NCBI RefSeq assembly: GCF_000971195.1
Contig: NZ_BBLZ01000004.1
Location: 124,001 to 188,000 of the forward strand
Length of the DNA stretch: 64,000 nucleotides
Direction: 5' to 3'
Source of the DNA: Demequina soli
GTDB taxonomy: Bacteria; Actinomycetota; Actinomycetes; Actinomycetales; Demequinaceae
Position 1 is the stretch's first letter; every line of letters starts with the position of its first letter. A program made the translations under genes and the position numbers. Of the stretch, positions 1 to 64,000 are shown piece by piece. The notes beneath the pieces were generated by a model that was not told the origin of the DNA, did not search any database, and was given only the letters and a program-made list of their open reading frames with translations.

Positions 1-328
1 AGGACAACTTTGAGCACCAGCACCGGAGACACCCATGGAAGTTGGTGCGGATCCTCAAACTTATCGGGGGAGCGCCGTGGGGCTCTGGGCGGGCGACAAT
101 GGTCTACCCATGCGGAGCGAGGATCCTCGAAAAGCGACCAAGGCCTACCCATTTCGGGAGGGCCGGCCGGCGGGCACGCCAGGGGCACGCCGGTCCTACC
201 CCGACCAGCACCCACCTGCTATCCTTGTTCAGCCCTCGCGGACGGTTGGCTGCTGTCGCCGCGAACTCAGCAAATAACGATCATTTCTCCGGTCGCATCC
301 GCGCGCCCGGGGAGCTGTGAAGGAAATC
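1..328. other. Non-coding leader region upstream of rpsD
   Basis: I see no recognisable gene in this stretch. The short open frames on both strands have no family resemblance and the composition is less codon-like than in the genes that follow. A TGCTATCCT sequence at 217-225 resembles an extended -10 element (TGN plus TATCCT), giving a possible rpsD promoter about 100 nt before the start, but no -35 is evident. S4 genes often carry long leaders; nothing here proves autoregulation. The end of an upstream gene outside the window could reach into the first bases. Confidence 0.4.
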
Positions 329-955
329 ATGACCTCTGTTCAGAAGGCACGTCGCCAGGTTCGCCTGTCGCGCAGCCTCGGCATCGCCCTGACGCCGAAG
401 GCTGTCAAGCACTTCGAGAAGCGCCCGTACCCCCCGGGCGAGCACGGCCGCACCGCCCGCCGCAAGGAGAGCGACTACGCCGTCCGCCTGCGCGAGAAGC
501 AGCGTCTTCGCGCGCAGTACGGTCTCCGCGAGAAGCAGATGACCTCGACCTACGCCGAGGCGAAGAAGGAGTCCGGTCTGACCGGTGAGGCCTTCGTCGA
601 GCTTCTGGAGATGCGTCTCGACGCGCTCGTGCTGCGTGCGGGCTTCGCGCGCACCATCCTTCAGGCGCGTCAGTCGGTCCTGCACCGCCACATCCTCGTG
701 GACGGCAAGATCGTCGACCGCCCGTCGTTCCGTGTGAAGCCGGGCCAGACCATCCAGGTCAAGCCCAAGGCCGTCACCATGGAGCCCTACATGGCTGCCG
801 CCGCCGGCGCGCACCGTGACGTGCTCCCGCAGGTGCCCGAGTACCTCAACGTCACGCTTGAGAAGCTCACCGCGACGCTCGTCCGTCGTCCGAAGCGCGC
901 CGAGGTCCCCGTGACCTGCGACGTGCAGCTGGTCGTCGAGTACTACGCTCGCTAA
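329..955 (+). CDS. rpsD: 30S ribosomal protein S4
   Basis: Primary 16S rRNA-binding protein that nucleates assembly of the 30S body. The product is 208 aa, normal for the family. The N-terminal S4 domain is followed by the S4 RNA-binding motif from about residue 95 (LEMRLDALVLRAGFA, then QARQSVLHRHILVDGKIV). The N-terminus lacks the four zinc-binding cysteines of C-plus S4 proteins, so this is the C-minus form. ATG 329 is chosen over an in-frame GTG at 317 because AAGGAA sits at 320-325, correctly placed for 329 only. It stands alone, closed by a strong terminator before alaS. Confidence 0.97.
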   Translation: MTSVQKARRQVRLSRSLGIALTPKAVKHFEKRPYPPGEHGRTARRKESDYAVRLREKQRLRAQYGLREKQMTSTYAEAKKESGLTGEAFVELLEMRLDALVLRAGFARTILQARQSVLHRHILVDGKIVDRPSFRVKPGQTIQVKPKAVTMEPYMAAAAGAHRDVLPQVPEYLNVTLEKLTATLVRRPKRAEVPVTCDVQLVVEYYAR

Positions 956-994
956 GGCGCACCCGCGGGGCCCGCAAGGGCTCCGCTAGCAGTG

Positions 995-1037
995 GCCGCG
1001 GTGCGCCGCCCTCCGGGGTGGTGCACCGCGGCTTTTT
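995..1037 (+). terminator. Intrinsic terminator after rpsD
   Basis: A perfect 10-bp stem (GCCGCGGTGC at 995-1004, GCACCGCGGC at 1023-1032) is followed directly by TTTTT at 1033-1037. It is the most canonical intrinsic terminator in the window and separates rpsD from alaS. Confidence 0.9.
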
Positions 1038-1108
1038 CTGCACGATGCAGTGCGGGCCGGGCGCGTCCAGCGCCGGCCCCCGGACACGAGAAGGACCAAG
1101 AACCAAGC

Positions 1109-3781
1109 ATGCAGACCTCTGAGATCGCCACGCGGTGGGTCGACTACTTCGCGAAGAACGACCACCACATCGCGCCGAGCGCCTCGCTCGTGTCGCCCGA
1201 TCCGTCGCTGCTGTTCACGGTCGCCGGCATGGTGCCGTTCATCCCGTACATCATCGGGACCGACACCTCGCCGCACCCGCGCATCGCCTCCGTCCAGAAG
1301 TGCATCCGCACCAAGGACATCGAGGAGGTCGGCAAGACCACCCGCCACGGCACGTTCTTCCAGATGCTGGGCAACTTCTCGTTCGGCGACTACTTCAAGG
1401 AAGGCGCCATCAACCTCGCCGCGGAGTTCCTCACGGGACCCGAGAGCGAGGGCAAGATGGGCTTCGACCTCGACCGGTTCTGGGTGACCATCTGGAACGA
1501 GGACGACGAGGCCTTCAGCCACCTCACCAACGTCGGCGTCGACCCCGCGCGCATCGTCAAGCTGACGCGCGAGGAGAACTTCTGGGACACGGGCCAGCCG
1601 GGTCCCGCCGGCCCGTGCGCCGAGTGGCACTTCGACCGCGGCCCCGAGTTCGGCCCCGAGGCCGTGGGCGGCACCGTGGACCCGGGCGGCGACCGCTACC
1701 TCGAGGTGTGGAACCTGGTGTTCGACCAGTTCCTGCGCGGCGAGGGCGCCGGCAAGGACTACCCGCTCATCCGTGAGCTCGACCAGAAGGCCATCGACAC
1801 CGGCGCCGGTCTCGAGCGCCTCGCGTACCTCAAGCAGGGCGTGTCCAACATGTACGAGATCGACGAGGTGTTCCCGGTCATCGCGAAGGCGCAGGAGCTC
1901 TCGGGCCGCACCTACGGCGCGGATGCGACCGACGACGTGCGGATGCGCTACCTCGCGGACCACGTGCGCTCGTCGCTCATGCTCATCAACGACGGCGTCA
2001 CCCCCGGCAACGAGGGCCGCGGCTACGTGCTGCGCCGCCTCATCCGCCGCTCGGTGCGCGCGATGAAGCTCATGGGCGTCGACGACCGCTCCATGCCGGA
2101 GCTGCTGCCGGTCTCGCTCGACGCGATGAAGGCGTCGTACCCCGAGCTCGAGGCCAACCGTGCGCGCATCGAGGCCGTCGCCTATGCCGAGGAGGACGCG
2201 TTCCGTCGCACCCTCGCGTCCGGCACCACGATCTTCGACGTCGCCGTGTCCAAGGCCAAGGACGCCGGTTCCACGGCGCTGTCGGGCTCCGACGCGTTCG
2301 AGCTGCACGACACGTACGGCTTCCCGATCGACATCACCCTCGAGATGGCGGCCGAGCAGGGCATCCAGGTGGACGAGGCGCGCTTCCGCGACCTCATGAA
2401 GGAGCAGAAGGAGCGCGCCCGGGCCGATGCGAAGGCCAAGAAGGGCGGCCACGCGGACGTCGGCGTCTACAACGGCATCAAGGAGGAGCGCGGGCTCACC
2501 GAGTTCCGCGCCTACCAGGAGCTCACCACCGCCACCGAGATCACCGCGATCCTCAAGGACGGCGTGACCGTCCCGGTCGCGTCCGAGGGAGAGACCGTCG
2601 AGGTCGTCCTCCCGCAGACCCCGTTCTACGCGGAGTCGGGTGGCCAGGAGGCGGACTCCGGCGAGATCCGCTCCGCTCACGGCACCCTGCGCGTCATCGA
2701 CGTGCAGCGCCCCGTCAAGGGCCTGATCGTCCACACCTGCCAGGTGGTCGAGGGCCAGGTCGCGCAGGGCGACCAGGTCTCCGCCGAGGTCGACCCCGAG
2801 TGGCGCCTCGGCGCCCGCCAGGCGCACTCCGGCACGCACCTGCTGCACGCCGCGCTGCGCGAGGTGCTCGGCCCCGACGCGCTCCAGTCCGGCTCGTACA
2901 ACAAGCCCGGCTACCTGCGCCTCGACTTCTCGTGGCCCTCGGCGCTGTCGCACGAGACCCGCTCGGAGATCGAGGAGGTCACCAACCGTGCCATCCGCGC
3001 CGACCTGGGCGTGAGCGCGCAGCACATGACCCTGCCCGAGGCGAAGGCCTGGGGCGCGGTCGCGCTGTTCGGCGAGACCTACGACGAGACGGTGCGCGTC
3101 ATCGAGATCGGCGGCCCCTGGTCGCGCGAGCTCTGCGGCGGCACGCACGTCGAGCACTCGAGCCAGGTGGGCATGGTCGCCGTGTCGACCGAGTCCTCCG
3201 TGGGCTCCGGCTCGCGCCGCATCGAGGCCTTCGTGGGCATCGAGGCGTTCCAGAAGCTCGCGGCCGAGCGGGCGCTCGTGTCCGAGCTCACCACCACGCT
3301 CAAGGTGCAGCCGGGCGAGCTCCGCGGCCGCATCGAGAACGTGCTCGAGCGCCTCGCCGACGCGGAGAAGCAGCTCAAGGGCTACCGCCAGCAGGCGATG
3401 CAGCACGCCGCCGGCTCCCTCGTGGACGCCGCGGCCGACGTCGCCGGCGTGCGCGTGGTCGCCGTCCAGTCGCACGATGCGGCCGAGGCGGACGACCTCC
3501 GCACGCTCGTCACCGACGTGCGCGCCCGCCTGGGCGAGTCCACCCCCGCGGTGGTCGCCGTCGCGGCGGAGATCGGCGGCCGCCCGCAGATCGTGATCGG
3601 CACGAATGCCGGGGCGCGCGACGCGGGGCTGAAGGCCGGAGACCTGGTGAAGGTCGCATCGTCCATCCTGGGCGGCGGTGGCGGCGGCAAGCCGGACCTC
3701 GCGCAGGGCGGCGGCCAGGACGCCTCCAAGATCGCGGACGCCCTCGCGGCCGTCACCTCGACCGTGGCGGCGCGTGGATAG
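1109..3781 (+). CDS. alaS: Alanyl-tRNA synthetase
   Basis: Charges tRNA-Ala with alanine and clears mischarged Ser/Gly-tRNA. The product is 890 aa, the usual length. The N-terminal class II catalytic domain is followed by the editing domain, with zinc-site residues in HSGTHLLH (about residue 573) and CGGTH (about residue 676), then a C-terminal glycine-rich C-Ala domain. ATG 1109 is chosen because the protein opens with the family start (MQTSEIATRWVDYF) and AAGGA lies upstream at 1091-1095; the in-frame extension to 992 would run through the rpsD terminator. It overlaps ruvX by 8 bp, so alaS-ruvX-mltG-aroE form an operon. Confidence 0.98.
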   Translation: MQTSEIATRWVDYFAKNDHHIAPSASLVSPDPSLLFTVAGMVPFIPYIIGTDTSPHPRIASVQKCIRTKDIEEVGKTTRHGTFFQMLGNFSFGDYFKEGAINLAAEFLTGPESEGKMGFDLDRFWVTIWNEDDEAFSHLTNVGVDPARIVKLTREENFWDTGQPGPAGPCAEWHFDRGPEFGPEAVGGTVDPGGDRYLEVWNLVFDQFLRGEGAGKDYPLIRELDQKAIDTGAGLERLAYLKQGVSNMYEIDEVFPVIAKAQELSGRTYGADATDDVRMRYLADHVRSSLMLINDGVTPGNEGRGYVLRRLIRRSVRAMKLMGVDDRSMPELLPVSLDAMKASYPELEANRARIEAVAYAEEDAFRRTLASGTTIFDVAVSKAKDAGSTALSGSDAFELHDTYGFPIDITLEMAAEQGIQVDEARFRDLMKEQKERARADAKAKKGGHADVGVYNGIKEERGLTEFRAYQELTTATEITAILKDGVTVPVASEGETVEVVLPQTPFYAESGGQEADSGEIRSAHGTLRVIDVQRPVKGLIVHTCQVVEGQVAQGDQVSAEVDPEWRLGARQAHSGTHLLHAALREVLGPDALQSGSYNKPGYLRLDFSWPSALSHETRSEIEEVTNRAIRADLGVSAQHMTLPEAKAWGAVALFGETYDETVRVIEIGGPWSRELCGGTHVEHSSQVGMVAVSTESSVGSGSRRIEAFVGIEAFQKLAAERALVSELTTTLKVQPGELRGRIENVLERLADAEKQLKGYRQQAMQHAAGSLVDAAADVAGVRVVAVQSHDAAEADDLRTLVTDVRARLGESTPAVVAVAAEIGGRPQIVIGTNAGARDAGLKAGDLVKVASSILGGGGGGKPDLAQGGGQDASKIADALAAVTSTVAARG

Positions 3782-4241
3782 GGGCGCACGCCTCGGGGTC
3801 GACGTCGGCACCGTCCGCATCGGCGTGGCGGCGTCCGACCCCGACGGCCTCATGGCATTCCCCGTCGACACCGTGCAACGCGGCGACGGGGACGTCGAGG
3901 CCGTCGCGGCCCTCGCCGAGGAGCGCGCATGCATCCGCGTGTTCGTCGGGCTGCCGCGCAAGCTGTCGGGGAGCGAGGGCAGCAGCGCGGAGGACGCGCG
4001 CGCCTTCGCGGCCCGGCTCGCGGAACTGACCTCCGCGGACGTTCGTTTGATCGACGAGCGCTTCTCGACCGCCACCGCATCCCAGGCGATGCGGAGCGCG
4101 GGACGTAGTGCCAAGAAGCAGCGACAGGTGATCGACCAGGCGGCCGCCGTCGTGATCCTGGAGAACGCCTTGGACGTTGACAGGAACGGTAACCTCGGGG
4201 CAGTGACCATCGAGGTTCCGCGCAAGGGGAATGATGACTGA
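3774..4241 (+). CDS. ruvX: Holliday-junction resolvase-like pre-16S rRNA nuclease (RuvX/YqgF)
   Basis: RNase-H-fold nuclease that in E. coli matures the 5' end of 16S rRNA (established for YqgF); older annotations call it a putative Holliday junction resolvase. The 155-aa product shows the family motifs LGVDVGTVRIGVA near the N-terminus, DERFSTATAS in the middle and IDQAAAVVIL near the C-terminus, with the acidic residues expected of the RNase H active site. GTG 3774 is chosen because it lies just ahead of the conserved GVDVG strand and overlaps the alaS stop by 8 bp. alaS-ruvX-mltG is a widely conserved order. Confidence 0.93.
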   Translation: MDRGARLGVDVGTVRIGVAASDPDGLMAFPVDTVQRGDGDVEAVAALAEERACIRVFVGLPRKLSGSEGSSAEDARAFAARLAELTSADVRLIDERFSTATASQAMRSAGRSAKKQRQVIDQAAAVVILENALDVDRNGNLGAVTIEVPRKGNDD

Positions 4242-5367
4242 CCTTTTCGAGGCCGAGGCGACCAGCACCACGTCTCTTGACCTGCGCCGCCTCCAGCGGC
4301 AGAAGCGACGCGCCGCGCGCCGGCGCATGACGCTGCTCGTCACCGCGGTGGCCGTCGTGCTGCTCGCGATCGGCGGCTCGATCGCGCTGAACTTCATCAA
4401 GGGGATCGAGACCAGCGGGTCCTCCACGGCGGCGGACTACGACGGCCCGGGCCAGGGCAACGTCCAGGTCATCATCGAGCCCGGCGCGTCCGGTGCGGAC
4501 ATCGCCGCGACGCTGTACGACGCGGGCGTCATCGCGTCCAAGCAGGCGTTCATCGCCGCCGCGAACGACAACCCCGACTCGACGTCGATCACCGCGGGCT
4601 ACTACTTCATGCACAAGGAGATGAAGGCGGAGTACGCGGTCGACGCGCTGCTCGACCCGGCCAACCGGGACGTGCGCTCCATCACCATCCCCGAGGGCAA
4701 GACGCTCGACTACTACTACGAGAAGATCGCCAACCTCACCGGTAGCAGCAAGGACGACGTGAAGGCGGCCGCGAAGGACACCGAGGCGCTCGGCCTGCCC
4801 GCCGAGGCGAACGGCAACCTCGAGGGCTGGCTGTTCCCGTCGACCTACGAGTTCAACCCCGGCGTCACCCCGCAGGAGGTGATGACCAAGATGATCGCGC
4901 AGACCGTCAAGGTGCTCGACGACTACGGCGTCGCCCCCGAGGACCGCGAGCGGATCCTCACCGTGGCGTCGCTCGTGGAGCGCGAGGCGAAGCTGGACGA
5001 GGACCGTCCCAAGATCGCGTCGGTCATCTACAACCGCCTCGACGCGGACATGAAGCTGGGGCTCGACTCGACCGTGAAGTACCTCTCGCCGTCGGACGGC
5101 GTGTGGACCACGGACGAGGAGCGCAACATCGACTCCCCGTATAACACGTACCTGTACAAGGGCCTCCCGCCCGGCCCCATCGCGGGTCCCGGCGAGGCGT
5201 CGATCAAGGCGGCCGTCAAGCCGGCCCAGACCGACTTCCTGTTCTTCGTGACCGTCAACCTCGACACGGGCGAGACGCTGTACGCCAAGGACTACCCGAC
5301 GCACCAGGCGAACGTGGCGAAGCTGCAGGAGTGGTACGCAGCGCACTCCGACTCGTCCGGCAACTGA
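4231..5367 (+). CDS. mltG: Endolytic murein transglycosylase MltG
   Basis: Membrane-anchored lytic transglycosylase that cleaves nascent peptidoglycan glycan strands and limits chain length. The 378-aa product has a short basic cytoplasmic tail, one transmembrane helix at about residues 33-52, a LysM-like region and the YceG catalytic domain. The catalytic glutamate is in ASLVEREA (about residue 250), and SPYNTYLYKGLPPGPI is the family signature. AAGGGGA lies immediately before the ATG pair at 4231/4234, so either could start. It overlaps the ruvX stop by 11 bp. Confidence 0.95.
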   Translation: MMTDLFEAEATSTTSLDLRRLQRQKRRAARRRMTLLVTAVAVVLLAIGGSIALNFIKGIETSGSSTAADYDGPGQGNVQVIIEPGASGADIAATLYDAGVIASKQAFIAAANDNPDSTSITAGYYFMHKEMKAEYAVDALLDPANRDVRSITIPEGKTLDYYYEKIANLTGSSKDDVKAAAKDTEALGLPAEANGNLEGWLFPSTYEFNPGVTPQEVMTKMIAQTVKVLDDYGVAPEDRERILTVASLVEREAKLDEDRPKIASVIYNRLDADMKLGLDSTVKYLSPSDGVWTTDEERNIDSPYNTYLYKGLPPGPIAGPGEASIKAAVKPAQTDFLFFVTVNLDTGETLYAKDYPTHQANVAKLQEWYAAHSDSSGN

Positions 5368-5371
5368 TCCC

Positions 5372-6217
5372 GTGAGCGGCGTGACCGGCATGCGCCGGGC
5401 GGGCGTGCTCGGCCACCCCATCGGGCACTCGCTGTCGCCGGTGCTGCACCGGGCGGCGTACGCCTCTCTTGGTCTCGAGTGGTCGTATGACGCGTACGAC
5501 GTTCCGTCCGGTTCTCTCGCCTCCTTCCTGGCGGGGATGGACGATGCGTGGGCCGGGTTGTCGTTGACCATGCCGCTCAAGGTCGAGGCGCTGCCGCTCA
5601 TGGACTTCACCGAGTCCATGGCCAAGCTGGTCGGCGCGATCAACACGGTGCTGGTGCAGTCCGTGGGCGGCGGCCGCCAGCTCGTGGGCGCCAACACGGA
5701 CGTCTGGGGCATCCAGGCGGCGTTCCGTGAGGCCGGGGTGTCCTCGGCCGGCTCGGGGCTGATCATCGGTGGGGGAGCGACGGCGACCTCCGCGATGGCG
5801 GCGCTCGGCGCGCTCGGCGTGACCGCTCCCTACGTGGCCGTGCGGTCGCGCGGGCGTGCGGGCGGGCTGCTGCGCGCCGCCACCAAGATGGGGGTGACGC
5901 CGCGGTTCATCGACCTCGCGGACGTCGCGACGCTCGCTCCGTCGCTCGACGTCGCCGTGTCCACCGTGCCGGCGGACGCCGGGGCGACCCTCGCATCGTC
6001 CCTGGTCACCGTGCGTGAGGGCGCGGCGCTGCTCGACGCGATCTACGACCCGCTGGTGACGCCGCTCGGGGCCGCGTGGGCCGCGCGGGGCGGGACGCGG
6101 ATCGGCGGCGAGCGCATGCTGCTGCACCAGGCGGGGGAGCAGGTGCGCCTCATGACCGGTCATGACGCGCCGCTCGACGCGATGGGCGCCGCGCTCGACA
6201 CGACACTCCGGAGGTAG
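5372..6217 (+). CDS. aroE: Shikimate dehydrogenase
   Basis: Reduces 3-dehydroshikimate to shikimate with NADPH. The product is 281 aa. The substrate-binding signature GHPIGHSLSPVLH is near the N-terminus, the catalytic lysine is in TMPLK (Lys70) with the partner aspartate in GANTD, the Rossmann glycine loop is GGGATATSA, and HQAGEQVRLMTG near the end is typical of the family. GTG 5372 begins 5 nt after the mltG stop; ATG 5390 is an alternative and no strong Shine-Dalgarno decides between them. It is separated from aroC-aroK-aroB by the pilus locus that follows. Confidence 0.93.
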   Translation: MSGVTGMRRAGVLGHPIGHSLSPVLHRAAYASLGLEWSYDAYDVPSGSLASFLAGMDDAWAGLSLTMPLKVEALPLMDFTESMAKLVGAINTVLVQSVGGGRQLVGANTDVWGIQAAFREAGVSSAGSGLIIGGGATATSAMAALGALGVTAPYVAVRSRGRAGGLLRAATKMGVTPRFIDLADVATLAPSLDVAVSTVPADAGATLASSLVTVREGAALLDAIYDPLVTPLGAAWAARGGTRIGGERMLLHQAGEQVRLMTGHDAPLDAMGAALDTTLRR

Positions 6218-6292
6218 CCGCTTCAGTTCCTCGATGTTCTGCCGATGGTACTTTCGGCACGAATTTCCATCGAGGGTCATGAGGGGGCGCCG

Positions 6293-7951
6293 GTGAAGCA
6301 GCTGGGAACCATCCTGCTGGAGGGCGGCGCGCTCAGCGAGGAGCAGCTCGTCGAGGCGATCGACGCGCAGCAGGAGCGGGGCCAGTCGCTCGGCCGCACG
6401 CTCGTCGAGATGGGGTACATCTCCGAGGGGCAGCTGGTGCGCGCGCTCGCCGCGCAGGTGGGCATGGATTTCATCGAGCTCGCCGACTATCCCGTCGACC
6501 GCGCGGCCGTCGCGCTGGTGCCGGGCGCCGTCTGCCGGCGCCACATGGTGCTGCCGGTCGAGGTCGGGGACGGCCTGATCAAGGTCGCGATGTCCAACCC
6601 GGGCAACGTGGTCGCGGTCGACGACATCTCCACCATCACGCGCATGCGGGTCATCCCGGTGGTCGCGGCGCACGACGACGTCGCCAACGCGATCGACAGG
6701 TACTGCCGCTCCGACGCGGAGATGGAGGACCTGCAGGAGCACATCGAGACCGATGTGGACGTGGCGGACGAGGACCTGTCCTCGGCGGCGGACGACGACG
6801 CGCCCATCGTGCGGTTCGTCAACCTGCTCATCACGCAGGCCGTGCAGGACCGCGCGTCCGACATCCACATCGAGCCGGCCGAGCACGACTTCCGGGTGCG
6901 GTACCGCATCGACGGCGTGCTCCACGAGATGCAGCGCGGCCCCAAGGCGATCCAGGGCGGCGTGATCTCGCGCCTGAAGATCATGTCGGACATCGACATC
7001 GCGGAGCGACGCAAGCCGCAGGACGGCCGCCTGTCCGTCAACCACCAGGGCCGCAAGATCGACCTCCGTGTCGCGACGCTGCCGACGGTGTGGGGCGAGA
7101 AGGTCGTCATGCGTATCCTCGACAACTCGACGGCGAGGCTCGCGCTCGAGGACCTGGGCATCCGCGAGCGGAACCAGGCGATCTACTCCGAGGCGTACAC
7201 CAAGCCCTACGGCATGATCCTGGTCACCGGCCCGACGGGTTCGGGCAAGTCGACCACGCTGTACGCGACGCTCAACCAGATCTCGCGGCCCGAGGTCAAC
7301 GTCATCACGGTCGAGGACCCTGTCGAGTACCGCATCCCCGGCATCAACCAGGTGCAGGTCAACCCGAAGGCGGGACTGACGTTCGCGGCCGCGCTGCGGT
7401 CCATCCTGCGTGCCGACCCGGACGTGGTGCTCGTCGGCGAGGTCCGTGACGGCGAGACCGCGCAGATCGCGATCGAGGCGGCGCTCACCGGTCACCTGGT
7501 GCTGTCGACGCTGCACACCAACGACGCGCCGTCCGCGATGACGCGACTCATCGAGATGGACATCGAGCCGTTCCTCGTGGGGTCCGCGATCGACTGCGTG
7601 GTCGCCCAGCGACTCGCGCGCCGGCTGTGCGACCACTGCTGCGTGGAGCAGACCGTGAACGCCTCCGATCTGCCGCCGGCGATCAAGTGGGGGAGCGGCG
7701 CCGTGCCGACCATCATGCGGCCCGAGGGCTGCCAGCGGTGCTCCAACACGGGCTACCGCGGGCGCGTGGCGCTGCACGAGATCATGCCGATCAACGAGGA
7801 GATCGAGCGGCTGACGGTGGCGCGAGCTTCCTCGGCGGAGATCGGCCACGCGGCCGTGGACGCGGGCATGGAGACGCTCATCCAGGATGGGTGGGCGAAG
7901 GTGCTCGAGGGAACCACGTCCCTTGAAGAGCTTCTCCGAGTTGTGAAATAA
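6293..7951 (+). CDS. pilB: Type IV pilus assembly ATPase PilB (GspE family)
   Basis: Cytoplasmic hexameric ATPase that drives pilin polymerisation. The 552-aa product has the MshEN/GspE N-terminal domain (LGTILLEGGALSEEQL), then the ATPase with Walker A GPTGSGKST (about residue 313), the Asp box ITVEDPVEYRIPG, Walker B-type DPDVVLVGEVRDGETA and His box TGHLVLSTLHTN. A four-cysteine zinc site (CDHC, later CQRC) is typical of PilB/GspE and absent from PilT. GTG 6293 is chosen because GAGGGGG precedes it at 6281-6287 and the domain starts right there; ATG 6245 would add 16 unconserved residues. First gene of the pilus locus. Confidence 0.95.
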   Translation: MKQLGTILLEGGALSEEQLVEAIDAQQERGQSLGRTLVEMGYISEGQLVRALAAQVGMDFIELADYPVDRAAVALVPGAVCRRHMVLPVEVGDGLIKVAMSNPGNVVAVDDISTITRMRVIPVVAAHDDVANAIDRYCRSDAEMEDLQEHIETDVDVADEDLSSAADDDAPIVRFVNLLITQAVQDRASDIHIEPAEHDFRVRYRIDGVLHEMQRGPKAIQGGVISRLKIMSDIDIAERRKPQDGRLSVNHQGRKIDLRVATLPTVWGEKVVMRILDNSTARLALEDLGIRERNQAIYSEAYTKPYGMILVTGPTGSGKSTTLYATLNQISRPEVNVITVEDPVEYRIPGINQVQVNPKAGLTFAAALRSILRADPDVVLVGEVRDGETAQIAIEAALTGHLVLSTLHTNDAPSAMTRLIEMDIEPFLVGSAIDCVVAQRLARRLCDHCCVEQTVNASDLPPAIKWGSGAVPTIMRPEGCQRCSNTGYRGRVALHEIMPINEEIERLTVARASSAEIGHAAVDAGMETLIQDGWAKVLEGTTSLEELLRVVK

Positions 7952-8038
7952 GCCACATCTCTACAGACACGCCACGTATCTACCGATATTTCTATGCGAA
8001 GGACCCGCTAGATTGCGGTTCCAGTTGAGGGAGGACAA

Positions 8039-9685
8039 GTGAACGAGTTCACTCCGGGCGCAGAGCCCTGGCGGCCGACGCCGCCGCCCGCGGCTCCGGT
8101 CGCCGGCGCTGAGGGTGCTGGTTCCGTGGCTCCTTCCACGCCTGGTGCCGGGGTTCCTTCGACGCCGGCCGCAGGCGTTCCCGCGGCCGCTCAGACGGTG
8201 CCGTCCCTCTCGCCTCAGGGTCCTCCCGCGGCGCCCATCCTCCCGACTGGTCCGTCGCTGCACAGCGAGCCTCACAGCTCGGCCGTGCGCCGCGCATCGT
8301 TCCTCGACGAGCGTCGGCCGCTGGCGGCGCAGGCTTCGGGTGCTCCTGGCCCGGCCCCCGCGCCTGTCTCCGCGCCGGCTCCCGTCGGAGCGCCGGTGGC
8401 GTCCGGTGCACCGACCACGACGCAGACGCTCGACGCCGCCGCGGCCTTTGCGGCCGCTGCGCAGGAGCACCTAGGTGCCGGCGCCTCGTTCATGCCGGCG
8501 CCCGAGAAGGAGCCCGAGGCACCGAAGAAGCCCGAACCGCCGCAGGCGAAGCCAGCCGCACAGGTGACGCCGGGGCGCAACCGCATCGGCGCGAACAACG
8601 AGCGCCAGGATGGCGACCTCGACATCAACAATGCGCTGCGCGCGATGTTGAAGACCGGCGCTTCCGACCTTCACCTGACCACTGGCGTGCCGCCGATGGT
8701 TCGCCTCGATGGTGGCCTCACCCCGCTCGAGGGGTTCGCGCAGCTCAACCCGGAGAGCCTTCACCGCTCGCTGTTCGGCATCCTGACCCAGGCCCAGCGC
8801 GAGCAGTTCGAGGAGGAGCTCGAGCTCGACTTCTCGTACTCGGTGGTCGGCGAGGCGCGCTTCCGCGTCAACCTGTACCGCCAGCGCGACTCGCTTGGTG
8901 CGGCGTTCCGTGTCATTCCTTACGAGATCAAGCCGCTCGAGGCGCTCGGCATCCCCGAGGTCGTGGGCAAGTTCGCCCAGCTGCCGCGTGGTCTGGTGTT
9001 GGTGACTGGGCCGACCGGATCGGGCAAGTCGACGACGCTTGCGTCGCTCGTCGACCTCGCGAACCGCTCGCGCAGCGCGCACATCATGACCGTCGAGGAC
9101 CCGATCGAGTTCCTCCACCGTCACAAGCGCTCGATCGTGAACCAGCGCGAGGTGGGCGCGGACACGCGGTCCTTCGCCAAGGCGCTCAAGCACGTGCTAC
9201 GTCAGGACCCGGACATCATCCTTATCGGTGAGATGCGTGACATCGAGACGATCTCCGTCGCGCTCACCGCCGCGGAAACCGGACACCTCGTGTTCGCGAC
9301 GCTGCACACGCAGTCCGCGCCGCAGACGATGGACCGCATCATCGACGTGTTCCCGCCCGAGCAGCAGGGTCAGGTCCGCTCGCAGCTCGCCGCAGCGATC
9401 CAGGGCGTGATGTGCCAGACCCTGCTGAAGCGTGCGGACGGACCCGGCCGGGCGGTCGCGGTCGAGGTCATGGTCGCGACCCCGGGTATCCGCAACCTCA
9501 TCCGTGAGGGCAAGACCCACCAGATCTTCACGTCGATGCAGGGCGGCGCGTCGCAGGGTATGCAGACCATGGACTACCACCTGGCTGAGCTGGTCAAGTC
9601 CGGCAAGGTCACCTACGAGAACGCCGTCGAGATGGCGCAGTCCTTCGAAGAGTTCAACCGCCTCTGCGGTCGGCACGGCCGGTAG
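8039..9685 (+). CDS. pilT: Type IV pilus retraction ATPase PilT with long Pro/Ala-rich N-terminus
   Basis: ATPase that depolymerises pili, giving retraction, twitching and DNA uptake in other bacteria. The last ~355 residues are a standard PilT: ASDLHLTTGVPPMVRLDG, Walker A GPTGSGKST (about residue 324), VEDPIEFLH, DPDIILIGEMRD and ETGHLVFATLHT. No tetracysteine site is present, unlike PilB. The first ~190 residues are low-complexity Pro/Ala/Ser/Gly with no fold that I recognise, making the 548-aa protein much longer than the ~350 aa typical of the family. GGGAGG at 8029-8034 supports GTG 8039. It is followed 14 bp later by pilC. Confidence 0.93.
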   Translation: MNEFTPGAEPWRPTPPPAAPVAGAEGAGSVAPSTPGAGVPSTPAAGVPAAAQTVPSLSPQGPPAAPILPTGPSLHSEPHSSAVRRASFLDERRPLAAQASGAPGPAPAPVSAPAPVGAPVASGAPTTTQTLDAAAAFAAAAQEHLGAGASFMPAPEKEPEAPKKPEPPQAKPAAQVTPGRNRIGANNERQDGDLDINNALRAMLKTGASDLHLTTGVPPMVRLDGGLTPLEGFAQLNPESLHRSLFGILTQAQREQFEEELELDFSYSVVGEARFRVNLYRQRDSLGAAFRVIPYEIKPLEALGIPEVVGKFAQLPRGLVLVTGPTGSGKSTTLASLVDLANRSRSAHIMTVEDPIEFLHRHKRSIVNQREVGADTRSFAKALKHVLRQDPDIILIGEMRDIETISVALTAAETGHLVFATLHTQSAPQTMDRIIDVFPPEQQGQVRSQLAAAIQGVMCQTLLKRADGPGRAVAVEVMVATPGIRNLIREGKTHQIFTSMQGGASQGMQTMDYHLAELVKSGKVTYENAVEMAQSFEEFNRLCGRHGR

Positions 9686-9699
9686 CGGGGGAGGGCATC

Positions 9700-10944
9700 A
9701 TGGCAGCTGCCGCCGCAACCGCGGTCAAGAAGTTCGCGTACGAGGCGCGGGACGGTTCGGGCAAGGTGCGCAAGGACACGATGGAGGCGCCGAACTCGCA
9801 GGCGGTCGCGGCTCGCCTTCGCGAGCGTGGGTTCACGGTGCTTCAGGTCGAGGAGGCCGGTGGCACCGGCCTCAATATGGAGCTCACGATCCCCGGCCTC
9901 GGGGAGAAGATCGGTCTCAAGGACATCGCCATCATGTCGCGTCAGCTCGCGACGATGATCGGCGCAGGTCTCTCGTTGATTCGCGCGATGACGATCCTCA
10001 CGGAGCAGACCGAGAACAAGGCGTTGCAAAAAGTGTTGTCGGAGGTCCGCACCGATGTCGAGACAGGTAAGGCGTTCTCGGTGGCGCTTGCGCGACACCC
10101 GCAGGTGTTCCCTCCTCTCATGATCAACATGGTGAAGGCCGGCGAGATCGGCGGATTCCTCGACCAAGTGCTCGTCTCGATCGCCGAGAACTTCGAGACC
10201 GAGGTGGCGCTCCGCGGAAAGATCAAGTCCGCAATGACGTATCCGGTTGTGGTTTTCTTCATCGCGGTGCTCGCCGTGACGGCGATGCTCCTCTTCATCG
10301 TTCCCGTGTTCGCAGACATGTTCAAGAATCTCGGTGGCGAGTTGCCGCTGCCGACGCAGATCTTGGTGTCACTTTCCGCAATCCTCAAGGTTGGCGCCGT
10401 GCCCTTCGCGATCGCAATCTTCGTTGGCGCAGTGTGGTGGAAGAAGAACAAGAACCGGCTTGAGGTGCGCAATAGGGTCGAACCGGTCTACCTCAAGCTT
10501 CCGGTATTTGGTGGGTTGATCCAGAAGATTGCGGTGTCGCGTTTCACACGCAACTTTGGCGCGATGGTGCGATCTGGTGTTCCGATTCTCCAGGCGCTCG
10601 ACATCGTCGGACAGGCGTCGGGCAATATCGTGATCGAGCGCGCGACTAAGGACGTGCAGGACTCAGTGCGCCGTGGTGAGTCTCTCGCGGGCCCGCTCGC
10701 AAAGCACACCGTATTCCCGCCGATGGTCGTCCAGATGATCGCCGTGGGTGAGGACACGGGCGCACTGGACACGATGCTGGACAAGATCGCCGACTTCTAC
10801 GACCAGGAGGTCGAGTCGACGACTGAGCAGCTCACGAGCCTCATCGAGCCCCTGATGATCGCCTTCCTCGGCACGATCATCGGTGGCATGGTCATCGCAC
10901 TTTATATGCCGATCTTCAAGGTCTTCGACCTGATCGGCTCGTGA
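9700..10944 (+). CDS. pilC: Type IV pilus inner-membrane platform protein PilC
   Basis: Polytopic platform on which PilB and PilT act. The 414-aa product carries two T2SSF domains: the first around residues 75-200 (MSRQLATMIGAGLSLIRAM), the second around residues 275-400 (FTRNFGAMVRSGVPILQAL). Hydrophobic helices lie near residues 180-205, 225-245 and 375-400. The start ATG 9700 follows GGGGGAG at 9687-9693. A perfect 20-bp palindrome lies just beyond the stop, before the pilin gene. Confidence 0.95.
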   Translation: MAAAAATAVKKFAYEARDGSGKVRKDTMEAPNSQAVAARLRERGFTVLQVEEAGGTGLNMELTIPGLGEKIGLKDIAIMSRQLATMIGAGLSLIRAMTILTEQTENKALQKVLSEVRTDVETGKAFSVALARHPQVFPPLMINMVKAGEIGGFLDQVLVSIAENFETEVALRGKIKSAMTYPVVVFFIAVLAVTAMLLFIVPVFADMFKNLGGELPLPTQILVSLSAILKVGAVPFAIAIFVGAVWWKKNKNRLEVRNRVEPVYLKLPVFGGLIQKIAVSRFTRNFGAMVRSGVPILQALDIVGQASGNIVIERATKDVQDSVRRGESLAGPLAKHTVFPPMVVQMIAVGEDTGALDTMLDKIADFYDQEVESTTEQLTSLIEPLMIAFLGTIIGGMVIALYMPIFKVFDLIGS

Positions 10945-10953
10945 CAGAGTCTT

Positions 10954-10973
10954 CCGTTCGGCTAGCCGAACGG
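10954..10973. repeat. Perfect 20-bp palindrome between pilC and the major pilin gene
   Basis: CCGTTCGGCTAGCCGAACGG reads the same on both strands. In RNA it would fold as an 8-bp stem with a CTAG loop. There is no T-run, so it may be an mRNA stability or processing element that raises pilin expression, or a protein-binding site. It lies 70 bp before the pilin Shine-Dalgarno. Confidence 0.7.
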
Positions 10974-11042
10974 CAGGTGAGCGGGGTCTGAGGGCCTCAC
11001 TCATTTCAACCAATAGAGAAGACAGTGAAAGGCAGGAGCGAA

Positions 11043-11486
11043 ATGATCGCTCGCATTCAGCAGGCCATGGCCAAGAAGGACGACAAGGGCTTCACCCTCG
11101 TCGAGCTTCTTGTCGTCATCATCATCATCGGCATCCTTGCCGCGATTGCCATCCCCCTTTACCTCAACCAGCAGAACAAGGCGAAGGACTCGGCGGCCGA
11201 GGCAGACCTCAACACGCTTCGCACCGCCGTGGTCTCTGCGATGACGGAAAACCCGCAGGCGACGGCCGTGACCGTTACCGGTTCCGGCCAGGTCGTGACG
11301 ATCAAGGTCACCGCGACGCCGGCCGTTGCGGACACCACGGTGAACCTTTCGCCTGGCAATGTCCTCGGCACCACCAACACCGTGAGCATTCCCAACGCGA
11401 CGGTAACGCTGTCCGTCAAGTCGCCCACCGGCACCACGTTCTCGATGGACGAGACTGGCAAGGTCACCACGACTCCGTCGGCGTAG
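11043..11486 (+). CDS. pilA: Major type IV pilin (type IVa prepilin)
   Basis: Probable main structural subunit of the pilus. The 147-aa prepilin has a 16-residue basic leader ending ...KKDDKG, then the N-methylphenylalanine signature FTLVELLVVIIIIGILAAIA, with cleavage predicted between Gly16 and Phe17 and the conserved glutamate at mature position 5. The rest is a small Thr/Val-rich globular domain with no cysteines. ATG 11043 is chosen because AGGAG lies at 11034-11038; GTG 11025 lies upstream of that site. A strong hairpin follows the stop. Identity as major rather than minor pilin is inferred from size, position and the flanking hairpins. Confidence 0.9.
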   Translation: MIARIQQAMAKKDDKGFTLVELLVVIIIIGILAAIAIPLYLNQQNKAKDSAAEADLNTLRTAVVSAMTENPQATAVTVTGSGQVVTIKVTATPAVADTTVNLSPGNVLGTTNTVSIPNATVTLSVKSPTGTTFSMDETGKVTTTPSA

Positions 11487-11520
11487 CTCTCGGATTTCGA
11501 GTTCGCGACCAGCTGACGTG

Positions 11521-11553
11521 GACGGGGTCCCGTGTTCGTCACGGGGCCCCGTC
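11521..11553 (+). terminator. Strong hairpin after the pilin gene
   Basis: GACGGGGTCCCGTG (11521-11534) pairs with CACGGGGCCCCGTC (11540-11553) as a 14-bp stem with one G-T pair and loop TTCGT. No T-run follows, so it could be a partial terminator or a 3' stabiliser that makes pilin mRNA more abundant than the minor-pilin mRNA downstream. Confidence 0.65.
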
Positions 11554-11588
11554 TGCTCGGCCAATTGTTGGTACGAAGGGGGTGCGTT

Positions 11589-12041
11589 TTGAGCAAGCGC
11601 GACAACGATCGGGGCTTCAGCCTCACCGAGGTTATGGTCGCCATGGTTATCCTCCTGATCGTGATGACCGCCATGATCAGTGCGCTCATTCTTGCCCTTA
11701 CGAAGACTTCGGCCGCAGCCACAAGGGCGACCGCCGCAGAGGCGGTGCAGGCTCGTATTGAGGACGCGCGATCCAACGCCGCCTCGGGCTCGTGCACCGT
11801 AATGCAGGGCGTGGTTACTAAGACCACGGTCGTGTACGACGGCCGCAAGGTGCCGATCACCATTAAGGGCGCGGTAGCGCAGCCGAACGGCGATTCGTGC
11901 AAGGTTGCGGCGGCAGGCGATGATGGCGATCCCGCTCAAATTCTTCGCGTGACCGTCACCGCGACCACGACAGTGGCTGGCCTAAACAATCCCCTCGCGC
12001 AGACGACCACCGACCTATTCATGAAGTACGAGGCCCCGTGA
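11589..12041 (+). CDS. Minor type IV prepilin (PilV-like)
   Basis: Class III signal peptide protein of 150 aa. The leader MSKRDNDRG is followed by FSLTEVMVAMVILLIVMTAM, with Glu at position 5 after predicted cleavage. The mature domain has two cysteines (one in GSCTV, one in DSCKV), which could form a disulfide outside the cell. TTG 11589 is chosen because AAGGGGGT at 11576-11583 precedes it; the open frame extends back to 11532 but would run through the hairpin. Minor pilins of this kind prime pilus assembly; in Neisseria the minor pilin ComP also binds DNA. Nothing visible here shows DNA binding. Confidence 0.85.
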   Translation: MSKRDNDRGFSLTEVMVAMVILLIVMTAMISALILALTKTSAAATRATAAEAVQARIEDARSNAASGSCTVMQGVVTKTTVVYDGRKVPITIKGAVAQPNGDSCKVAAAGDDGDPAQILRVTVTATTTVAGLNNPLAQTTTDLFMKYEAP

Positions 12042-12661
12042 TGAACCGCCTTCGCGACGACGATGATGGCTTTACTCTCGCAGAGCTGATCGCATACATG
12101 GTGGTACTCGGGATCCTCATGACGATGGCATCGATGATCTTCCTACAGATCATCGAGAATGAGCGTTACGTGCGCGCGACGGCGCAGGCCAACAACACCG
12201 CTCAGATTCTCTACAAGGCCGCCGAGTACGACTTGCGCAACGCGAAGACCGCGCGCGTGCTCTGGGACGGCCAGCTTCTTCTTCTCTCGACGCGACAGGC
12301 GTCTACGGCGGCGGACGACAACGGTGTCTGCGTTGCCTACTTCTTCGACACCGCGAAGCAGGAGGTGCGCCGCAGCAGCAGCCTGGCGTCCACCAACACG
12401 ATGGCTGCGCGCGATGCCGCGTCGCTTACGGCTCTTCGGTCTCTCACCGCGAACTGGACCATCTACGGCGACGATACGGCCCCGATCATCTCTGGATCGA
12501 CCGGTCTTCCAGTGTTCTCGCCGGCCAATGTGGTCGTGACATCGCCCGGCTCGGTGACCGTGTCGCTCCGCTTCGAGACTTTCAAAAACCGCAAGCCCGT
12601 CGAGTTCGCGAAGACCATCGCGCTCCGGCCTCAGCCCGATCTCACGAAGATCTGCTTCTAG
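12041..12661 (+). CDS. Minor type IV prepilin (PilW/GspJ-like)
   Basis: Prepilin of 206 aa with acidic leader residues DDDDG directly before FTLAELIAYMVVLGILMTMA, cleavage predicted after that glycine, Glu at +5. The mature domain is larger than in the preceding minor prepilin and ends ...LTKICF. The ATG shares its A with the upstream TGA stop; a GTG at 12038 would add one residue. The acidic leader just before the cleavage site is unusual, since most leaders are basic, but the major pilin here also has KKDDKG, so it seems characteristic of this system. Confidence 0.85.
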   Translation: MNRLRDDDDGFTLAELIAYMVVLGILMTMASMIFLQIIENERYVRATAQANNTAQILYKAAEYDLRNAKTARVLWDGQLLLLSTRQASTAADDNGVCVAYFFDTAKQEVRRSSSLASTNTMAARDAASLTALRSLTANWTIYGDDTAPIISGSTGLPVFSPANVVVTSPGSVTVSLRFETFKNRKPVEFAKTIALRPQPDLTKICF

Positions 12662-12673
12662 GAAGGCATGACC

Positions 12674-14542
12674 ATGGCACGCACGCGACTGCAGAGCCGC
12701 CACGACGACGCCGGCGTGGCGCTCGTTATGGTGCTCGGAATCGTATCGGTCAGCGTCATTCTGCTCACGACGTTGGCGCTGACGACCATCTTCACGCTGA
12801 AGACGACGGCCCGGACCAAGGCAGAGATGGCGGTTCTCGCCTCCGCCGATGCGGGCATCGACTTCGTGTTCGGCCAACTCGACGGTAAGACGTTCGCACA
12901 GCTGTCGACGGTGTGCTCGCCTGCCTACAACTACCTGGTCAACAATGACACGGTTACGGTGAAGACGCTTTACACCCTCGACGATGGCACGAAGACGAAC
13001 TGCCCCAGCGCGACCGACATCGTGACGGTCCTCCGTGTGACTTCCACCGCAGTTTCCGGCAACAAGACGCTTGACGGTCCGCTCAAGCGCACGGTGGTGG
13101 CTACTTTCGCCACCACCCCGCCGTCGGCAACGCTTGACAAGGCGATCTTCTCCGACGCCTCGCTCGACCTGATCAACAACACGCAGGTCGTCGAGAGCGC
13201 GCCCGGCGTTCTCGACGCGAACGTGTACTCCAACGGTCAGATCACGATCCGCACTCAGGTGAACGTCGACGGCCAGATCTACTCGGCGACCGGCGACGTG
13301 ACGGTCGACAACAAGTCTTTGCTGAAGGGCACGTTGTGGGCGGCGGGTCGTGTCACGCTCGCGACCCAGGCAACTGTGCAGGGCGATGTCTACTCGGCAA
13401 GCCCGCTCGTCAGCACGTCGACGCCCGCCGTGAGCTTGGACTCGTCCAACACGATTGTGACGGGCGACGTGCTGGCGAACGGCACGATTGTCTCGCAGGG
13501 CCGCACGGGTAACTCGGGCGGCATTCTGGGGATTGCGTTCTCCCGTGTCGGGCAGGTTCTGCTCCAGAACGATGCAACCGTGGGAGGCAGCATCTACGCC
13601 GGTGGCAACATCACGCTTGCGAAGTCGACGGTCGGCGGCGATGTGATCTCGACCGGCGGAGACGTCGTCGCAAGCGGGACGCCGAACTTGGTTGCTGGCA
13701 AGGTCGTGGCCAAGGGCGCGGTGCCGGCAACCAGCTACTTCTCTACTCCGAAGCCCACCAGCCTCACCGGAAACACGGCCTCAGATTTCCCCACGGGAAC
13801 CGCGATCAATCCTTCCACCACGCAGTTCCAGGCTGGTGTCGGTTATCCCTACCTCATTGTTGCCCCGAAGCGTGAAAGTCTCCCGAAGGACGGCATGGCG
13901 CTCGCCGACATCAAGGCATGGCCCGGCTGGACGCTTGACCCGTCCACGTCGTGCGACAGCAGCGATCCGATGAACTTCATCCGGGACAACCCGAATGGCA
14001 TCACGGGTCCGCGGATGATCGTGTTCACCTGCGCCTCGGGGAAGCCGGTCAATATCGATGGCACTGGAAATAAGACGATTACTCTTTCAAACGATCTTGC
14101 GCTCGTATCAACTACGGGTTTCTATCAGACGAACAATGTGACCTACACGGGTACCAACGCTACTGATCCGTGGACGCTCTTCTGGCTTGTGCCGTCCGAC
14201 TCGCTCGGCGTGGATTGGAAGCCGGCAGCGGTCTCGGGGCAGTACTACCCGGTGTGCACGACGACGCCGACCGACTCGAAGAACCTGTATTGGGACCAGA
14301 TGAAGGTCACCAAGCTCGTGTGGTTCTCCTACACGCCGTGCACCGTCGAGTTCAAGAACGGCAACAACCTGACCGGTAATACGGACCCTATGACTGGCCA
14401 GATCTACGCGGGCGCGTTCAAGGCCGGCGCTGCGACGAAGATCCAGATGACGAAGGTCGCGATCCCGTCGCTCGGTGGAGACCCGCTCCCGACCGATCCT
14501 GCGGCCGTGCGTTTGACCTCCCGATTCGACCTGCGCGACTGA
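12674..14542 (+). CDS. Very large PilX/GspK-like prepilin with predicted beta-helical passenger
   Basis: A 622-aa protein beginning MARTRLQSRHDDAG then VALVMVLGIVSVSVILLTTL, the PilX_N-type prepilin start. After predicted cleavage at Gly, position 5 is Met, not Glu; absence of Glu5 is characteristic of GspK-type tip subunits. Residues of about 150-350 are built of short repeats such as ANVYSNGQITIRTQ, GQIYSATGDVTVD, GSIYAGGNITLAK and GDVISTGGDVVAS, the pattern of a right-handed beta-helix (bactofilin-like). The C-terminal ~250 residues contain several cysteines. ATG 12674 is favoured over 12668 because AGGAAGG ends 7 nt before it. I infer a pilus-tip adhesin or initiator; surface target unknown. 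Confidence 0.8.
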   Translation: MARTRLQSRHDDAGVALVMVLGIVSVSVILLTTLALTTIFTLKTTARTKAEMAVLASADAGIDFVFGQLDGKTFAQLSTVCSPAYNYLVNNDTVTVKTLYTLDDGTKTNCPSATDIVTVLRVTSTAVSGNKTLDGPLKRTVVATFATTPPSATLDKAIFSDASLDLINNTQVVESAPGVLDANVYSNGQITIRTQVNVDGQIYSATGDVTVDNKSLLKGTLWAAGRVTLATQATVQGDVYSASPLVSTSTPAVSLDSSNTIVTGDVLANGTIVSQGRTGNSGGILGIAFSRVGQVLLQNDATVGGSIYAGGNITLAKSTVGGDVISTGGDVVASGTPNLVAGKVVAKGAVPATSYFSTPKPTSLTGNTASDFPTGTAINPSTTQFQAGVGYPYLIVAPKRESLPKDGMALADIKAWPGWTLDPSTSCDSSDPMNFIRDNPNGITGPRMIVFTCASGKPVNIDGTGNKTITLSNDLALVSTTGFYQTNNVTYTGTNATDPWTLFWLVPSDSLGVDWKPAAVSGQYYPVCTTTPTDSKNLYWDQMKVTKLVWFSYTPCTVEFKNGNNLTGNTDPMTGQIYAGAFKAGAATKIQMTKVAIPSLGGDPLPTDPAAVRLTSRFDLRD

Positions 14543-14552
14543 GATCCGCTCG

Positions 14553-15338
14553 ATGACAACGATCTTCATCGTCGGCGCCGTGCTTGCCGGGCTCGCGCTG
14601 GGCTCCTTCGCGAACGTGCTGATCTACCGGGTGCCTCAGGGGCTCTCGATCGTCCGCCCACCCAGCGCATGCCCACGCTGTGGTCACGAGATTCGAGCAC
14701 GCCACAACGTGCCAGTTCTCGGTTGGATCTGGCTGAAGGGACGATGCGCGGACTGCTCGGCGCCGATCAGCCCGCGATATCCGTTGGTTGAGTTCGCCAT
14801 GGGGGCGACGTTCGGCATCGTGACCTGGCTCACCGGCCCGGGAGCCAACACCGTCGTACTGCTCACGCTGGTCTTCTACGGTCTGGTGCTCGCGGCGATC
14901 GACCTGGAAACCCGACGGCTCCCGAATCCACTGACGGCGGCCTTCGCGATCACGTTGGCTGTTGTCGTCCTCGCTACGGCCGTCGCGACAGGGGACTGGT
15001 CGGACGCGCTTCGCTCAGTCATCGGTGCGGTGGCGTTGGGTCTGCTTTACGGGATCGCCTTTGTCGCGTATCCGAAGGGCATGGGTTTCGGCGACGTCAA
15101 GCTCGCGCCGTCGCTTGGCGCGGTGCTCGGCTTCCTCGGGTGGCCCCAGCTGATCGTCGGGGCCTTTGCCGCATTCATCTGGGGAGCGGTGGCGGGAGTC
15201 ATCGCGATGCGCCGCGCACGGAAGTCGCGAGGCGTAGCGATTCCCTTCGGCCCATGGATGGTGGTGGGTGCTCTGACCGGGGTGGTCGTGGGCGTACCCG
15301 TGGCCACGTGGTACCTCGATGTGGTGCTGGTGCAGTAG
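14553..15338 (+). CDS. pilD: Prepilin peptidase / N-methyltransferase
   Basis: Polytopic aspartyl protease that removes the prepilin leaders and methylates the new N-terminus. The 261-aa product has an N-terminal zinc module (CPRCGHEIRARHNVPVLGW, then CADC) belonging to the methylase half, and the two catalytic aspartates in IDLETRRLPN and GFGDVKLA. About seven to eight hydrophobic helices are visible. ATG 14553 starts 11 nt after the preceding stop. All four upstream prepilins are its expected substrates. Confidence 0.95.
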   Translation: MTTIFIVGAVLAGLALGSFANVLIYRVPQGLSIVRPPSACPRCGHEIRARHNVPVLGWIWLKGRCADCSAPISPRYPLVEFAMGATFGIVTWLTGPGANTVVLLTLVFYGLVLAAIDLETRRLPNPLTAAFAITLAVVVLATAVATGDWSDALRSVIGAVALGLLYGIAFVAYPKGMGFGDVKLAPSLGAVLGFLGWPQLIVGAFAAFIWGAVAGVIAMRRARKSRGVAIPFGPWMVVGALTGVVVGVPVATWYLDVVLVQ

Positions 15339-15397
15339 CACTTGAGCAGCTTCGGCCATCGGCCGATAAGGAATGAAGTAGTAGAGGAGGGAACGCT

Positions 15398-16456
15398 GTG
15401 GGTACAAGAACTGTCGCGATCGACATCGGTGCTTCGGCAGTCCGTGTTGCCGAGATCGAGCTTGGCAACGGGGCAGATCCGCGCGATGGCGCGACGTTGC
15501 ACGCGTTTGGCGAGGCGGCCGTGCCCGCTGGCGTCATGCGAGACGACGAGATCCTCGAGCCGGCGACTCTGAGCGCCGTCGTCAAGGAGGCCTGGGCCGC
15601 CGCGAAGCCGTCAACCAAGCACGTGACTTTGGGCTTGGGCCTCCCTTCGGTCGTGGTCCGCGAGGTCGACATCCCGGCGCAGCCGATGGACAAGGTGCGC
15701 GAATCGCTCGCCTTCCACGTCCAGGATCAGCTGCCCATGGCTGCCGACGAGGCCATCCTCGACTTCTATCCCACTCAGGAGATCGAGGCACAGGGTGGTG
15801 CCACGCTTCGGGGCCTGCTGGTCGCTGCGCCCAGGTCGGTGGTGCGCGACATCGTCGAGGTCATCGACCGGGCAGGACTGTCTGTCGCGTGCGTCGATCT
15901 GTCGGCCTTCGGCATCTGGCGGGCGGGGTGCCGGGACAACTTCACGAGCGCGAATGTCGCCTTCGTCAACGTCGGCGCCTCGACCACCACGGTGGTCGTG
16001 TCGCACGCGGGTGCGCCGCGCATCGTCCGTGCTCTCTCCCAGGGAAGCCACGATGCGAATCGCGCTCTCGAGTCCGCTCTGCGGGGTACCCCGGTCAACG
16101 CCGAGGCGCTCAAGCGTGAGGTCGGCATGGATCTCAACGTCGGCGCGGACAAGCGCGGACTCGCGGAGGCTTCCGCGCATGCGATCTCGCCGATGATCGA
16201 GGCGGTACGCAACACGCTCGTGTACTTCGCCAGCAGCAATCCCGGAGGTGCGCTGCAGCAGGTGGTGCTTACCGGCGGTGGCAGCCAGATGCGCGGATTG
16301 GGCCAGGCGCTGGCGAGTGCGACGCGCCTGCCGGTCATGATCGGGGATCCGCTCTCGGGTCTTCGGATCGGGAAGAAGGTGCAGCTCGGCGGCGCCGAGA
16401 CGCGGACCGCGGAGCTCGCGACGGTGATCGGGCTCGCGATGAGGAGTGCAAAGTGA
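15398..16456 (+). CDS. pilM: Type IV pilus actin-like protein PilM
   Basis: Cytoplasmic actin-fold ATP-binding protein that links the assembly machinery to the membrane through PilN. The 352-aa product shows VAIDIGASAVRVAEI at the N-terminus (phosphate 1), AFVNVGASTTTVVV in the middle (phosphate 2) and VVLTGGGSQMRGL near the C-terminus (adenosine motif). GTG 15398 follows a GAGGAGGGA Shine-Dalgarno. It overlaps pilN by a GTGA junction. Confidence 0.93.
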   Translation: MGTRTVAIDIGASAVRVAEIELGNGADPRDGATLHAFGEAAVPAGVMRDDEILEPATLSAVVKEAWAAAKPSTKHVTLGLGLPSVVVREVDIPAQPMDKVRESLAFHVQDQLPMAADEAILDFYPTQEIEAQGGATLRGLLVAAPRSVVRDIVEVIDRAGLSVACVDLSAFGIWRAGCRDNFTSANVAFVNVGASTTTVVVSHAGAPRIVRALSQGSHDANRALESALRGTPVNAEALKREVGMDLNVGADKRGLAEASAHAISPMIEAVRNTLVYFASSNPGGALQQVVLTGGGSQMRGLGQALASATRLPVMIGDPLSGLRIGKKVQLGGAETRTAELATVIGLAMRSAK

Positions 16457-17214
16457 ATGCGGTTGCGGAAAGGTACGGAGCGTCCACGCTCGCGGGTGTC
16501 AACCTCATCCCTCGGGAGATCGCCGCACGTAGGACGATGCGCGCGGTTCAGTTCGGCGCGGTCGTGGCGATCCTGATCGCCATCGCCGGCGTTGGCCTGC
16601 TGTTCGCCGGCGCCGCATTCGCGAAGATGTCCGCCTCCGACGAGCGCGACACCGCTGCCCAGGACGAGAGTGCTGCCGTCGCCGCACGCGACGCGAAGGC
16701 GGGTGTGTTCACCGACGTCCAGGTGCGCGAGCAGGAGGAGTACACGCTTGCACAGATCGGCTACTCCGAGATCGCGTACTCGCAGTTGACGGCGTCTGTG
16801 CAGGCCGTGTTCGACGCGGACACGGGCCTCGATGGGTTCACGATCCAGGGTCCCAGTGCCTCCGGGACGGTCGCGGGCTCCGGGGATACGAGCATCTATC
16901 CCAATGGCGTGGGAACCATCCAGATCACCGCTCGCGCGACCACCCAGCAGAAGGCGACGGAGCTCATCGCCAAGCTCGAGGCCGTGCCCGGACTCGCGGC
17001 CGTGCGCGGCACCAGCGAGGCCTTCGCGGTCGATGGCGCGGACACGTATTACGGCGTTTCGGTCACCGGTGTGATCACGGCGAACCTGTTCACCGGTCGC
17101 CTGATGCCGACGGATGGGATCTCGCAGGCAAACGAGCTGATGATGTCCTCAGTCGAGCCCAGCCCTGAGCCGAGCGCGTCTGCCTCGGCCACGACCCAGT
17201 CTCAGGAGGGCTGA
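16453..17214 (+). CDS. pilN: Type IV pilus alignment protein PilN
   Basis: Bitopic membrane protein, 253 aa. The cytoplasmic N-terminus carries the PilM-binding motif VNLIPREIA (consensus NLLP, about residues 16-24), followed by one transmembrane helix at about residues 34-56, a coiled-coil stretch and a ferredoxin-like extracytoplasmic domain. The tail is Ser/Pro/Ala/Thr-rich. The GTG overlaps the pilM TGA, implying translational coupling. Confidence 0.88.
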   Translation: MNAVAERYGASTLAGVNLIPREIAARRTMRAVQFGAVVAILIAIAGVGLLFAGAAFAKMSASDERDTAAQDESAAVAARDAKAGVFTDVQVREQEEYTLAQIGYSEIAYSQLTASVQAVFDADTGLDGFTIQGPSASGTVAGSGDTSIYPNGVGTIQITARATTQQKATELIAKLEAVPGLAAVRGTSEAFAVDGADTYYGVSVTGVITANLFTGRLMPTDGISQANELMMSSVEPSPEPSASASATTQSQEG

Positions 17215-17215
17215 C

Positions 17216-18106
17216 ATGCTGAACTCTCGCTACGCCCCCGTCATTGCCTTGGCGGTACTCGGCATCGTCCTTGTTGCGGTGCTGGGGTGGTTCCTGGCGA
17301 TCAAGCCCCAGTTCGACGAGAGGGACTCCCTCAAGTCTCAGACGGCCACCATTCGCGGCAACATCGATCAGGTCAACATGGCCTCCGCGAAGATCGATGA
17401 GTATGCGGCTCAGCTCCAGGGTGACGATTCGGTCGCCAAGGAGATCGCGCTCAACGCGCCCTCGGAGCTCGATCTGCCGGCGTTCCGCGCGCGCCTCTGG
17501 AAGGCTTTCAACGACACGAAGATCGAGCTCGTGTCGTACTCCCAGGGCGGCGAGACGCTTCTGCCGCCGCTTGAGGTGGACCCATCCGCTCTCGTGGCAT
17601 CGCAGGTCGCGGCCCTGTTCCAGACCGGGCCCGTGTCGGCGGCCTCGTCGGTGGTCCCGGACCCCGCAGCGACGGCAGCCGCAACGGGAACGGACGGAGC
17701 GGCTGACCCGACGGCGGTCGTCGGTACCGATGGTTGGGCGCCCGCGGTCACCGCCCCGACAGAGTCGACGCTCGCGAGCGCTCAGGTGTTCAAGGTGCCG
17801 TTCACCCTTGTCGTGGCTGGCTCGCCGCAAGAGACCTACGACTTCCTCGCGTTCATGTCAGATCCCGATCAGCCCGTCTTCGAGGTGGAGGCGATCACGC
17901 AGACTGCGCGTCCGTCAGGGTCCGGCACGATTCCTGGCGTGTCCGACGCCAAGGACGGCGACGTGTCGACGACCATCACCGGGTCGCTGTTCGTGTACAA
18001 CCCGACGCTCGAGCTGCACGACCAGGAGCTCGGCAAGGGGGCCAAGACGCCGGGTGAGTCGGCGTTCCACAAGCCGCCGAACTCGCCAGCTCAGCCGGGT
18101 GCCTGA
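17216..18106 (+). CDS. pilO: Type IV pilus alignment protein PilO
   Basis: Partner of PilN: one N-terminal transmembrane helix at about residues 8-29, a coiled coil (residues about 35-70) and a globular domain interrupted by a long Ala/Thr/Pro-rich insertion (about residues 135-185). The product is 296 aa, longer than the usual ~210. The assignment rests on position after PilM-PilN and on topology more than on sequence motifs. It ends the pilus locus and is followed by a hairpin. No pilP lipoprotein or pilQ secretin follows, as expected for a single-membrane cell. Confidence 0.82.
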   Translation: MLNSRYAPVIALAVLGIVLVAVLGWFLAIKPQFDERDSLKSQTATIRGNIDQVNMASAKIDEYAAQLQGDDSVAKEIALNAPSELDLPAFRARLWKAFNDTKIELVSYSQGGETLLPPLEVDPSALVASQVAALFQTGPVSAASSVVPDPAATAAATGTDGAADPTAVVGTDGWAPAVTAPTESTLASAQVFKVPFTLVVAGSPQETYDFLAFMSDPDQPVFEVEAITQTARPSGSGTIPGVSDAKDGDVSTTITGSLFVYNPTLELHDQELGKGAKTPGESAFHKPPNSPAQPGA

Positions 18107-18122
18107 ACCAGCACGCCGTTAG

Positions 18123-18165
18123 CGGGGTGGCTGCTCTCACGAGCGGCCACCCCGTTCCGCTGTTT
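18123..18165 (+). terminator. Terminator at the end of the pilus locus
   Basis: CGGGGTGGCTGCTC (18123-18136) pairs with GAGCGGCCACCCCG (18141-18154) through a TCAC loop, with one wobble pair. A broken T-rich tail (TTCCGCTGTTT) follows. Confidence 0.75.
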
Positions 18166-18215
18166 CTGCATCTCACCATCCGGACGGACCGTCCACTCGT
18201 GGAAGAATGACGCCC

Positions 18216-19400
18216 ATGCTTCGATGGCTCACCGCAGGCGAATCCCATGGTCCCGCCCTTGTCGGCACGCTCGAGGGCCTCCCGGCCGGCGTCGAGATCA
18301 CCAGCAGCGAGATCCAGGCCGCGCTCGCCCGACGCCGCCTTGGCGCCGGCCGCGGCGCGCGCATGCAGTTCGAGCAGGACCAGGTCACCATCCTCGGCGG
18401 CGTGCGCCACGGCCTCAGCCAGGGCGGTCCCGTCGCCGTCATGGTGGGCAACACGGAGTGGCCCAAGTGGGAGACCGTGATGTCCGCGGACCCGGTCGAC
18501 GCCGAGGAGCTCACCGGTGCCCGTGCCGCGGCCCTCACCCGCCCGCGCCCCGGGCACGCAGATCTCGTCGGCATGACCAAGTACGGCTTCGACGACGCCC
18601 GCCCCGTGCTCGAGCGCGCCTCCGCCCGCGAGACCGCGGCCCGTGTCGCGCTCGGCCAGGTCGCCGAGAACTTCCTCGAGCAGGCCGCCGGCATCCGCCT
18701 CGTCGCGCACACGGTTCAGGTGGGCCCCGTCGTGGTCCCCGACGACGCGCCGCTGCCGCCCGCCGACGCGACGCCCGCGCTCGACGCGGACCCAATCCGC
18801 TGCTTCCACGCCGCGACCTCCGCCGCCATGCTGGCCGAGATCGACGACTGCCAGAAGGCCGGCGACACCCTCGGCGGCGTCGTCGAAGTGGTCGCCTACG
18901 GCGTCCCCGTCGGCGTCGGCAGCCACGTTCACTGGGACCGCCGCCTCGACGCGCGCCTCGCGGCCGCCCTCATGGGCATCCAGGCCATCAAGGGCGTCGA
19001 GGTCGGCGACGGCTTCCGCACCGCCGCGCGTCGCGGATCCGAGGCTCACGATGAGATCGAGTACGGCCAGGACGGCGTCACCCGTCGCACCAACCGCGCA
19101 GGCGGCGTCGAGGGTGGCATGACCAACGGCGAGCCGCTGCGTGTACGCGCGGCCATGAAGCCCATCAGCACCGTGCCGCGTGCGCTCGACACCATCGACA
19201 CCGCGACGGGGGAGGCCGCCAAGGCCATCCACCAGCGCTCAGACGTGTGCGCTGTCGCGCCCGCTGCCGTGGTCGCTCAGGCGATGGTCGCGCTCACGCT
19301 CGCGGACTCGCTGCTCGAGAAGTTCGGCGGCGACTCCGTCGCCGAGGTGCGCCGCAACATCGAGTCCTACGTCGCCGCGATCCCGGAGCACCTGCGCTGA
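18216..19400 (+). CDS. aroC: Chorismate synthase
   Basis: Converts 5-enolpyruvylshikimate 3-phosphate to chorismate using reduced FMN. The 394-aa product opens with the family signature [16 protein letters not shown] and contains [22 protein letters not shown] and the C-terminal [27 protein letters not shown] 18216 is chosen over 18207 because GGAAGA at 18201-18206 is well spaced for it and the family begins with this methionine. It overlaps aroK by one base. Confidence 0.96.
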
Positions 19401-19924
19401 TGGGCCCGCGTGCGGTCTTGATCGGTCCTCCGGGCTCGGGCAAGTCGACAGTCGGCGCGGAGCTCGCGTCCCTGTGGGGTGTCGCTCGCCGCGACACCGA
19501 CACCGACATCGAGCAGCGCGCGGGGAAGTCCATTCCCGACGTCTTCCTCGAGGACGGCGAGTCGCGCTTCCGCGAGATCGAGCGCGAGGCGGTGGCCGAT
19601 GCGCTGGCCGAGCACGATGGCGTCCTCGCCCTGGGCGGGGGGGCGATCCTCGCCGAGGGGACGCAGGCGCTCCTCGAGGCCTACGCGTCGGCGGGCGGCA
19701 CGGTCGTCTTCCTCGACGTGAGCCTCGCCGCCGCCGCGCCGCGCGTGGGCCTCAACGCCTCGCGGCCGCTGCTCGTGGGCAACCCGCGCGCGCAGTGGGT
19801 CGCGCTCATGGACGCGCGCCGGCCCATCTACGAGCGGCTCGCGACCGTCTCGATCCTCACCGACAAGTCGACGCCGCCCGAGGTGGCCGCGCAGATCGAC
19901 GCCGCCGCAAAGGAGCGCGCATGA
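19400..19924 (+). CDS. aroK: Shikimate kinase
   Basis: Phosphorylates shikimate with ATP. The 174-aa product has a P-loop [11 protein letters not shown] at the N-terminus, the shikimate-binding [14 protein letters not shown], the GGGAIL turn and RPLL in the lid region. The ATG shares a base with the aroC stop and the gene ends in an ATGA overlap with aroB, so aroC-aroK-aroB are translationally coupled. Confidence 0.95.
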
Positions 19925-21027
19925 CCGTCCACCGCACCATCGAGGTCGCCACCGCCGCCCCCTACACGGTGACGGTGGGGGAGAACGTTCTCGACGACGT
20001 GGCCGCGTCCGTCCCCGCCACGGCGACGCGCGTGCTGGTGGTGACGGCCGCGCCCCTGCGCCGGCACGTCGACAACCTCAAGGCGTTGCTCGACGCGCGC
20101 GGCCTCACGGTCGTCATCGCCGAGGTTCCCGACGCCGAAGAGGGCAAGACCGCCGAGGTGCTCGCCTTCTGCTGGGGCGTGCTGGGGAAGTCCGACTTCA
20201 CCCGCAGCGACATCGTCATCGGGTTCGGCGGGGGAGCGGTCACGGACCTCGCGGGCTTCGTCGCCGCCACCTGGCTGCGCGGCGTCGGGGTCATCCAGGT
20301 CCCCACCACGCTGCTCGCGATGGTCGATGCGGCGGTCGGCGGCAAGACGGGCATCAACACCACCGAGGGCAAGAACCTCGTCGGCGCGTTCCACGAGCCG
20401 ATGTCCGTGTGGTGCGACGTGCGCGCGCTCGACACGCTGCCGCGCTACGACCTGGTCGCCGGCCTTGCCGAGGTGGTCAAGTGCGGCTTCATCAGGGACG
20501 CCGGGATCCTGGCCATCGTTGAGGACAACCTCGCGCTCCTCAAGGGCGGTGGCACCGATGCGGCCATCGACGCGGAGACACGGGGGGTCCTGCTCGAGCT
20601 CATCGCGCGCGCGATCCAGGTCAAGGCCGACGTGGTCGCCGCGGACCTCAAGGAGTCCTTCCTCCGCGAGATCCTCAATTACGGCCACACGTTCGGCCAC
20701 GCGATCGAGTACACGGAGCGCTACCAGTGGCGCCATGGCTCGGCCGTGTCCGTGGGCATGGTGTTCGCCGCCGAGCTCGCGCACCTCGCGGGCCGGCTCT
20801 CCGAGCAGGACGTCGAGCGCCATCGCACGATCCTGTCCGGGCTCGGCCTGCCGACCACGTACCCCGGCCACCGTTGGGACGCCCTGTACACGGCGATGAA
20901 GCGCGACAAGAAGACCCGCGGCGACCTGCTGCGCTTCGTCGTGCTTCAAGGCATCGGCAACCCGGTGCGTCTCGAGGGCCCCGACCCGGCGCTCGTCCAG
21001 GGCGCCTACGCGGCCATCAGCTCGTAG
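19921..21027 (+). CDS. aroB: 3-dehydroquinate synthase
   Basis: Cyclises DAHP to 3-dehydroquinate; NAD+ and a divalent metal are needed. The 368-aa product shows the NAD-binding [21 protein letters not shown], the substrate-binding [20 protein letters not shown] and the metal ligands in [19 protein letters not shown] and [13 protein letters not shown] 19921 overlaps the aroK stop. Its last 11 bp overlap, tail to tail, the end of the gene on the opposite strand. Confidence 0.96.
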
Positions 21028-22954
21028 GCGCCGCGAGCTCGAACCTCATCTCGGTGAGGTCGGCCGGCGTACAGAGAGCGCGGGCAGCCGCCTCGAGATC
21101 GGGGTCGGCCGTGACGACGGTCACGGTCTCGCGATGCGCCGCACCGATCTGGCAGAGTCGGTCGACGCCGTCGTCCTGTCGATTCCGCAGCGACGCCCGC
21201 TCCGCCGTGTTGAAGGCGAGATGCCGGTCCTCCTCGTCGATCGTCAGGAGGTAACGAACGTGCGTGTCCCACGGGATGTCGAGATTCCAGGGAATTCGGA
21301 CGCCGTTCGTCTCGTCGGCGTACGTCACGCCGCGGTCGTACACCGCAGCGTCAGGGCCGAAGTAATCGCCTGCGACGACGAGCATCGGCGCCGGCCTCCA
21401 TCGTTCGATGAGCGGGTTGAGCGGGGCGATGACGGCGAGGACCGCCGCTGTCAGCGAACCGACGAAGGCGAGCCCGCTCGGCAGCGACCCCGGCCGTCGT
21501 GAGATGGTTCCGAGCACCATCCCGATCACCACAGGCAGGATCGCCACCGTGGCCATCTGGAGGTATCGCGACGGGTAGTACTCGAGCTCGCCGCCGAACC
21601 CTCCACGCGCGAGGAACAGCGGAGCGCCGCCGACAAGCAGGCCCATCGCGACGAGAGTCGGGACCCCACGCTGTGCTTTCCGCGGGCCCAGCGCCGCCAG
21701 GATGAACACCATTCCGAACAGCGTGGCCGTCAGACCGTACGAGTACGGCGCCGGCAAGTAGGTCGGCACCGTGGCAGCGTGGGCGCGACCCGCCGATCCG
21801 CCGTCGGCAAGCTGGAGGAACTGCTGCCCGACGATGACCATCGCGGACCACACGAAGAACACCGAGGCCGCCGCAGGCCAGGCCAGCACGCGCCGGCCGT
21901 TCTCGGCCACATCGACGCGAACCTCGCGCCAATGGCGAACAGTGACCAGCAGTGCCAGCAGCCCGGGCACCGCGGCGAACGGTGTCCACACCAGCATGAG
22001 TACCGTCGTCGCCAGCACGAGCCCCGCGAATGCCTGCCGCGGTGACACCCTCGAACGCAGCGCGATCGCCGCAGAAGCGAGCACCACGGCGACGACGATG
22101 CTCCCGTTGATCTGTCCGCGAAAGAGGAAGAAGCCCGTGGCTGGGCCCGCGAGCAGCGCGCCGGAGGCCAGGGCGGCCGCGGTGACGGCCGGCCATGCGC
22201 GCGTGCCCCCGAATGAGCGTGCGATCTCCGCCGCAAACGTGCCGGCGAGGAAGCATCCCACCATGATCATGATCGTCCAGTGCGCGGAGTGCGCGGCGAT
22301 CTCCGCCGCGAGCTCGCCGCCGCTGCCGTCGAGCGGTGTTCCGAATGAGATCAGCGACGTGCTCAGCGCATGCTCAAGCGGGCGGGGATTGCTGTTGTAG
22401 AGGAGAGGGAATCCGTTGTAGTCGGCAAAGTGGCGGACCGCCCACAGGTCGACGGTCGAGTCGTCCAGCACGCCCCATGAACGGGCCGATGACCCACCCT
22501 TCAGGCGAGCGATGACAAGCCCCGTCGCCCATGCGACAGCGCCGAGGCTCGCTGCGACGGCCACGGAAGTCTCAGCGCGCAGTTGCGACACCTGAGGCTC
22601 GCGCCGGGGCCCCAGCAGCCCGACGAGGAGGGCCGCGCCGTACGCGACGGCGACGACCATCGGGAAGGGCACCGGCGTCGCGGGCGTCAGGGTCATCAGG
22701 ATGAACGTGCCGGACACGCCGATCACTGCGGACAGGGCTAGGGCAGCGCCGGTCCCCCATCGAGGGGCGAGGCGCCAGGTCCAGGTCGCGAGGCTCAGTG
22801 CGGCAAGGCAGGCGGGGGAGAGTCCCCACCACAGCGTGGCGACCACGAAGATGGTCACCGCGACGATGGCTGTGGCGGACCTCCAAGCGTTGCGCACGCG
22901 GCCGTTCCCGAGGGACGTGGGCGTCGTCGGAGCGTGTGGAGGCGCGTCTAGCAT
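21017..22954 (-). CDS. Polytopic membrane protein of unknown function
   Basis: A 645-aa protein with about 13 hydrophobic segments across residues 25-510, a large soluble loop at about residues 150-225 and a soluble C-terminal domain of about 130 residues. I do not recognise the family. The topology resembles GT-C glycosyltransferases or other lipid-linked sugar-handling proteins, but no catalytic motif can be assigned. GC looks lower than in the aro genes and it sits opposite to them, splitting aroB from aroQ. On its own strand a TAGCAT box (22966 to 22961) lies 6 nt before the ATG, predicting a leaderless mRNA. Confidence 0.75.
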   Translation of the reverse strand: MLDAPPHAPTTPTSLGNGRVRNAWRSATAIVAVTIFVVATLWWGLSPACLAALSLATWTWRLAPRWGTGAALALSAVIGVSGTFILMTLTPATPVPFPMVVAVAYGAALLVGLLGPRREPQVSQLRAETSVAVAASLGAVAWATGLVIARLKGGSSARSWGVLDDSTVDLWAVRHFADYNGFPLLYNSNPRPLEHALSTSLISFGTPLDGSGGELAAEIAAHSAHWTIMIMVGCFLAGTFAAEIARSFGGTRAWPAVTAAALASGALLAGPATGFFLFRGQINGSIVVAVVLASAAIALRSRVSPRQAFAGLVLATTVLMLVWTPFAAVPGLLALLVTVRHWREVRVDVAENGRRVLAWPAAASVFFVWSAMVIVGQQFLQLADGGSAGRAHAATVPTYLPAPYSYGLTATLFGMVFILAALGPRKAQRGVPTLVAMGLLVGGAPLFLARGGFGGELEYYPSRYLQMATVAILPVVIGMVLGTISRRPGSLPSGLAFVGSLTAAVLAVIAPLNPLIERWRPAPMLVVAGDYFGPDAAVYDRGVTYADETNGVRIPWNLDIPWDTHVRYLLTIDEEDRHLAFNTAERASLRNRQDDGVDRLCQIGAAHRETVTVVTADPDLEAAARALCTPADLTEMRFELAAPTS

Positions 22955-22960
22955 GCCCAG

Positions 22961-22966
22961 ATGCTA
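22961..22966 (-). promoter_or_regulatory. -10 box for leaderless expression of the membrane protein gene
   Basis: On the - strand TAGCAT is followed by CTGGGC (6 nt) and the ATG at 22954. The box and the start region also form a 7-bp inverted repeat (CTAGCAT at 22948-22954, ATGCTAG at 22961-22967). Confidence 0.5.
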
Positions 22967-23058
22967 GGGGAGGCGTGCACCAAGCCAACTGTCGCCACCC
23001 CGGCGACCCCGGCATCGTCCACCGCGCGTGCCAACCCGGCCACCGCATCGTTCCCCGA

Positions 23059-23064
23059 TACGCT
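23059..23064 (+). promoter_or_regulatory. -10 box for leaderless aroQ
   Basis: TACGCT lies 7 nt before ATG 23072. No Shine-Dalgarno fits between them. Confidence 0.5.
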
Positions 23065-23071
23065 ACGGACC

Positions 23072-23512
23072 ATGAACGTCCTGGTGGTCAACGGTCCCAA
23101 CCTGCGCAGGCTCGGCACGCGCGAGCCCGAGAAGTACGGCACCACCACCCATGACGAGCTCGCCGTCCTGGTGACCCAGTGGGGCGCCGACCTCCAGCTC
23201 GACGTCGAGGTGCGCCAGTCGGACAACGAGGCCGACCTGGTCCACTGGATGCACGAGGCCGTCGACGCCGGATGGCACGTGGTCCTCAACCCGGCCGCGT
23301 TCACGCACTACTCGTACGCCCTGCGGGACGCGTGCGCGCTCGTGAGCGCCGCCAGCCTCGCGCTGGTCGAGGTGCACCTCACCAACCCACACTCGCGTGA
23401 GGAGTTCCGCCACACGAGCGTCATCAGCGGCGTCGCGACGGGCACCATCGCGGGCTTCGGGGTCGAGGGGTACCGGCTGGCGCTCGAGGCGGTCGCACGC
23501 CGCGTCGGCTAG
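23072..23512 (+). CDS. aroQ: 3-dehydroquinate dehydratase, type II
   Basis: Dehydrates 3-dehydroquinate to 3-dehydroshikimate, following AroB. The 146-aa product shows NGPNLRRLGTREPEKYG (catalytic Arg and Tyr), NPAAFTHYSYALRDA and EVHLTNPHSREEFRHTS. The usual NxGAxTHxS loop reads NPAAFTHYS here, Ala for Gly, with the catalytic Asn and His kept. ATG 23072 is chosen from homology and from the -10 box 7 nt upstream. It is separated from aroB by the opposite-strand membrane gene but carries on the same pathway. Confidence 0.94.
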   Translation: MNVLVVNGPNLRRLGTREPEKYGTTTHDELAVLVTQWGADLQLDVEVRQSDNEADLVHWMHEAVDAGWHVVLNPAAFTHYSYALRDACALVSAASLALVEVHLTNPHSREEFRHTSVISGVATGTIAGFGVEGYRLALEAVARRVG

Positions 23513-23515
23513 AAT
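23510..23515 (+). promoter_or_regulatory. Probable -10 box of efp
   Basis: TAGAAT overlaps the aroQ stop codon. A leader of about 35 nt with AAGGA at 23546-23550 precedes GTG 23558. No clear -35 was seen. Confidence 0.4.
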
Positions 23516-23557
23516 CGTCTGCGGACTAATCCCAGATACTTTGGTAAGGACACCCCT

Positions 23558-24121
23558 GTGGCGACTTCGAACGACATCAAGAACGGCTCCGTGCTCAACC
23601 TCGACGGCAACCTCTGGTCCGTCATCGAGTTCCAGCACGTGAAGCCCGGCAAGGGCGGCGCGTTCGTCCGCACCAAGCTGAAGAACGTGCTCACCGGCAA
23701 GGTTGTCGACAAGACCTTCAACGCGGGCGCCAAGGTCGAGTTCGAGACCGTCGACCGCCGCGACATGCAGTACCTGTACTTCGACGGCACGTCCTACATC
23801 TTCATGGACCCGCAGACCTTCGACCAGATCCCGGTCTCCGAGGCCGTCATGGGCGACGCGACCGACTACCTGCTCGAGAACGAGTCCGCGGTCATCGGCT
23901 CCAACAACGGCAACCCGATCTTCCTCGAGCTCCCGGGCTCCGTGGTCCTCGAGGTCACGTACACCGAGCCGGGCCTCCAGGGCGACCGCTCGTCGGGCGG
24001 CACCAAGCCCGCGACGCTCCAGACCGGCAAGGAGATCCAGGTCCCGCTCTTCCTCGAGGTCGGCACCAAGGTCAAGGTCAACACCTCGACCGGCGAGTAC
24101 CAGTCTCGCGTCAACGACTAG
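23558..24121 (+). CDS. efp: Translation elongation factor P
   Basis: Binds between the P and E sites and rescues ribosomes stalled at polyproline. The 187-aa product has the KOW-like N-terminal domain, then OB domains. The tip loop reads [12 protein letters not shown] with the functional lysine in the middle; the actinobacterial type is described as using an unmodified lysine in a PGKGP-like loop, and here the second proline is glycine. No modification gene is adjacent. AAGGA precedes GTG 23558. It overlaps nusB by one base (efp-nusB is a conserved pair). Confidence 0.96.
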
Positions 24122-24543
24122 TGGCCGCCCGCACCAAGGCTCGCAAGCGCGCGCTCGACGTCCTCTTCGAGGCCGACCAGCGCGGCACCAACGTGCTGTC
24201 CGCGCTGGAGACGCGCCTCCAGGACTCCGGCCAGCAGACCCCGCTGCCGGCGTACTCGGAGGAGATCGTCCGCGGCGTCGTGCAGTGGTGGGTCGAGCTC
24301 AACACGATCATCCAGGACGCGTCGCCCGAGTGGACGCTGCCGCGCATGCCCGCCGTGGACCGCGCGCTGCTGCGCATCGGCGCGTGGGAGATCCTGTGCA
24401 ACGACGAGGTCGACGTCGCGGTCGCAATCGACGAGGCCGTGTCGCTTGCCGCGGATCTGTCGACCGATGACTCGCCGTCGTTCATCAACGGCGTGCTCGG
24501 GACCATCGCTCGCGAGGCGCCTGCGCTGAACGCGGGGGAGTAG
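24121..24543 (+). CDS. nusB: Transcription antitermination factor NusB
   Basis: All-helical RNA-binding protein that with NusE binds boxA of rRNA leader transcripts. The 140-aa product begins MAARTKARKRALDVLFEADQRG (arginine-rich RNA-binding face) and ends with AVDRALLRIGAWEIL and SPSFINGVLGTIARE, both family signatures. GTG 24121 overlaps the efp stop. A 21-bp inverted repeat follows the stop. Confidence 0.95.
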   Translation: MAARTKARKRALDVLFEADQRGTNVLSALETRLQDSGQQTPLPAYSEEIVRGVVQWWVELNTIIQDASPEWTLPRMPAVDRALLRIGAWEILCNDEVDVAVAIDEAVSLAADLSTDDSPSFINGVLGTIAREAPALNAGE

Positions 24544-24549
24544 CTGACA

Positions 24550-24608
24550 GCGCAAGCCGGTAGGGCCGCATCCGCCTCTCCGGGCGCTGCGGCCCTACCG
24601 GCTTGCGC
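24550..24608. terminator. 21-bp perfect inverted repeat after nusB
   Basis: The left arm is 24550-24570 (starts GCGCAAGCCGG, ends GGCCGCA) and the right arm 24588-24608 is its exact reverse complement; the loop is 17 nt. There is no T-run. It sits between nusB and a convergent gene, so it can act as a terminator in both directions. Confidence 0.8.
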
Positions 24609-24890
24609 CCTGCGGCTTGCATGGCCGTCCCACAGTCTGTCGTAGTTGTGCTCGACTTCCGAGCTGACTACCTTCGACCGACGCGCCTGGCGTGTTCGTC
24701 CTGAGCGGCTTCGGTCGCCGCGCGCGTGTCGACGCTGAGGGCCCCTTGGGGTCCCGATGAGCCGTTCTTCCGCGCAGGTGGACGGCGGTGTTCTTTACTT
24801 GTCGGCGCTTGGCACTTCGACCGTTGACGTTGGCCCGCCGCGAGTGTGCGCGCAAGTGAGTCGGCTGTCTCGCGGGTCGGCCGGCGGTAG
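24609..24890. other. Gene-free stretch between nusB and the convergent unknown gene
   Basis: About 280 bp with no credible reading frame on either strand and visibly lower GC than the flanking operons. Its only notable content is TGCGGCTTGCAT at 24611-24622, repeated exactly at 24909-24920 inside the 3' end of the next gene. It may be degraded sequence left by an insertion. Confidence 0.5.
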
Positions 24891-25454
24891 TCACGAGGGA
24901 ATCCACTTTGCGGCTTGCATAATGCGCTCGGCATAGGTCATGCCCCGCGCAGCACCTGCGAAAAAGCCTCCTGTGGCAGCGCGCGCGTAGTCCATGGCTG
25001 AAGCCTTGTTCGATGACTCAGCAAAAACCGCGAGGCTGATCTCCGTGACCTTCGCCATTGCCTTCGCCGCGGCCTGAGGATCTGTTGACTCGTGCGAGAA
25101 CATCACGCCGATCATCCACTTTCGGTTCAAGGTGTCCGGATCGAGAAGTTCGAGCAACGCGCCGTCTCCGTACCTCTCTTTCGTCGCGTTGTCCGCGCAT
25201 GCGAACCAGGTTGGTTGCAGCCTGCGCAACACCTTCTCAATCTGGAGCTTCGTGAGGTTGTCGATAATGACGTCGAACTGGTGGTCCCAGCACGTCACCG
25301 CCGCTCCAACGTTCTCGTCAACCCTGATCAGGTAGACGGGGACCCAGGCGCTCTCGACCGCGACCTTGGCCTCCGTGTAGGCACTGGTTCGGCGCCAGGC
25401 AATTCCGTCGACGACCTCCGTTGTAGGTGCGGTCGCATTTGCGAAGTGCTCCAC
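24891..25454 (-). CDS. Hypothetical protein, accessory
   Basis: A 187-aa protein that I do not recognise. It begins MEHFANATAPTTEVVDG, has a mixed alpha/beta look in the first 150 residues with single cysteines in TCWDHQ and FACADN, and ends with a Gly/Ala-rich stretch (ARAATGGFFAGAARGM) that could be an amphipathic or membrane-associating helix. A clear GGAGGTG Shine-Dalgarno (+ strand 25459-25465) supports the GTG start at 25454. Codon use is less GC-rich than in the neighbours, which suggests acquisition. It converges on nusB. Confidence 0.65.
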   Translation of the reverse strand: MEHFANATAPTTEVVDGIAWRRTSAYTEAKVAVESAWVPVYLIRVDENVGAAVTCWDHQFDVIIDNLTKLQIEKVLRRLQPTWFACADNATKERYGDGALLELLDPDTLNRKWMIGVMFSHESTDPQAAAKAMAKVTEISLAVFAESSNKASAMDYARAATGGFFAGAARGMTYAERIMQAAKWIPS

Positions 25455-25465
25455 AGTTCACCTCC

Positions 25466-25692
25466 GGAACCACGTTGTTCGGGGTACGGGGCGTTCCCCC
25501 CAACACAAATGGTGCCCTCTGACAGGGGGCTTCGCGCGCGATGCGGCCGCGCGGCACAAGCGCGAATCGGGCGAACCTGATAAGTGCCGGACCGTATTGC
25601 CGGCCATGGGTACAGCGGCGACTCGGTGACCCCTGTGGATATCCGCCCGATTTGTCCGCTTCGGTGTCTGAGGTCGGTGATGGACTAGTGCC
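25466..25692. other. Divergent intergenic region
   Basis: About 230 bp between the unknown - strand gene and the HNH gene on the + strand. It must hold both promoters but I could not identify convincing -35/-10 pairs. TGGACT at 25681-25686 sits 6 nt before ATG 25693, a weak echo of the leaderless -10 arrangement seen elsewhere. Confidence 0.35.
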
Positions 25693-27072
25693 ATGCCCGA
25701 CACAACCACCTCCGATCCGCTCGACGCGCTGCGCACGCGCGTCGAGGCTTCGGATGGGCTGCCCGATTGGGACGCGGTCGCGCTCATGCGCGAGGCCGTC
25801 GGCCAACGCCGCGAGTCCGACCTCGTGGTCGCGCAGATGGCCGCCAAGCTCGCCGTGCGGTCCGGTCCCGGCCGCGCGGGGCTCGCGAGCCGCCGCGGCT
25901 TCAAGGGCATCGACCAGCTCATCGCCTCGGAGACCGGCGGCACCGTCACCGAGGCCGAGCGCCTGCGGATCATGGGCACGGCCCTCTACGGCACAGCGGA
26001 CGATGCGCCGGGCGGAGCCTCCGTCCTACCTCACCTCGCTTACGAGGCGCGCGAGGGCCGGCTGAGCCCGGACAAGTTCGTGCTGCTGCGCGAGGTCCTG
26101 ATGAGGCATCCCGACGCCCGGGACATGGATGGCCTCCCGGTGGACGATGCCGTACGGGCCACCCCGCTCGGTCGCCGGTCCCTGGCACGGGTGGAGAGGA
26201 TGGCGGTCGACAAGGCCGTCATCTCGCCTCTCCGGACGGTGCGCTCGCTGGCCGTGCAGCTCGAGGCGGGACTCACCCCGCCGCCGGTGGGTGAAGAGCA
26301 ATACGAGGAGCTCCATCGCGCGCGGACGGCCTCGGTGCGCGAGGAGGCCAACGGGATGTTCCGCGTCACCGCGCTGCTCGACCCGTTGACCGCCGCGCCG
26401 CTGCTTACCGCGCTCGACGGCTACATGAGCAAGCAGTTTCGCGCTGCGGTCGATGACGAACCGGCCGACCAACCCACGCCCGGTCAGATGCGCGCGGACG
26501 GGCTCAGCTGGCTCGGACGCCACGCGAACGGATGCCGCCAGCCCCACGACGCCGTCAAGACCACTGTCAACATCCGCATCACCCTCGAGGACTTCGCGTC
26601 CGGCACCGGCCACGGCGAGGTCGACGGCATCAGCCGCCCGCTCCCGGGGAGCCTGCTGCGCTGGTACGCGGCGGATGCCGAGATCGTCTGCACGGTCCTG
26701 GGCAGGTTCGGCCAGGTGCTCGAGCACGGGCACGCGAAGCGGCTGTTCACGGTCGGCCAGCGCAAGGCGATCGCGCAGCGCGACCGGGGATGCGCGTGGT
26801 GCGGCGCCCCGCCCAGCCACTGCGACGTCCACCACATCGTCTACTGGATCAACGGCGGCCGCACCGACCTTGAGAACGGGATCATGCTCTGCGTGACGTG
26901 CCATCACTGGATCCACCGGGACGGATGGGCCATCAGGTTCCGCCAGGGCAGCCCCGAGTTCCTCCCGCCGGCATCGATCGACCCCGATCGGCGCCCCCGC
27001 GCCGGCTATCAGGCACGCATCAGGCTGAACGATGCGGAGCTGGTCGAGGCGAGCCGCGCCGGACCACCCTGA
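25693..27072 (+). CDS. DUF222 domain and HNH endonuclease-domain protein (13E12 repeat family)
   Basis: A 459-aa protein with a DUF222-type N-terminal region and a C-terminal HNH domain, a family expanded in actinobacteria, often in accessory DNA. The HNH module reads CAWCGAPPSHCDVHHIVYW followed by NGGRTDLENGIMLCVTCHH and WIHRDGW, so all expected Cys and His/Asn residues are present (first Cys about residue 368). It may act in mobile-element or defence contexts, but the biological role of the family is not established. It sits alone with no partner gene, upstream of the pyr operon. GC is close to the chromosome average. Confidence 0.9.
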   Translation: MPDTTTSDPLDALRTRVEASDGLPDWDAVALMREAVGQRRESDLVVAQMAAKLAVRSGPGRAGLASRRGFKGIDQLIASETGGTVTEAERLRIMGTALYGTADDAPGGASVLPHLAYEAREGRLSPDKFVLLREVLMRHPDARDMDGLPVDDAVRATPLGRRSLARVERMAVDKAVISPLRTVRSLAVQLEAGLTPPPVGEEQYEELHRARTASVREEANGMFRVTALLDPLTAAPLLTALDGYMSKQFRAAVDDEPADQPTPGQMRADGLSWLGRHANGCRQPHDAVKTTVNIRITLEDFASGTGHGEVDGISRPLPGSLLRWYAADAEIVCTVLGRFGQVLEHGHAKRLFTVGQRKAIAQRDRGCAWCGAPPSHCDVHHIVYWINGGRTDLENGIMLCVTCHHWIHRDGWAIRFRQGSPEFLPPASIDPDRRPRAGYQARIRLNDAELVEASRAGPP

Positions 27073-27100
27073 CACGCCGCCGCGACCCGCGGCCGTCCGG

Positions 27101-27106
27101 TAGGGT
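27101..27106 (+). promoter_or_regulatory. Probable -10 box of the pyr operon
   Basis: TAGGGT followed about 20 nt later by the PyrR-binding hairpin, leaving a leader of roughly 55 nt before GTG 27168. Confidence 0.45.
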
Positions 27107-27126
27107 GTCACACGCAACCCAGACAT

Positions 27127-27157
27127 CCTTTAATGCCGTCCAGTGAGGCGGGGAAGG
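27127..27157 (+). promoter_or_regulatory. PyrR-binding RNA hairpin covering the pyrR ribosome-binding site
   Basis: CCTT (27127-27130) pairs with AAGG (27154-27157) and GCC (27135-27137) with GGC (27147-27149), presenting the loop GTCCAGTGA. This matches the known PyrR recognition stem-loop, whose hallmark is UCCNGNGAGG between two short stems. The 3' strand of the outer stem, AAGGGGG at 27154-27160, is the Shine-Dalgarno of pyrR. Binding of UMP-PyrR would therefore block translation initiation, as described for mycobacteria. Confidence 0.8.
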
Positions 27158-27167
27158 GGGTCGCCAG

Positions 27168-27710
27168 GTGACTGGCACCATCATGGGCGCGGCCGACGTG
27201 TCGCGCGCCCTCACACGCATCGCCCACGAGATCGTGGAGCGCAACGACGGCGCCGCCGACGTGGTCCTCATGGGTATCCCGTCCCGCGGACTGCCCCTCG
27301 CGCATCGTCTCGCGCAGCGCATCGCGGAGATCGAGCCCGGCTTCGACGCCGAGGCCGCCACCGGCGCCCTGGACATCACCATGTACCGGGACGACCTGTT
27401 CAAGAACCCGACCCGCACTATCGGCACCACCACGGTCCCCGCGGTCGGCATCGACGACGCGGTCGTGGTCCTGGTGGACGACGTGTTCCACACCGGCCGC
27501 ACCATCCGCGCCGCCCTCGACGCCATCCGCGACCTGGGCCGCCCCCGCGCCGTCCAGCTCGCGACGCTGGTCGACCGCGGCCACCGGGAGCTGCCCATCC
27601 GCGCCGACTTCGTGGGCAAGAACATCCCCACCGCCCGCTCCGAGCGCGTCGACGTGCGCGTCGAGGAGATCGACGGCGAGGACGCCGTGGTCCTCAGGAA
27701 GGGGGAGTGA
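27168..27710 (+). CDS. pyrR: Bifunctional pyr operon regulator / uracil phosphoribosyltransferase PyrR
   Basis: Uridine-nucleotide-sensing RNA-binding protein of the PRTase fold. The 180-aa product carries the PRPP-binding loop [21 protein letters not shown] (abridged: key residues [11 protein letters not shown]), the GIPSRG turn near residue 37 and [10 protein letters not shown] typical of PyrR. GTG 27168 has AAGGGGG 7 nt upstream, inside the PyrR-binding hairpin, so the protein probably represses its own translation and that of the coupled pyrB. Confidence 0.95.
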
Positions 27711-27712
27711 CG

Positions 27713-28672
27713 ATGCGCCACCTCCTGTCTACCAAGGACCTCACCAAGTCCGACGCGATCCTCATCCTCGACACCGCCGCCCAGATGGCCGCCACCCAGG
27801 AGCGCGAGGTCCGCAAGCTCCCCACCCTGCGCGGCAAGACGGTCGTCAACCTCTTCTTCGAGGACTCGACCCGCACCCGCATCTCCTTCGAGGCCGCCGC
27901 CAAGCGCCTCAGCGCGGACGTCATCAACTTCTCCGCCAAGGGCAGCTCCGTGTCAAAGGGCGAGTCCCTTAAGGACACCGCCCTCACCCTCCAGGCTATG
28001 GGCGCCGACGCGGTCGTGGTCCGCCACTGGGCCTCCGGCGCCGCCTACCAGCTCGCCCACGGCGGCTGGCTCCACGGCAGCGTCCTCAACGCGGGCGACG
28101 GCACCCACCAGCACCCCACCCAGTCGCTGCTGGACGCCTTCACCATCCGCAAGCACCTGGTCACCAGCCCGCTCGGAGCGGACCTGAACGGCCTCACCGT
28201 CGCGATCGTCGGTGACGTGCTCCACAGCCGCGTCGCCCGCTCCAACGTGCACCTGCTGCACACGCTGGGCGCGAAGGTGGTCCTGGTCGCCCCGGCCACC
28301 CTGGTCCCGGTCGGCATCGACCCCTGGCCGTGCGACGTGGTCCACACCCTCGACGAGGCGATCGAGTCATACGACATCGACGCCCTCATGATGCTGCGTG
28401 TCCAGCGTGAGCGCATGACCGGCGGCGGCTCGGCGTTCTTCCCCAGCCCCGCCGAGTACACCCGCATCTACGGCCTCGACGGCGACCGCCTGCGCCGCCT
28501 GCCCGACCACGCCATCGTCATGCACCCCGGCCCCATGAACCGGGGCCTCGAGATCTCGGCCGAGGCCGCCGACTCGCCCCGCTCCGTCATCGTGGAGCAG
28601 GTCGCGAACGGCGTCGCCGTCCGCATGGCCGCCCTGTACCTTCTGCTCGCCGGAGAGGAGGCAGCTCAGTGA
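27713..28672 (+). CDS. pyrB: Aspartate carbamoyltransferase catalytic subunit
   Basis: Condenses carbamoyl phosphate and aspartate, the committed step to UMP. The 319-aa product has the carbamoyl-phosphate motif [12 protein letters not shown], the Ser/Lys loop region [17 protein letters not shown] and [11 protein letters not shown] 27713 is preceded by AGGAAGGGGGAG overlapping the pyrR end. No pyrI regulatory subunit is present, as is usual outside enterobacteria. GTGA overlap with pyrC. Confidence 0.97.
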
Positions 28673-29973
28673 GCCGCCCCATCGTCATCAAGAACGCGTC
28701 GCTGTACGGCGACACCACCGCCAGCCTCCTCATCGAGGACGGCGTGATCACCGCAGTCGGGGACGTAGAAACCCCGGACGATGCGGTGGTCGTCGAGGCG
28801 GACGGCCTCGTCGCCCTCCCGGGCCTCGTGGACCTCCACACCCACCTGCGCGAGCCCGGCCGCGAGGACGCCGAGACCATCGAGACCGGCTCCCGCGCCG
28901 CCGCCCGCGGCGGCTGGACCGCCGTCCACGCGATGGCCAACACCAACCCCGTCGCGGACACCGCCGGCGTGGTCGAGCAGGTCTACAGCCGCGGCCAGGA
29001 GATCGGCCTGTGCGACGTGTTCCCCGTGGGCGCCGTCACCGTGGGCCTCAAGGGCGAGCACCTGTCCGAGATGGGCGCGATGGCCAGCTCCAAGGCCCGC
29101 GTCCGCCTGTTCTCCGACGACGGCGTGTGCGTCTACGACCCGGTCATCATGCGCCGCGCGCTCGAGTACGTGAAGACGTTCGACGGCGCCGTGGTCCAGC
29201 ACGCGCAGGACCTGCGCCTGACCGAGGGCGCCCAGATGCACGAGGGCGAGGTGTCGGCGGAGCTCGGCCTCGCGGGCTGGCCCGCCGTCGCCGAGGAGTC
29301 GATCGTCGCCCGCGACGCCCTCCTCGCCGAGCACGTCGGCTCGCGCGTCCACGTCCAGCACCTCAGCACGGCCGGCTCGGTCGAGATCGTGCGCTGGGCC
29401 AAGGACCGCGCCATCCAGGTCACCGCCGAGGCGACCCCGCACCACCTGCTCCTCACCGACGAGTCCGCGCGCACCTACGACCCGCTGTTCAAGGTCAACC
29501 CGCCGCTGCGCACCCAGGCGGACGTCGACGCCCTCCGCCAGGCGGTCGCCGACGGCACCATCGACATCATCGCCACCGACCACGCCCCCCACGCATCCGA
29601 GGACAAGGACTGCGAGTGGGCGTCCGCCTCGTTCGGCATGCTCGGCCTCGAGACCGCGCTCGGCGTCATCCAGAAGGTGCTCGTCGACACCGGCGCCTGC
29701 ACGTGGCGCGACGTCGCCCGCCTCATGTCCGAGGCGCCCGCGCGCATCGGCCAGGTGGACGACCGCCACGGCCGCCCGCTCGCCGAGGGCGAGCCCGCCA
29801 ACATCACGCTCGTCGACCCCAACGCCGCCTGGACGGTCGAGGCCGACCAGCTGGCCTCCCGCGCCCGCAACACCCCGTACGGTGGGATCGAGCTTCCCGG
29901 CCGCGCCGTCGCGACGTTCCTGCGCGGCGTCCCCACCCACGTCGACCCCACCCTGGAAGGAGCGTTCGCGTGA
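28669..29973 (+). CDS. pyrC: Dihydroorotase
   Basis: Cyclises N-carbamoyl-aspartate to dihydroorotate. The 434-aa product is class I (PyrC of Gram-positive type): metal ligands in [10 protein letters not shown], histidines in VQHAQD and HVQHLST, and the catalytic Asp in ATDHAPH. GTG 28669 overlaps the pyrB stop, and the end overlaps carA in the same way. Good coupling through the operon. Confidence 0.96.
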
Positions 29974-31089
29974 CCGCAGCGAACCGTGCCGTCCTCGTCC
30001 TCGAGGACGGGCAGACGTTCGAGGGCCGCGCCTACGGCGCGGTCGGCGAGACGCTCGGCGAGATCGTCTTCAACACCGGCATGACCGGCTACCAGGAGAC
30101 CCTCACCGACCCGAGCTATCACAAGCAGATCGTCGTGATGACGGCGCCGCACATCGGCAACACCGGCGTCAACGACGAGGACGACGAGTCGCGCCGGTAC
30201 TGGGTCGCCGGCTACGTGGTCCGCGACCCCGCACGCCGCCCCTCGAACTGGCGCGCGCAGCGCAGCCTCGACGAGGACCTCGTCGCCCAGGGCGTCGTCG
30301 GCATCTCCGGCATCGACACCCGCCAGCTCACCCGCGTCCTCCGCACCGCGGGCGTGATGCGCGCCGGCATCTTCTCCGGGGACGATGCGCTGGCCGGGGA
30401 CCTCCTGGCGCGCGTCAGGGGGGCGGCGCAGATGAAGGGCGCCCACCTCGCGGACGAGGTCTCGGTCGCCGAGCCCTACGTGGTCGAGCCGGTGGGGGAG
30501 CAGGTCGCCCACGTCGTCGCGGTCGACCTCGGCATCAAGGCGATGACCCCGCAGCAGATGGCCCAGCGTGGCATGCGCGTCACCGTGGTGCCCTCGAGCA
30601 CCCCGGCGGCGGAGATCCTCGCGATGAACCCCGACGGCGTGTTCTTCTCCAACGGCCCCGGCGACCCGGGCGCCGCCGACGCGACCGTGGCGCAGCTGCG
30701 CGAGATCCTCGACGCGAAGGTGCCGTTCTTCGGTATCTGCTTCGGCAACCAGATCCTGGGCCGCGCGCTCGGGTACGGCACCTACAAGCTGGCCTTCGGC
30801 CACCGCGGCATCAACCAGCCCGTGATGGACCGCACCACCAACAAGGTGGAGGTCACCGCGCACAACCACGGCTTCGCCGTCGACGCGCCGCTCGACGGCG
30901 AAAGCGACAGCCCGAACGGCTACGGCAAGGTGCTCGTCAGCCACGTGTGCCTCAACGACGACGTGGTCGAGGGCCTCGAGTGCCGCGACATCCCCGCGTT
31001 CTCGGTCCAGTACCACCCCGAGGCCGCGGCCGGTCCGCACGACGCCTCGTACCTCTTCGACCGCTTCCTCGACCTCATGAAGGGCCAGC

Positions 31090-31097
<8 letters not shown>
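29970..31097 (+). CDS. carA: Carbamoyl-phosphate synthase small (glutaminase) subunit
   Basis: Supplies ammonia from glutamine to CarB. The 375-aa product has the N-terminal CarA domain ([21 protein letters not shown]) and a class I glutamine amidotransferase with the nucleophile in GICFGNQ (Cys about residue 257) and HPE near the C-terminus. GTG 29970 has GGAAGGAG upstream and overlaps the pyrC stop. It overlaps carB by 8 bp. Confidence 0.97.
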
Positions 31098-34386
<3,289 letters not shown>

Positions 34387-34396
34387 AAGCACAGGC

Positions 34397-34437
34397 GCGG
34401 CGCGCATCGTCCCTTGCGGGGGAACGATGCGCGCCGC
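34397..34437 (+). terminator. Terminator hairpin of the pyr operon, built from the GGACGATGCG word
   Basis: GCGGCGCGCATCGT (34397-34410) pairs perfectly with ACGATGCGCGCCGC (34424-34437) around a 13-nt loop. The left arm continues into CGCATCGTCC (34403-34412), an exact copy of the dispersed 10-mer, and the right arm holds its one-mismatch inverse GAACGATGCG. No T-run follows. Confidence 0.8.
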
Positions 34438-34472
34438 CCGGGCGCGCCCGCGCGCCCTTCCAACATCGCAGG

Positions 34473-34478
34473 TAGAGT
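34473..34478 (+). promoter_or_regulatory. Probable -10 box of pyrF
   Basis: TAGAGT, about 43 nt before ATG 34521. It implies that pyrF-mihF-gmk are transcribed separately from pyrR-carB. Confidence 0.45.
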
Positions 34479-34520
34479 GACTACGGCTGCTGAATCGGGC
34501 AGCCCATGAGGGAGGTAGGG

Positions 34521-35360
34521 ATGGCGTTCGGCGCCCGTCTCGCGACCGCGATGGACCAGCACGGTCCGCTCTGCGTGGGGATCGACCCCCACCCGGGGCT
34601 CCTCGCGGATTGGGGCATGGAGGACACCGCGGATTCGCTGCGAGCGTTCGGCGACGCGGTGCTCGACGCATCCGTGGGCAACGCGGCGGCCGTCAAGCCC
34701 AACGCGGCGTTCTTCGAGCGCCACGGCTCCGCCGGCGTCGCGGCCCTCGAGCACGTGCTCGGCCGCGCCCGCGAGCTGGGCATCCTCACGGTGCTCGACG
34801 CCAAGCGTGGCGACATCGGGTCGACCATGCAGGGCTACGCCGACTCGTGCCTGCGCCCCGGCGCGCCGCTCGAGTGCGACTCGCTCACCGTCTCGCCGTA
34901 TCTCGGGTTCGGGTCGCTCGCGCCCGCGCTCGATCTTGCCAAGGAGCACGGCAAGGGGATCTTCGTGCTGGCCCTCACCTCGAACCCCGAGGGTCCCGAG
35001 GTCCAGCACGCCGTCACGCCGGACGGCCGAGCCGTCGCGGCCGTGGTCGCCGACTCGGCGGCCGCGCTCAACGAAGGTGCCGACCCGATGGGTGACGTGG
35101 GCCTCGTGGTCGGCGCCACCGTGGGGGACGCCGTCCAGCGTCTCGGCATCGATCTCGACCGGGTCAATGGTCCCATCCTGAGCCCCGGAGTGGGTGCTCA
35201 AGGGGCGGGACCAGCGGAATTGTCCCTGGTCTTCGGGAACGCGCGCGGTCGCGTGCTCGTCAATCAGTCGAGGGGCGTGCTCAAGGCGGGCCCCGTCGTC
35301 GACAAGCTGCGTGAGGCCGTCATCGAGGCCTCGTCCGCAGCCAGGAGCATCCTGCGCTAG
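34521..35360 (+). CDS. pyrF: Orotidine 5'-phosphate decarboxylase
   Basis: Decarboxylates OMP to UMP. The 279-aa product is the longer type 2 form found in actinobacteria, with CVGIDPHPGLL at the N-terminus, the catalytic Lys-Asp network in LDAKRGDIGSTMQGYA, and a glycine-rich C-terminal phosphate site. ATG 34521 is chosen because GGGAGG at 34510-34515 precedes it; ATG 34506 lies before that site. The step just before (PyrD, PyrE) is not in the window. Confidence 0.94.
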   Translation: MAFGARLATAMDQHGPLCVGIDPHPGLLADWGMEDTADSLRAFGDAVLDASVGNAAAVKPNAAFFERHGSAGVAALEHVLGRARELGILTVLDAKRGDIGSTMQGYADSCLRPGAPLECDSLTVSPYLGFGSLAPALDLAKEHGKGIFVLALTSNPEGPEVQHAVTPDGRAVAAVVADSAAALNEGADPMGDVGLVVGATVGDAVQRLGIDLDRVNGPILSPGVGAQGAGPAELSLVFGNARGRVLVNQSRGVLKAGPVVDKLREAVIEASSAARSILR

Positions 35361-35387
35361 GCGCAGGCAGACCGGAAGGGAGAGGCC

Positions 35388-35702
35388 ATGGCCACCCCGG
35401 AACTTACCGATGAGCAGCGCGCCGCCGCGCTGGTGAAGGCCACCGCCGTGCGTTCGGCACGTCGTGTCTTCAAGGAGGAGCTGACCCGCGGCGAGATGAG
35501 CCTCGCCGAGGCGATCCGCCGCGCCAAGGCGGACGAGGCCCTCGCGGGCATCCGCGTCCGCGACCTCCTGCAGTGCCTGCCGGGCATCGGCCCGAAGCGC
35601 GCGCAGATCGTGATGGAGGAGATCGGCATCTCCCTCGCACGCCGCATCCGCGGCCTCGGTCAGCACCAGGTGGAGGCCCTCATCGAGCGCGAGCGTCGAT
35701 GA
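35388..35702 (+). CDS. mihF: Actinobacterial integration host factor (mIHF)
   Basis: Nucleoid-associated DNA-binding protein unrelated to IHF-alpha/beta, essential in mycobacteria. The 104-aa product is basic and helical; the C-terminal half (residues about 55-104) includes the helix-two-turn-helix signature VRDLLQCLPGIGPKRAQIVM that contacts DNA. ATG 35388 follows GGAAGGGAGAGG. It shares an ATGA overlap with gmk, the standard actinobacterial mihF-gmk-rpoZ order. Confidence 0.95.
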   Translation: MATPELTDEQRAAALVKATAVRSARRVFKEELTRGEMSLAEAIRRAKADEALAGIRVRDLLQCLPGIGPKRAQIVMEEIGISLARRIRGLGQHQVEALIERERR

Positions 35703-36253
35703 GCCGACTCGTCGTCCTTGCCGGCCCCACCGCGGTCGGCAAGGGCACGGTCGTGCGCGCCCTGCGCGACATGGCCCCCGAGGCCTACCTGTCCGTCTCC
35801 GCCACCACGCGCGACCCGCGCCCCGGCGAGGTGGACGGGGTGCACTACCACTTCATCGATCGTGAGGACTTCCAGCGTCGCGTCGACGCGGGGGAGTTCC
35901 TCGAGCACGCCACCGTGCACGGCCAGAACTGGTACGGCACGCTGCGCGGCCCCGTGGAGGAGAAGCTCGCCGAGGGCGAGCCCGTCCTCCTCGAGATCGA
36001 CCTCCAGGGCGCCCGGCAGGTCAAGGAGACGATGCCGGACGCCCACTTCGTGTTCCTCGCGCCCCCGTCGTGGGACGAGCTGGTGAGCCGGCTCGTGGGC
36101 CGCGGCACCGAGGGCGAGGAGGAGCGCGAGCGTCGCCTCGCGACCGCGCGGGACGAGATGGCGGCGGTCGACGAGTTCGACCAGGTCATCGTGAACGACA
36201 CCGTGGAGCGGGCCGCGGCCGAGCTCCTGTCGGTGGTGCGAGGAACCCGGTAG
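35699..36253 (+). CDS. gmk: Guanylate kinase
   Basis: Phosphorylates GMP to GDP. The 184-aa product has a P-loop with an uncommon but family-tolerated form, AGPTAVGKGTV, followed by VSATTRDPRPGEVDGVHYHF, the GMP-binding segment. ATG 35699 overlaps the mihF stop. It ends in the sequence that also supplies the rpoZ -10 box. Confidence 0.96.
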   Translation: MSRLVVLAGPTAVGKGTVVRALRDMAPEAYLSVSATTRDPRPGEVDGVHYHFIDREDFQRRVDAGEFLEHATVHGQNWYGTLRGPVEEKLAEGEPVLLEIDLQGARQVKETMPDAHFVFLAPPSWDELVSRLVGRGTEGEEERERRLATARDEMAAVDEFDQVIVNDTVERAAAELLSVVRGTR

Positions 36254-36256
36254 ACT
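36251..36256 (+). promoter_or_regulatory. Probable -10 box of rpoZ, overlapping the gmk stop
   Basis: TAGACT overlaps the gmk stop. The same bases start a short hairpin, AGACT-GCCGGG-AGTCT followed by TTTT (36252-36270), a weak intrinsic terminator shape. The two signals share sequence, so gmk termination and rpoZ initiation may be linked. Confidence 0.4.
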
Positions 36257-36290
36257 GCCGGGAGTCTTTTTGAATTTCTGAGGAGTGATT

Positions 36291-36566
36291 GTGGCCGGAA
36301 CCGTCGCCAACCCCATCGGCATCACCAACCCGCCGATCGACGAGCTGCTCGACAAGGTCGACTCGAAGTACGCGCTCGTCATCTACGCCTCCAAGCGTGC
36401 GCGCCAGATCAACTCGTACTACGAGGCGCTCGGCGAGGGCCACTTCGAGAACGTGGGCCCGCTCGTCGAGGCCGACTCGACCGACAAGCCGCTCTCCGTC
36501 GCGCTGCGCGAGCTCAACCAGGGCAACCTCCTCGAGCTCGGCGACGACGCCCCCGAGCAGCAGTAA
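36291..36566 (+). CDS. rpoZ: RNA polymerase omega subunit
   Basis: Small chaperone subunit binding the beta-prime C-terminus. The 91-aa product shows the family core [28 protein letters not shown] and [15 protein letters not shown] 36291 is chosen because AGGAG at 36281-36285 is correctly spaced for it; GTG 36285 overlaps that site. It is followed 4 nt later by coaBC. Confidence 0.95.
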
Positions 36567-36570
36567 GCCC

Positions 36571-37794
36571 GTGCGCGTCCTCCTGGGCGTCACCGGAGGC
36601 GTGGCGGCGTACAAGGCCGCCATCGTCCTCAGGCGCCTGAAGGAGGACGGCCACACCGTCCGCGTGGTCCCCACGGCTGCCTCGCTGCAGTTCGTGGGGC
36701 GCGCGACGTGGGAGGCGCTGTCGGGGCTGCCCGCCACCTCCGACACCTTCGACAACGTCCCGGCGGTCGAGCACGTGAGGCTCGGCCAGGCCGCGGACGC
36801 CGTGCTGGTCGCCCCGGCGACCGCCGACTTCCTCGCGCAGCTCGCCCACGGCGAGGCCCGCGACCTGCTCGGGAACGCGCTGCTCGCGACCCGCGCGCCC
36901 GTGATCGTGGCGCCCGCGATGCACACCGAGATGTGGGAGAAGCCCTCCACCCGCGCCAACGTCGCGACGCTCCGCGCGCGCGGCATCACGGTGATCGAGC
37001 CCGCCGTCGGCCGCCTCACCGGCCCCGACTCCGGCCCCGGCCGCCTGCCCGAGCCCGACGACATCGTCGCCGCCTTCTACGCCGCGGTGGACGGCGGCCC
37101 CTTCCCCGCAGGCGAGACCCCGGCGCGCTGGGGCGACCTCGCCGGCCTGCGCATCGTCATCTCCGCGGGAGGCACCCGAGAGCCCCTCGACGCCGTCCGC
37201 TTCCTCGGCAACCGCTCGACCGGCACGCAGGGCCTCGCGCTCGCCGAGGCGGCCCGCGAGCGCGGCGCGGACGTCACCGTGGTCGCGGCGAACGTCACGC
37301 TTCCGGTCTCGGAGGGCGTCGCGCGCGTCGACGTCGAGACCTCCGCCGAGCTGTCCGCCGCCGTCAAGGAGGCCGCCGCATCGTCCGACGTGGTCATCAT
37401 GGCCGCCGCCGTCGCGGACTTCCGCGCGCGCGAGGTCGCGGGCACCAAGATCAAGAAGGACGGCTCGGGCACGCTCACGCTCGAGCTGGTCGAGACCGAG
37501 GACGTCCTGCGCGCCCTGGTGGCGCAGGCCGTGCCGGGCCGCACCGTCGTCGGCTTCGCCGCGGAGACCGGGGACGATGCCGGCACCGCTCTCGAGCACG
37601 CGCAGGCCAAGGCGTGGCGCAAGCGGGCGGACCTGCTGGTCTTCAACCCCGTGGGGGGCGGGCGCGGGTTCGGGGACGTCCCCAACGAGGTGCTGCTCCT
37701 CGACCGCACGGGCGCGGTGCTGGGCGGCGCCTCCGGCACCAAGCTCGCGGTGGCCCACGCGGTGCTCGACTCGGTTGTCAGCGTCCGCCACTAG
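36571..37794 (+). CDS. coaBC: Bifunctional phosphopantothenoylcysteine decarboxylase / phosphopantothenate-cysteine ligase
   Basis: Two consecutive steps of coenzyme A synthesis. The 407-aa product has the flavin-dependent CoaC half at residues 1-175 ([12 protein letters not shown], catalytic His in [15 protein letters not shown]) and the CoaB half from about residue 190 ([14 protein letters not shown] then [10 protein letters not shown], later the DFRA and KIKK motifs). GTG 36571 lies right after rpoZ. Its stop codon is inside the -10 box of metK. Confidence 0.96.
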
Positions 37795-37797
37795 GCT
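37792..37797 (+). promoter_or_regulatory. -10 box for leaderless metK
   Basis: TAGGCT lies 7 nt before ATG 37805; its first three bases are the coaBC stop codon. Confidence 0.55.
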
Positions 37798-37804
37798 GAC
37801 GCGC

Positions 37805-38974
37805 ATGACCGACCTCAGGCTGTTCACCTCCGAGTCCGTGACCGAGGGTCACCCGGACAAGATCTGCGACCAGGTGTCGGACGCCATCCTCGACGAGATG
37901 CTCCGTCAGGACCCGCTGTCGCGCGTCGCCGTGGAGACCATGGTGACCACGGGCCTCGTGCACGTCGCGGGCGAGGTCACCACCGAGGCGTACGTCGACA
38001 TCCCCGGCACCATCCGCGGCGTCGTGCGCGACATCGGCTACACGTCCTCGAGCGTGGGCTTCGACGGCGACTCGTGCGGCGTGTCCGTGTCGATCGGCGA
38101 GCAGTCGCCCGACATCTGGATGGGCGTGGGCAACGCCACCGACTCCGACGCACACGAGCTGGGCGCCGGCGACCAGGGCCTGATGTTCGGCTACGCCTGC
38201 ACCGACACCCCCGAGCTGATGCCGCTGCCCATCCACATGGCGCACGCGCTGACCGCGCGCCTCGCCCAGGTGCGCCGGTCGGGCGAGGTCGCGGGCCTGC
38301 GTCCCGACGGGAAGGCCCAGGTGACCATCGGCTACGACGGCGACCGTGCCGTCACCGTCGACACCGTGGTGGTGTCCACCCAGCATGCCGAGGAGGTCGC
38401 GACCGCGGACCTCCGCGCCGCCGTCGAGGAGCTCGTGATCGCGCCCGTGCTCGCGCGCTACGACCTCGACTCGGCGGGCCACCGCTCGCTCATCAACCCC
38501 ACCGGCCGCTTCGAGATCGGCGGCCCCAAGGGCGACGCGGGCCTGACCGGCCGCAAGATCATCGTCGACACGTACGGCGGCATGGCCCGCCACGGCGGCG
38601 GCGCGTTCTCGGGCAAGGACCCGTCGAAGGTGGACCGGTCGGCCGCCTACGCGATGCGGTGGGTGGCCAAGAACGTGGTCTCCGCCGGCCTGGCCACGCG
38701 CTGCGAGGTGCAGGTCGCCTACGCGATCGGCACCGCCCACCCGGTGGGCCTGTACGTCGAGACGTTCGGCACCGGCACGATCCCCGACGCCCGCATCGCC
38801 GCCGCCATCCGCGAGGTCTTCGACCTCCGCCCCGGCGCGATCATCGACGCGCTCGACCTTCGTCGCCCGATTTACCGCCGGACGGCCGCCTACGGCCACT
38901 TCGGGCGCGAGCTCGACGGCTTCACGTGGGAGCGCACGGACCGCGCCGCGGACCTGCTCGGCGCGGCGCGGTAG
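37805..38974 (+). CDS. metK: S-adenosylmethionine synthetase
   Basis: Makes SAM from methionine and ATP. The 389-aa product has [32 protein letters not shown] and [19 protein letters not shown], which cover the ATP, metal and potassium sites. ATG 37805 is preceded by a -10 box at leaderless distance and no Shine-Dalgarno. priA begins 2 nt after its stop. metK-priA-fmt-rsmB is a common actinobacterial order. Confidence 0.97.
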
Positions 38975-38976
38975 CC

Positions 38977-40941
38977 GTGGGCCGCACCGTCGCGCGCGTG
39001 TGCGTCGACAGCGAGCTGCCCCACCTCGACCGCCCCTTCGACTACGAGGTTCCCGAGAAGCTCGTGGGCGTCGTCGAGGCGGGCTCGCGCGTGCGCGTGC
39101 GATTCAGCGGCAGGCTCATCGACGGCGTGGTGACGGGTCTCGCGGACGGCAGCGACTTCGAGGGACGGCTGCTGGAGATCAAGTCGTCGTCGGCGGTGCC
39201 GTCGTACACGCCGGACGCGATCGCGTTCGCGGACGCGGTGGCGCGCCGGTACGGCGGCTCGCTGTGGGACGTCCTGCGCCTCATGGCGCCGCCGCGCGTC
39301 GCCGGCGTCGAGAAGCGCGACTGGGCCCTCGCGGCCCACGACGGTCAGGCCTTCCACGAGGCCCACGAGAACCTCGCGCCCCACGCCGACCAGGTGTCGC
39401 TGCCCGCCGACGCGGTGGTGCGCGGCGCCCGGATCGTGTGGGAGGCCGTGCCGGACCCGGCGCGGCGCCACGGCCTGCCCGTCGAGGCGCTCCTCGCGCC
39501 CGCGGCGGCCGTCGCCGCCAAGGGCCTCACCGCGATCGTGATCCTGCCCGACGCGCGCGCCCTCACCGCCGCCGCGGAGGCGCTCACGCGTGCCGGCCTC
39601 AGCCGCTGGAGCGCCCGCTCCGGCGGCCACTTCACCGTCCTCCACGCCGACGACGGCCCCGCCGTCCGCTTCGGCTCGTACCTGGCCGCGATGCGCGGCC
39701 ACGCGCGCATCGTGCTCGGCACGCGGCCCGCCGCGATGCAGCCGGTCCCGAACCTCGGGCTCGTGGTGATGTGGGACGAGGCGTCGAGCGTCTACGAGGA
39801 CCCTCACGCCCCGTACCCGCACGCCCGCACCCTCGCCGCGATGCGCGCCGACGAGGCCGGCGCCGGCGTCCTGCTCGCCGGCTACGCGCCGTCCGTCGAG
39901 GCGATGTCCCTGGTCGCGCACGGGTGGGCCGAGCGCGCCGGGGTCCCGCGCGGCGACGTGCGCACCGGCACCCCGCTCGTGACCGTCGTGGACGATGCGC
40001 GGCGCGAGGCCGAGGGAGCGTCCGGCTGGCACTGGATGCCGGCCTCCGTGTGGCGACGCGCGCGCGCCGCGCTCGAGGACGGCCCCGTCGGGATCGTGAC
40101 GCCGCGTGCGGGCTACGTGCGTGCGACCGCGTGCGCCCGCTGCGGCGAGTGGGCGTCCTGCATCGCGTGCGGCGGGCCGCTGCGGCGCGACTCCGCCACC
40201 AGCCCCCTGCACTGCGCCGAATGCGGAGCCGACCACCGCGACTGGCACTGCGCCGAGTGCAACTCGCCCGCCACCAAGCAGCTGCGGCAGGGCGTCGAGC
40301 GGATCGCCGAGCAGGTGCGCGCGATGGCGGGGGAGGCCCCCGTCGCGCTGTCCGCCGGCGCGGTCGGGACCCTCGCGGACGGCGAGGTCACCGCGGGCTT
40401 CGTGGTCGCGACCCCCGGCGCGCTGCCGGCGGTCGCGGGAGGCTACGCGCGCATCGTCATCGTGGGCGCCGACGTGCCTGCTGGTGGCGCCCTGGGCGCC
40501 GAGCTGCAGGCCATGCGGTGGTGGCTCGGCATCGCCGCGCTCGCCCGACCGCGCGGGGACGGGGGAGAGGTGCTGGCCGTGGGTGAGCTGCCGCCCGCCG
40601 TGCGCGAGGCGCTCGTGGGCTGGAACGCCGCGGAGGCCGCGTGGGACGCGTACGCCGAGCGGGCCGACCTCGCCCTGCCGCCGTACCGCCGCGCCATCCG
40701 CCTGTGGGGCGAGCGCCCCGTCATCACGCTCGCGCTGTCCGAGACCCTCGAGGGGGAGCGCCTCGAGCGCCACCGCGACATCGCGGTCGTCGACGCCGCG
40801 GGCGGCGCCATCCTGCTGGTGACCCGCCGGGCCGCCCAGGGGGTCGTGGACGTGCTGCGCCGTCGCCAGCAGGAGTTCTCCAAGGCGGGCGACGGCGAGC
40901 TCCGCATGCGGGTGGACGCCCCGCTCGACCCCGTGTCGTAG
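38977..40941 (+). CDS. priA: Primosomal protein N' (PriA), ATPase motifs degenerate
   Basis: Replication-restart factor. The 654-aa product keeps the N-terminal DNA 3'-end-binding domain (HLDRPFDYEVPEKL) and eight zinc cysteines (CARCGEWASCIACGG, then LHCAEC and WHCAECNS), but the Walker A glycine-lysine loop is missing where it should be (about residues 150-180) and the DEAH box is replaced by MWDEASSVYEDPHAPYPHAR. It is therefore unlikely to be a helicase. This loss is described for actinobacterial PriA, where the protein may act only as a DNA-binding scaffold. GTG 38977 starts 2 nt after metK. Confidence 0.9.
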   Translation: MGRTVARVCVDSELPHLDRPFDYEVPEKLVGVVEAGSRVRVRFSGRLIDGVVTGLADGSDFEGRLLEIKSSSAVPSYTPDAIAFADAVARRYGGSLWDVLRLMAPPRVAGVEKRDWALAAHDGQAFHEAHENLAPHADQVSLPADAVVRGARIVWEAVPDPARRHGLPVEALLAPAAAVAAKGLTAIVILPDARALTAAAEALTRAGLSRWSARSGGHFTVLHADDGPAVRFGSYLAAMRGHARIVLGTRPAAMQPVPNLGLVVMWDEASSVYEDPHAPYPHARTLAAMRADEAGAGVLLAGYAPSVEAMSLVAHGWAERAGVPRGDVRTGTPLVTVVDDARREAEGASGWHWMPASVWRRARAALEDGPVGIVTPRAGYVRATACARCGEWASCIACGGPLRRDSATSPLHCAECGADHRDWHCAECNSPATKQLRQGVERIAEQVRAMAGEAPVALSAGAVGTLADGEVTAGFVVATPGALPAVAGGYARIVIVGADVPAGGALGAELQAMRWWLGIAALARPRGDGGEVLAVGELPPAVREALVGWNAAEAAWDAYAERADLALPPYRRAIRLWGERPVITLALSETLEGERLERHRDIAVVDAAGGAILLVTRRAAQGVVDVLRRRQQEFSKAGDGELRMRVDAPLDPVS

Positions 40942-40946
40942 CCCAC

Positions 40947-40952
40947 TACGAT
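40947..40952 (+). promoter_or_regulatory. -10 box for leaderless fmt
   Basis: TACGAT lies 6 nt before ATG 40959, just after the priA stop. Confidence 0.5.
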
Positions 40953-40958
40953 GGTCGG

Positions 40959-41894
40959 ATGCGCCTGATCTTCGCCGGAACGCCCGAGATCGCCGTCCCG
41001 ACGTTGGCCGCCCTGGAGGGCGCGGGCCACCAGATCGTGGCGGTCCTCACCCAGCCCGACGCCCCCGGCAAGAGGGGCCGCACGCTGCACCCGTCGCCCG
41101 TCAAGGAGTACGCGCTCGCGCGCGGCCTCGACGTGTGGACGCCGGAGAAGGCGTCCGCGCCCGAGATCGTCGCGCGCGTGAAGGAGCTCGAGGTCGACGC
41201 GGCCGCCGTGGTCGCGTACGGCCAGATCCTCCGCCCCCGCCTGCTCGAGGCGGTCCGCCTCGCGTGGGTGAACCTGCACTTCTCGGTCCTGCCGACGTGG
41301 CGCGGGGCCGCCCCCGTCCAGCGCGCCATCATGGCCGGCGACGAGATCACGGGCGCCTCCACCTTCGTCATCGAGAAGGGCCTCGACACCGGGCCGGTGA
41401 TCGGCACGCTCACCGAGCGCATCCGTCCCACGGACACCGCGGGCGACCTGCTGGACCGGCTCGCCGGGCTCGGCGCGCCGCTCATGGTGCAGTCGCTCGA
41501 GCTGCTCGACTCCGGCCAGGCCCGCCCCGCCCCCCAGGGCGACGACGACGTCAGCTACGCCGAGAAGCTCTCGCGGGACGATGCGTACGTCGCCTGGGAG
41601 CTGCCCGCCCACGTGGTCGACCGGAGGGTCCGCGGCTGCACGCCGGCACCCGGCGCGTGGACCACGCTGCCCGACGGCTCCGTCGCGAAGCTCGGCTCCG
41701 TCTCGCCACGGCCGCGGCGCGCCGGCACCGTGCCCGGCCAGGTGCGGCTCGAGGAGGGCGAGGTGCTGGTCGGCACCGGCACCGACCCCGTCGCGCTCAG
41801 CACGATCGCGCCCGCGGGCAAGAAGCCGATGGACGCCGCCGCCTGGTGGCGCGGCGCCCGCCTGGGCGAGGGCGCCCAGCTGGGAGAGGCATGA
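40959..41894 (+). CDS. fmt: Methionyl-tRNA formyltransferase
   Basis: Formylates initiator Met-tRNA with 10-formyl-THF. The 311-aa product begins MRLIFAGTPEIAVPTL and has the catalytic loop WVNLHFSVLPTWRGAAPVQRAI with Asn and His, and the C-terminal OB-like tRNA-binding domain (DRRVRGCTPAPGAWTTL). ATG 40959 agrees with homology and with a leaderless promoter. It overlaps rsmB by 4 bp. A def (deformylase) gene is not in the immediate neighbourhood. Confidence 0.96.
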   Translation: MRLIFAGTPEIAVPTLAALEGAGHQIVAVLTQPDAPGKRGRTLHPSPVKEYALARGLDVWTPEKASAPEIVARVKELEVDAAAVVAYGQILRPRLLEAVRLAWVNLHFSVLPTWRGAAPVQRAIMAGDEITGASTFVIEKGLDTGPVIGTLTERIRPTDTAGDLLDRLAGLGAPLMVQSLELLDSGQARPAPQGDDDVSYAEKLSRDDAYVAWELPAHVVDRRVRGCTPAPGAWTTLPDGSVAKLGSVSPRPRRAGTVPGQVRLEEGEVLVGTGTDPVALSTIAPAGKKPMDAAAWWRGARLGEGAQLGEA

Positions 41895-43222
41895 GCACCG
41901 CGCGCGACGTCGCCTACGACTGCGTGATGGCGGTCTCCACCGAGGGCGCCTACGCCAACCTGCTCATGCCGACCCTGCTCGAGCGCGCGCGCCTCGAGGG
42001 CCGCGACGCCGGCTTCGCCACCGAGCTCGCCTACGGGACGCTCCGGATGCGCGGCCTCTACGACGCCATCATCGAGCGCGCCGCCGGACGCGACCCCCGC
42101 GATCTCGACCCCGAGGTGCGCGTCGCCGTGTGGCTCGGCACCCACCAGCACCTCGCGATGCGGGTGCCCCCGCACGCCGCCGTCAACGAGACCGTCGACC
42201 AGGTCCGCCGCGAGCGCGGCGTGGGCGCCTCGAAGTTCGCCAACGCCGTCATGCGGCGCGTGACCGAGCGGGACGCCGCGGAGTGGATGGAGGCCGTCGG
42301 CACCACCCTCGCGACGCGCCACTCGCATCCCGCGTGGGTGGTGGAGGAGCTCGAGGCCGCGCTCGCCGCCGACGGCCACGACGGCGAGGTCGCCGCGCTG
42401 CTCGAGTCCGACAACTCGCCCGCGCGCGTCACCCTGGTCGCCCGTCCGGGGCTGATCGACCGCGAGGAGCTCATCCAGCAGGCAGGCGGCGAGGCGGGCG
42501 AGTACTCGCCCTACGCCGTGGTGCTGCCCGGAGGCCGCCCGGGCGACCTCGAGGCCGTCGCCGAGGGCACCGCCGCCGTCCAGGACGAGGGCAGCCAGGT
42601 GGTCGCCGCCGCGCTGGCCGCCGTCCAGCCCATCGAGCCGGGCGAGCGCTGGCTGGACCTGTGCTCCGGCCCCGGCGGCAAGGCGGCCCTGCTGGGCGCG
42701 CTCGCCGCCGACGGCGCCGCGACCCTCGACGCCGTCGAGCTCCACCCGCACCGCGCCGCCCTGGTCCGCCAGTCCACGCGCGCCGTGCCGGAGGGCGTCG
42801 TCACCGTGCATACCGGGGACGGGACCACGTACGGCGAGAGCGGCGCCTACGACCGCATCGTCCTGGATGCCCCCTGCTCCGGACTCGGTGCCCTCAGGAG
42901 GCGCCCCGAGTCCCGCTGGCGCCGTCAGCCCGAGGACCTGCCCGAGCTGGTCGCGCTCCAGAAGGCGCTGCTCGCCAACGCCGAGCGGCTGCTCGCCCCC
43001 GGCGGCGTGCTCGCCTACATCACGTGCTCGCCCGTGCTCGCGGAGACCCGCGAGATCGTGGCCGGCAGCACGCTGCGCCAGCGGGACGCCCGCGAGGCCG
43101 TCGCGGGGGTCACCGGCACCGAGCCCCGCATGTGGGGCGAGGGTCCCCATGTTCAGCTGTGGACGCACATCCACGGCACGGACGCGATGTTCCTCGCGTT
43201 GCTCGAGAAGCCCCTGGCATAG
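41891..43222 (+). CDS. rsmB: 16S rRNA (cytosine-967 C5) methyltransferase RsmB
   Basis: SAM-dependent m5C methyltransferase. The 443-aa product has an N-terminal NusB-like RNA-binding domain (residues about 5-140) and a Rossmann methyltransferase with WLDLCSGPGGKAALL, LDAPCSGLGALRRRPESRW and the catalytic cysteine in YITCSPVLAET. ATG 41891 overlaps the fmt stop. Confidence 0.95.
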   Translation: MSTARDVAYDCVMAVSTEGAYANLLMPTLLERARLEGRDAGFATELAYGTLRMRGLYDAIIERAAGRDPRDLDPEVRVAVWLGTHQHLAMRVPPHAAVNETVDQVRRERGVGASKFANAVMRRVTERDAAEWMEAVGTTLATRHSHPAWVVEELEAALAADGHDGEVAALLESDNSPARVTLVARPGLIDREELIQQAGGEAGEYSPYAVVLPGGRPGDLEAVAEGTAAVQDEGSQVVAAALAAVQPIEPGERWLDLCSGPGGKAALLGALAADGAATLDAVELHPHRAALVRQSTRAVPEGVVTVHTGDGTTYGESGAYDRIVLDAPCSGLGALRRRPESRWRRQPEDLPELVALQKALLANAERLLAPGGVLAYITCSPVLAETREIVAGSTLRQRDAREAVAGVTGTEPRMWGEGPHVQLWTHIHGTDAMFLALLEKPLA

Positions 43223-43258
43223 GCCGCGCTACGCTCCCGATGGACCCAAGGAGCGCCG

Positions 43259-44236
43259 ATGCCGTATCAGGACATGTCCCTCGACCAGCTCGAGGCGTAC
43301 CGGCCCGTGCTCACCGCACCCGCCGACTTCGACGCCCGCTGGGCCGCGACCCTCGCCGAGACGCGCGCGCACCCGCTCGACGTGCGACTCGAGCGGGTCG
43401 CGTCGCCGCTGCGCCTCGTGGACGTGTGGGACGTCACCTTCTCGGGCTTCGGCGGGGACCGCATCCGCGCGTGGCTCGTCACCCCGGCGGGCGCCGTCGG
43501 CCCGCTGCCGACCATCGTCCAGTTCAACGGCTACGGGGGCGGGCGCGGGATGCCGCACGAGCGGCTGTTCTGGGTCACCGCCGGCTACGCGCACCTGGTG
43601 ATGGACACGCGCGGCCAGGGCTCGGCGTGGGGCACCGGCGGGCACACGCCGGACGCCTCGGGCGGCGGCGACGCCGCCGCGCCCGCCCACCCGGGATACA
43701 TGACGCGCGGCATCCTCGACTTCGAGACCTACTACTACCGCCGCGTCTACGCCGATGCCGTGAGGGCCGTCGAGGCGGCACGCAGCCTCGCGGTGGTGGA
43801 CGATGCGCGGGTCGTGGTCGCCGGCGGCAGCCAGGGCGGCGGGATCGCGATCGCGGCGGCCGGCCTCACGGACGTCGCGGCGGCGCTCGTCGACGTGCCG
43901 TTCCTGTGCCACATCGAGCGCGGCATCGACATCGCCGACACCGACCCCTACCAGGAGGTGGCGCGCTACCTGGCCGTGCATCGTCTCCACGAGGACGCGG
44001 CCCTCGCGACGCTCGCCTACGTCGACGGCGTCCACCACGCCGCGCGCGCGACCGCGCCGGCGCTGTTCTCCGCCGCGCTGCGCGACCCCACGTGCCCGCC
44101 GTCGACGGTGTTCGCGGCGTACCGTGCGTGGGGCGGCGAGGCGGCGATCGAGACCTACCGCTTCAACGGCCACGAGGGCGGCGACGCCTACCAGCAGCTG
44201 CGCCAGGCCGCGTTCCTCGAGGAGAGGTGGCGTTGA
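43259..44236 (+). CDS. Acetyl-xylan esterase / cephalosporin-C deacetylase family (CE7)
   Basis: Alpha/beta hydrolase that removes acetyl groups from xylo-oligosaccharides (family knowledge). The 325-aa product matches CE7 length and shows RGQGSAWG (oxyanion region), the nucleophile in GGSQGG (Ser about residue 191), the acid in LRDPTCPPST and the catalytic His in NGHEGGD. There is no signal peptide, so it is cytoplasmic. AAGGAG at 43248-43253 precedes ATG 43259, and TACGCT (43230-43235) is a possible -10. It is next to an AGE-family isomerase, suggesting a small hemicellulose-sugar unit. Confidence 0.9.
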   Translation: MPYQDMSLDQLEAYRPVLTAPADFDARWAATLAETRAHPLDVRLERVASPLRLVDVWDVTFSGFGGDRIRAWLVTPAGAVGPLPTIVQFNGYGGGRGMPHERLFWVTAGYAHLVMDTRGQGSAWGTGGHTPDASGGGDAAAPAHPGYMTRGILDFETYYYRRVYADAVRAVEAARSLAVVDDARVVVAGGSQGGGIAIAAAGLTDVAAALVDVPFLCHIERGIDIADTDPYQEVARYLAVHRLHEDAALATLAYVDGVHHAARATAPALFSAALRDPTCPPSTVFAAYRAWGGEAAIETYRFNGHEGGDAYQQLRQAAFLEERWR

Positions 44237-44237
44237 C

Positions 44238-45458
44238 ATGACGATCCCCGGTGACGAGACGTACCTCGCGGAGCAGCGCGCCGACCTCCTGCGCTTCATG
44301 ACGGGGTCGCGACGCCCCGAGGGCTTCGGCTGGCTCGACGAGCGGGGCGGCGTGGACCTCGCACGCCCCGTGGAGCTGTGGATCACGTGCCGCATGACCC
44401 ACGTCGCGGCGCTCGGTCTGCTCGCGGACGAGCCTCCCGCGGCCGGCGGGCCCTCGCGCGCCGAGCTGGCGGAGATCGCCGAGCACGGCGTGCGGGCACT
44501 GGCGCGCGGCCCGCTCCACGACGCCCAGCACGGCGGCTGGTTCGCGGCCGCGTCCGACGGCGCAGCCGCCGACACCGCGAAGCAGGCGTACGGGCACGCG
44601 TTCGTGGTGCTCGCCGCATCGTCCGCCGTCGCGGCGCACGTGCCGGGGGCCGATGCGCTGCTCGCCGACGCGCTCGCCACGTCCCTCACCCGGTTCTGGG
44701 ACGACGCGGAGGGCCTGTCCGTCGAGGAGTGGGACGCGGCGTGGACCACCCTGGACCCGTACCGCGGGGTCAACGCGAACATGCACACCGTCGAGGCGTA
44801 CCTGGCGGCCGGCGACGTGACGGGGGACAGGGCGTGGCACGTGCGCGCAGGCCGGATCGCGGCGCGCGTGGCCGGCTGGGCCCGGGACAACGGCTGGCGC
44901 ATCCCGGAGCACTTCGACGCCGCCTGGACGCCGATGCTCGAGCACCACCGCGACGAGCCGGCCCACCCGTTCCGCCCGTACGGCGCGACCGTCGGGCACG
45001 GCCTCGAGTGGGCGCGCCTCATGCTCTCGGTCGACGCGTCGCTCGGCACGGACAACCTCCGTGAGGCGGCGATCGCGCTGTACGACCGCGCCGTCGCCGA
45101 CGGCTGGGACGTCGACGGCGAGCCCGGATTCGTCTACACCACCGACTGGTCGGGAGCGCCCGTGGTCCGCGAGCGCATGCACTGGGTGCTCGCCGAGGCC
45201 GTCAACGCCGCCGAGGCGCTGCGCCAGGTCACCGGCGAGCCCCGCTACGCCGCCGACGCCGCCGCCTGGTGGGGCTACGCCGACGCGTGCTTGGTCGACC
45301 ACGTCGACGGCTCGTGGCACCACGAGCTCGATCCGTGGAACCGGCCTGCCCGCACCGTCTGGCCGGGAAAGCCGGACGTCTATCACGCCTACCAGGCCGC
45401 GCTGCTGCCCGTCCTGCCCCTCGCGCCCTCGTTCGCGAGCGCCCTGGCCGAACGCTGA
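44238..45458 (+). CDS. AGE-family sugar isomerase/epimerase (YihS or mannose-isomerase-like)
   Basis: A 406-aa protein of the N-acylglucosamine 2-epimerase superfamily (alpha6/alpha6 barrel). Conserved pieces are ELWITCRMTHVAAL, KQAYGHAFVVLA, GVNANMHTVEAYL, GATVGHGLEWARLML, MHWVLAEAVNAAEAL and WPGKPDVYHAYQA, with the catalytic histidines in GHGLEW and DGSWHHELDP. This set resembles aldose-ketose isomerases acting on mannose or sulfoquinovose more than GlcNAc 2-epimerase, but the substrate cannot be fixed from sequence. It begins 1 nt after the esterase stop, so they are co-transcribed. Confidence 0.85.
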   Translation: MTIPGDETYLAEQRADLLRFMTGSRRPEGFGWLDERGGVDLARPVELWITCRMTHVAALGLLADEPPAAGGPSRAELAEIAEHGVRALARGPLHDAQHGGWFAAASDGAAADTAKQAYGHAFVVLAASSAVAAHVPGADALLADALATSLTRFWDDAEGLSVEEWDAAWTTLDPYRGVNANMHTVEAYLAAGDVTGDRAWHVRAGRIAARVAGWARDNGWRIPEHFDAAWTPMLEHHRDEPAHPFRPYGATVGHGLEWARLMLSVDASLGTDNLREAAIALYDRAVADGWDVDGEPGFVYTTDWSGAPVVRERMHWVLAEAVNAAEALRQVTGEPRYAADAAAWWGYADACLVDHVDGSWHHELDPWNRPARTVWPGKPDVYHAYQAALLPVLPLAPSFASALAER

Positions 45459-45465
45459 CCCCCAC

Positions 45466-45471
45466 TAGGCT
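45466..45471 (+). promoter_or_regulatory. -10 box for leaderless rpe and the rib operon
   Basis: TAGGCT lies 7 nt before ATG 45479. The 20-bp gap after the preceding gene leaves no space for a riboswitch. Confidence 0.55.
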
Positions 45472-45478
45472 CGTGCCC

Positions 45479-46144
45479 ATGGGCATCCAGATCGCGCCGA
45501 GCATCCTCTCCGCGGACTTCGCCAACCTCGAGCGGGACATCGTCGCCGTCAAGGACGCCGATTGGCTCCACGTCGACGTGATGGACGGGCACTTCGTGCC
45601 CAACCTCACGCTGGGGCTGCCGGTGGTCGAGCGCATCGCCCAGGTCTCGCCGCTGCCCGTCGACGCGCACCTCATGATCGAGGACCCCGACCGCTGGGCG
45701 CCGCGCTACGCCGAGATCGGCGCCGCGTCGGTGACGTTCCACCTCGAGGCCGCCCGCGACCCGCGCACCATCGCGGCAGACCTCCGCTCGCTCGGCGCCC
45801 GCGCGAGCTGCGCGATCAAGCCCGGCACCCCCGTCGAGGACGTGCTGCCGCTGCTCGACACGCTCGACATGGTGCTCGTCATGACGGTCGAGCCCGGGTT
45901 CGGGGGCCAGGCGTTCATGGCCGACATGATGCCCAAGCTCACCACTCTGCGCGCCGCCGCCGATGCCGCGGGCCGGGACATCTGGCTGCAGGCCGACGGC
46001 GGCGTCGCGCGCGACACCATCGCGACCGTGGTCGAGGCGGGTGGCGACGTCCTGGTCGCGGGCTCCGCCATCTACGGTGCCCCGGACCGGGGAGCCGAGA
46101 TCGAGGCCCTGCGCGCGCTGGGCCAGGCGGCCGTCCATGGATGA
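45479..46144 (+). CDS. rpe: Ribulose-phosphate 3-epimerase
   Basis: Interconverts ribulose 5-phosphate and xylulose 5-phosphate. The 221-aa TIM barrel shows IAPSILSADFANL, WLHVDVMDGHFVPN, VEPGFGGQAF and LQADGGVARDT, including both catalytic aspartates and metal histidines. Its product pool supplies ribulose 5-phosphate, a direct RibB substrate, which fits its place at the head of the rib operon. The end overlaps ribD by 8 bp. Confidence 0.96.
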   Translation: MGIQIAPSILSADFANLERDIVAVKDADWLHVDVMDGHFVPNLTLGLPVVERIAQVSPLPVDAHLMIEDPDRWAPRYAEIGAASVTFHLEAARDPRTIAADLRSLGARASCAIKPGTPVEDVLPLLDTLDMVLVMTVEPGFGGQAFMADMMPKLTTLRAAADAAGRDIWLQADGGVARDTIATVVEAGGDVLVAGSAIYGAPDRGAEIEALRALGQAAVHG

Positions 46145-47147
46145 CGCCGCCCACCTCACCCGCGCCGTCGAGCTCGCCCTGCGCGGCCCGGCGTACGGCC
46201 CCAACCCGCGCGTCGGCTGCGTCATCGTGTCGCGCGACGGCGTGGTCCTGGGCGAGGGCTGGCACCACGGCGCGGGCACCCCGCACGCCGAGCCCACCGC
46301 GCTGGACGATGCGGCGCGGCGCGGGAACGACGTCACCGGCGCCACGGCGTACGTCACGCTCGAGCCCTGCAACCACACCGGCCGCACCGGGCCGTGCACC
46401 GACGCGCTCACGCGCGCGGGCATCGGCGCCGTCGTGTACGCCGTCGAGGACCCCAACCCTGAGGCCGCCGGCGGGGGAGAGGTGCTGCGCTCCCGCGGCA
46501 TCGACGCCCGCTTCACGCCGCTGGACGCCGCGGCCGCGGTGACCCGCCGCTGGCGCGGCGCCGTCGCGCACCAGCGCCCCTGGGTGATCGCCAAGTGGGC
46601 CCAGACCCTCGACGGCCGCACCGCCGCCGCCGACGGCACCAGCTTCTGGATCACGGGCGAGGAGGCCCGCGCCCACGCCCACGGCGTGCGCGCCGAGGTC
46701 GACGCGATCCTGGTCGGCACCGGCACGGTACGCGCCGACGACCCGGCGCTGTCGGCCCGCCCTCCCCACGTCGCGGACCCCCACCAGCCGTTACGGGCCG
46801 TGATGGGCCTCACCGACACGTTCGGCGCCAAGGTGTGGCGCGACGACCACGCGGTCGCGCTGCGCACCCGCGACCCACACGAGGCGCTCGCCGCGCTCGA
46901 GGCACGCGAGGTGCGTACGGTGGTCGTCGAGGGCGGCGGCACCATCACGACGGCGTTCCTCCGGGCCGGCCTGGTCGACGAGGTCCACGCCTACATCGCG
47001 CCGGCGATCCTCGGCTCGGGCACGAACGCCGTGGGAGACCTGGGAATCGCCACCATGGGCGGAGCGTTGAGGGGCCTGGACGTGACCGCGACCGTCCTGG
47101 GCGTCGATACGCTGGTCACCGCCTTCTTCCAGAGAGGACTGCAGTAG
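46137..47147 (+). CDS. ribD: Riboflavin biosynthesis deaminase/reductase RibD
   Basis: Deaminates and then reduces the pyrimidine intermediate. The 336-aa product has an N-terminal deaminase with zinc ligands in HAEPTAL and LEPCNHTGRTGPC, and a C-terminal reductase (AKWAQTLDGRTA, ILVGTGTVRADDP, VVVEGGGTI). ATG 46137 overlaps the rpe stop. The next gene begins immediately after its stop. Confidence 0.95.
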   Translation: MDDAAHLTRAVELALRGPAYGPNPRVGCVIVSRDGVVLGEGWHHGAGTPHAEPTALDDAARRGNDVTGATAYVTLEPCNHTGRTGPCTDALTRAGIGAVVYAVEDPNPEAAGGGEVLRSRGIDARFTPLDAAAAVTRRWRGAVAHQRPWVIAKWAQTLDGRTAAADGTSFWITGEEARAHAHGVRAEVDAILVGTGTVRADDPALSARPPHVADPHQPLRAVMGLTDTFGAKVWRDDHAVALRTRDPHEALAALEAREVRTVVVEGGGTITTAFLRAGLVDEVHAYIAPAILGSGTNAVGDLGIATMGGALRGLDVTATVLGVDTLVTAFFQRGLQ

Positions 47148-47738
47148 ATGTTCACCGGCATCGTCGAGTCCCTCGGCACCGTCACCGAGGTGACCGGTTC
47201 CGAGGCGAGCGCTCGGCTCACCATCGAGGCCCCCGGCCTCACCCACCTTGTCCACGGCGAGTCCATCGCGGTCCAGGGCGTCTGCCTCACGGTCGCCTCC
47301 CACGAGGGCAGCACGTGGACCGCGGACGTCATGCGCGTCACGCTCGAGACCTCGTCGCTCGGCGGCCTCGTCGCCGGGTCCCAGGTCAACCTCGAGCGGG
47401 CCACGCCCGCCGGCGGTCGTCTGGGCGGCCACATCATGCAGGGCCACGTCGACGGCGTCGCGACGCTCGCGGCGCGCGACGCGCAGGCCGAGTGGACGGA
47501 CCTCACGTTCGAGATCCCCGCCGACCTCGCCCGCTACGTGGTGCGCAAGGGGTCGATCGCGCTCAACGGCGTGTCCCTCACGGTCGCCGAGCTCGACGAC
47601 AACCGCGTCACCGTGTCGCTCATCCCGACCACGCTGGCCGAGACCACCTTCGGCGCCGCCCGCGTGGGCGACCGCGCCAACGTCGAGGTCGACGTGGTCG
47701 CGAAGTACGTCGAGAAGCTCGTGGCGGCGCACGCATGA
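47148..47738 (+). CDS. ribE: Riboflavin synthase alpha chain
   Basis: Dismutates two 6,7-dimethyl-8-ribityllumazine molecules to riboflavin. The 196-aa product is two lumazine-binding repeats: MFTGIVESLGTV opens the first, and IMQGHVDGVATL starts the second at about residue 97. The SIALNGVSLTV signature and SLIPTTLAETTF follow. ATG 47148 abuts ribD with no spacer. Confidence 0.95.
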   Translation: MFTGIVESLGTVTEVTGSEASARLTIEAPGLTHLVHGESIAVQGVCLTVASHEGSTWTADVMRVTLETSSLGGLVAGSQVNLERATPAGGRLGGHIMQGHVDGVATLAARDAQAEWTDLTFEIPADLARYVVRKGSIALNGVSLTVAELDDNRVTVSLIPTTLAETTFGAARVGDRANVEVDVVAKYVEKLVAAHA

Positions 47739-48976
47739 GCGTCGACGTGATCGCGCTGGTCGAGCAGGCGCTCGAGGAGCTGCGCGCGGGCAAGCCCGTG
47801 CTCGTGTCCGACTCGCGCGACCGCGAGGACGAGGCCGACTTCATCATGGCCGCGCAGACCGCGACCGCTGACTGGGTCGCCTGGGGCATCCGCCACTCGT
47901 CGGGCTACCTGTGCGCGCCCATGCCCACCGAGCGCGCCGACGCGCTGAGCCTGCCGCTCATGGTGCCCTCGAGCCAGGACCCGCGCCGTACCGCGTACAC
48001 GGTGTCCGTGGACGCCGCCGTCGGCGTCACCACGGGCATCTCCGCGGCGGACCGCACCACCACCCTCAAGGTGCTGGCGAACCCCGACGCCACCGCGGAG
48101 GACCTCATCCGTCCCGGCCACGTGCTGCCGCTGCGCGCCGTGCCCGGGGGAGTGCTGCATCGTCCCGGCCACACCGAGGCGTGCGTGGATCTGTGCCGCC
48201 TGGCGGGCCTCGAGCCCGTGGGTGTGATCGGTGAGATGGTGAACGACGACGGCACGATGATGCGTCAGGGTGACACCACCGCGATCGCGGAGCGCGACGG
48301 CCTGACCTTCCTCACCATCGCCGACCTCATCGAATACCGCCGCGCCGTGGGCGACCAGCCGCCGCCGGTCGAGCCGCGCCCCGAGCGCGTGCTCCACGTG
48401 GGCTCCTCGCGCCTGCCCACCCGGCACGGCGAGGTCACCGCCCACGCGTACCGCGACGCCCGCACCGGCGACGAGCACGTCGCGCTCGTGGTCGAGCCCA
48501 AGGACGGCATCGTCCCCGTGGTCCGCGTGCACTCCGAGTGCCTCACGGGCGACGCGTTCGGCTCGCTGCGCTGCGACTGCGGCCCCCAGCTCGACGCCTC
48601 CATCGCACGGATCGTCGAGGAGGGCGGCGCGGTCGTGTACCTGCGCGGCCACGAGGGCCGCGGCATCGGCATCGCCGCGAAGATCCAGGCGTACGCGCTG
48701 CAGGACCAGGGCTACGACACCGTCGACGCGAACACCCACCTGGGACTGCCGGTCGACCGTCGCGAGTACGGCGCGGCCGCATCGATCCTGCACGACCTGG
48801 GCCTGACCCGGATCCGCCTGCTGACGAACAACCCGGCCAAGGTCGAGGGCCTGCGCGCCTCCGGCGTGGACTGCATCGAGCGCATCCCGCACCGCGTGGG
48901 CGCGCACCCCGAGAACGAGCACTACCTCCGCACCAAGGTCGAGCGGATGGGACACCTGTTGGGAGACAACGCATGA
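47735..48976 (+). CDS. ribBA: Bifunctional DHBP synthase / GTP cyclohydrolase II
   Basis: Catalyses both entry reactions to riboflavin. The 413-aa product has RibB at residues 1-205 and RibA at 210-413. RibB has [20 protein letters not shown] and HTEACVDL. Its acidic metal loop reads DREDEADF where the common form is DRENEGDL; the acidic residues are conserved but Asn and Gly are changed. RibA keeps all three zinc cysteines in [20 protein letters not shown] and [12 protein letters not shown] 47735 overlaps the ribE stop. Confidence 0.94.
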
Positions 48977-49437
48977 GCGGAGCCGGAGCACCGGCCGTCG
49001 AGGTCGACGCCCAGGGCATGACGGTTGAGATCGTCGCGAGCAGCTGGCACACCGAGGTCATGGACGGCCTGGTCGCGGGCGCGATCCGCGCCGCCGAGAA
49101 GGCGGGCGCGTCGTACCGCGTCACGCGTGTCCCGGGCGCGTTCGAGCTGCCCGTGGTCGCGGAGGCGCTCGCCCGCAAGGGAGCCGACGCGATCGCGTGC
49201 CTCGGCGTCGTGATCCGCGGCGGCACGCCGCACTTCGAGTACGTGTGCGACGCCGTCACCCGCGGACTCACCGACGTGGCGCGCACCCACGCGACGCCCG
49301 TGGGCTTCGGCATCCTCACCACCGACGACGACGCGCAGGCCCTCGACCGTGCCGGCCTGCCCGGATCCAGCGAGGACAAGGGCGCCGAGGCCGTCGAGGC
49401 GGCCCTCGCGACCGCCGCGGTGCTGAAGGGCCTGTAA
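48973..49437 (+). CDS. ribH: 6,7-dimethyl-8-ribityllumazine synthase
   Basis: Penultimate step of riboflavin synthesis; assembles into pentamers or capsids. The 154-aa product has [29 protein letters not shown] (with the catalytic His shortly after, in the family) and [21 protein letters not shown] 48973 overlaps the ribBA stop. It ends the operon. Confidence 0.95.
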
Positions 49438-49444
49438 CCGCCCC

Positions 49445-49450
49445 TAGGCT
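49445..49450 (+). promoter_or_regulatory. -10 box for leaderless alpha-galactosidase
   Basis: TAGGCT lies 6 nt before ATG 49457. Confidence 0.5.
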
Positions 49451-49456
49451 CGGGGC

Positions 49457-51598
49457 ATGGACACCGACGTTCTCCATCTCCGCGCCTCCGGCGTGTCCGT
49501 GCTGCTCGACCTGAGCGACGGCCGCCTGCCCCGGATCGCCCACTGGGGCGCCGACCTCGGGAGCCTGTCCGACGAGGCCGCCGCGGCGCTGGTGAGCACG
49601 GGTCGCGGCGGCTTCGCCTTCGGCGGGCTCGACTCGGCGCACGCCGTGTCGGTGCTGCCCGAGCACTCCTACGGATGGCTGGGCACGCCCGGGCTCGAGG
49701 GCTCGCGCGCGGGCCGCGACCACTCGACGCGCTTCGTCGTGACGGACGTCGCGCGCACCCCGGACGGCGTCGAGGTCACGGCGGACGATGCGGACGCCGC
49801 CCTGCGCGTGCGGGTCGACATCGAGCTGCTCGCCTCAGGCCTGCTGCGCGCTCGCGCGACGCTCACGAGCCTCGGCGGAGAGCCCTACGAGGTGAGTGCG
49901 CTCGCGCCGATGCTGCCCGTGCCGCCCGTCGCGGCGGAGCTGCTCGACTTCACGGGCCGCTGGCTGCGCGAGCGCACCCCGCAGCGCACCCCGTTCACGG
50001 TGGGCACGCGCCTGCGCGAGTCCCGCGCGGGCAAGCCCGGCCACGATTCGGCCTTCCTGGTGGCGGCCGGCACGCCCGCATTCGGGTTCGCGCGGGGGGA
50101 GGTGTGGATGGCGCACGTCGCCTGGTCCGGCAACGTCCGCACCCTCGCCGAGCGCGGCCGCGCGGGCGACTCCCTCATCGGCGGCGGGGAGCTGCTCCTG
50201 CCCGGCGAGGTGCGCCTCGCGGCGGGGGAGTCCTACGCGTCGCCGTGGGTCTACGGCGCGTACGGCGCGACCGGCCTCGACGAGGCCTCCGCCCGCGTCC
50301 ACCGGTGGCTGCGCGCCAGGCCCGAGCACCCGCATCGTCCCCGGCCCGTCACCGTCAACACGTGGGAGGCCGTCTACTTCGATCACGACCACGCGCGCCT
50401 GCTCGCGCTCGCCGACGCGGCCGCGGCCGTGGGCGCCGAGCGGTTCGTGCTCGACGACGGCTGGTTCCGCCACCGCCGCGCCGACAACGCGGGCCTGGGC
50501 GACTGGCACGTCGACGAGGGCGTCTACCCCGACGGGCTGGGCTTCCTCGCGGACCACGTGCGCGGCCTGGGGCTCGAGTTCGGGCTGTGGGTCGAGCCCG
50601 AGATGATCAACCCCGACTCCGACCTCGCGCGCGCCCACCCCGAGTGGATCGCGCAGGCCGGGCACGGCCGGCTCCCGCTCGAGGAGCGCCACCAGCAGGT
50701 GCTCGACCTCACCCACGCCGACGCGTACGCGTCCATCGAGGAGCGCCTCCACGCGCTCGTCGCGGAGCTGCGTCCCGCCTACCTCAAGTGGGATCACAAC
50801 CGCGTGCTGCTCGAGGCGGGGTCGTCGGCCACCGGCCGGCCCATCGTCCGCGAGCAGACCCTCGCGTTCTACCGCCTCATCGACGGGCTCAGGGAGGCGT
50901 TCCCCGGCCTCGAGATCGAGTCGTGCTCCGGCGGCGGCGCGCGCATCGACCTCGAGGTGCTCGGGCGCACCGACCGCGTGTGGGCCTCCGACTGCAACGA
51001 CCCGCTCGAGCGCCAGTCCATCCAGCGGTGGACGCAGCTGCTCGTGCCGCCGGAGATGATCGGCGCCCACGTGGGCCCGCCCGCCGCGCACACCACCGGC
51101 CGCACGGCGTCGCTCGGCTTCCGCTTCGCGACGGCGTTGTTCGGTCACCTGGGGCTCGAGTGGGACGTGACGGCGGACGATGCGGTGGCGGCGCGGGACG
51201 AGATCGCCGCCTGGGTGGCGCTCCACAAGACCCTGCGGCCGGTGCTGCACGGCGGCACCGTGGTGACCACGGACCTGGCCGACGACGCGTACGCGGTCCA
51301 CGGCGTCGTGGCGGAGGACCTGAGCGAGGCCGTCTACTCGATCGCGGCGCTGCGCCTGCCCCTGACCGCGGAGGCGGGCCCCGTGCGGCTCGGCGGGCTC
51401 GACGCCGACGCGTCGTACGAGGTCGGGGTGCTCGTCCCGGACGCCGGGGGCGAGGCGCCCGGGCGCGCGCTGCCCGCCTGGTGGGGGCGCACGGTGACGC
51501 TCACCGGCCGCGCGCTCGCCGTGCGCGGCGTCCAGGTGCCGGCGCTGCCCCCGGAGGACGCCGTGCTGCTGCGCGCCCGCCGGGTCGGGGACCGATGA
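49457..51598 (+). CDS. Alpha-galactosidase, glycoside hydrolase family 36
   Basis: Hydrolyses terminal alpha-galactosides such as melibiose or raffinose. The 713-aa product has an N-terminal beta-supersandwich domain (residues about 1-290), a TIM barrel and a C-terminal beta domain. The nucleophile is in YLKWDHNR (Asp about residue 446) and the acid/base in WASDCNDPLERQ (Asp about residue 512). ESCSGGGARIDLEVL is a further GH36 signature. No signal peptide is seen, so imported oligosaccharides are the likely substrate, but no transporter is nearby. Confidence 0.93.
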   Translation: MDTDVLHLRASGVSVLLDLSDGRLPRIAHWGADLGSLSDEAAAALVSTGRGGFAFGGLDSAHAVSVLPEHSYGWLGTPGLEGSRAGRDHSTRFVVTDVARTPDGVEVTADDADAALRVRVDIELLASGLLRARATLTSLGGEPYEVSALAPMLPVPPVAAELLDFTGRWLRERTPQRTPFTVGTRLRESRAGKPGHDSAFLVAAGTPAFGFARGEVWMAHVAWSGNVRTLAERGRAGDSLIGGGELLLPGEVRLAAGESYASPWVYGAYGATGLDEASARVHRWLRARPEHPHRPRPVTVNTWEAVYFDHDHARLLALADAAAAVGAERFVLDDGWFRHRRADNAGLGDWHVDEGVYPDGLGFLADHVRGLGLEFGLWVEPEMINPDSDLARAHPEWIAQAGHGRLPLEERHQQVLDLTHADAYASIEERLHALVAELRPAYLKWDHNRVLLEAGSSATGRPIVREQTLAFYRLIDGLREAFPGLEIESCSGGGARIDLEVLGRTDRVWASDCNDPLERQSIQRWTQLLVPPEMIGAHVGPPAAHTTGRTASLGFRFATALFGHLGLEWDVTADDAVAARDEIAAWVALHKTLRPVLHGGTVVTTDLADDAYAVHGVVAEDLSEAVYSIAALRLPLTAEAGPVRLGGLDADASYEVGVLVPDAGGEAPGRALPAWWGRTVTLTGRALAVRGVQVPALPPEDAVLLRARRVGDR

Positions 51599-51612
51599 GG
51601 GATCAGGGCCGA

Positions 51613-51618
51613 TAGGCT
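51613..51618 (+). promoter_or_regulatory. -10 box for leaderless hisE
   Basis: TAGGCT lies 7 nt before GTG 51626. Confidence 0.5.
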
Positions 51619-51625
51619 GACCGGC

Positions 51626-51889
51626 GTGAAGACGTTCGAGAGCCTGTTCGAGGAACTGCAGCGACGCGCCGTGGAGCGCCCCGAGGGTTCGAGCACCGTG
51701 GCGATGCTCGACAAGGGCGTCCATGCCATCGGCAAGAAGCTGGTGGAGGAGGCCGCCGAGTCGTGGATGGCCTGCGAGTTCCAGACCGCCGACGAGGCGG
51801 CCGAGGAGATCTCCCAGCTCCTGTACTGGGCCCAGGTGATGATGGTCGCCAAGGGCCTCTCGCTCGACGACGTCTACAAGAACCTCTAG
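51626..51889 (+). CDS. hisE: Phosphoribosyl-ATP pyrophosphatase
   Basis: Second step of histidine synthesis. The 87-aa all-alpha NTP-PPase has [20 protein letters not shown] and [16 protein letters not shown] with the metal-binding glutamates. The usual KKIGEEAVE is KKLVEEAAE here. GTG 51626 has no Shine-Dalgarno, consistent with the leaderless promoter. It is followed 9 nt later by hisG, which encodes step one. Confidence 0.95.
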
Positions 51890-51898
51890 GAGAGAGCC

Positions 51899-52741
51899 GT
51901 GCTCCGCATCGCCGTGCCCAACAAGGGCTCCCTGTCCGACCCCGCCATCGAGCTGCTCAAGGAGGCCGGCTACAAGCAGCGCCGCGACCCCCGTGAGCTC
52001 GTGATGGTGGACGAGCGCAACAACGTCGAGTTCTTCTTCCTGCGTCCCCGTGACGTCGCCGTCTACGTGGGCTCCGGCACGGTCGACGCCGGCATCACCG
52101 GCCGCGACCTGCTCATCGACTCGGGCGCCGACGCGGTCGAGCACCTCGAGCTCGGGTTCGGCGGCTCGACGTTCCGCTACGCGGCCGCGCCCGGCGTCGC
52201 CACGTCCATCCAGGACATCGAGGGCCAGCGCGTCGCGACCAGCTACCCGCGCCTGGTCGAGCAGCACCTCGCCTCGCACGGCGTGACCGCGCGCGTGGTC
52301 CGCCTCGACGGCGCCGTCGAGTCCTCGGTGCGACTCGGCGTCGCCGACGTGGTCGCGGACGTCGTGTCCACGGGCACCACGCTGCGCGCCGCGGGCCTCG
52401 AGATCTTCGGGGAGCCCATCCTGTCCTCCGAGGCGATCCTCATCCGCGCGCAGGACGCGCCGGCCGAGGACATCGCGATCGTCACGGGCCGCCTGCGCGG
52501 CGTGCTCACGGCCCGCCGGTTCGTGCTCGTCGACTACGACGTCCCCTCGGACCGCCTCGACGCGGCCATCGCCGTGAGCCCCGGCTTCGAGGCGCCCACG
52601 GTCACCCCGCTGCACGGCTCCGACTGGCACGCGGTGCGCGTCATGGTGCCGCGCGCCGAGATGAACCACATCATGGACGCCCTCTACGCGGTGGGGGCGC
52701 GCGCGATCCTCACCACCGAGCTGCTCGCGGTCCGCGTCTGA
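51899..52741 (+). CDS. hisG: ATP phosphoribosyltransferase, long form
   Basis: Committed step of histidine biosynthesis, feedback-inhibited by histidine. The 280-aa product is the long HisG form with a C-terminal regulatory ACT-like domain (from about residue 205). RIAVPNKGSL, the YVGSGTVDAGITGRDLL segment and the PRPP loop VVADVVSTGTTLRAAGL are visible. GTG 51899 follows AGGAGAGA. It shares one base with pafB. Confidence 0.95.
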   Translation: MLRIAVPNKGSLSDPAIELLKEAGYKQRRDPRELVMVDERNNVEFFFLRPRDVAVYVGSGTVDAGITGRDLLIDSGADAVEHLELGFGGSTFRYAAAPGVATSIQDIEGQRVATSYPRLVEQHLASHGVTARVVRLDGAVESSVRLGVADVVADVVSTGTTLRAAGLEIFGEPILSSEAILIRAQDAPAEDIAIVTGRLRGVLTARRFVLVDYDVPSDRLDAAIAVSPGFEAPTVTPLHGSDWHAVRVMVPRAEMNHIMDALYAVGARAILTTELLAVRV

Positions 52742-53718
52742 TGGCGCAGGTCTCCAAGCCGGAGCGCCTGCTCAACCTCATCATCGGGCTGTCGTCGACG
52801 CGGCACCGCCTCACGCGCGACCACATCCGCGACACGATCGAGGGCTACGAGCCGCTGCCCTTCGGAGCGTCCGAGGAGGACGTGCGCAAGGCCGAGCAGT
52901 CCTTCGAGCGCATGTTCGAGCGCGACAAGAAGGAGCTGCGCGAGCTGGGCGTGCCGATCGAGACCGTCGAGGACCCCGTCCACGGCGACGAGATCGGCTA
53001 CCGCATCCGCCCCGCCGAGGCGGCGATGCCGGCGCTCGACCTCACCGCGGCGGAGCTCGCGGTGCTGGGCATCGCGACCGACTACTGGCGCGGCGCCGTG
53101 CTCGGCGCGGACGCCACCCAGGCGGTCATGAAGCTTGCCTCGTCGGCGGAGCACGGCCCCCGCGTCGAGCTGCCGTTCGCGGCGCTGCCCGCCGTCGCGG
53201 GCGACGCGTTCGCGACGCTCGTCGAGGCCGTCGCCGACCGTCAGACCGTGCGCTTCGAGTACTCCTCCGTGAGCTCGGGCGCGGGCACCCGCACCATCGA
53301 GCCGTGGCGCGTGGTGCTGCGCGCCGGCATCGCGTACGTGATCGGCTTCGACCGCGACCGCGAGGCGCCCCGCACGTTCCGCGTGCAGCGCATCGGCGGC
53401 GCCGTCGCCCCCGTGGGCGAGACCGGCGCCTACACGATCCCGCAGGAGATCCCGCTCGGCGCGCTCGCCGAGAGCGATGACGTCCGCACCGCCCGCGTCG
53501 CGCTGCGCCCCGAGTCGGGCCACGCGCTGCGCCGCCGCGGCACCCCCGCGGGCGTCGACGGCGGCTGGGACCTCTACGACGTCGCGTACGCGCACGCCGA
53601 TGCGGTGGTCGCCGAGGTCCTCGCGCTCGCCGGCGGCGCGCGCATCGTCTCCCCGGCCGAGCTCGCTCAGGCCGTCGTCAAGGCCGCCACGGCGGCGCTG
53701 GAGGTGGAGCGTGGCTGA
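52741..53718 (+). CDS. pafB: WYL-domain transcriptional activator PafB
   Basis: Half of the PafBC regulator of the LexA-independent DNA-damage response in actinobacteria. The 325-aa product has an N-terminal winged helix (KPERLLNLIIGLSSTRHRLT), then a WYL domain (EPWRVVLRAGIAYVIGFD about residues 195-215) and a WCX C-terminal extension. ATG 52741 shares a base with the hisG stop. It overlaps pafC by 8 bp. Confidence 0.92.
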   Translation: MAQVSKPERLLNLIIGLSSTRHRLTRDHIRDTIEGYEPLPFGASEEDVRKAEQSFERMFERDKKELRELGVPIETVEDPVHGDEIGYRIRPAEAAMPALDLTAAELAVLGIATDYWRGAVLGADATQAVMKLASSAEHGPRVELPFAALPAVAGDAFATLVEAVADRQTVRFEYSSVSSGAGTRTIEPWRVVLRAGIAYVIGFDRDREAPRTFRVQRIGGAVAPVGETGAYTIPQEIPLGALAESDDVRTARVALRPESGHALRRRGTPAGVDGGWDLYDVAYAHADAVVAEVLALAGGARIVSPAELAQAVVKAATAALEVERG

Positions 53719-54619
53719 GCAGGCCCGCGACCGGCTCGTGCTGATGCTGGGCATCCTCACCTACGTCGAGCGCCACGGCGACACGCCGTTCTCCGACCTC
53801 GCCGAGCACTTCGGCGTGAGCGTCGACCAGGTCCGCGCGGACATCAACGCGCTGTGGCTCGCGTCCGAGCCGGGCGACTCGTGGTCGCCCATCGACTTCT
53901 CCGCCGACGCCTACGACTCCGACGTCGCCGCGCTCGTGCGCAACGACGGCGTGTCCCAGGTGCGGCTGTCGCCCCGCGAGGCGGTCGCGCTCGTGGGCGC
54001 GCTGTCGACCATGGGCGCGGCGGGCGCGCTGCCGGAGGCCGGCACGCAGGCCCTCGACAAGCTGCGCACGGCGCTGAGCGAGCCCGTCACCGTCATCGGC
54101 GACGACCACGTGGCGCCCGAGCTCCGCGAGGCGCTGCTGTCCGCCATCTCCCGGTACCGCCAGGCGCGCCTCGACTACACCGACGCGCAGGACCGGCGCA
54201 CCACCCGCATCGTCGACCCGCACCGCCTGGTCGTCATCGACGGCCACGCGTACCTCGAGTGCTTCTGCCGGCGCGCCGAGGACTACCGGGTGCTGCGCCT
54301 GGAGCGCATGGCGTCGGTCGAGGTGCTCGACGGCGCCGTCGAGCACCCGCCCACGGACAGCGCGGGCTTCAGCCTCACGCCCGCGTTCTCGGCGACGGTG
54401 CGCGTCGCGCGCGCCGGCCGGTTCGCGCTCGAGGACATGCCCGGCGTGCGCATCGAGGACGCGGAGGAGGACGTGATCGCGACGTTCGACGTGGCCGACG
54501 CCGCGTGGGTCGCGGGCCGCCTGCTGTCCGTCGCGCCGCACCTGCGTGAGATCCAGCCGAACCGCCTGGTCGACGCGCTCCACCGGCAGGCACGTTCGGT
54601 GCTTGACGTCCAGCGCTAG
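53711..54619 (+). CDS. pafC: WYL-domain transcriptional activator PafC
   Basis: Partner of PafB. The 302-aa product has an N-terminal helix-turn-helix (FSDLAEHFGVSVDQVRADI), a WYL domain (TRIVDPHRLVVIDGHAYLECF) and a WCX domain. GTG 53711 overlaps pafB. Proteasome genes (pup, dop, pafA), next to pafBC in many actinobacteria, are absent here; hisEG occupy the upstream position. Confidence 0.92.
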   Translation: MAEQARDRLVLMLGILTYVERHGDTPFSDLAEHFGVSVDQVRADINALWLASEPGDSWSPIDFSADAYDSDVAALVRNDGVSQVRLSPREAVALVGALSTMGAAGALPEAGTQALDKLRTALSEPVTVIGDDHVAPELREALLSAISRYRQARLDYTDAQDRRTTRIVDPHRLVVIDGHAYLECFCRRAEDYRVLRLERMASVEVLDGAVEHPPTDSAGFSLTPAFSATVRVARAGRFALEDMPGVRIEDAEEDVIATFDVADAAWVAGRLLSVAPHLREIQPNRLVDALHRQARSVLDVQR

Positions 54620-54622
54620 ACT
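54617..54622 (+). promoter_or_regulatory. Probable -10 box of tatA-tatC
   Basis: TAGACT at the end of pafC, flanked by two AGCGCT hexamers (54612-54617, 54624-54629). AAGGAG at 54644-54649 serves ATG 54659. Confidence 0.45.
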
Positions 54623-54658
54623 GAGCGCTCTCAGACCGCTTCGAAGGAGCATCCCCGC

Positions 54659-54880
54659 ATGGGCCGCAACGAGATCCTCATCGTCCTGCTGATCGTCCTG
54701 CTGCTGTTCGGCGCCCCGAAGCTGCCGCAGCTCGCGCGCTCGCTCGGCCAGTCGATGCGCATCCTCAAGGACGAGACCACCTCGCTCGCCGGCGACGACA
54801 AGCAGGCGGACAGCAAGGCCGCTGCCGAGGAGAAGCCCGCGGTGACGTCCGCGGACGAGCCGCGTGACGGCGACAAGTAG
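54659..54880 (+). CDS. tatA: Twin-arginine translocase subunit TatA
   Basis: Forms the Tat pore ring. The 73-aa product has a short transmembrane helix (residues about 5-18), the hinge FGAPKLPQLARSLG and an amphipathic helix (QSMRILKDETTSLAG), then a charged tail. A tatB gene is not seen; actinobacterial TatB is usually elsewhere. It overlaps the tatC frame by 17 bp if tatC starts at 54864. Confidence 0.95.
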   Translation: MGRNEILIVLLIVLLLFGAPKLPQLARSLGQSMRILKDETTSLAGDDKQADSKAAAEEKPAVTSADEPRDGDK

Positions 54881-55652
54881 GTCTCGCCGGAACAACCCCG
54901 ATGCTCGGATGCCGCTTGCCGAGCATCTGAGGGAGTTCCGCAAGCGGATCGTGCTGGCCGCCGTGGGCATCGCCCTCGGCATGGTGGCCGGCTGGTACCT
55001 CTACACGCCCGTCTTCGAGGCGCTGCAGAAGCCCGTGCTCGACGCGGCGCGGCAGGACGATGCGCTGGTCACCGTCAACTTCTCGGGCATCGCCACCGCG
55101 CTCGACATGCAGATCAAGATGTCGCTGGTGCTGGGCATCGTGGTGAGCGCGCCGTGGTGGCTGTACCAGCTGTGGGCGTTCGTCGCCCCCGGCCTGCACC
55201 AGCGCGAGCGGCGCTACACCTTCGCGTTCCTCGGCGCCGCGGTGCCGTTGTTCTTCTCCGGCGTCGCGTTCGGGTGGTGGGTGTTCCCGCGCGCCATCCG
55301 CGTGCTCACGGGCTTCACGCCCGACGGCGCGGCGAACTTCCTGGACGCCCAGCTGTTCATGACGTTCGCGATGCGGCTCATCCTCGCGTTCGGCCTCGCG
55401 TTCGTGTTCCCCGTGGTGATGGTCGCCCTCACGTGGACCCGCCTCGTGCGCGGGCGGACGTGGCTGCACGGCTGGCGATGGGCCGTGTTCCTCATCTTCC
55501 TCGCCGCCGCGATCCTCACGCCCACGCCGGACGCCGTGACGATGCTGTTCATGGCGGGGCCGATGGTGGTGCTGTACTTCTCCGCGGTCGGGATCTGCAT
55601 GCTGCGCGACCGGTCCTTCGAGCGCCGACAGGACCGTGAGGCCGTCGAGTGA
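54864..55652 (+). CDS. tatC: Twin-arginine translocase subunit TatC
   Basis: Receptor for twin-arginine signal peptides. The 262-aa product has six transmembrane helices and the conserved MPLAEHLREFRKRIV start segment, FVAPGLHQRERR and ILTPTPDAVTMLFMAGPM. GTG 54864 overlaps tatA; ATG 54909, immediately before PLAEHL, is a plausible alternative start giving 247 aa. GTGA overlap with the next gene. Confidence 0.95.
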   Translation: MTATSRSRRNNPDARMPLAEHLREFRKRIVLAAVGIALGMVAGWYLYTPVFEALQKPVLDAARQDDALVTVNFSGIATALDMQIKMSLVLGIVVSAPWWLYQLWAFVAPGLHQRERRYTFAFLGAAVPLFFSGVAFGWWVFPRAIRVLTGFTPDGAANFLDAQLFMTFAMRLILAFGLAFVFPVVMVALTWTRLVRGRTWLHGWRWAVFLIFLAAAILTPTPDAVTMLFMAGPMVVLYFSAVGICMLRDRSFERRQDREAVE

Positions 55653-56599
55653 GGACCATCGGGATCATCACCAATCCGACATCGGGGTCGGGTCGGGGCC
55701 TCAGGTGGGGCGTGGAGGCCAAGTCCGCGCTCGCCGCCGGCGGCCACCGCCTGGTCGACCTGTCCCGGGGCTCCTGGGCCGCGTCGTACGAGGCCGCGAT
55801 GGCGCATCGGTCCTCGCTCGACGCCCTGGTCGTGGTGGGCGGGGACGGCATGGTGCACCTGGGGCTGCAGGTGTGCGCCGAGACGGACCTGCCGCTGGGC
55901 ATCGTCGCGGCCGGGTCGGGCGACGACATCGCGTCGTCGGTCGGCCTGGTGCGCCACGACATCCCGGCCGCGATCGCCCGCATCGAGGCGGGCCTGCGCG
56001 GCGAGACGATCCGCGTCGACGTGGGCAAGGTCTCCGGCGACGCCGTGGAGGAGCCGGGCCGGCCGCGCTACTTCGGCGCAGTGCTGTCGGCCGGCCTCGA
56101 CGCCGAGGTCGCCTCCTACGCCCGCGGCCTCACGCATCCGCGCGGGCCGCTCAAGTACATGGTCGCGACCGCGGCCGTGCTGCCGCGCTTCCGCCCTTAC
56201 GGCGTCACCATCACCGCGGACGGCCGCACCTGGACCCAGACGTGCACGCTCGTGGCGGTCGCCAACGCGTCGGTGTTCGGCGGCGGGCTCATCCTGTCGC
56301 CCGAGTCGAGCATCGTCGACGGTCGGCTCGAGCTCGCGACCGCCGACGCGATGTCGCGCCGCCACGTGATGCGGTTGTTCCCCAAGCTGCGCGACGCCTC
56401 GCACGTGGGCGACCCGCGCGTGACCATCCAGCAGGTCGACTCCGTCACCCTCACGCCGCACCCGGCGGGAGGGCCCCTGCCCGCCGCGTTCGCGGACGGG
56501 GAGCTCGTGGGAGCCGCGCCCGTCACCATCACCGTCGCCCCGTCGTCGCTGACGGTGCTCGGCGGTCGCGTGCCGGCGCCCGGAGGCACAGTAGCCTGA
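55649..56599 (+). CDS. Diacylglycerol kinase family lipid kinase
   Basis: Cytoplasmic DgkB-like lipid kinase. The 316-aa product begins RTIGIITNPTSGSGRG (nucleotide-binding lysine region) and has the catalytic glycine-rich loop VVVGGDGMVHLGLQ, with Met for the usual Thr in GGDGT. LGIVAAGSGDDIA replaces the typical GTGND (Ser for Thr, Asp for Asn). These are conservative but make strict substrate assignment unsafe. The GTG overlaps tatC. tatC-kinase-helicase is a conserved actinobacterial order. Confidence 0.9.
   Translation: MRTIGIITNPTSGSGRGLRWGVEAKSALAAGGHRLVDLSRGSWAASYEAAMAHRSSLDALVVVGGDGMVHLGLQVCAETDLPLGIVAAGSGDDIASSVGLVRHDIPAAIARIEAGLRGETIRVDVGKVSGDAVEEPGRPRYFGAVLSAGLDAEVASYARGLTHPRGPLKYMVATAAVLPRFRPYGVTITADGRTWTQTCTLVAVANASVFGGGLILSPESSIVDGRLELATADAMSRRHVMRLFPKLRDASHVGDPRVTIQQVDSVTLTPHPAGGPLPAAFADGELVGAAPVTITVAPSSLTVLGGRVPAPGGTVA
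56592..56597 (+). promoter_or_regulatory. -10 box for leaderless helicase gene
   Basis: TAGCCT lies 6 nt before ATG 56604, overlapping the end of the kinase gene. Confidence 0.5.
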
Positions 56600-56603
56600 C
56601 GGC

Positions 56604-59330
56604 ATGACCAGCCCCGCCGAGCGCTACGCGGCGGCGCGCGAGCGCGCCCGCCATGCCGACCTCGTGGAGTTCGAGGCCGAGCTCCCCTTCCCGCTCGACC
56701 CGTTCCAGCGCGAGGCCTCCGAGGCCGTCGCGGACGGCCACAGCGTCCTGGTCGCGGCACCCACCGGGGCCGGCAAGACCCTGGTCGGCGAGTACGCGGT
56801 GCGCCACGCCTTCGGGCAGGGCGAGAAGGCGTTCTACACGACGCCCATCAAGGCGCTGTCCAACCAGAAGTTCCGCGACCTCGTGCGCGCCTACGGGCCG
56901 TCGCGCGTGGGGCTGCTCACGGGCGACACCACCATCAATCCCGACGCGGACATCGTGGTGATGACCACCGAGGTCCTGCGCAACATGATCTACGCGGGCT
57001 CCGACACCATCGAGCGCCTCGGCGTCGTGATCCTCGACGAGGTCCACTACCTCGCGGACCGCTTCCGCGGCTCGGTGTGGGAGGAGGTCATCATCCACCT
57101 GCCCGAGCGCACCTCGATCGTCGCCCTGTCGGCGACCGTGTCGAACGCCGAGGAGTTCGGCGCCTGGCTGCGCGAGGTCCGGGGCGACACGCGCGTGGTG
57201 GTGTCCGAGCATCGTCCCGTGCCCCTGTGGCCGCACGTCCTGCTGCGCGAGGGGATCTACGACCTCTACGCGCCCGGCGTCGACCCGCAGGACCCGGGCC
57301 TCACCCCGCGCCTCAACCCCGAGGTCGAGGCGCTCGCCAAGCGGTCGCGGCGCGAGCCGGCGGGCCGTCCCACGCGCGGAGGGCGCCGTCCCGAGGGCCG
57401 CCGCGCCCCGCCGCGCTTCGCCGTCGTCGACGTGCTCGACCGCAACGGGCTGCTGCCCGCGATCGTGTTCGTGTTCTCCCGTGCCGGCTGCGAGGACGCG
57501 GTCGACCAGGTCCGCGCGGCAGGCATGGTGCTCACCACGGAGGCCGAGCGGCACGAGATCGCGGCGATCGTCGAGGAACGATGCGCGGGCATCCCCACCG
57601 AGGACCTGGGCGCCCTGGGCTACGGTCACTGGCGCGACCACCTCGAGGCGGGCATCGCGGCGCACCACGCCGGCATGATCCCCCTGTTCAAGGAGGTCGT
57701 CGAGGAGCTGTTCGGCAAGGGCCTCATCAAGGTCGTCTACGCGACCGAGACCCTCGCCCTGGGCATCAACATGCCCGCCCGATCCGTGGTGCTGGAGAAG
57801 CTCGTCAAGTGGGACGGGCAGGGGCACAAGGACCTCACCGCGGGGGAGTACACGCAGCTGACCGGACGCGCGGGACGCCGCGGCATCGACGTCGAGGGGC
57901 ACGCCGTGGTGGTCGAGCACCCCGGCTTCGACGCGACCCAGCTGGGCCGCCTGGCCTCGCGTCGCACGTACCCGCTCATCAGCTCGTTCCAGCCGACCTA
58001 CAACATGGCGATCAACCTGGTCGCGCAGCTCGGTGTGGACCGGGCGCGCGAGGTGCTCGAGATGTCGTTCGCGCAGTACCAGGCCGACCAGTCCGTGGTG
58101 GGCAAGGCCCGCAAGGCGCGTGAGCTCGAGTCGACCCTGCGCGGGTACGCCGAGGCGGCGCGCTGCGACAAGGGCGACTTCATGGAGTACGCGGCGCTGC
58201 GCGAGCGGCTCGGCCGGCTGCAGAAGCAGGCTGCGAAGGCGTCCACGCGTGCGCGCCAGGAGGCCACCGCGTCTACCCTCGCGGCGCTGCGGCGCGGCGA
58301 CGTGGTGCGGGTCGGCGGGGGTCGCCGTGCCGGGCTCGCGGTCATCGTGGAGCCGGACGACAACCCGGTCGCGCCCCGGCCCGTCGTGGTCACGGAGCAG
58401 GCGCGCGTCCACCGGCTCGCGGTGTCGGAGCTGCATCACGGCATCGAGACGGTCGGCGTGGTGCGTCTGCCGCGGCGGTTCGACTCGCGCAACGCCCGCT
58501 CGCGGCGCGAGGCCGCGCAGGTGATCGCCGACGCGCGCGGCGGCTTCGAGGCGACCCGCTCCCGCCGCCGCGATCCCGTGGAGAGCGCGACCGCGGATGC
58601 CGAGCTCGAGGTGCGCCGCCTCATGCGCGAGCACCCGTGCCACCAGTGCCCCGACCGGGAGGCGCACGCCCGCTGGGCCGAGCGCTATCACCGCACCCTG
58701 CGCGACAAGGACCGCGTCACGGGCGAGATCCAGCGCGCCACCGGATCGATCGCGCGCGTGTTCGACAGGCGCCTGCAGATCCTCGACGCGCTGGACTACG
58801 TCGAGATGGTGGACGGCGCGCCCGAGCTCACCAAGCACGGCGAGATGATGCGGCGCCTGTACGCCGAGAACGACATCGTGATCGCCGAGGCGCTGCGCAC
58901 CGGCGCGTGGGAGGGTCTGCACCCGCCTGCCCTCGCCGCCGCCGTCTCGACGCTGCTCTACCAGGGGCGACGCGCGGACGAGAGCTCTGCCCCGCACGTG
59001 CCCGGCGGCCCCAACGGCGTCCTCGGGCGGGCCCTCAAGGAGACCGTGCGGCTGTGGTCGCGGATCGACGACATGCAGCGCGAGCGCGGCCTTCCCGACC
59101 TGCCCGCGCCCCACTGGGGCATCGTCGGACCCATCCACGGCTGGGCCCAGGGCAAGGGCCTCGACGCCGTGCTCAAGGGCTCGGAGATCGCGCCCGGCGA
59201 CATGGTGCGCTGGTGCAAGCAGGTGATCGACGCGCTCGAGCAGATCGAGGACATCGCGCCGACCGCCGGCACCCGCGCCTCGGCGATCGCGGCCACCAAG
59301 GCGATGCGCAGGGGAGTGGTCGCGTACTGA
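56604..59330 (+). CDS. helY: Superfamily 2 DEVH-box RNA/DNA helicase, HelY/Mtr4-like
   Basis: Predicted Ski2-like helicase, thought to act on structured RNA. The 908-aa product has Walker A AAPTGAGKTLVGEYAV (about residues 50-65), the DEVHYLAD box (about residue 145), SATVSNAEEFG, TLALGINMPARSVV and QLTGRAGRRGIDVEGHAVV, then a large C-terminal region with the rRNA-processing arch-like part and the DSHCT-like end. A CHQCPDR site lies about residue 678. ATG 56604 is preceded by a leaderless -10 box. Confidence 0.94.
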   Translation: MTSPAERYAAARERARHADLVEFEAELPFPLDPFQREASEAVADGHSVLVAAPTGAGKTLVGEYAVRHAFGQGEKAFYTTPIKALSNQKFRDLVRAYGPSRVGLLTGDTTINPDADIVVMTTEVLRNMIYAGSDTIERLGVVILDEVHYLADRFRGSVWEEVIIHLPERTSIVALSATVSNAEEFGAWLREVRGDTRVVVSEHRPVPLWPHVLLREGIYDLYAPGVDPQDPGLTPRLNPEVEALAKRSRREPAGRPTRGGRRPEGRRAPPRFAVVDVLDRNGLLPAIVFVFSRAGCEDAVDQVRAAGMVLTTEAERHEIAAIVEERCAGIPTEDLGALGYGHWRDHLEAGIAAHHAGMIPLFKEVVEELFGKGLIKVVYATETLALGINMPARSVVLEKLVKWDGQGHKDLTAGEYTQLTGRAGRRGIDVEGHAVVVEHPGFDATQLGRLASRRTYPLISSFQPTYNMAINLVAQLGVDRAREVLEMSFAQYQADQSVVGKARKARELESTLRGYAEAARCDKGDFMEYAALRERLGRLQKQAAKASTRARQEATASTLAALRRGDVVRVGGGRRAGLAVIVEPDDNPVAPRPVVVTEQARVHRLAVSELHHGIETVGVVRLPRRFDSRNARSRREAAQVIADARGGFEATRSRRRDPVESATADAELEVRRLMREHPCHQCPDREAHARWAERYHRTLRDKDRVTGEIQRATGSIARVFDRRLQILDALDYVEMVDGAPELTKHGEMMRRLYAENDIVIAEALRTGAWEGLHPPALAAAVSTLLYQGRRADESSAPHVPGGPNGVLGRALKETVRLWSRIDDMQRERGLPDLPAPHWGIVGPIHGWAQGKGLDAVLKGSEIAPGDMVRWCKQVIDALEQIEDIAPTAGTRASAIAATKAMRRGVVAY

Positions 59331-59374
59331 TCCCGGCCGGGGCATGCCTGCACGCCGCACCACCCGGAACCGCA

Positions 59375-59380
59375 TAGGGT
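59375..59380 (+). promoter_or_regulatory. -10 box for leaderless lnt
   Basis: TAGGGT lies 6 nt before GTG 59387. Confidence 0.5.
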
Positions 59381-59386
59381 TGCCTG

Positions 59387-60913
59387 GTGCTGACCGGACT
59401 GAGGAACCTCCTGCTGGCCGCCGCCGCGGGGTTCGCCCTCAACCTGGCCTTCCCCGACACCGGCTGGTGGGCGCTCGCGCCCGTCTCGGTCGCCGTCCTG
59501 TGGTGGGTGCTCGAGGGCGCCACCGCGTGGCGGGCCTGCGGCCTGGGGTGGGTGTACGGGTTCGTGTTCATGCTGCCGCACCTGTGGTGGGCCGACTTCG
59601 CGGTCGGCGCCATCCCGTGGATCGCGCTGAGCGCCGCCGAGGCGGTCGCGTGGGCGCTCATGGCCGGCGCGTGGGCGCACGTGCGCCGCTCCGGCATCCT
59701 CGACGCGCACCGCTGGGCCGAGACGCTCGTCTTCGCCGGCCTGTGGGTCGCCGCGGAGCAGCTGCGCGGCCTGGTGCCGTTCGGCGGCTTCCCGTGGGGT
59801 CGCATCGGCTACGCGTTCCCGGACGTGCCGCTCGCGCGCCTCGCCTGGCTCGGCGGCGTCCCGCTGGTCACGTTCGCGGCCGTGCTCACCGGAGCCCTCC
59901 TCGGGCTCGCGTGGGAGGCGGCACGCACCCGCCGCCTCGTGATCGCGGCCCTCGCCCCCGTGCTCGCGCTCGGCGTCCTGGGCGCTGGCTGGCTGGTCCC
60001 GCTCGACAACCAGGCGGAGGATGGGACGATGCGCGTGGCGGCCGTCCAGGGCAACGTGCCCGACCTGGGGCTCGAGTCGTTCGCCCAGGCGCGGCTCGTC
60101 ACCGAGAACCACCTCGCGGAGACCAAGCGCCTCGCCGAGGACATCGCCGACAACCCCGTCGACCTGGTGGTGTGGCCCGAGAACGCCACCGACATCGACC
60201 CCCGCGTGGACGCGGAGTCCGACGCGGCCGTCCAGGAGGCCATCGCGGCCGTCCACGCGCCGCTGCTGCTCGGCACCGTCGACTACACGCCAGTGAACGG
60301 CCGCTACAACACGATGCTGCTGTACGGGAAGAACGGCACCGTGCTCGACACGTACTCGAAGCAGCGGCCCGCGCCGTTCGCCGAGTACGTCCCCATGCGC
60401 AGCATCGCGCGCCTGTTCGCGCCCATCGTGGACCAGGTCACCGACATGCTCCCCGGGACCGGGCCTGCCGTCATCGACGTGCCGTTCAAGGACGGCGCGG
60501 TACGCGTCGCGACCCCCATCTGCTTCGAGGTCGCCTACGACTCGATCGTGCGCGACGCCGTCGCCAAGGGCGCCGAGCTCCTCATCGTGCCCACCAACAA
60601 CGCCACGTTCGGCCGCACCGCCGAGAGCACGCAGCAGCTCCAGATGACCCGCATGCGCGCGATCGAGTCCGGCCGCTGGGCCATCCAGATCTCCACGGTC
60701 GGCGTGAGCGCCGTGGTCGACCCGTCCGGGCGCATCGTCGACGAGACCGAGCTCTTCACCGCCGACCACATGGTCGAGCGTGTCGGCCTGCGCACGTCGC
60801 TCACGCCCGCGACCCGCGTCGGCTGGTTCACCGGCTGGGCGTTCCTCCTGGTCCCGGCCCTGATCGCGGGCCTCGCGATCCGCGCCCGCATCGCCGCGAG
60901 GTACGACTGGTGA
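59387..60913 (+). CDS. lnt: Apolipoprotein N-acyltransferase
   Basis: Adds the third acyl chain to lipoprotein N-termini at the membrane. The 508-aa product has about six N-terminal transmembrane helices and a C-N hydrolase domain with the Glu-Lys-Cys triad in WPENATDI (Glu about 265), TYSKQRPAPFAEYVPMR (Lys about 325) and TPICFEVAYDS (Cys about 379), then a last helix. It overlaps the mannosyltransferase by 4 bp, matching the mycobacterial arrangement where both are encoded in one unit. Confidence 0.95.
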   Translation: MLTGLRNLLLAAAAGFALNLAFPDTGWWALAPVSVAVLWWVLEGATAWRACGLGWVYGFVFMLPHLWWADFAVGAIPWIALSAAEAVAWALMAGAWAHVRRSGILDAHRWAETLVFAGLWVAAEQLRGLVPFGGFPWGRIGYAFPDVPLARLAWLGGVPLVTFAAVLTGALLGLAWEAARTRRLVIAALAPVLALGVLGAGWLVPLDNQAEDGTMRVAAVQGNVPDLGLESFAQARLVTENHLAETKRLAEDIADNPVDLVVWPENATDIDPRVDAESDAAVQEAIAAVHAPLLLGTVDYTPVNGRYNTMLLYGKNGTVLDTYSKQRPAPFAEYVPMRSIARLFAPIVDQVTDMLPGTGPAVIDVPFKDGAVRVATPICFEVAYDSIVRDAVAKGAELLIVPTNNATFGRTAESTQQLQMTRMRAIESGRWAIQISTVGVSAVVDPSGRIVDETELFTADHMVERVGLRTSLTPATRVGWFTGWAFLLVPALIAGLAIRARIAARYDW

Positions 60914-61653
60914 GGACCCTCGTCATCATCCCCACCTACAACGAGCGCGAGTCGCTGCCGCGCCAGATCTCGGCCGTCCACGGCGCCGCGCCCGAGGTCG
61001 ACATCCTCGTCGTCGACGACGGCTCGCCCGACGGCACCGGCGACTGGGCGCAGGCCGCGTCAGAGACGGACGGCCGCATCCACGTCCTGCGTCGCACCGC
61101 CAAGAACGGGCTCGGCGCCGCCTACCTCGCCGGCTTCGCGTGGGGGCTTGACCGCGGCTACGACCTGCTGTGCGAGATGGACGCGGACGGCTCCCACCGC
61201 GGACGGGACCTGCCCACCCTGCTCGCGCGCGCATCGTCCGCCGACCTGGTGATCGGCTCCCGCTGGATCCCCGGCGGCAGCGTGGTCAACTGGCCGCGCC
61301 ACCGCCTGCTGCTGTCCACGGGCGCGAACACGTACGTGCGGCTCGCGCTGGGCCTGAGGGTGCACGATGCGACGGCCGGCTTCCGCGTCTACCGCGCCGA
61401 CGTGCTGCGCCGCCTCGCGCTGGGCGACGTCGAGTCGCAGGGCTACTGCTTCCAGATCGACATGGCCTGGCGCGTGCTGCGCGCGGGCGGCACGGTCGCG
61501 GAGGTGCCCATCACGTTCGTCGAGCGGGAGGCGGGGGAGTCCAAGATGAGCGGCGCGATCATCCGCGAGGCCCTGGTGAAGGTCACCGCGTGGGGCGTCG
61601 CGCATCGTGCCCACCAGCTCGCCGACCTGCTGCCCGGACGTTCCCGGGCATGA
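60910..61653 (+). CDS. ppm1: Polyprenol monophosphomannose synthase
   Basis: GT2 enzyme that loads mannose from GDP-mannose onto polyprenyl phosphate for protein O-mannosylation and lipoglycans. The 247-aa product has IIPTYNERESL, ILVVDDGSPDGTGDWA, EMDADGSHRG (DXD) and GSRWIPGGSVVNWPRHR. GTG 60910 overlaps the lnt stop. Unlike M. tuberculosis, the two functions are separate proteins. Confidence 0.95.
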   Translation: MRTLVIIPTYNERESLPRQISAVHGAAPEVDILVVDDGSPDGTGDWAQAASETDGRIHVLRRTAKNGLGAAYLAGFAWGLDRGYDLLCEMDADGSHRGRDLPTLLARASSADLVIGSRWIPGGSVVNWPRHRLLLSTGANTYVRLALGLRVHDATAGFRVYRADVLRRLALGDVESQGYCFQIDMAWRVLRAGGTVAEVPITFVEREAGESKMSGAIIREALVKVTAWGVAHRAHQLADLLPGRSRA

Positions 61654-61655
61654 GA

Positions 61656-61683
61656 ACGGGCCCCGCCGGATGACGGGGCCCGT
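61656..61683. terminator. Bidirectional terminator between ppm1 and rbpA
   Basis: ACGGGCCCCG (61656-61665) and CGGGGCCCGT (61674-61683) form a 10-bp stem with an 8-nt loop. The neighbouring genes converge on it. Confidence 0.8.
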
Positions 61684-61698
61684 GACGTCTCTCGGGAT

Positions 61699-62031
61699 CT
61701 AGCGCCGGCTGGCGCGGAGAAGCTCGAGTCGCTCCTCGAGCAGCTCCTCCAGCTCGGGGATGGTCCGGCGCTCCAGCAGCATGTCCCAATGGGTGCGCTG
61801 GGGCTTGACCTCCTTGGGCTCGGGGCGGTCGCCGTCCCTCAGCAGCGCGAGGGCGCCGCAGTGGCACTCCCACGAGAGGGGGACGTCCGCCTCGACCGAG
61901 AACGGCATCGACACCACGTGCCCGTTGGGGCAGTCGTAGTGGACCTCGATGCGCTCGGCGAGCTCGGCGTTGTGGATCGATTCCATCGACTGGGTACCCA
62001 GTCGCATCCCTCGAAGCGCGCGGTCAGCCAT
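61699..62031 (-). CDS. rbpA: RNA polymerase-binding protein RbpA
   Basis: Actinobacterial general transcription factor that stabilises open complexes with the principal sigma factor. The 110-aa product starts MADRALRGMRLGTQSMES, has the zinc-binding core with YDCPNGH and WECHCGA, and the sigma-interaction helix at the end (MLLERRTIPELEELLEERL). The ATG (62029-62031) is preceded by a GGAAGGAGGA Shine-Dalgarno; the longer frame to 62169 would run through the promoter. Confidence 0.96.
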   Translation of the reverse strand: MADRALRGMRLGTQSMESIHNAELAERIEVHYDCPNGHVVSMPFSVEADVPLSWECHCGALALLRDGDRPEPKEVKPQRTHWDMLLERRTIPELEELLEERLELLRASRR

Positions 62032-62072
62032 GGCGTCCTCCTTCCCGCAGGCGGGCGCCTGCACGCGGACAT

Positions 62073-62098
62073 AACGAGCGTAGCGGGTGAGTTGTTCC
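62073..62098 (-). promoter_or_regulatory. SigR/SigH-type promoter of rbpA
   Basis: On the - strand GGAAC (62098 to 62094) is followed by exactly 18 bases and then GTT (62075 to 62073), matching the GGAAY-N18-GTT pattern of thiol-stress sigma factors. Streptomyces rbpA is known to be SigR-controlled. The leader would be about 35 nt. Confidence 0.75.
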
Positions 62099-62156
62099 TG
62101 GTTCGGGGTGGGAATCGGGTCGCCGAGGCAAGGGTGGACGCGGCGGGGCGCCGCGT

Positions 62157-62162
62157 TAGACT
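62157..62162 (+). promoter_or_regulatory. Probable -10 box of the toxin-antitoxin operon
   Basis: TAGACT, with CTTAG words repeated at 62161-62165 and 62175-62179 that could be part of an autoregulatory operator. GAGGAGG precedes ATG 62204. Confidence 0.4.
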
Positions 62163-62203
62163 TAGCCAAGCAGCCTTAGTCCACTCCCGAGGAGGTCCGC
62201 GCC

Positions 62204-62434
62204 ATGCGCACGGTCAACATCCATGAGGCGAAGACGCAGCTGTCGCGCCTCGTCGCCGCGACCGAGGGTGGCGAGACCATCGTCATCGCCCGCGCCGGCG
62301 TGCCGGTCGCGCGCCTGGTGCCGGTCGACGCGCCGGCGACGCCCGCGCGGGTCGGCTTCCTCGCGGCGACCATCCCCGACGACTTCGACGACTGGGGGGT
62401 CGACGACGCCGTCGCCCTGTTCGAGGGAAGGTGA
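62204..62434 (+). CDS. Antitoxin of the Phd/YefM family
   Basis: A 76-aa antitoxin with the Phd fold: MRTVNIHEAKTQLSRLVAATEGG then ETIVIARAGVPVARLVPV, the standard start. The acidic tail (DDFDDWGVDDAVALFEG) is the toxin-neutralising segment in such proteins. The stop overlaps the toxin start. Phd/YefM antitoxins usually bind their own promoter. Confidence 0.92.
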   Translation: MRTVNIHEAKTQLSRLVAATEGGETIVIARAGVPVARLVPVDAPATPARVGFLAATIPDDFDDWGVDDAVALFEGR

Positions 62435-62826
62435 TGCGCACGCTGTTCGACACCCACGTGCTGCTCTGGATCGCGACGGACCACCCTCGCCTCGCCGGCG
62501 ACCTCCGCGCCGTCGCCCTCGCGGACTCGACCGAGCCGTGCTTCTCCGCGGCAAGCATCTGGGAGGTGGCCATCAAGGCGGATCTCGGGCGTCCCGACTT
62601 CGACGTCGAGCCGGCGGCGCTTCGCCGCGGCCTGCTCGCCAACGGCTTCGAGGAGGTCGCCATCACGGGCGAGCACGCCGCGGAAGTCCGTGCGCTGCCT
62701 GGCATCCATCGCGACCCGTTCGACCGGGTGCTCGTCGCTCAGGCCCGCGTCGAGCGCCTCCCGCTCGTCACGGTCGACATGAAGCTCGCAGGCTACGGGG
62801 AGCCGGTCCGCGTCGTCAGCGCGTGA
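62434..62826 (+). CDS. vapC: VapC-like PIN-domain toxin
   Basis: Probable ribonuclease toxin. The 130-aa PIN domain shows the acidic site residues in LFDTHVLLW (Asp near the N-terminus), the Glu in ASIWEVAIKADLGR and the Asp in HRDPFDRVLVAQA, with a last Asp in VTVD. ATG 62434 shares its A with the antitoxin stop; a GTG at 62431 would add one residue. Last 11 bp overlap the opposite-strand transporter gene. Confidence 0.92.
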   Translation: MRTLFDTHVLLWIATDHPRLAGDLRAVALADSTEPCFSAASIWEVAIKADLGRPDFDVEPAALRRGLLANGFEEVAITGEHAAEVRALPGIHRDPFDRVLVAQARVERLPLVTVDMKLAGYGEPVRVVSA

Positions 62827-63718
62827 GCGCGGGCTCCCGCGTCGGGCGCCCCTCCGGCACGGGACGATGCGCGGGTCGGCTCGCGTACGCGCCCACGCCG
62901 ACCGCGACGAGGATCAGTGCCGCGCCGGCCAGCTGCAGCGGCGCGAGCGCCTGGCCCAGCAGGACCCAGCCCAAGACCCCCGCCGTCAGCGGCGTGAGGA
63001 AGCTCAGCAGGCTGACCCGGCTCGCGGGGAGCCTGAGGATGCCGGAGAACCAGGCCAGATACGCCAGCGCGGTGCCCGGGATGGCGAGCCACGCATAGCC
63101 CAGCAGGTTCGTGCCGGTGAGGTGGGGGAGTGGCCCCTCGAGGAGAAGGGTCGGGACCACGAGCACGAGGCCGCCTGCGACCAGCTGCCAGCCCGTGAAG
63201 GCGAGCAGCGGGACCGGCCGCCCCCAGCGCTTGGTCAGCAGCACGCCCGAGGCGGTCGCCGCCGCCGAGCCGAGCCCCGCGAGCACGCCCCACGCGTCCA
63301 TCCGGGCGCCGGGAGTGAGGACCAGCATGGCGACGCCGATCACGCCCGCGCCGGCCGCGGCGCGCGCCAGGGGAGCGACCCTCTCGTGGAGCACCGCGCC
63401 TGCCAGGGCGGTCACGAGCAGCGGGTGCACGGCGGCGAGGGTCGCGGCGACGCCGCCGGGGAGGCGGTACGCCGCCACGAACATGAGCGCGAAGAACGCA
63501 CCGATGTTGAGGGTGCCCAGGACGGTCGCCTTCCACCACCAGGCGCCGCGGGGGAGGGTCCGGGTGATCGCCAGCAGGACGAGTCCGGCGGGCAGGGCGC
63601 GCAGGGTCGCGGTGAGCAGCGGTCGTCCGTCCGGCAGGAGCTCGGTGGTGACGAGGTAGGAGGTGCCCCACACCAGCGGCGCGAGCGAGGTGAGGGCGAG
63701 GGTGCGCGTGGGAGTCAT
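62816..63718 (-). CDS. EamA/DMT-superfamily permease
   Basis: A 300-aa protein of ten transmembrane helices in two EamA repeats, opening TLALTSLAPLVWGTSYLVT, a typical RhaT/EamA start. These export amino acids or small molecules; substrate unknown. The ATG (63716-63718) is chosen because it is the first in the EamA core; upstream lie two MarR-type operators. It ends overlapping the vapC gene tail to tail and is divergent from a marR gene, the usual arrangement of a regulator and its efflux target. Confidence 0.88.
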   Translation of the reverse strand: MTPTRTLALTSLAPLVWGTSYLVTTELLPDGRPLLTATLRALPAGLVLLAITRTLPRGAWWWKATVLGTLNIGAFFALMFVAAYRLPGGVAATLAAVHPLLVTALAGAVLHERVAPLARAAAGAGVIGVAMLVLTPGARMDAWGVLAGLGSAAATASGVLLTKRWGRPVPLLAFTGWQLVAGGLVLVVPTLLLEGPLPHLTGTNLLGYAWLAIPGTALAYLAWFSGILRLPASRVSLLSFLTPLTAGVLGWVLLGQALAPLQLAGAALILVAVGVGAYASRPAHRPVPEGRPTREPALTR

Positions 63719-63734
63719 GAGAGCCGTCCGATAA

Positions 63735-63750
63735 ATCTTGAAGTCAAGAT
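63735..63750. promoter_or_regulatory. MarR-type operator 1
   Basis: ATCTTGA-AG-TCAAGAT is a perfect 7-2-7 palindrome of the kind bound by MarR-family dimers, lying 17 bp before the eamA start. Confidence 0.8.
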
Positions 63751-63759
63751 AATAGACGT

Positions 63760-63775
63760 ATCTCGACGTCAAGAT
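63760..63775. promoter_or_regulatory. MarR-type operator 2
   Basis: ATCTCGA-CG-TCAAGAT is the same palindrome with one mismatch. Its centre is 25 bp from that of operator 1. It extends by T and A to 63759-63776. Confidence 0.75.
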
Positions 63776-63797
63776 ATTCCGCTGGCAGGATGGGCGC

Positions 63798-64000
63798 ATG
63801 GTTTCACGGGAGGCAGACGCGATCGACGGCATCCTCGAGGCGTGGGCGCGCGAGCGTCCCGACCTCGACGTGAGCGCGCTTGCGGTGATCGGCAGGCTGT
63901 CGCGCTACGCGGCGCTGGTCCAGGTGCGGCTCGACCGGGTGTTCGCCGAGCACGGCCTGCAGTCCTGGGAGTTCGACGTGCTGTCGGCGTTGCGGCGGTC
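63798..64000 (+). CDS. MarR-family transcriptional regulator (partial, runs off the window)
   Basis: Sixty-seven codons are visible from ATG 63798. The translation has VSALAVIGRLSRYAALVQV then RLDRVFAEHGLQSWEFDVL, the first dimerisation helices and the start of the winged helix of MarR proteins. It is divergent from the EamA permease with two palindromic operators in the 79-bp gap, so it probably represses both. Confidence 0.88.
   Translation, partial: MVSREADAIDGILEAWARERPDLDVSALAVIGRLSRYAALVQVRLDRVFAEHGLQSWEFDVLSALRR

Follow-up and report, generated by a model that had tools for sequence, protein, structure and literature searches.

A modular minor pilin without Glu5, probably the tip subunit of a type IVa pilus in Demequina soli

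Results

The window, by which we mean the whole stretch of 64,000 nucleotides of Demequina soli DNA analysed here, contains a complete type IVa pilus operon on the forward strand, in the order pilB, pilT, pilC, major pilin, two minor pilins, the open reading frame at 12674-14542, pilD, pilM, pilN and pilO. The first two genes carry Walker motifs found by pattern; judged by these sequences, and for the first also by its position and length, 6245..7951 is presumed to encode the pilB extension ATPase and 8039..9685 the pilT retraction ATPase. The gene at 9700..10944 is presumed from a direct reading of its sequence to be pilC, encoding the platform protein, and is 72-87% identical in Demequina relatives. 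Three prepilin genes with Glu5 follow, all of which match PF07963: the major prepilin (11025..11486; 39 bits; GFTLVELL) and two minor prepilins, in an I-like position (11532..12041; 32.8 bits; GFSLTEVM) and a J-like position (12038..12661; 23.8 bits; GFTLAELI), where the labels I and J denote position and the presence of Glu5, not orthology. The frame at 12674-14542 is the fourth and last of the prepilin genes. Downstream of it are pilD (14553..15338), encoding a prepilin peptidase with PF06750 and PF01478 above cut-off; pilM (15398..16456; TIGR01175, 134.4 bits against a cut-off of 133); a pilN-like gene (16453..17214), placed after pilM and with a weak match to part of NF045709; and a pilO/GspM-like gene (17216..18106), assigned from its position and a match to PF04612 (E 0.0013) that is under the cut-off.

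The operon sits inside a shikimate-pathway cluster (4231-24121), with aroE before it and aroC-aroK after it; by our own reading of the open reading frames, the flanks are presumably mltG-aroE upstream and aroC-aroK-aroB-aroQ-efp downstream. In a comparison that covered the downstream side as far as aroK, 15 of 16 retrieved loci have aroC 3' of the pil genes, among them those of Cellulomonas, Actinotalea and a Frankiales MAG, and the sixteenth locus ends before this point. An orphan prepilin with Glu5, GFSMVELLVVIAIIAILAAVAIPLY, is encoded on another contig (L002:1483-1899), and has no pilin neighbours in the 3 kb examined there.

The last prepilin gene encodes 622 residues on the forward strand. 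A longer open frame (12668..14542) offers a second ATG at 12668; the start at 12674 is the likelier of the two because a probable ribosome-binding site, AGGAAGG (12660..12666), lies 7 nt 5' of it. At the predicted N-terminus, MARTRLQSRHDDAG/VALVMVLGIVSVSVILLTTLALTTIF, the residues are arranged as in a class III signal peptide: a short charged leader ending in Gly (12674..12715) precedes about 20 hydrophobic residues (MARTRLQSRHDDAG/VALVMVLGIVSVSVILLTTLAL). Cleavage is expected after Gly14, and the mature protein would start VALVM, with the usual prepilin Glu at position +5 replaced by Met. The length and the Met at this position had been reported in a preliminary description of the locus, and both are correct on reading the sequence, as are the short turns that it quoted from the middle of the protein. 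Glu5 is kept by the three companion prepilins and is missing only in this product, which is also the largest of the four and the last in order, behind the I- and J-position pilins. These features strengthen the analogy with GspK drawn in that description, and the Met at +5 is consistent with the K-type exception among prepilins (PMC10191384; PMC9934059).

Searches of Pfam and NCBIfam placed no family above its cut-off for the 12674-14542 product. The N-terminus had been likened to PilX_N; the resemblance stands, while membership of PF14341 does not, as this family has no match in the protein at E<=1 (it matches 3 of 41 relatives at E<=0.01). The GspK model NF037980 scores 11.4 bits, far under its curated cut-off of 130, and we reject the label of GspK orthologue. 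Sub-cut-off scores were likewise obtained for the ice-binding family DUF3494 (PF11999; 20.6 bits against 28.7) and for bactofilin (PF04519; 20.2 bits against 27.9); membership of both is rejected, and a resemblance of fold is retained. The PilY1 family (PF05567) has no match at E<=1 in this protein or anywhere in the genome, and identity with the PilY1/PilC tip adhesin, a beta-propeller protein, is rejected.

Relatives of the protein are widespread in the phylum. Within the genus, full-length relatives with 36-47% identity are encoded by 12 of 43 further genomes, and weaker ones occur in more. A single-sequence search of the GTDB family found a relative in 28 of 47 genomes, full-length in 13 of these with the D. 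soli genome included. With a profile, relatives turn up in 79 of the 396 genomes searched in the order, and a broader profile matches 158 of 396 in the phylum; the latter count should be read as a maximum for the complete architecture, because many phylum matches cover the N-terminal helix only. When contigs were scanned with the single protein as query no relatives were found, and the alignment as query returned 16 loci. Among 41 aligned relatives Gly14 (Gly-1) is invariant, and mature position +5 is occupied by Met (16), Ala (13), Val (4), Leu (3), Thr (3) or Ser (2), never by Glu. Visual inspection of the translations of additional loci, obtained in the phylum search, likewise showed no Glu at +5. 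To the extent that pattern and tblastn scans detect each gene, the order of Glu5 pilins (one major, two minor), tip-pilin candidate and pilD is kept in relatives from Demequina, Cellulomonas, Actinotalea and a Frankiales MAG. In Cellulomonas and Actinotalea (L073, L076 and L077, at about 3370-5340) the frame of the I-position prepilin extends to some 600-640 codons, as against 169 here; judged by the length of the open frame, this subunit may be modular there.

Conservation is uneven across the operon and within the protein. In a comparison with eight Demequina relatives, identity is about 80% for PilB, PilT and PilC and about 36-40% for the minor pilins and the 12674-14542 product; the latter are the most diverged members of the operon, as expected for an exposed head. 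Within the tip-pilin candidate, mean pairwise identity is 47-56% in the helix, 38% in the beta-helix and 33% in the C-terminal body. A conserved helix and a divergent remainder fit a constrained assembly part joined to an exposed head that diverges, although this pattern is no proof of adaptation since PilO (42%) is nearly equally variable. At residues 192 and 215 (13247-13249 and 13316-13318), 39 of 41 relatives carry Cys, and the D. soli protein and its closest relative (L006) have lost both together. This joint loss suggests, from the alignment, that family members form a disulphide inside their beta-helix and that this branch lacks it.

An AlphaFold2 model made from the single sequence was unusable (pLDDT 38.7), and the 41-row alignment raised the pLDDT to 87.9, with a pTM of 0.76. 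In this model a helix at residues 13-69 includes the pilin helix alpha1 (residues 15-69; 12716..12880), which carries the Met at mature +5. It is followed by pilin-like strands (residues 85-147; 12926..13114) at 85-89, 92-102, 117-128 and 138-147, with pLDDT mostly 80-91. The regular short strands of a three-sided beta-helix come next (residues 156-346; 13139..13711; pLDDT mostly 94-98), then a C-terminal beta body (residues 410-592; 13901..14449) that shares the tapirin match described below with the beta-helix, and a last predicted strand (residues 612-620; 14507..14533), which may close the pilin sheet as in ComZ. A beta-helix-like body had been claimed from the sequence, and structure prediction had been set beforehand as the main refuting test; the confident beta-helix in the model leaves the claim standing. 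Repeats in the sequence point the same way: in residues 181-350, Gly shows periodicity at a lag of 18 (p 0.0026; p 0.06 when corrected over lags) and V/I/L at 18 residues (p 0.008). Alone, this periodicity is a suggestive sign of a beta-helix, the corrected Gly value being by itself not significant, and it is the AlphaFold2 model that settles the matter.

The top fold matches in the PDB are the tapirins 4wa0, 6n2b and 6n2c (Z 21.8, 21.3 and 20.3; rmsd 3.3-3.5 over 288-313 residues; for 4wa0, 288 residues at rmsd 3.4). The alignments span model residues 144-613 and most of the target chains, and the predicted fold is that of the tapirin C-terminal domain. In a Foldseek search against the PDB, 4wa0 alone fell below E 0.001. 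A broadened sequence profile ranked 4wa0 first among all PDB sequences (E 0.0011), with a common motif, LD-AIFS; phmmer with the single protein found no match in the PDB. Fold and marginal sequence evidence thus support the tapirins as relatives of the body.

ComZ of Thermus thermophilus (6qvi) aligns along the whole chain (Z 10.8; model residues 47-622), reaching model residue 622 and chain residue 526 at the ComZ C-terminus; the rmsd of 8.0 means that the arrangement of the ComZ domains is not reproduced. The sequence profile reaches the ComZ pilin region at E 0.11, which is not significant. A relationship to ComZ is supported by architecture, and weakly by sequence. Matches to the beta-helix were also returned by bactofilin 6rib (Z 11.9 over 99 residues; rmsd 1.6) and the ice-binding proteins 7bwy and 8x1l (Z 14-15), which share the three-sided beta-helix body but have no pilin domain. 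A viral fold library gave loose repeat matches only.

Discussion

We consider it probable that the type IVa pilus is capped by the 12674-14542 product, acting as a modular K-type minor pilin whose beta-helix serves as a polymer-binding head. In the tip complexes of type IV filaments the capping subunit has no Glu5 (PMC10191384; PMC9934059), and its missing charge cannot neutralise the N-terminus of an overlying pilin (PMC9934059). The preliminary description had placed this protein at the pilus tip, and computation supports that interpretation as far as it goes, with ComZ matched along the whole chain and no PilY1 in the genome. Monoderms lack PilY1, and their modular pilins are tip effectors that present an adhesive head (PMC9934059); the beta-helix is best read as a head for adhesion or as a receptor, standing in for PilY1.

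The sequence of events that we infer would begin with removal of the 14-residue leader by the prepilin peptidase encoded next door. The mature helix, lacking Glu5, would leave the N-terminus of any overlying pilin un-neutralised, so that nothing would stack on top, and the subunit would start and cap the filament jointly with the two neighbouring minor pilins. The beta-helix and the second beta body (residues ~150-607), presumably set in the pilin domain before the last strand as in ComZ, would project from the tip and bind an extended polymer. A polysaccharide, the type of ligand that tapirins bind, is the likeliest candidate, and DNA, which ComZ binds, is less likely. Retraction driven by PilT would then pull the cell towards the bound material.

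Comparison with known systems gives this arrangement several partial precedents. GspK, PilK and ComGG, the K-type pilins, likewise lack Glu5, come last among the prepilins, are the largest of them and join a pilin domain to an extra domain; in GspK the insert is alpha-helical (PMC6561018), in contrast to the beta-helix here. ComZ is a proposed tip pilin that binds DNA and has a beta-solenoid inserted before the last pilin strand (PMC6561018). It shares with the 12674-14542 product a large beta-solenoid on a pilin-like domain in one chain, smaller pilins as neighbours and a proposed tip position; it differs in being a DNA binder from a diderm host, whereas the host here is monoderm, and in its weak sequence relation. 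The Caldicellulosiruptor tapirins, which share the fold of the body and the LD-AIFS start motif, belong to another phylum and are described as cellulose adhesins; they are beta-helical and bind cellulose with micromolar affinity (PMC7142884). PilB and PilC of Streptococcus sanguinis provide a monoderm type IVa pilus without PilY1 in which an adhesive module is borne by a minor pilin (PMC9934059); in contrast to the present protein they keep Glu5, and their modules are vWA or lectin domains, not beta-helices (PMC9934059; PMC8179133). A point against our reading is that in the same species PilA lacks Glu5, yet is not itself the bulky adhesin (PMC9934059); loss of Glu5 and possession of a large head can thus be found in different subunits.

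The choice of ligand bears on whether this tip pilin is instead the actinobacterial counterpart of ComZ, with DNA as its ligand and a role in starting natural transformation, which we regard as unlikely. ComZ combines the same parts, a pilin and a beta-solenoid, and binds DNA (PMC6561018); its whole-chain match and the presence of a ComEC homologue in the genome both favour this reading. Against it, the match of the body to the cellulose-binding tapirins is much stronger than that to ComZ, and the mature protein has 40 K/R against 44 D/E, with 10 against 14 in the beta-helix. Charge is not decisive on DNA binding, because ComZ itself has no characteristic positive patch (PMC6561018), and the ComEC homologue is weak evidence for competence, because PF03772 also matches genomes such as E. 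coli. The stronger tapirin match and the near-neutral, slightly acidic composition together weakly favour a polysaccharide over DNA.

We think it improbable that the protein is a minor pilin located along the filament, or one dispensable for assembly, with a beta-helix that serves cell-cell contact and does not cap the tip. Such subunits exist: in N. meningitidis the minor pilins PilX and PilV occur along the length of the filament (PMC10191384), and modular pilins could occupy the shaft if their linker were flexible (PMC8179133). The family-wide loss of Glu5 and a body of >450 residues nevertheless argue against packing within the shaft, and the body may be joined again to the pilin domain through the last strand, in the manner of ComZ. 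The authors of the ComZ study hold on steric grounds that its beta-solenoid would hardly fit the pilus shaft (PMC6561018). We give hardly any credence to a membrane-anchored beta-helix protein of bactofilin-like or ice-binding-like type that is no pilin and lies in the operon by chance: the only Pfam traces in the body are indeed the bactofilin and ice-binding ones, both under cut-off, but the Gly ahead of the long hydrophobic helix is invariant (41/41), pilin-like strands follow this helix in the AlphaFold2 model, and the gene lies between minor pilins and pilD in relatives from several families.

Conclusions

Taken together, these results describe a kind of object that is already known from K-type tip pilins and ComZ; since ComZ is a close precedent, the 12674-14542 product is a further case of this kind, and the family to which it belongs is widespread and unnamed. 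What is new is how broadly it occurs in Actinobacteria, that no family model scores it above cut-off, and the link to the tapirins. According to a 2019 review, every type IV pilus that had by then been studied in Actinobacteria belonged to the Flp/Tad type (PMC6916266); a IVa-type machine with a beta-helix head is encoded by many of these bacteria. Our literature search found no study of the tip of an actinobacterial IVa-type pilus and no mention of DUF7305.

The family brings together three subjects that had been treated apart, namely a competence tip pilin, cellulose adhesins and unnamed actinobacterial pilins. We put forward tentatively, with more doubt than conviction, the wider proposal that the 12674-14542 product, ComZ and the tapirins form one superfamily of polymer-gripping beta-helix heads at pilus tips, that the tapirins are themselves tip pilins and not free adhesins, and that Actinobacteria use such a head phylum-wide in place of PilY1. 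As relatives occur in Cellulomonas and Actinotalea, a polysaccharide is the ligand to consider first. A defined, foldable head of this kind offers a direct route to what actinobacterial pili grip, whether plant polymers, chitin, cell wall or DNA.
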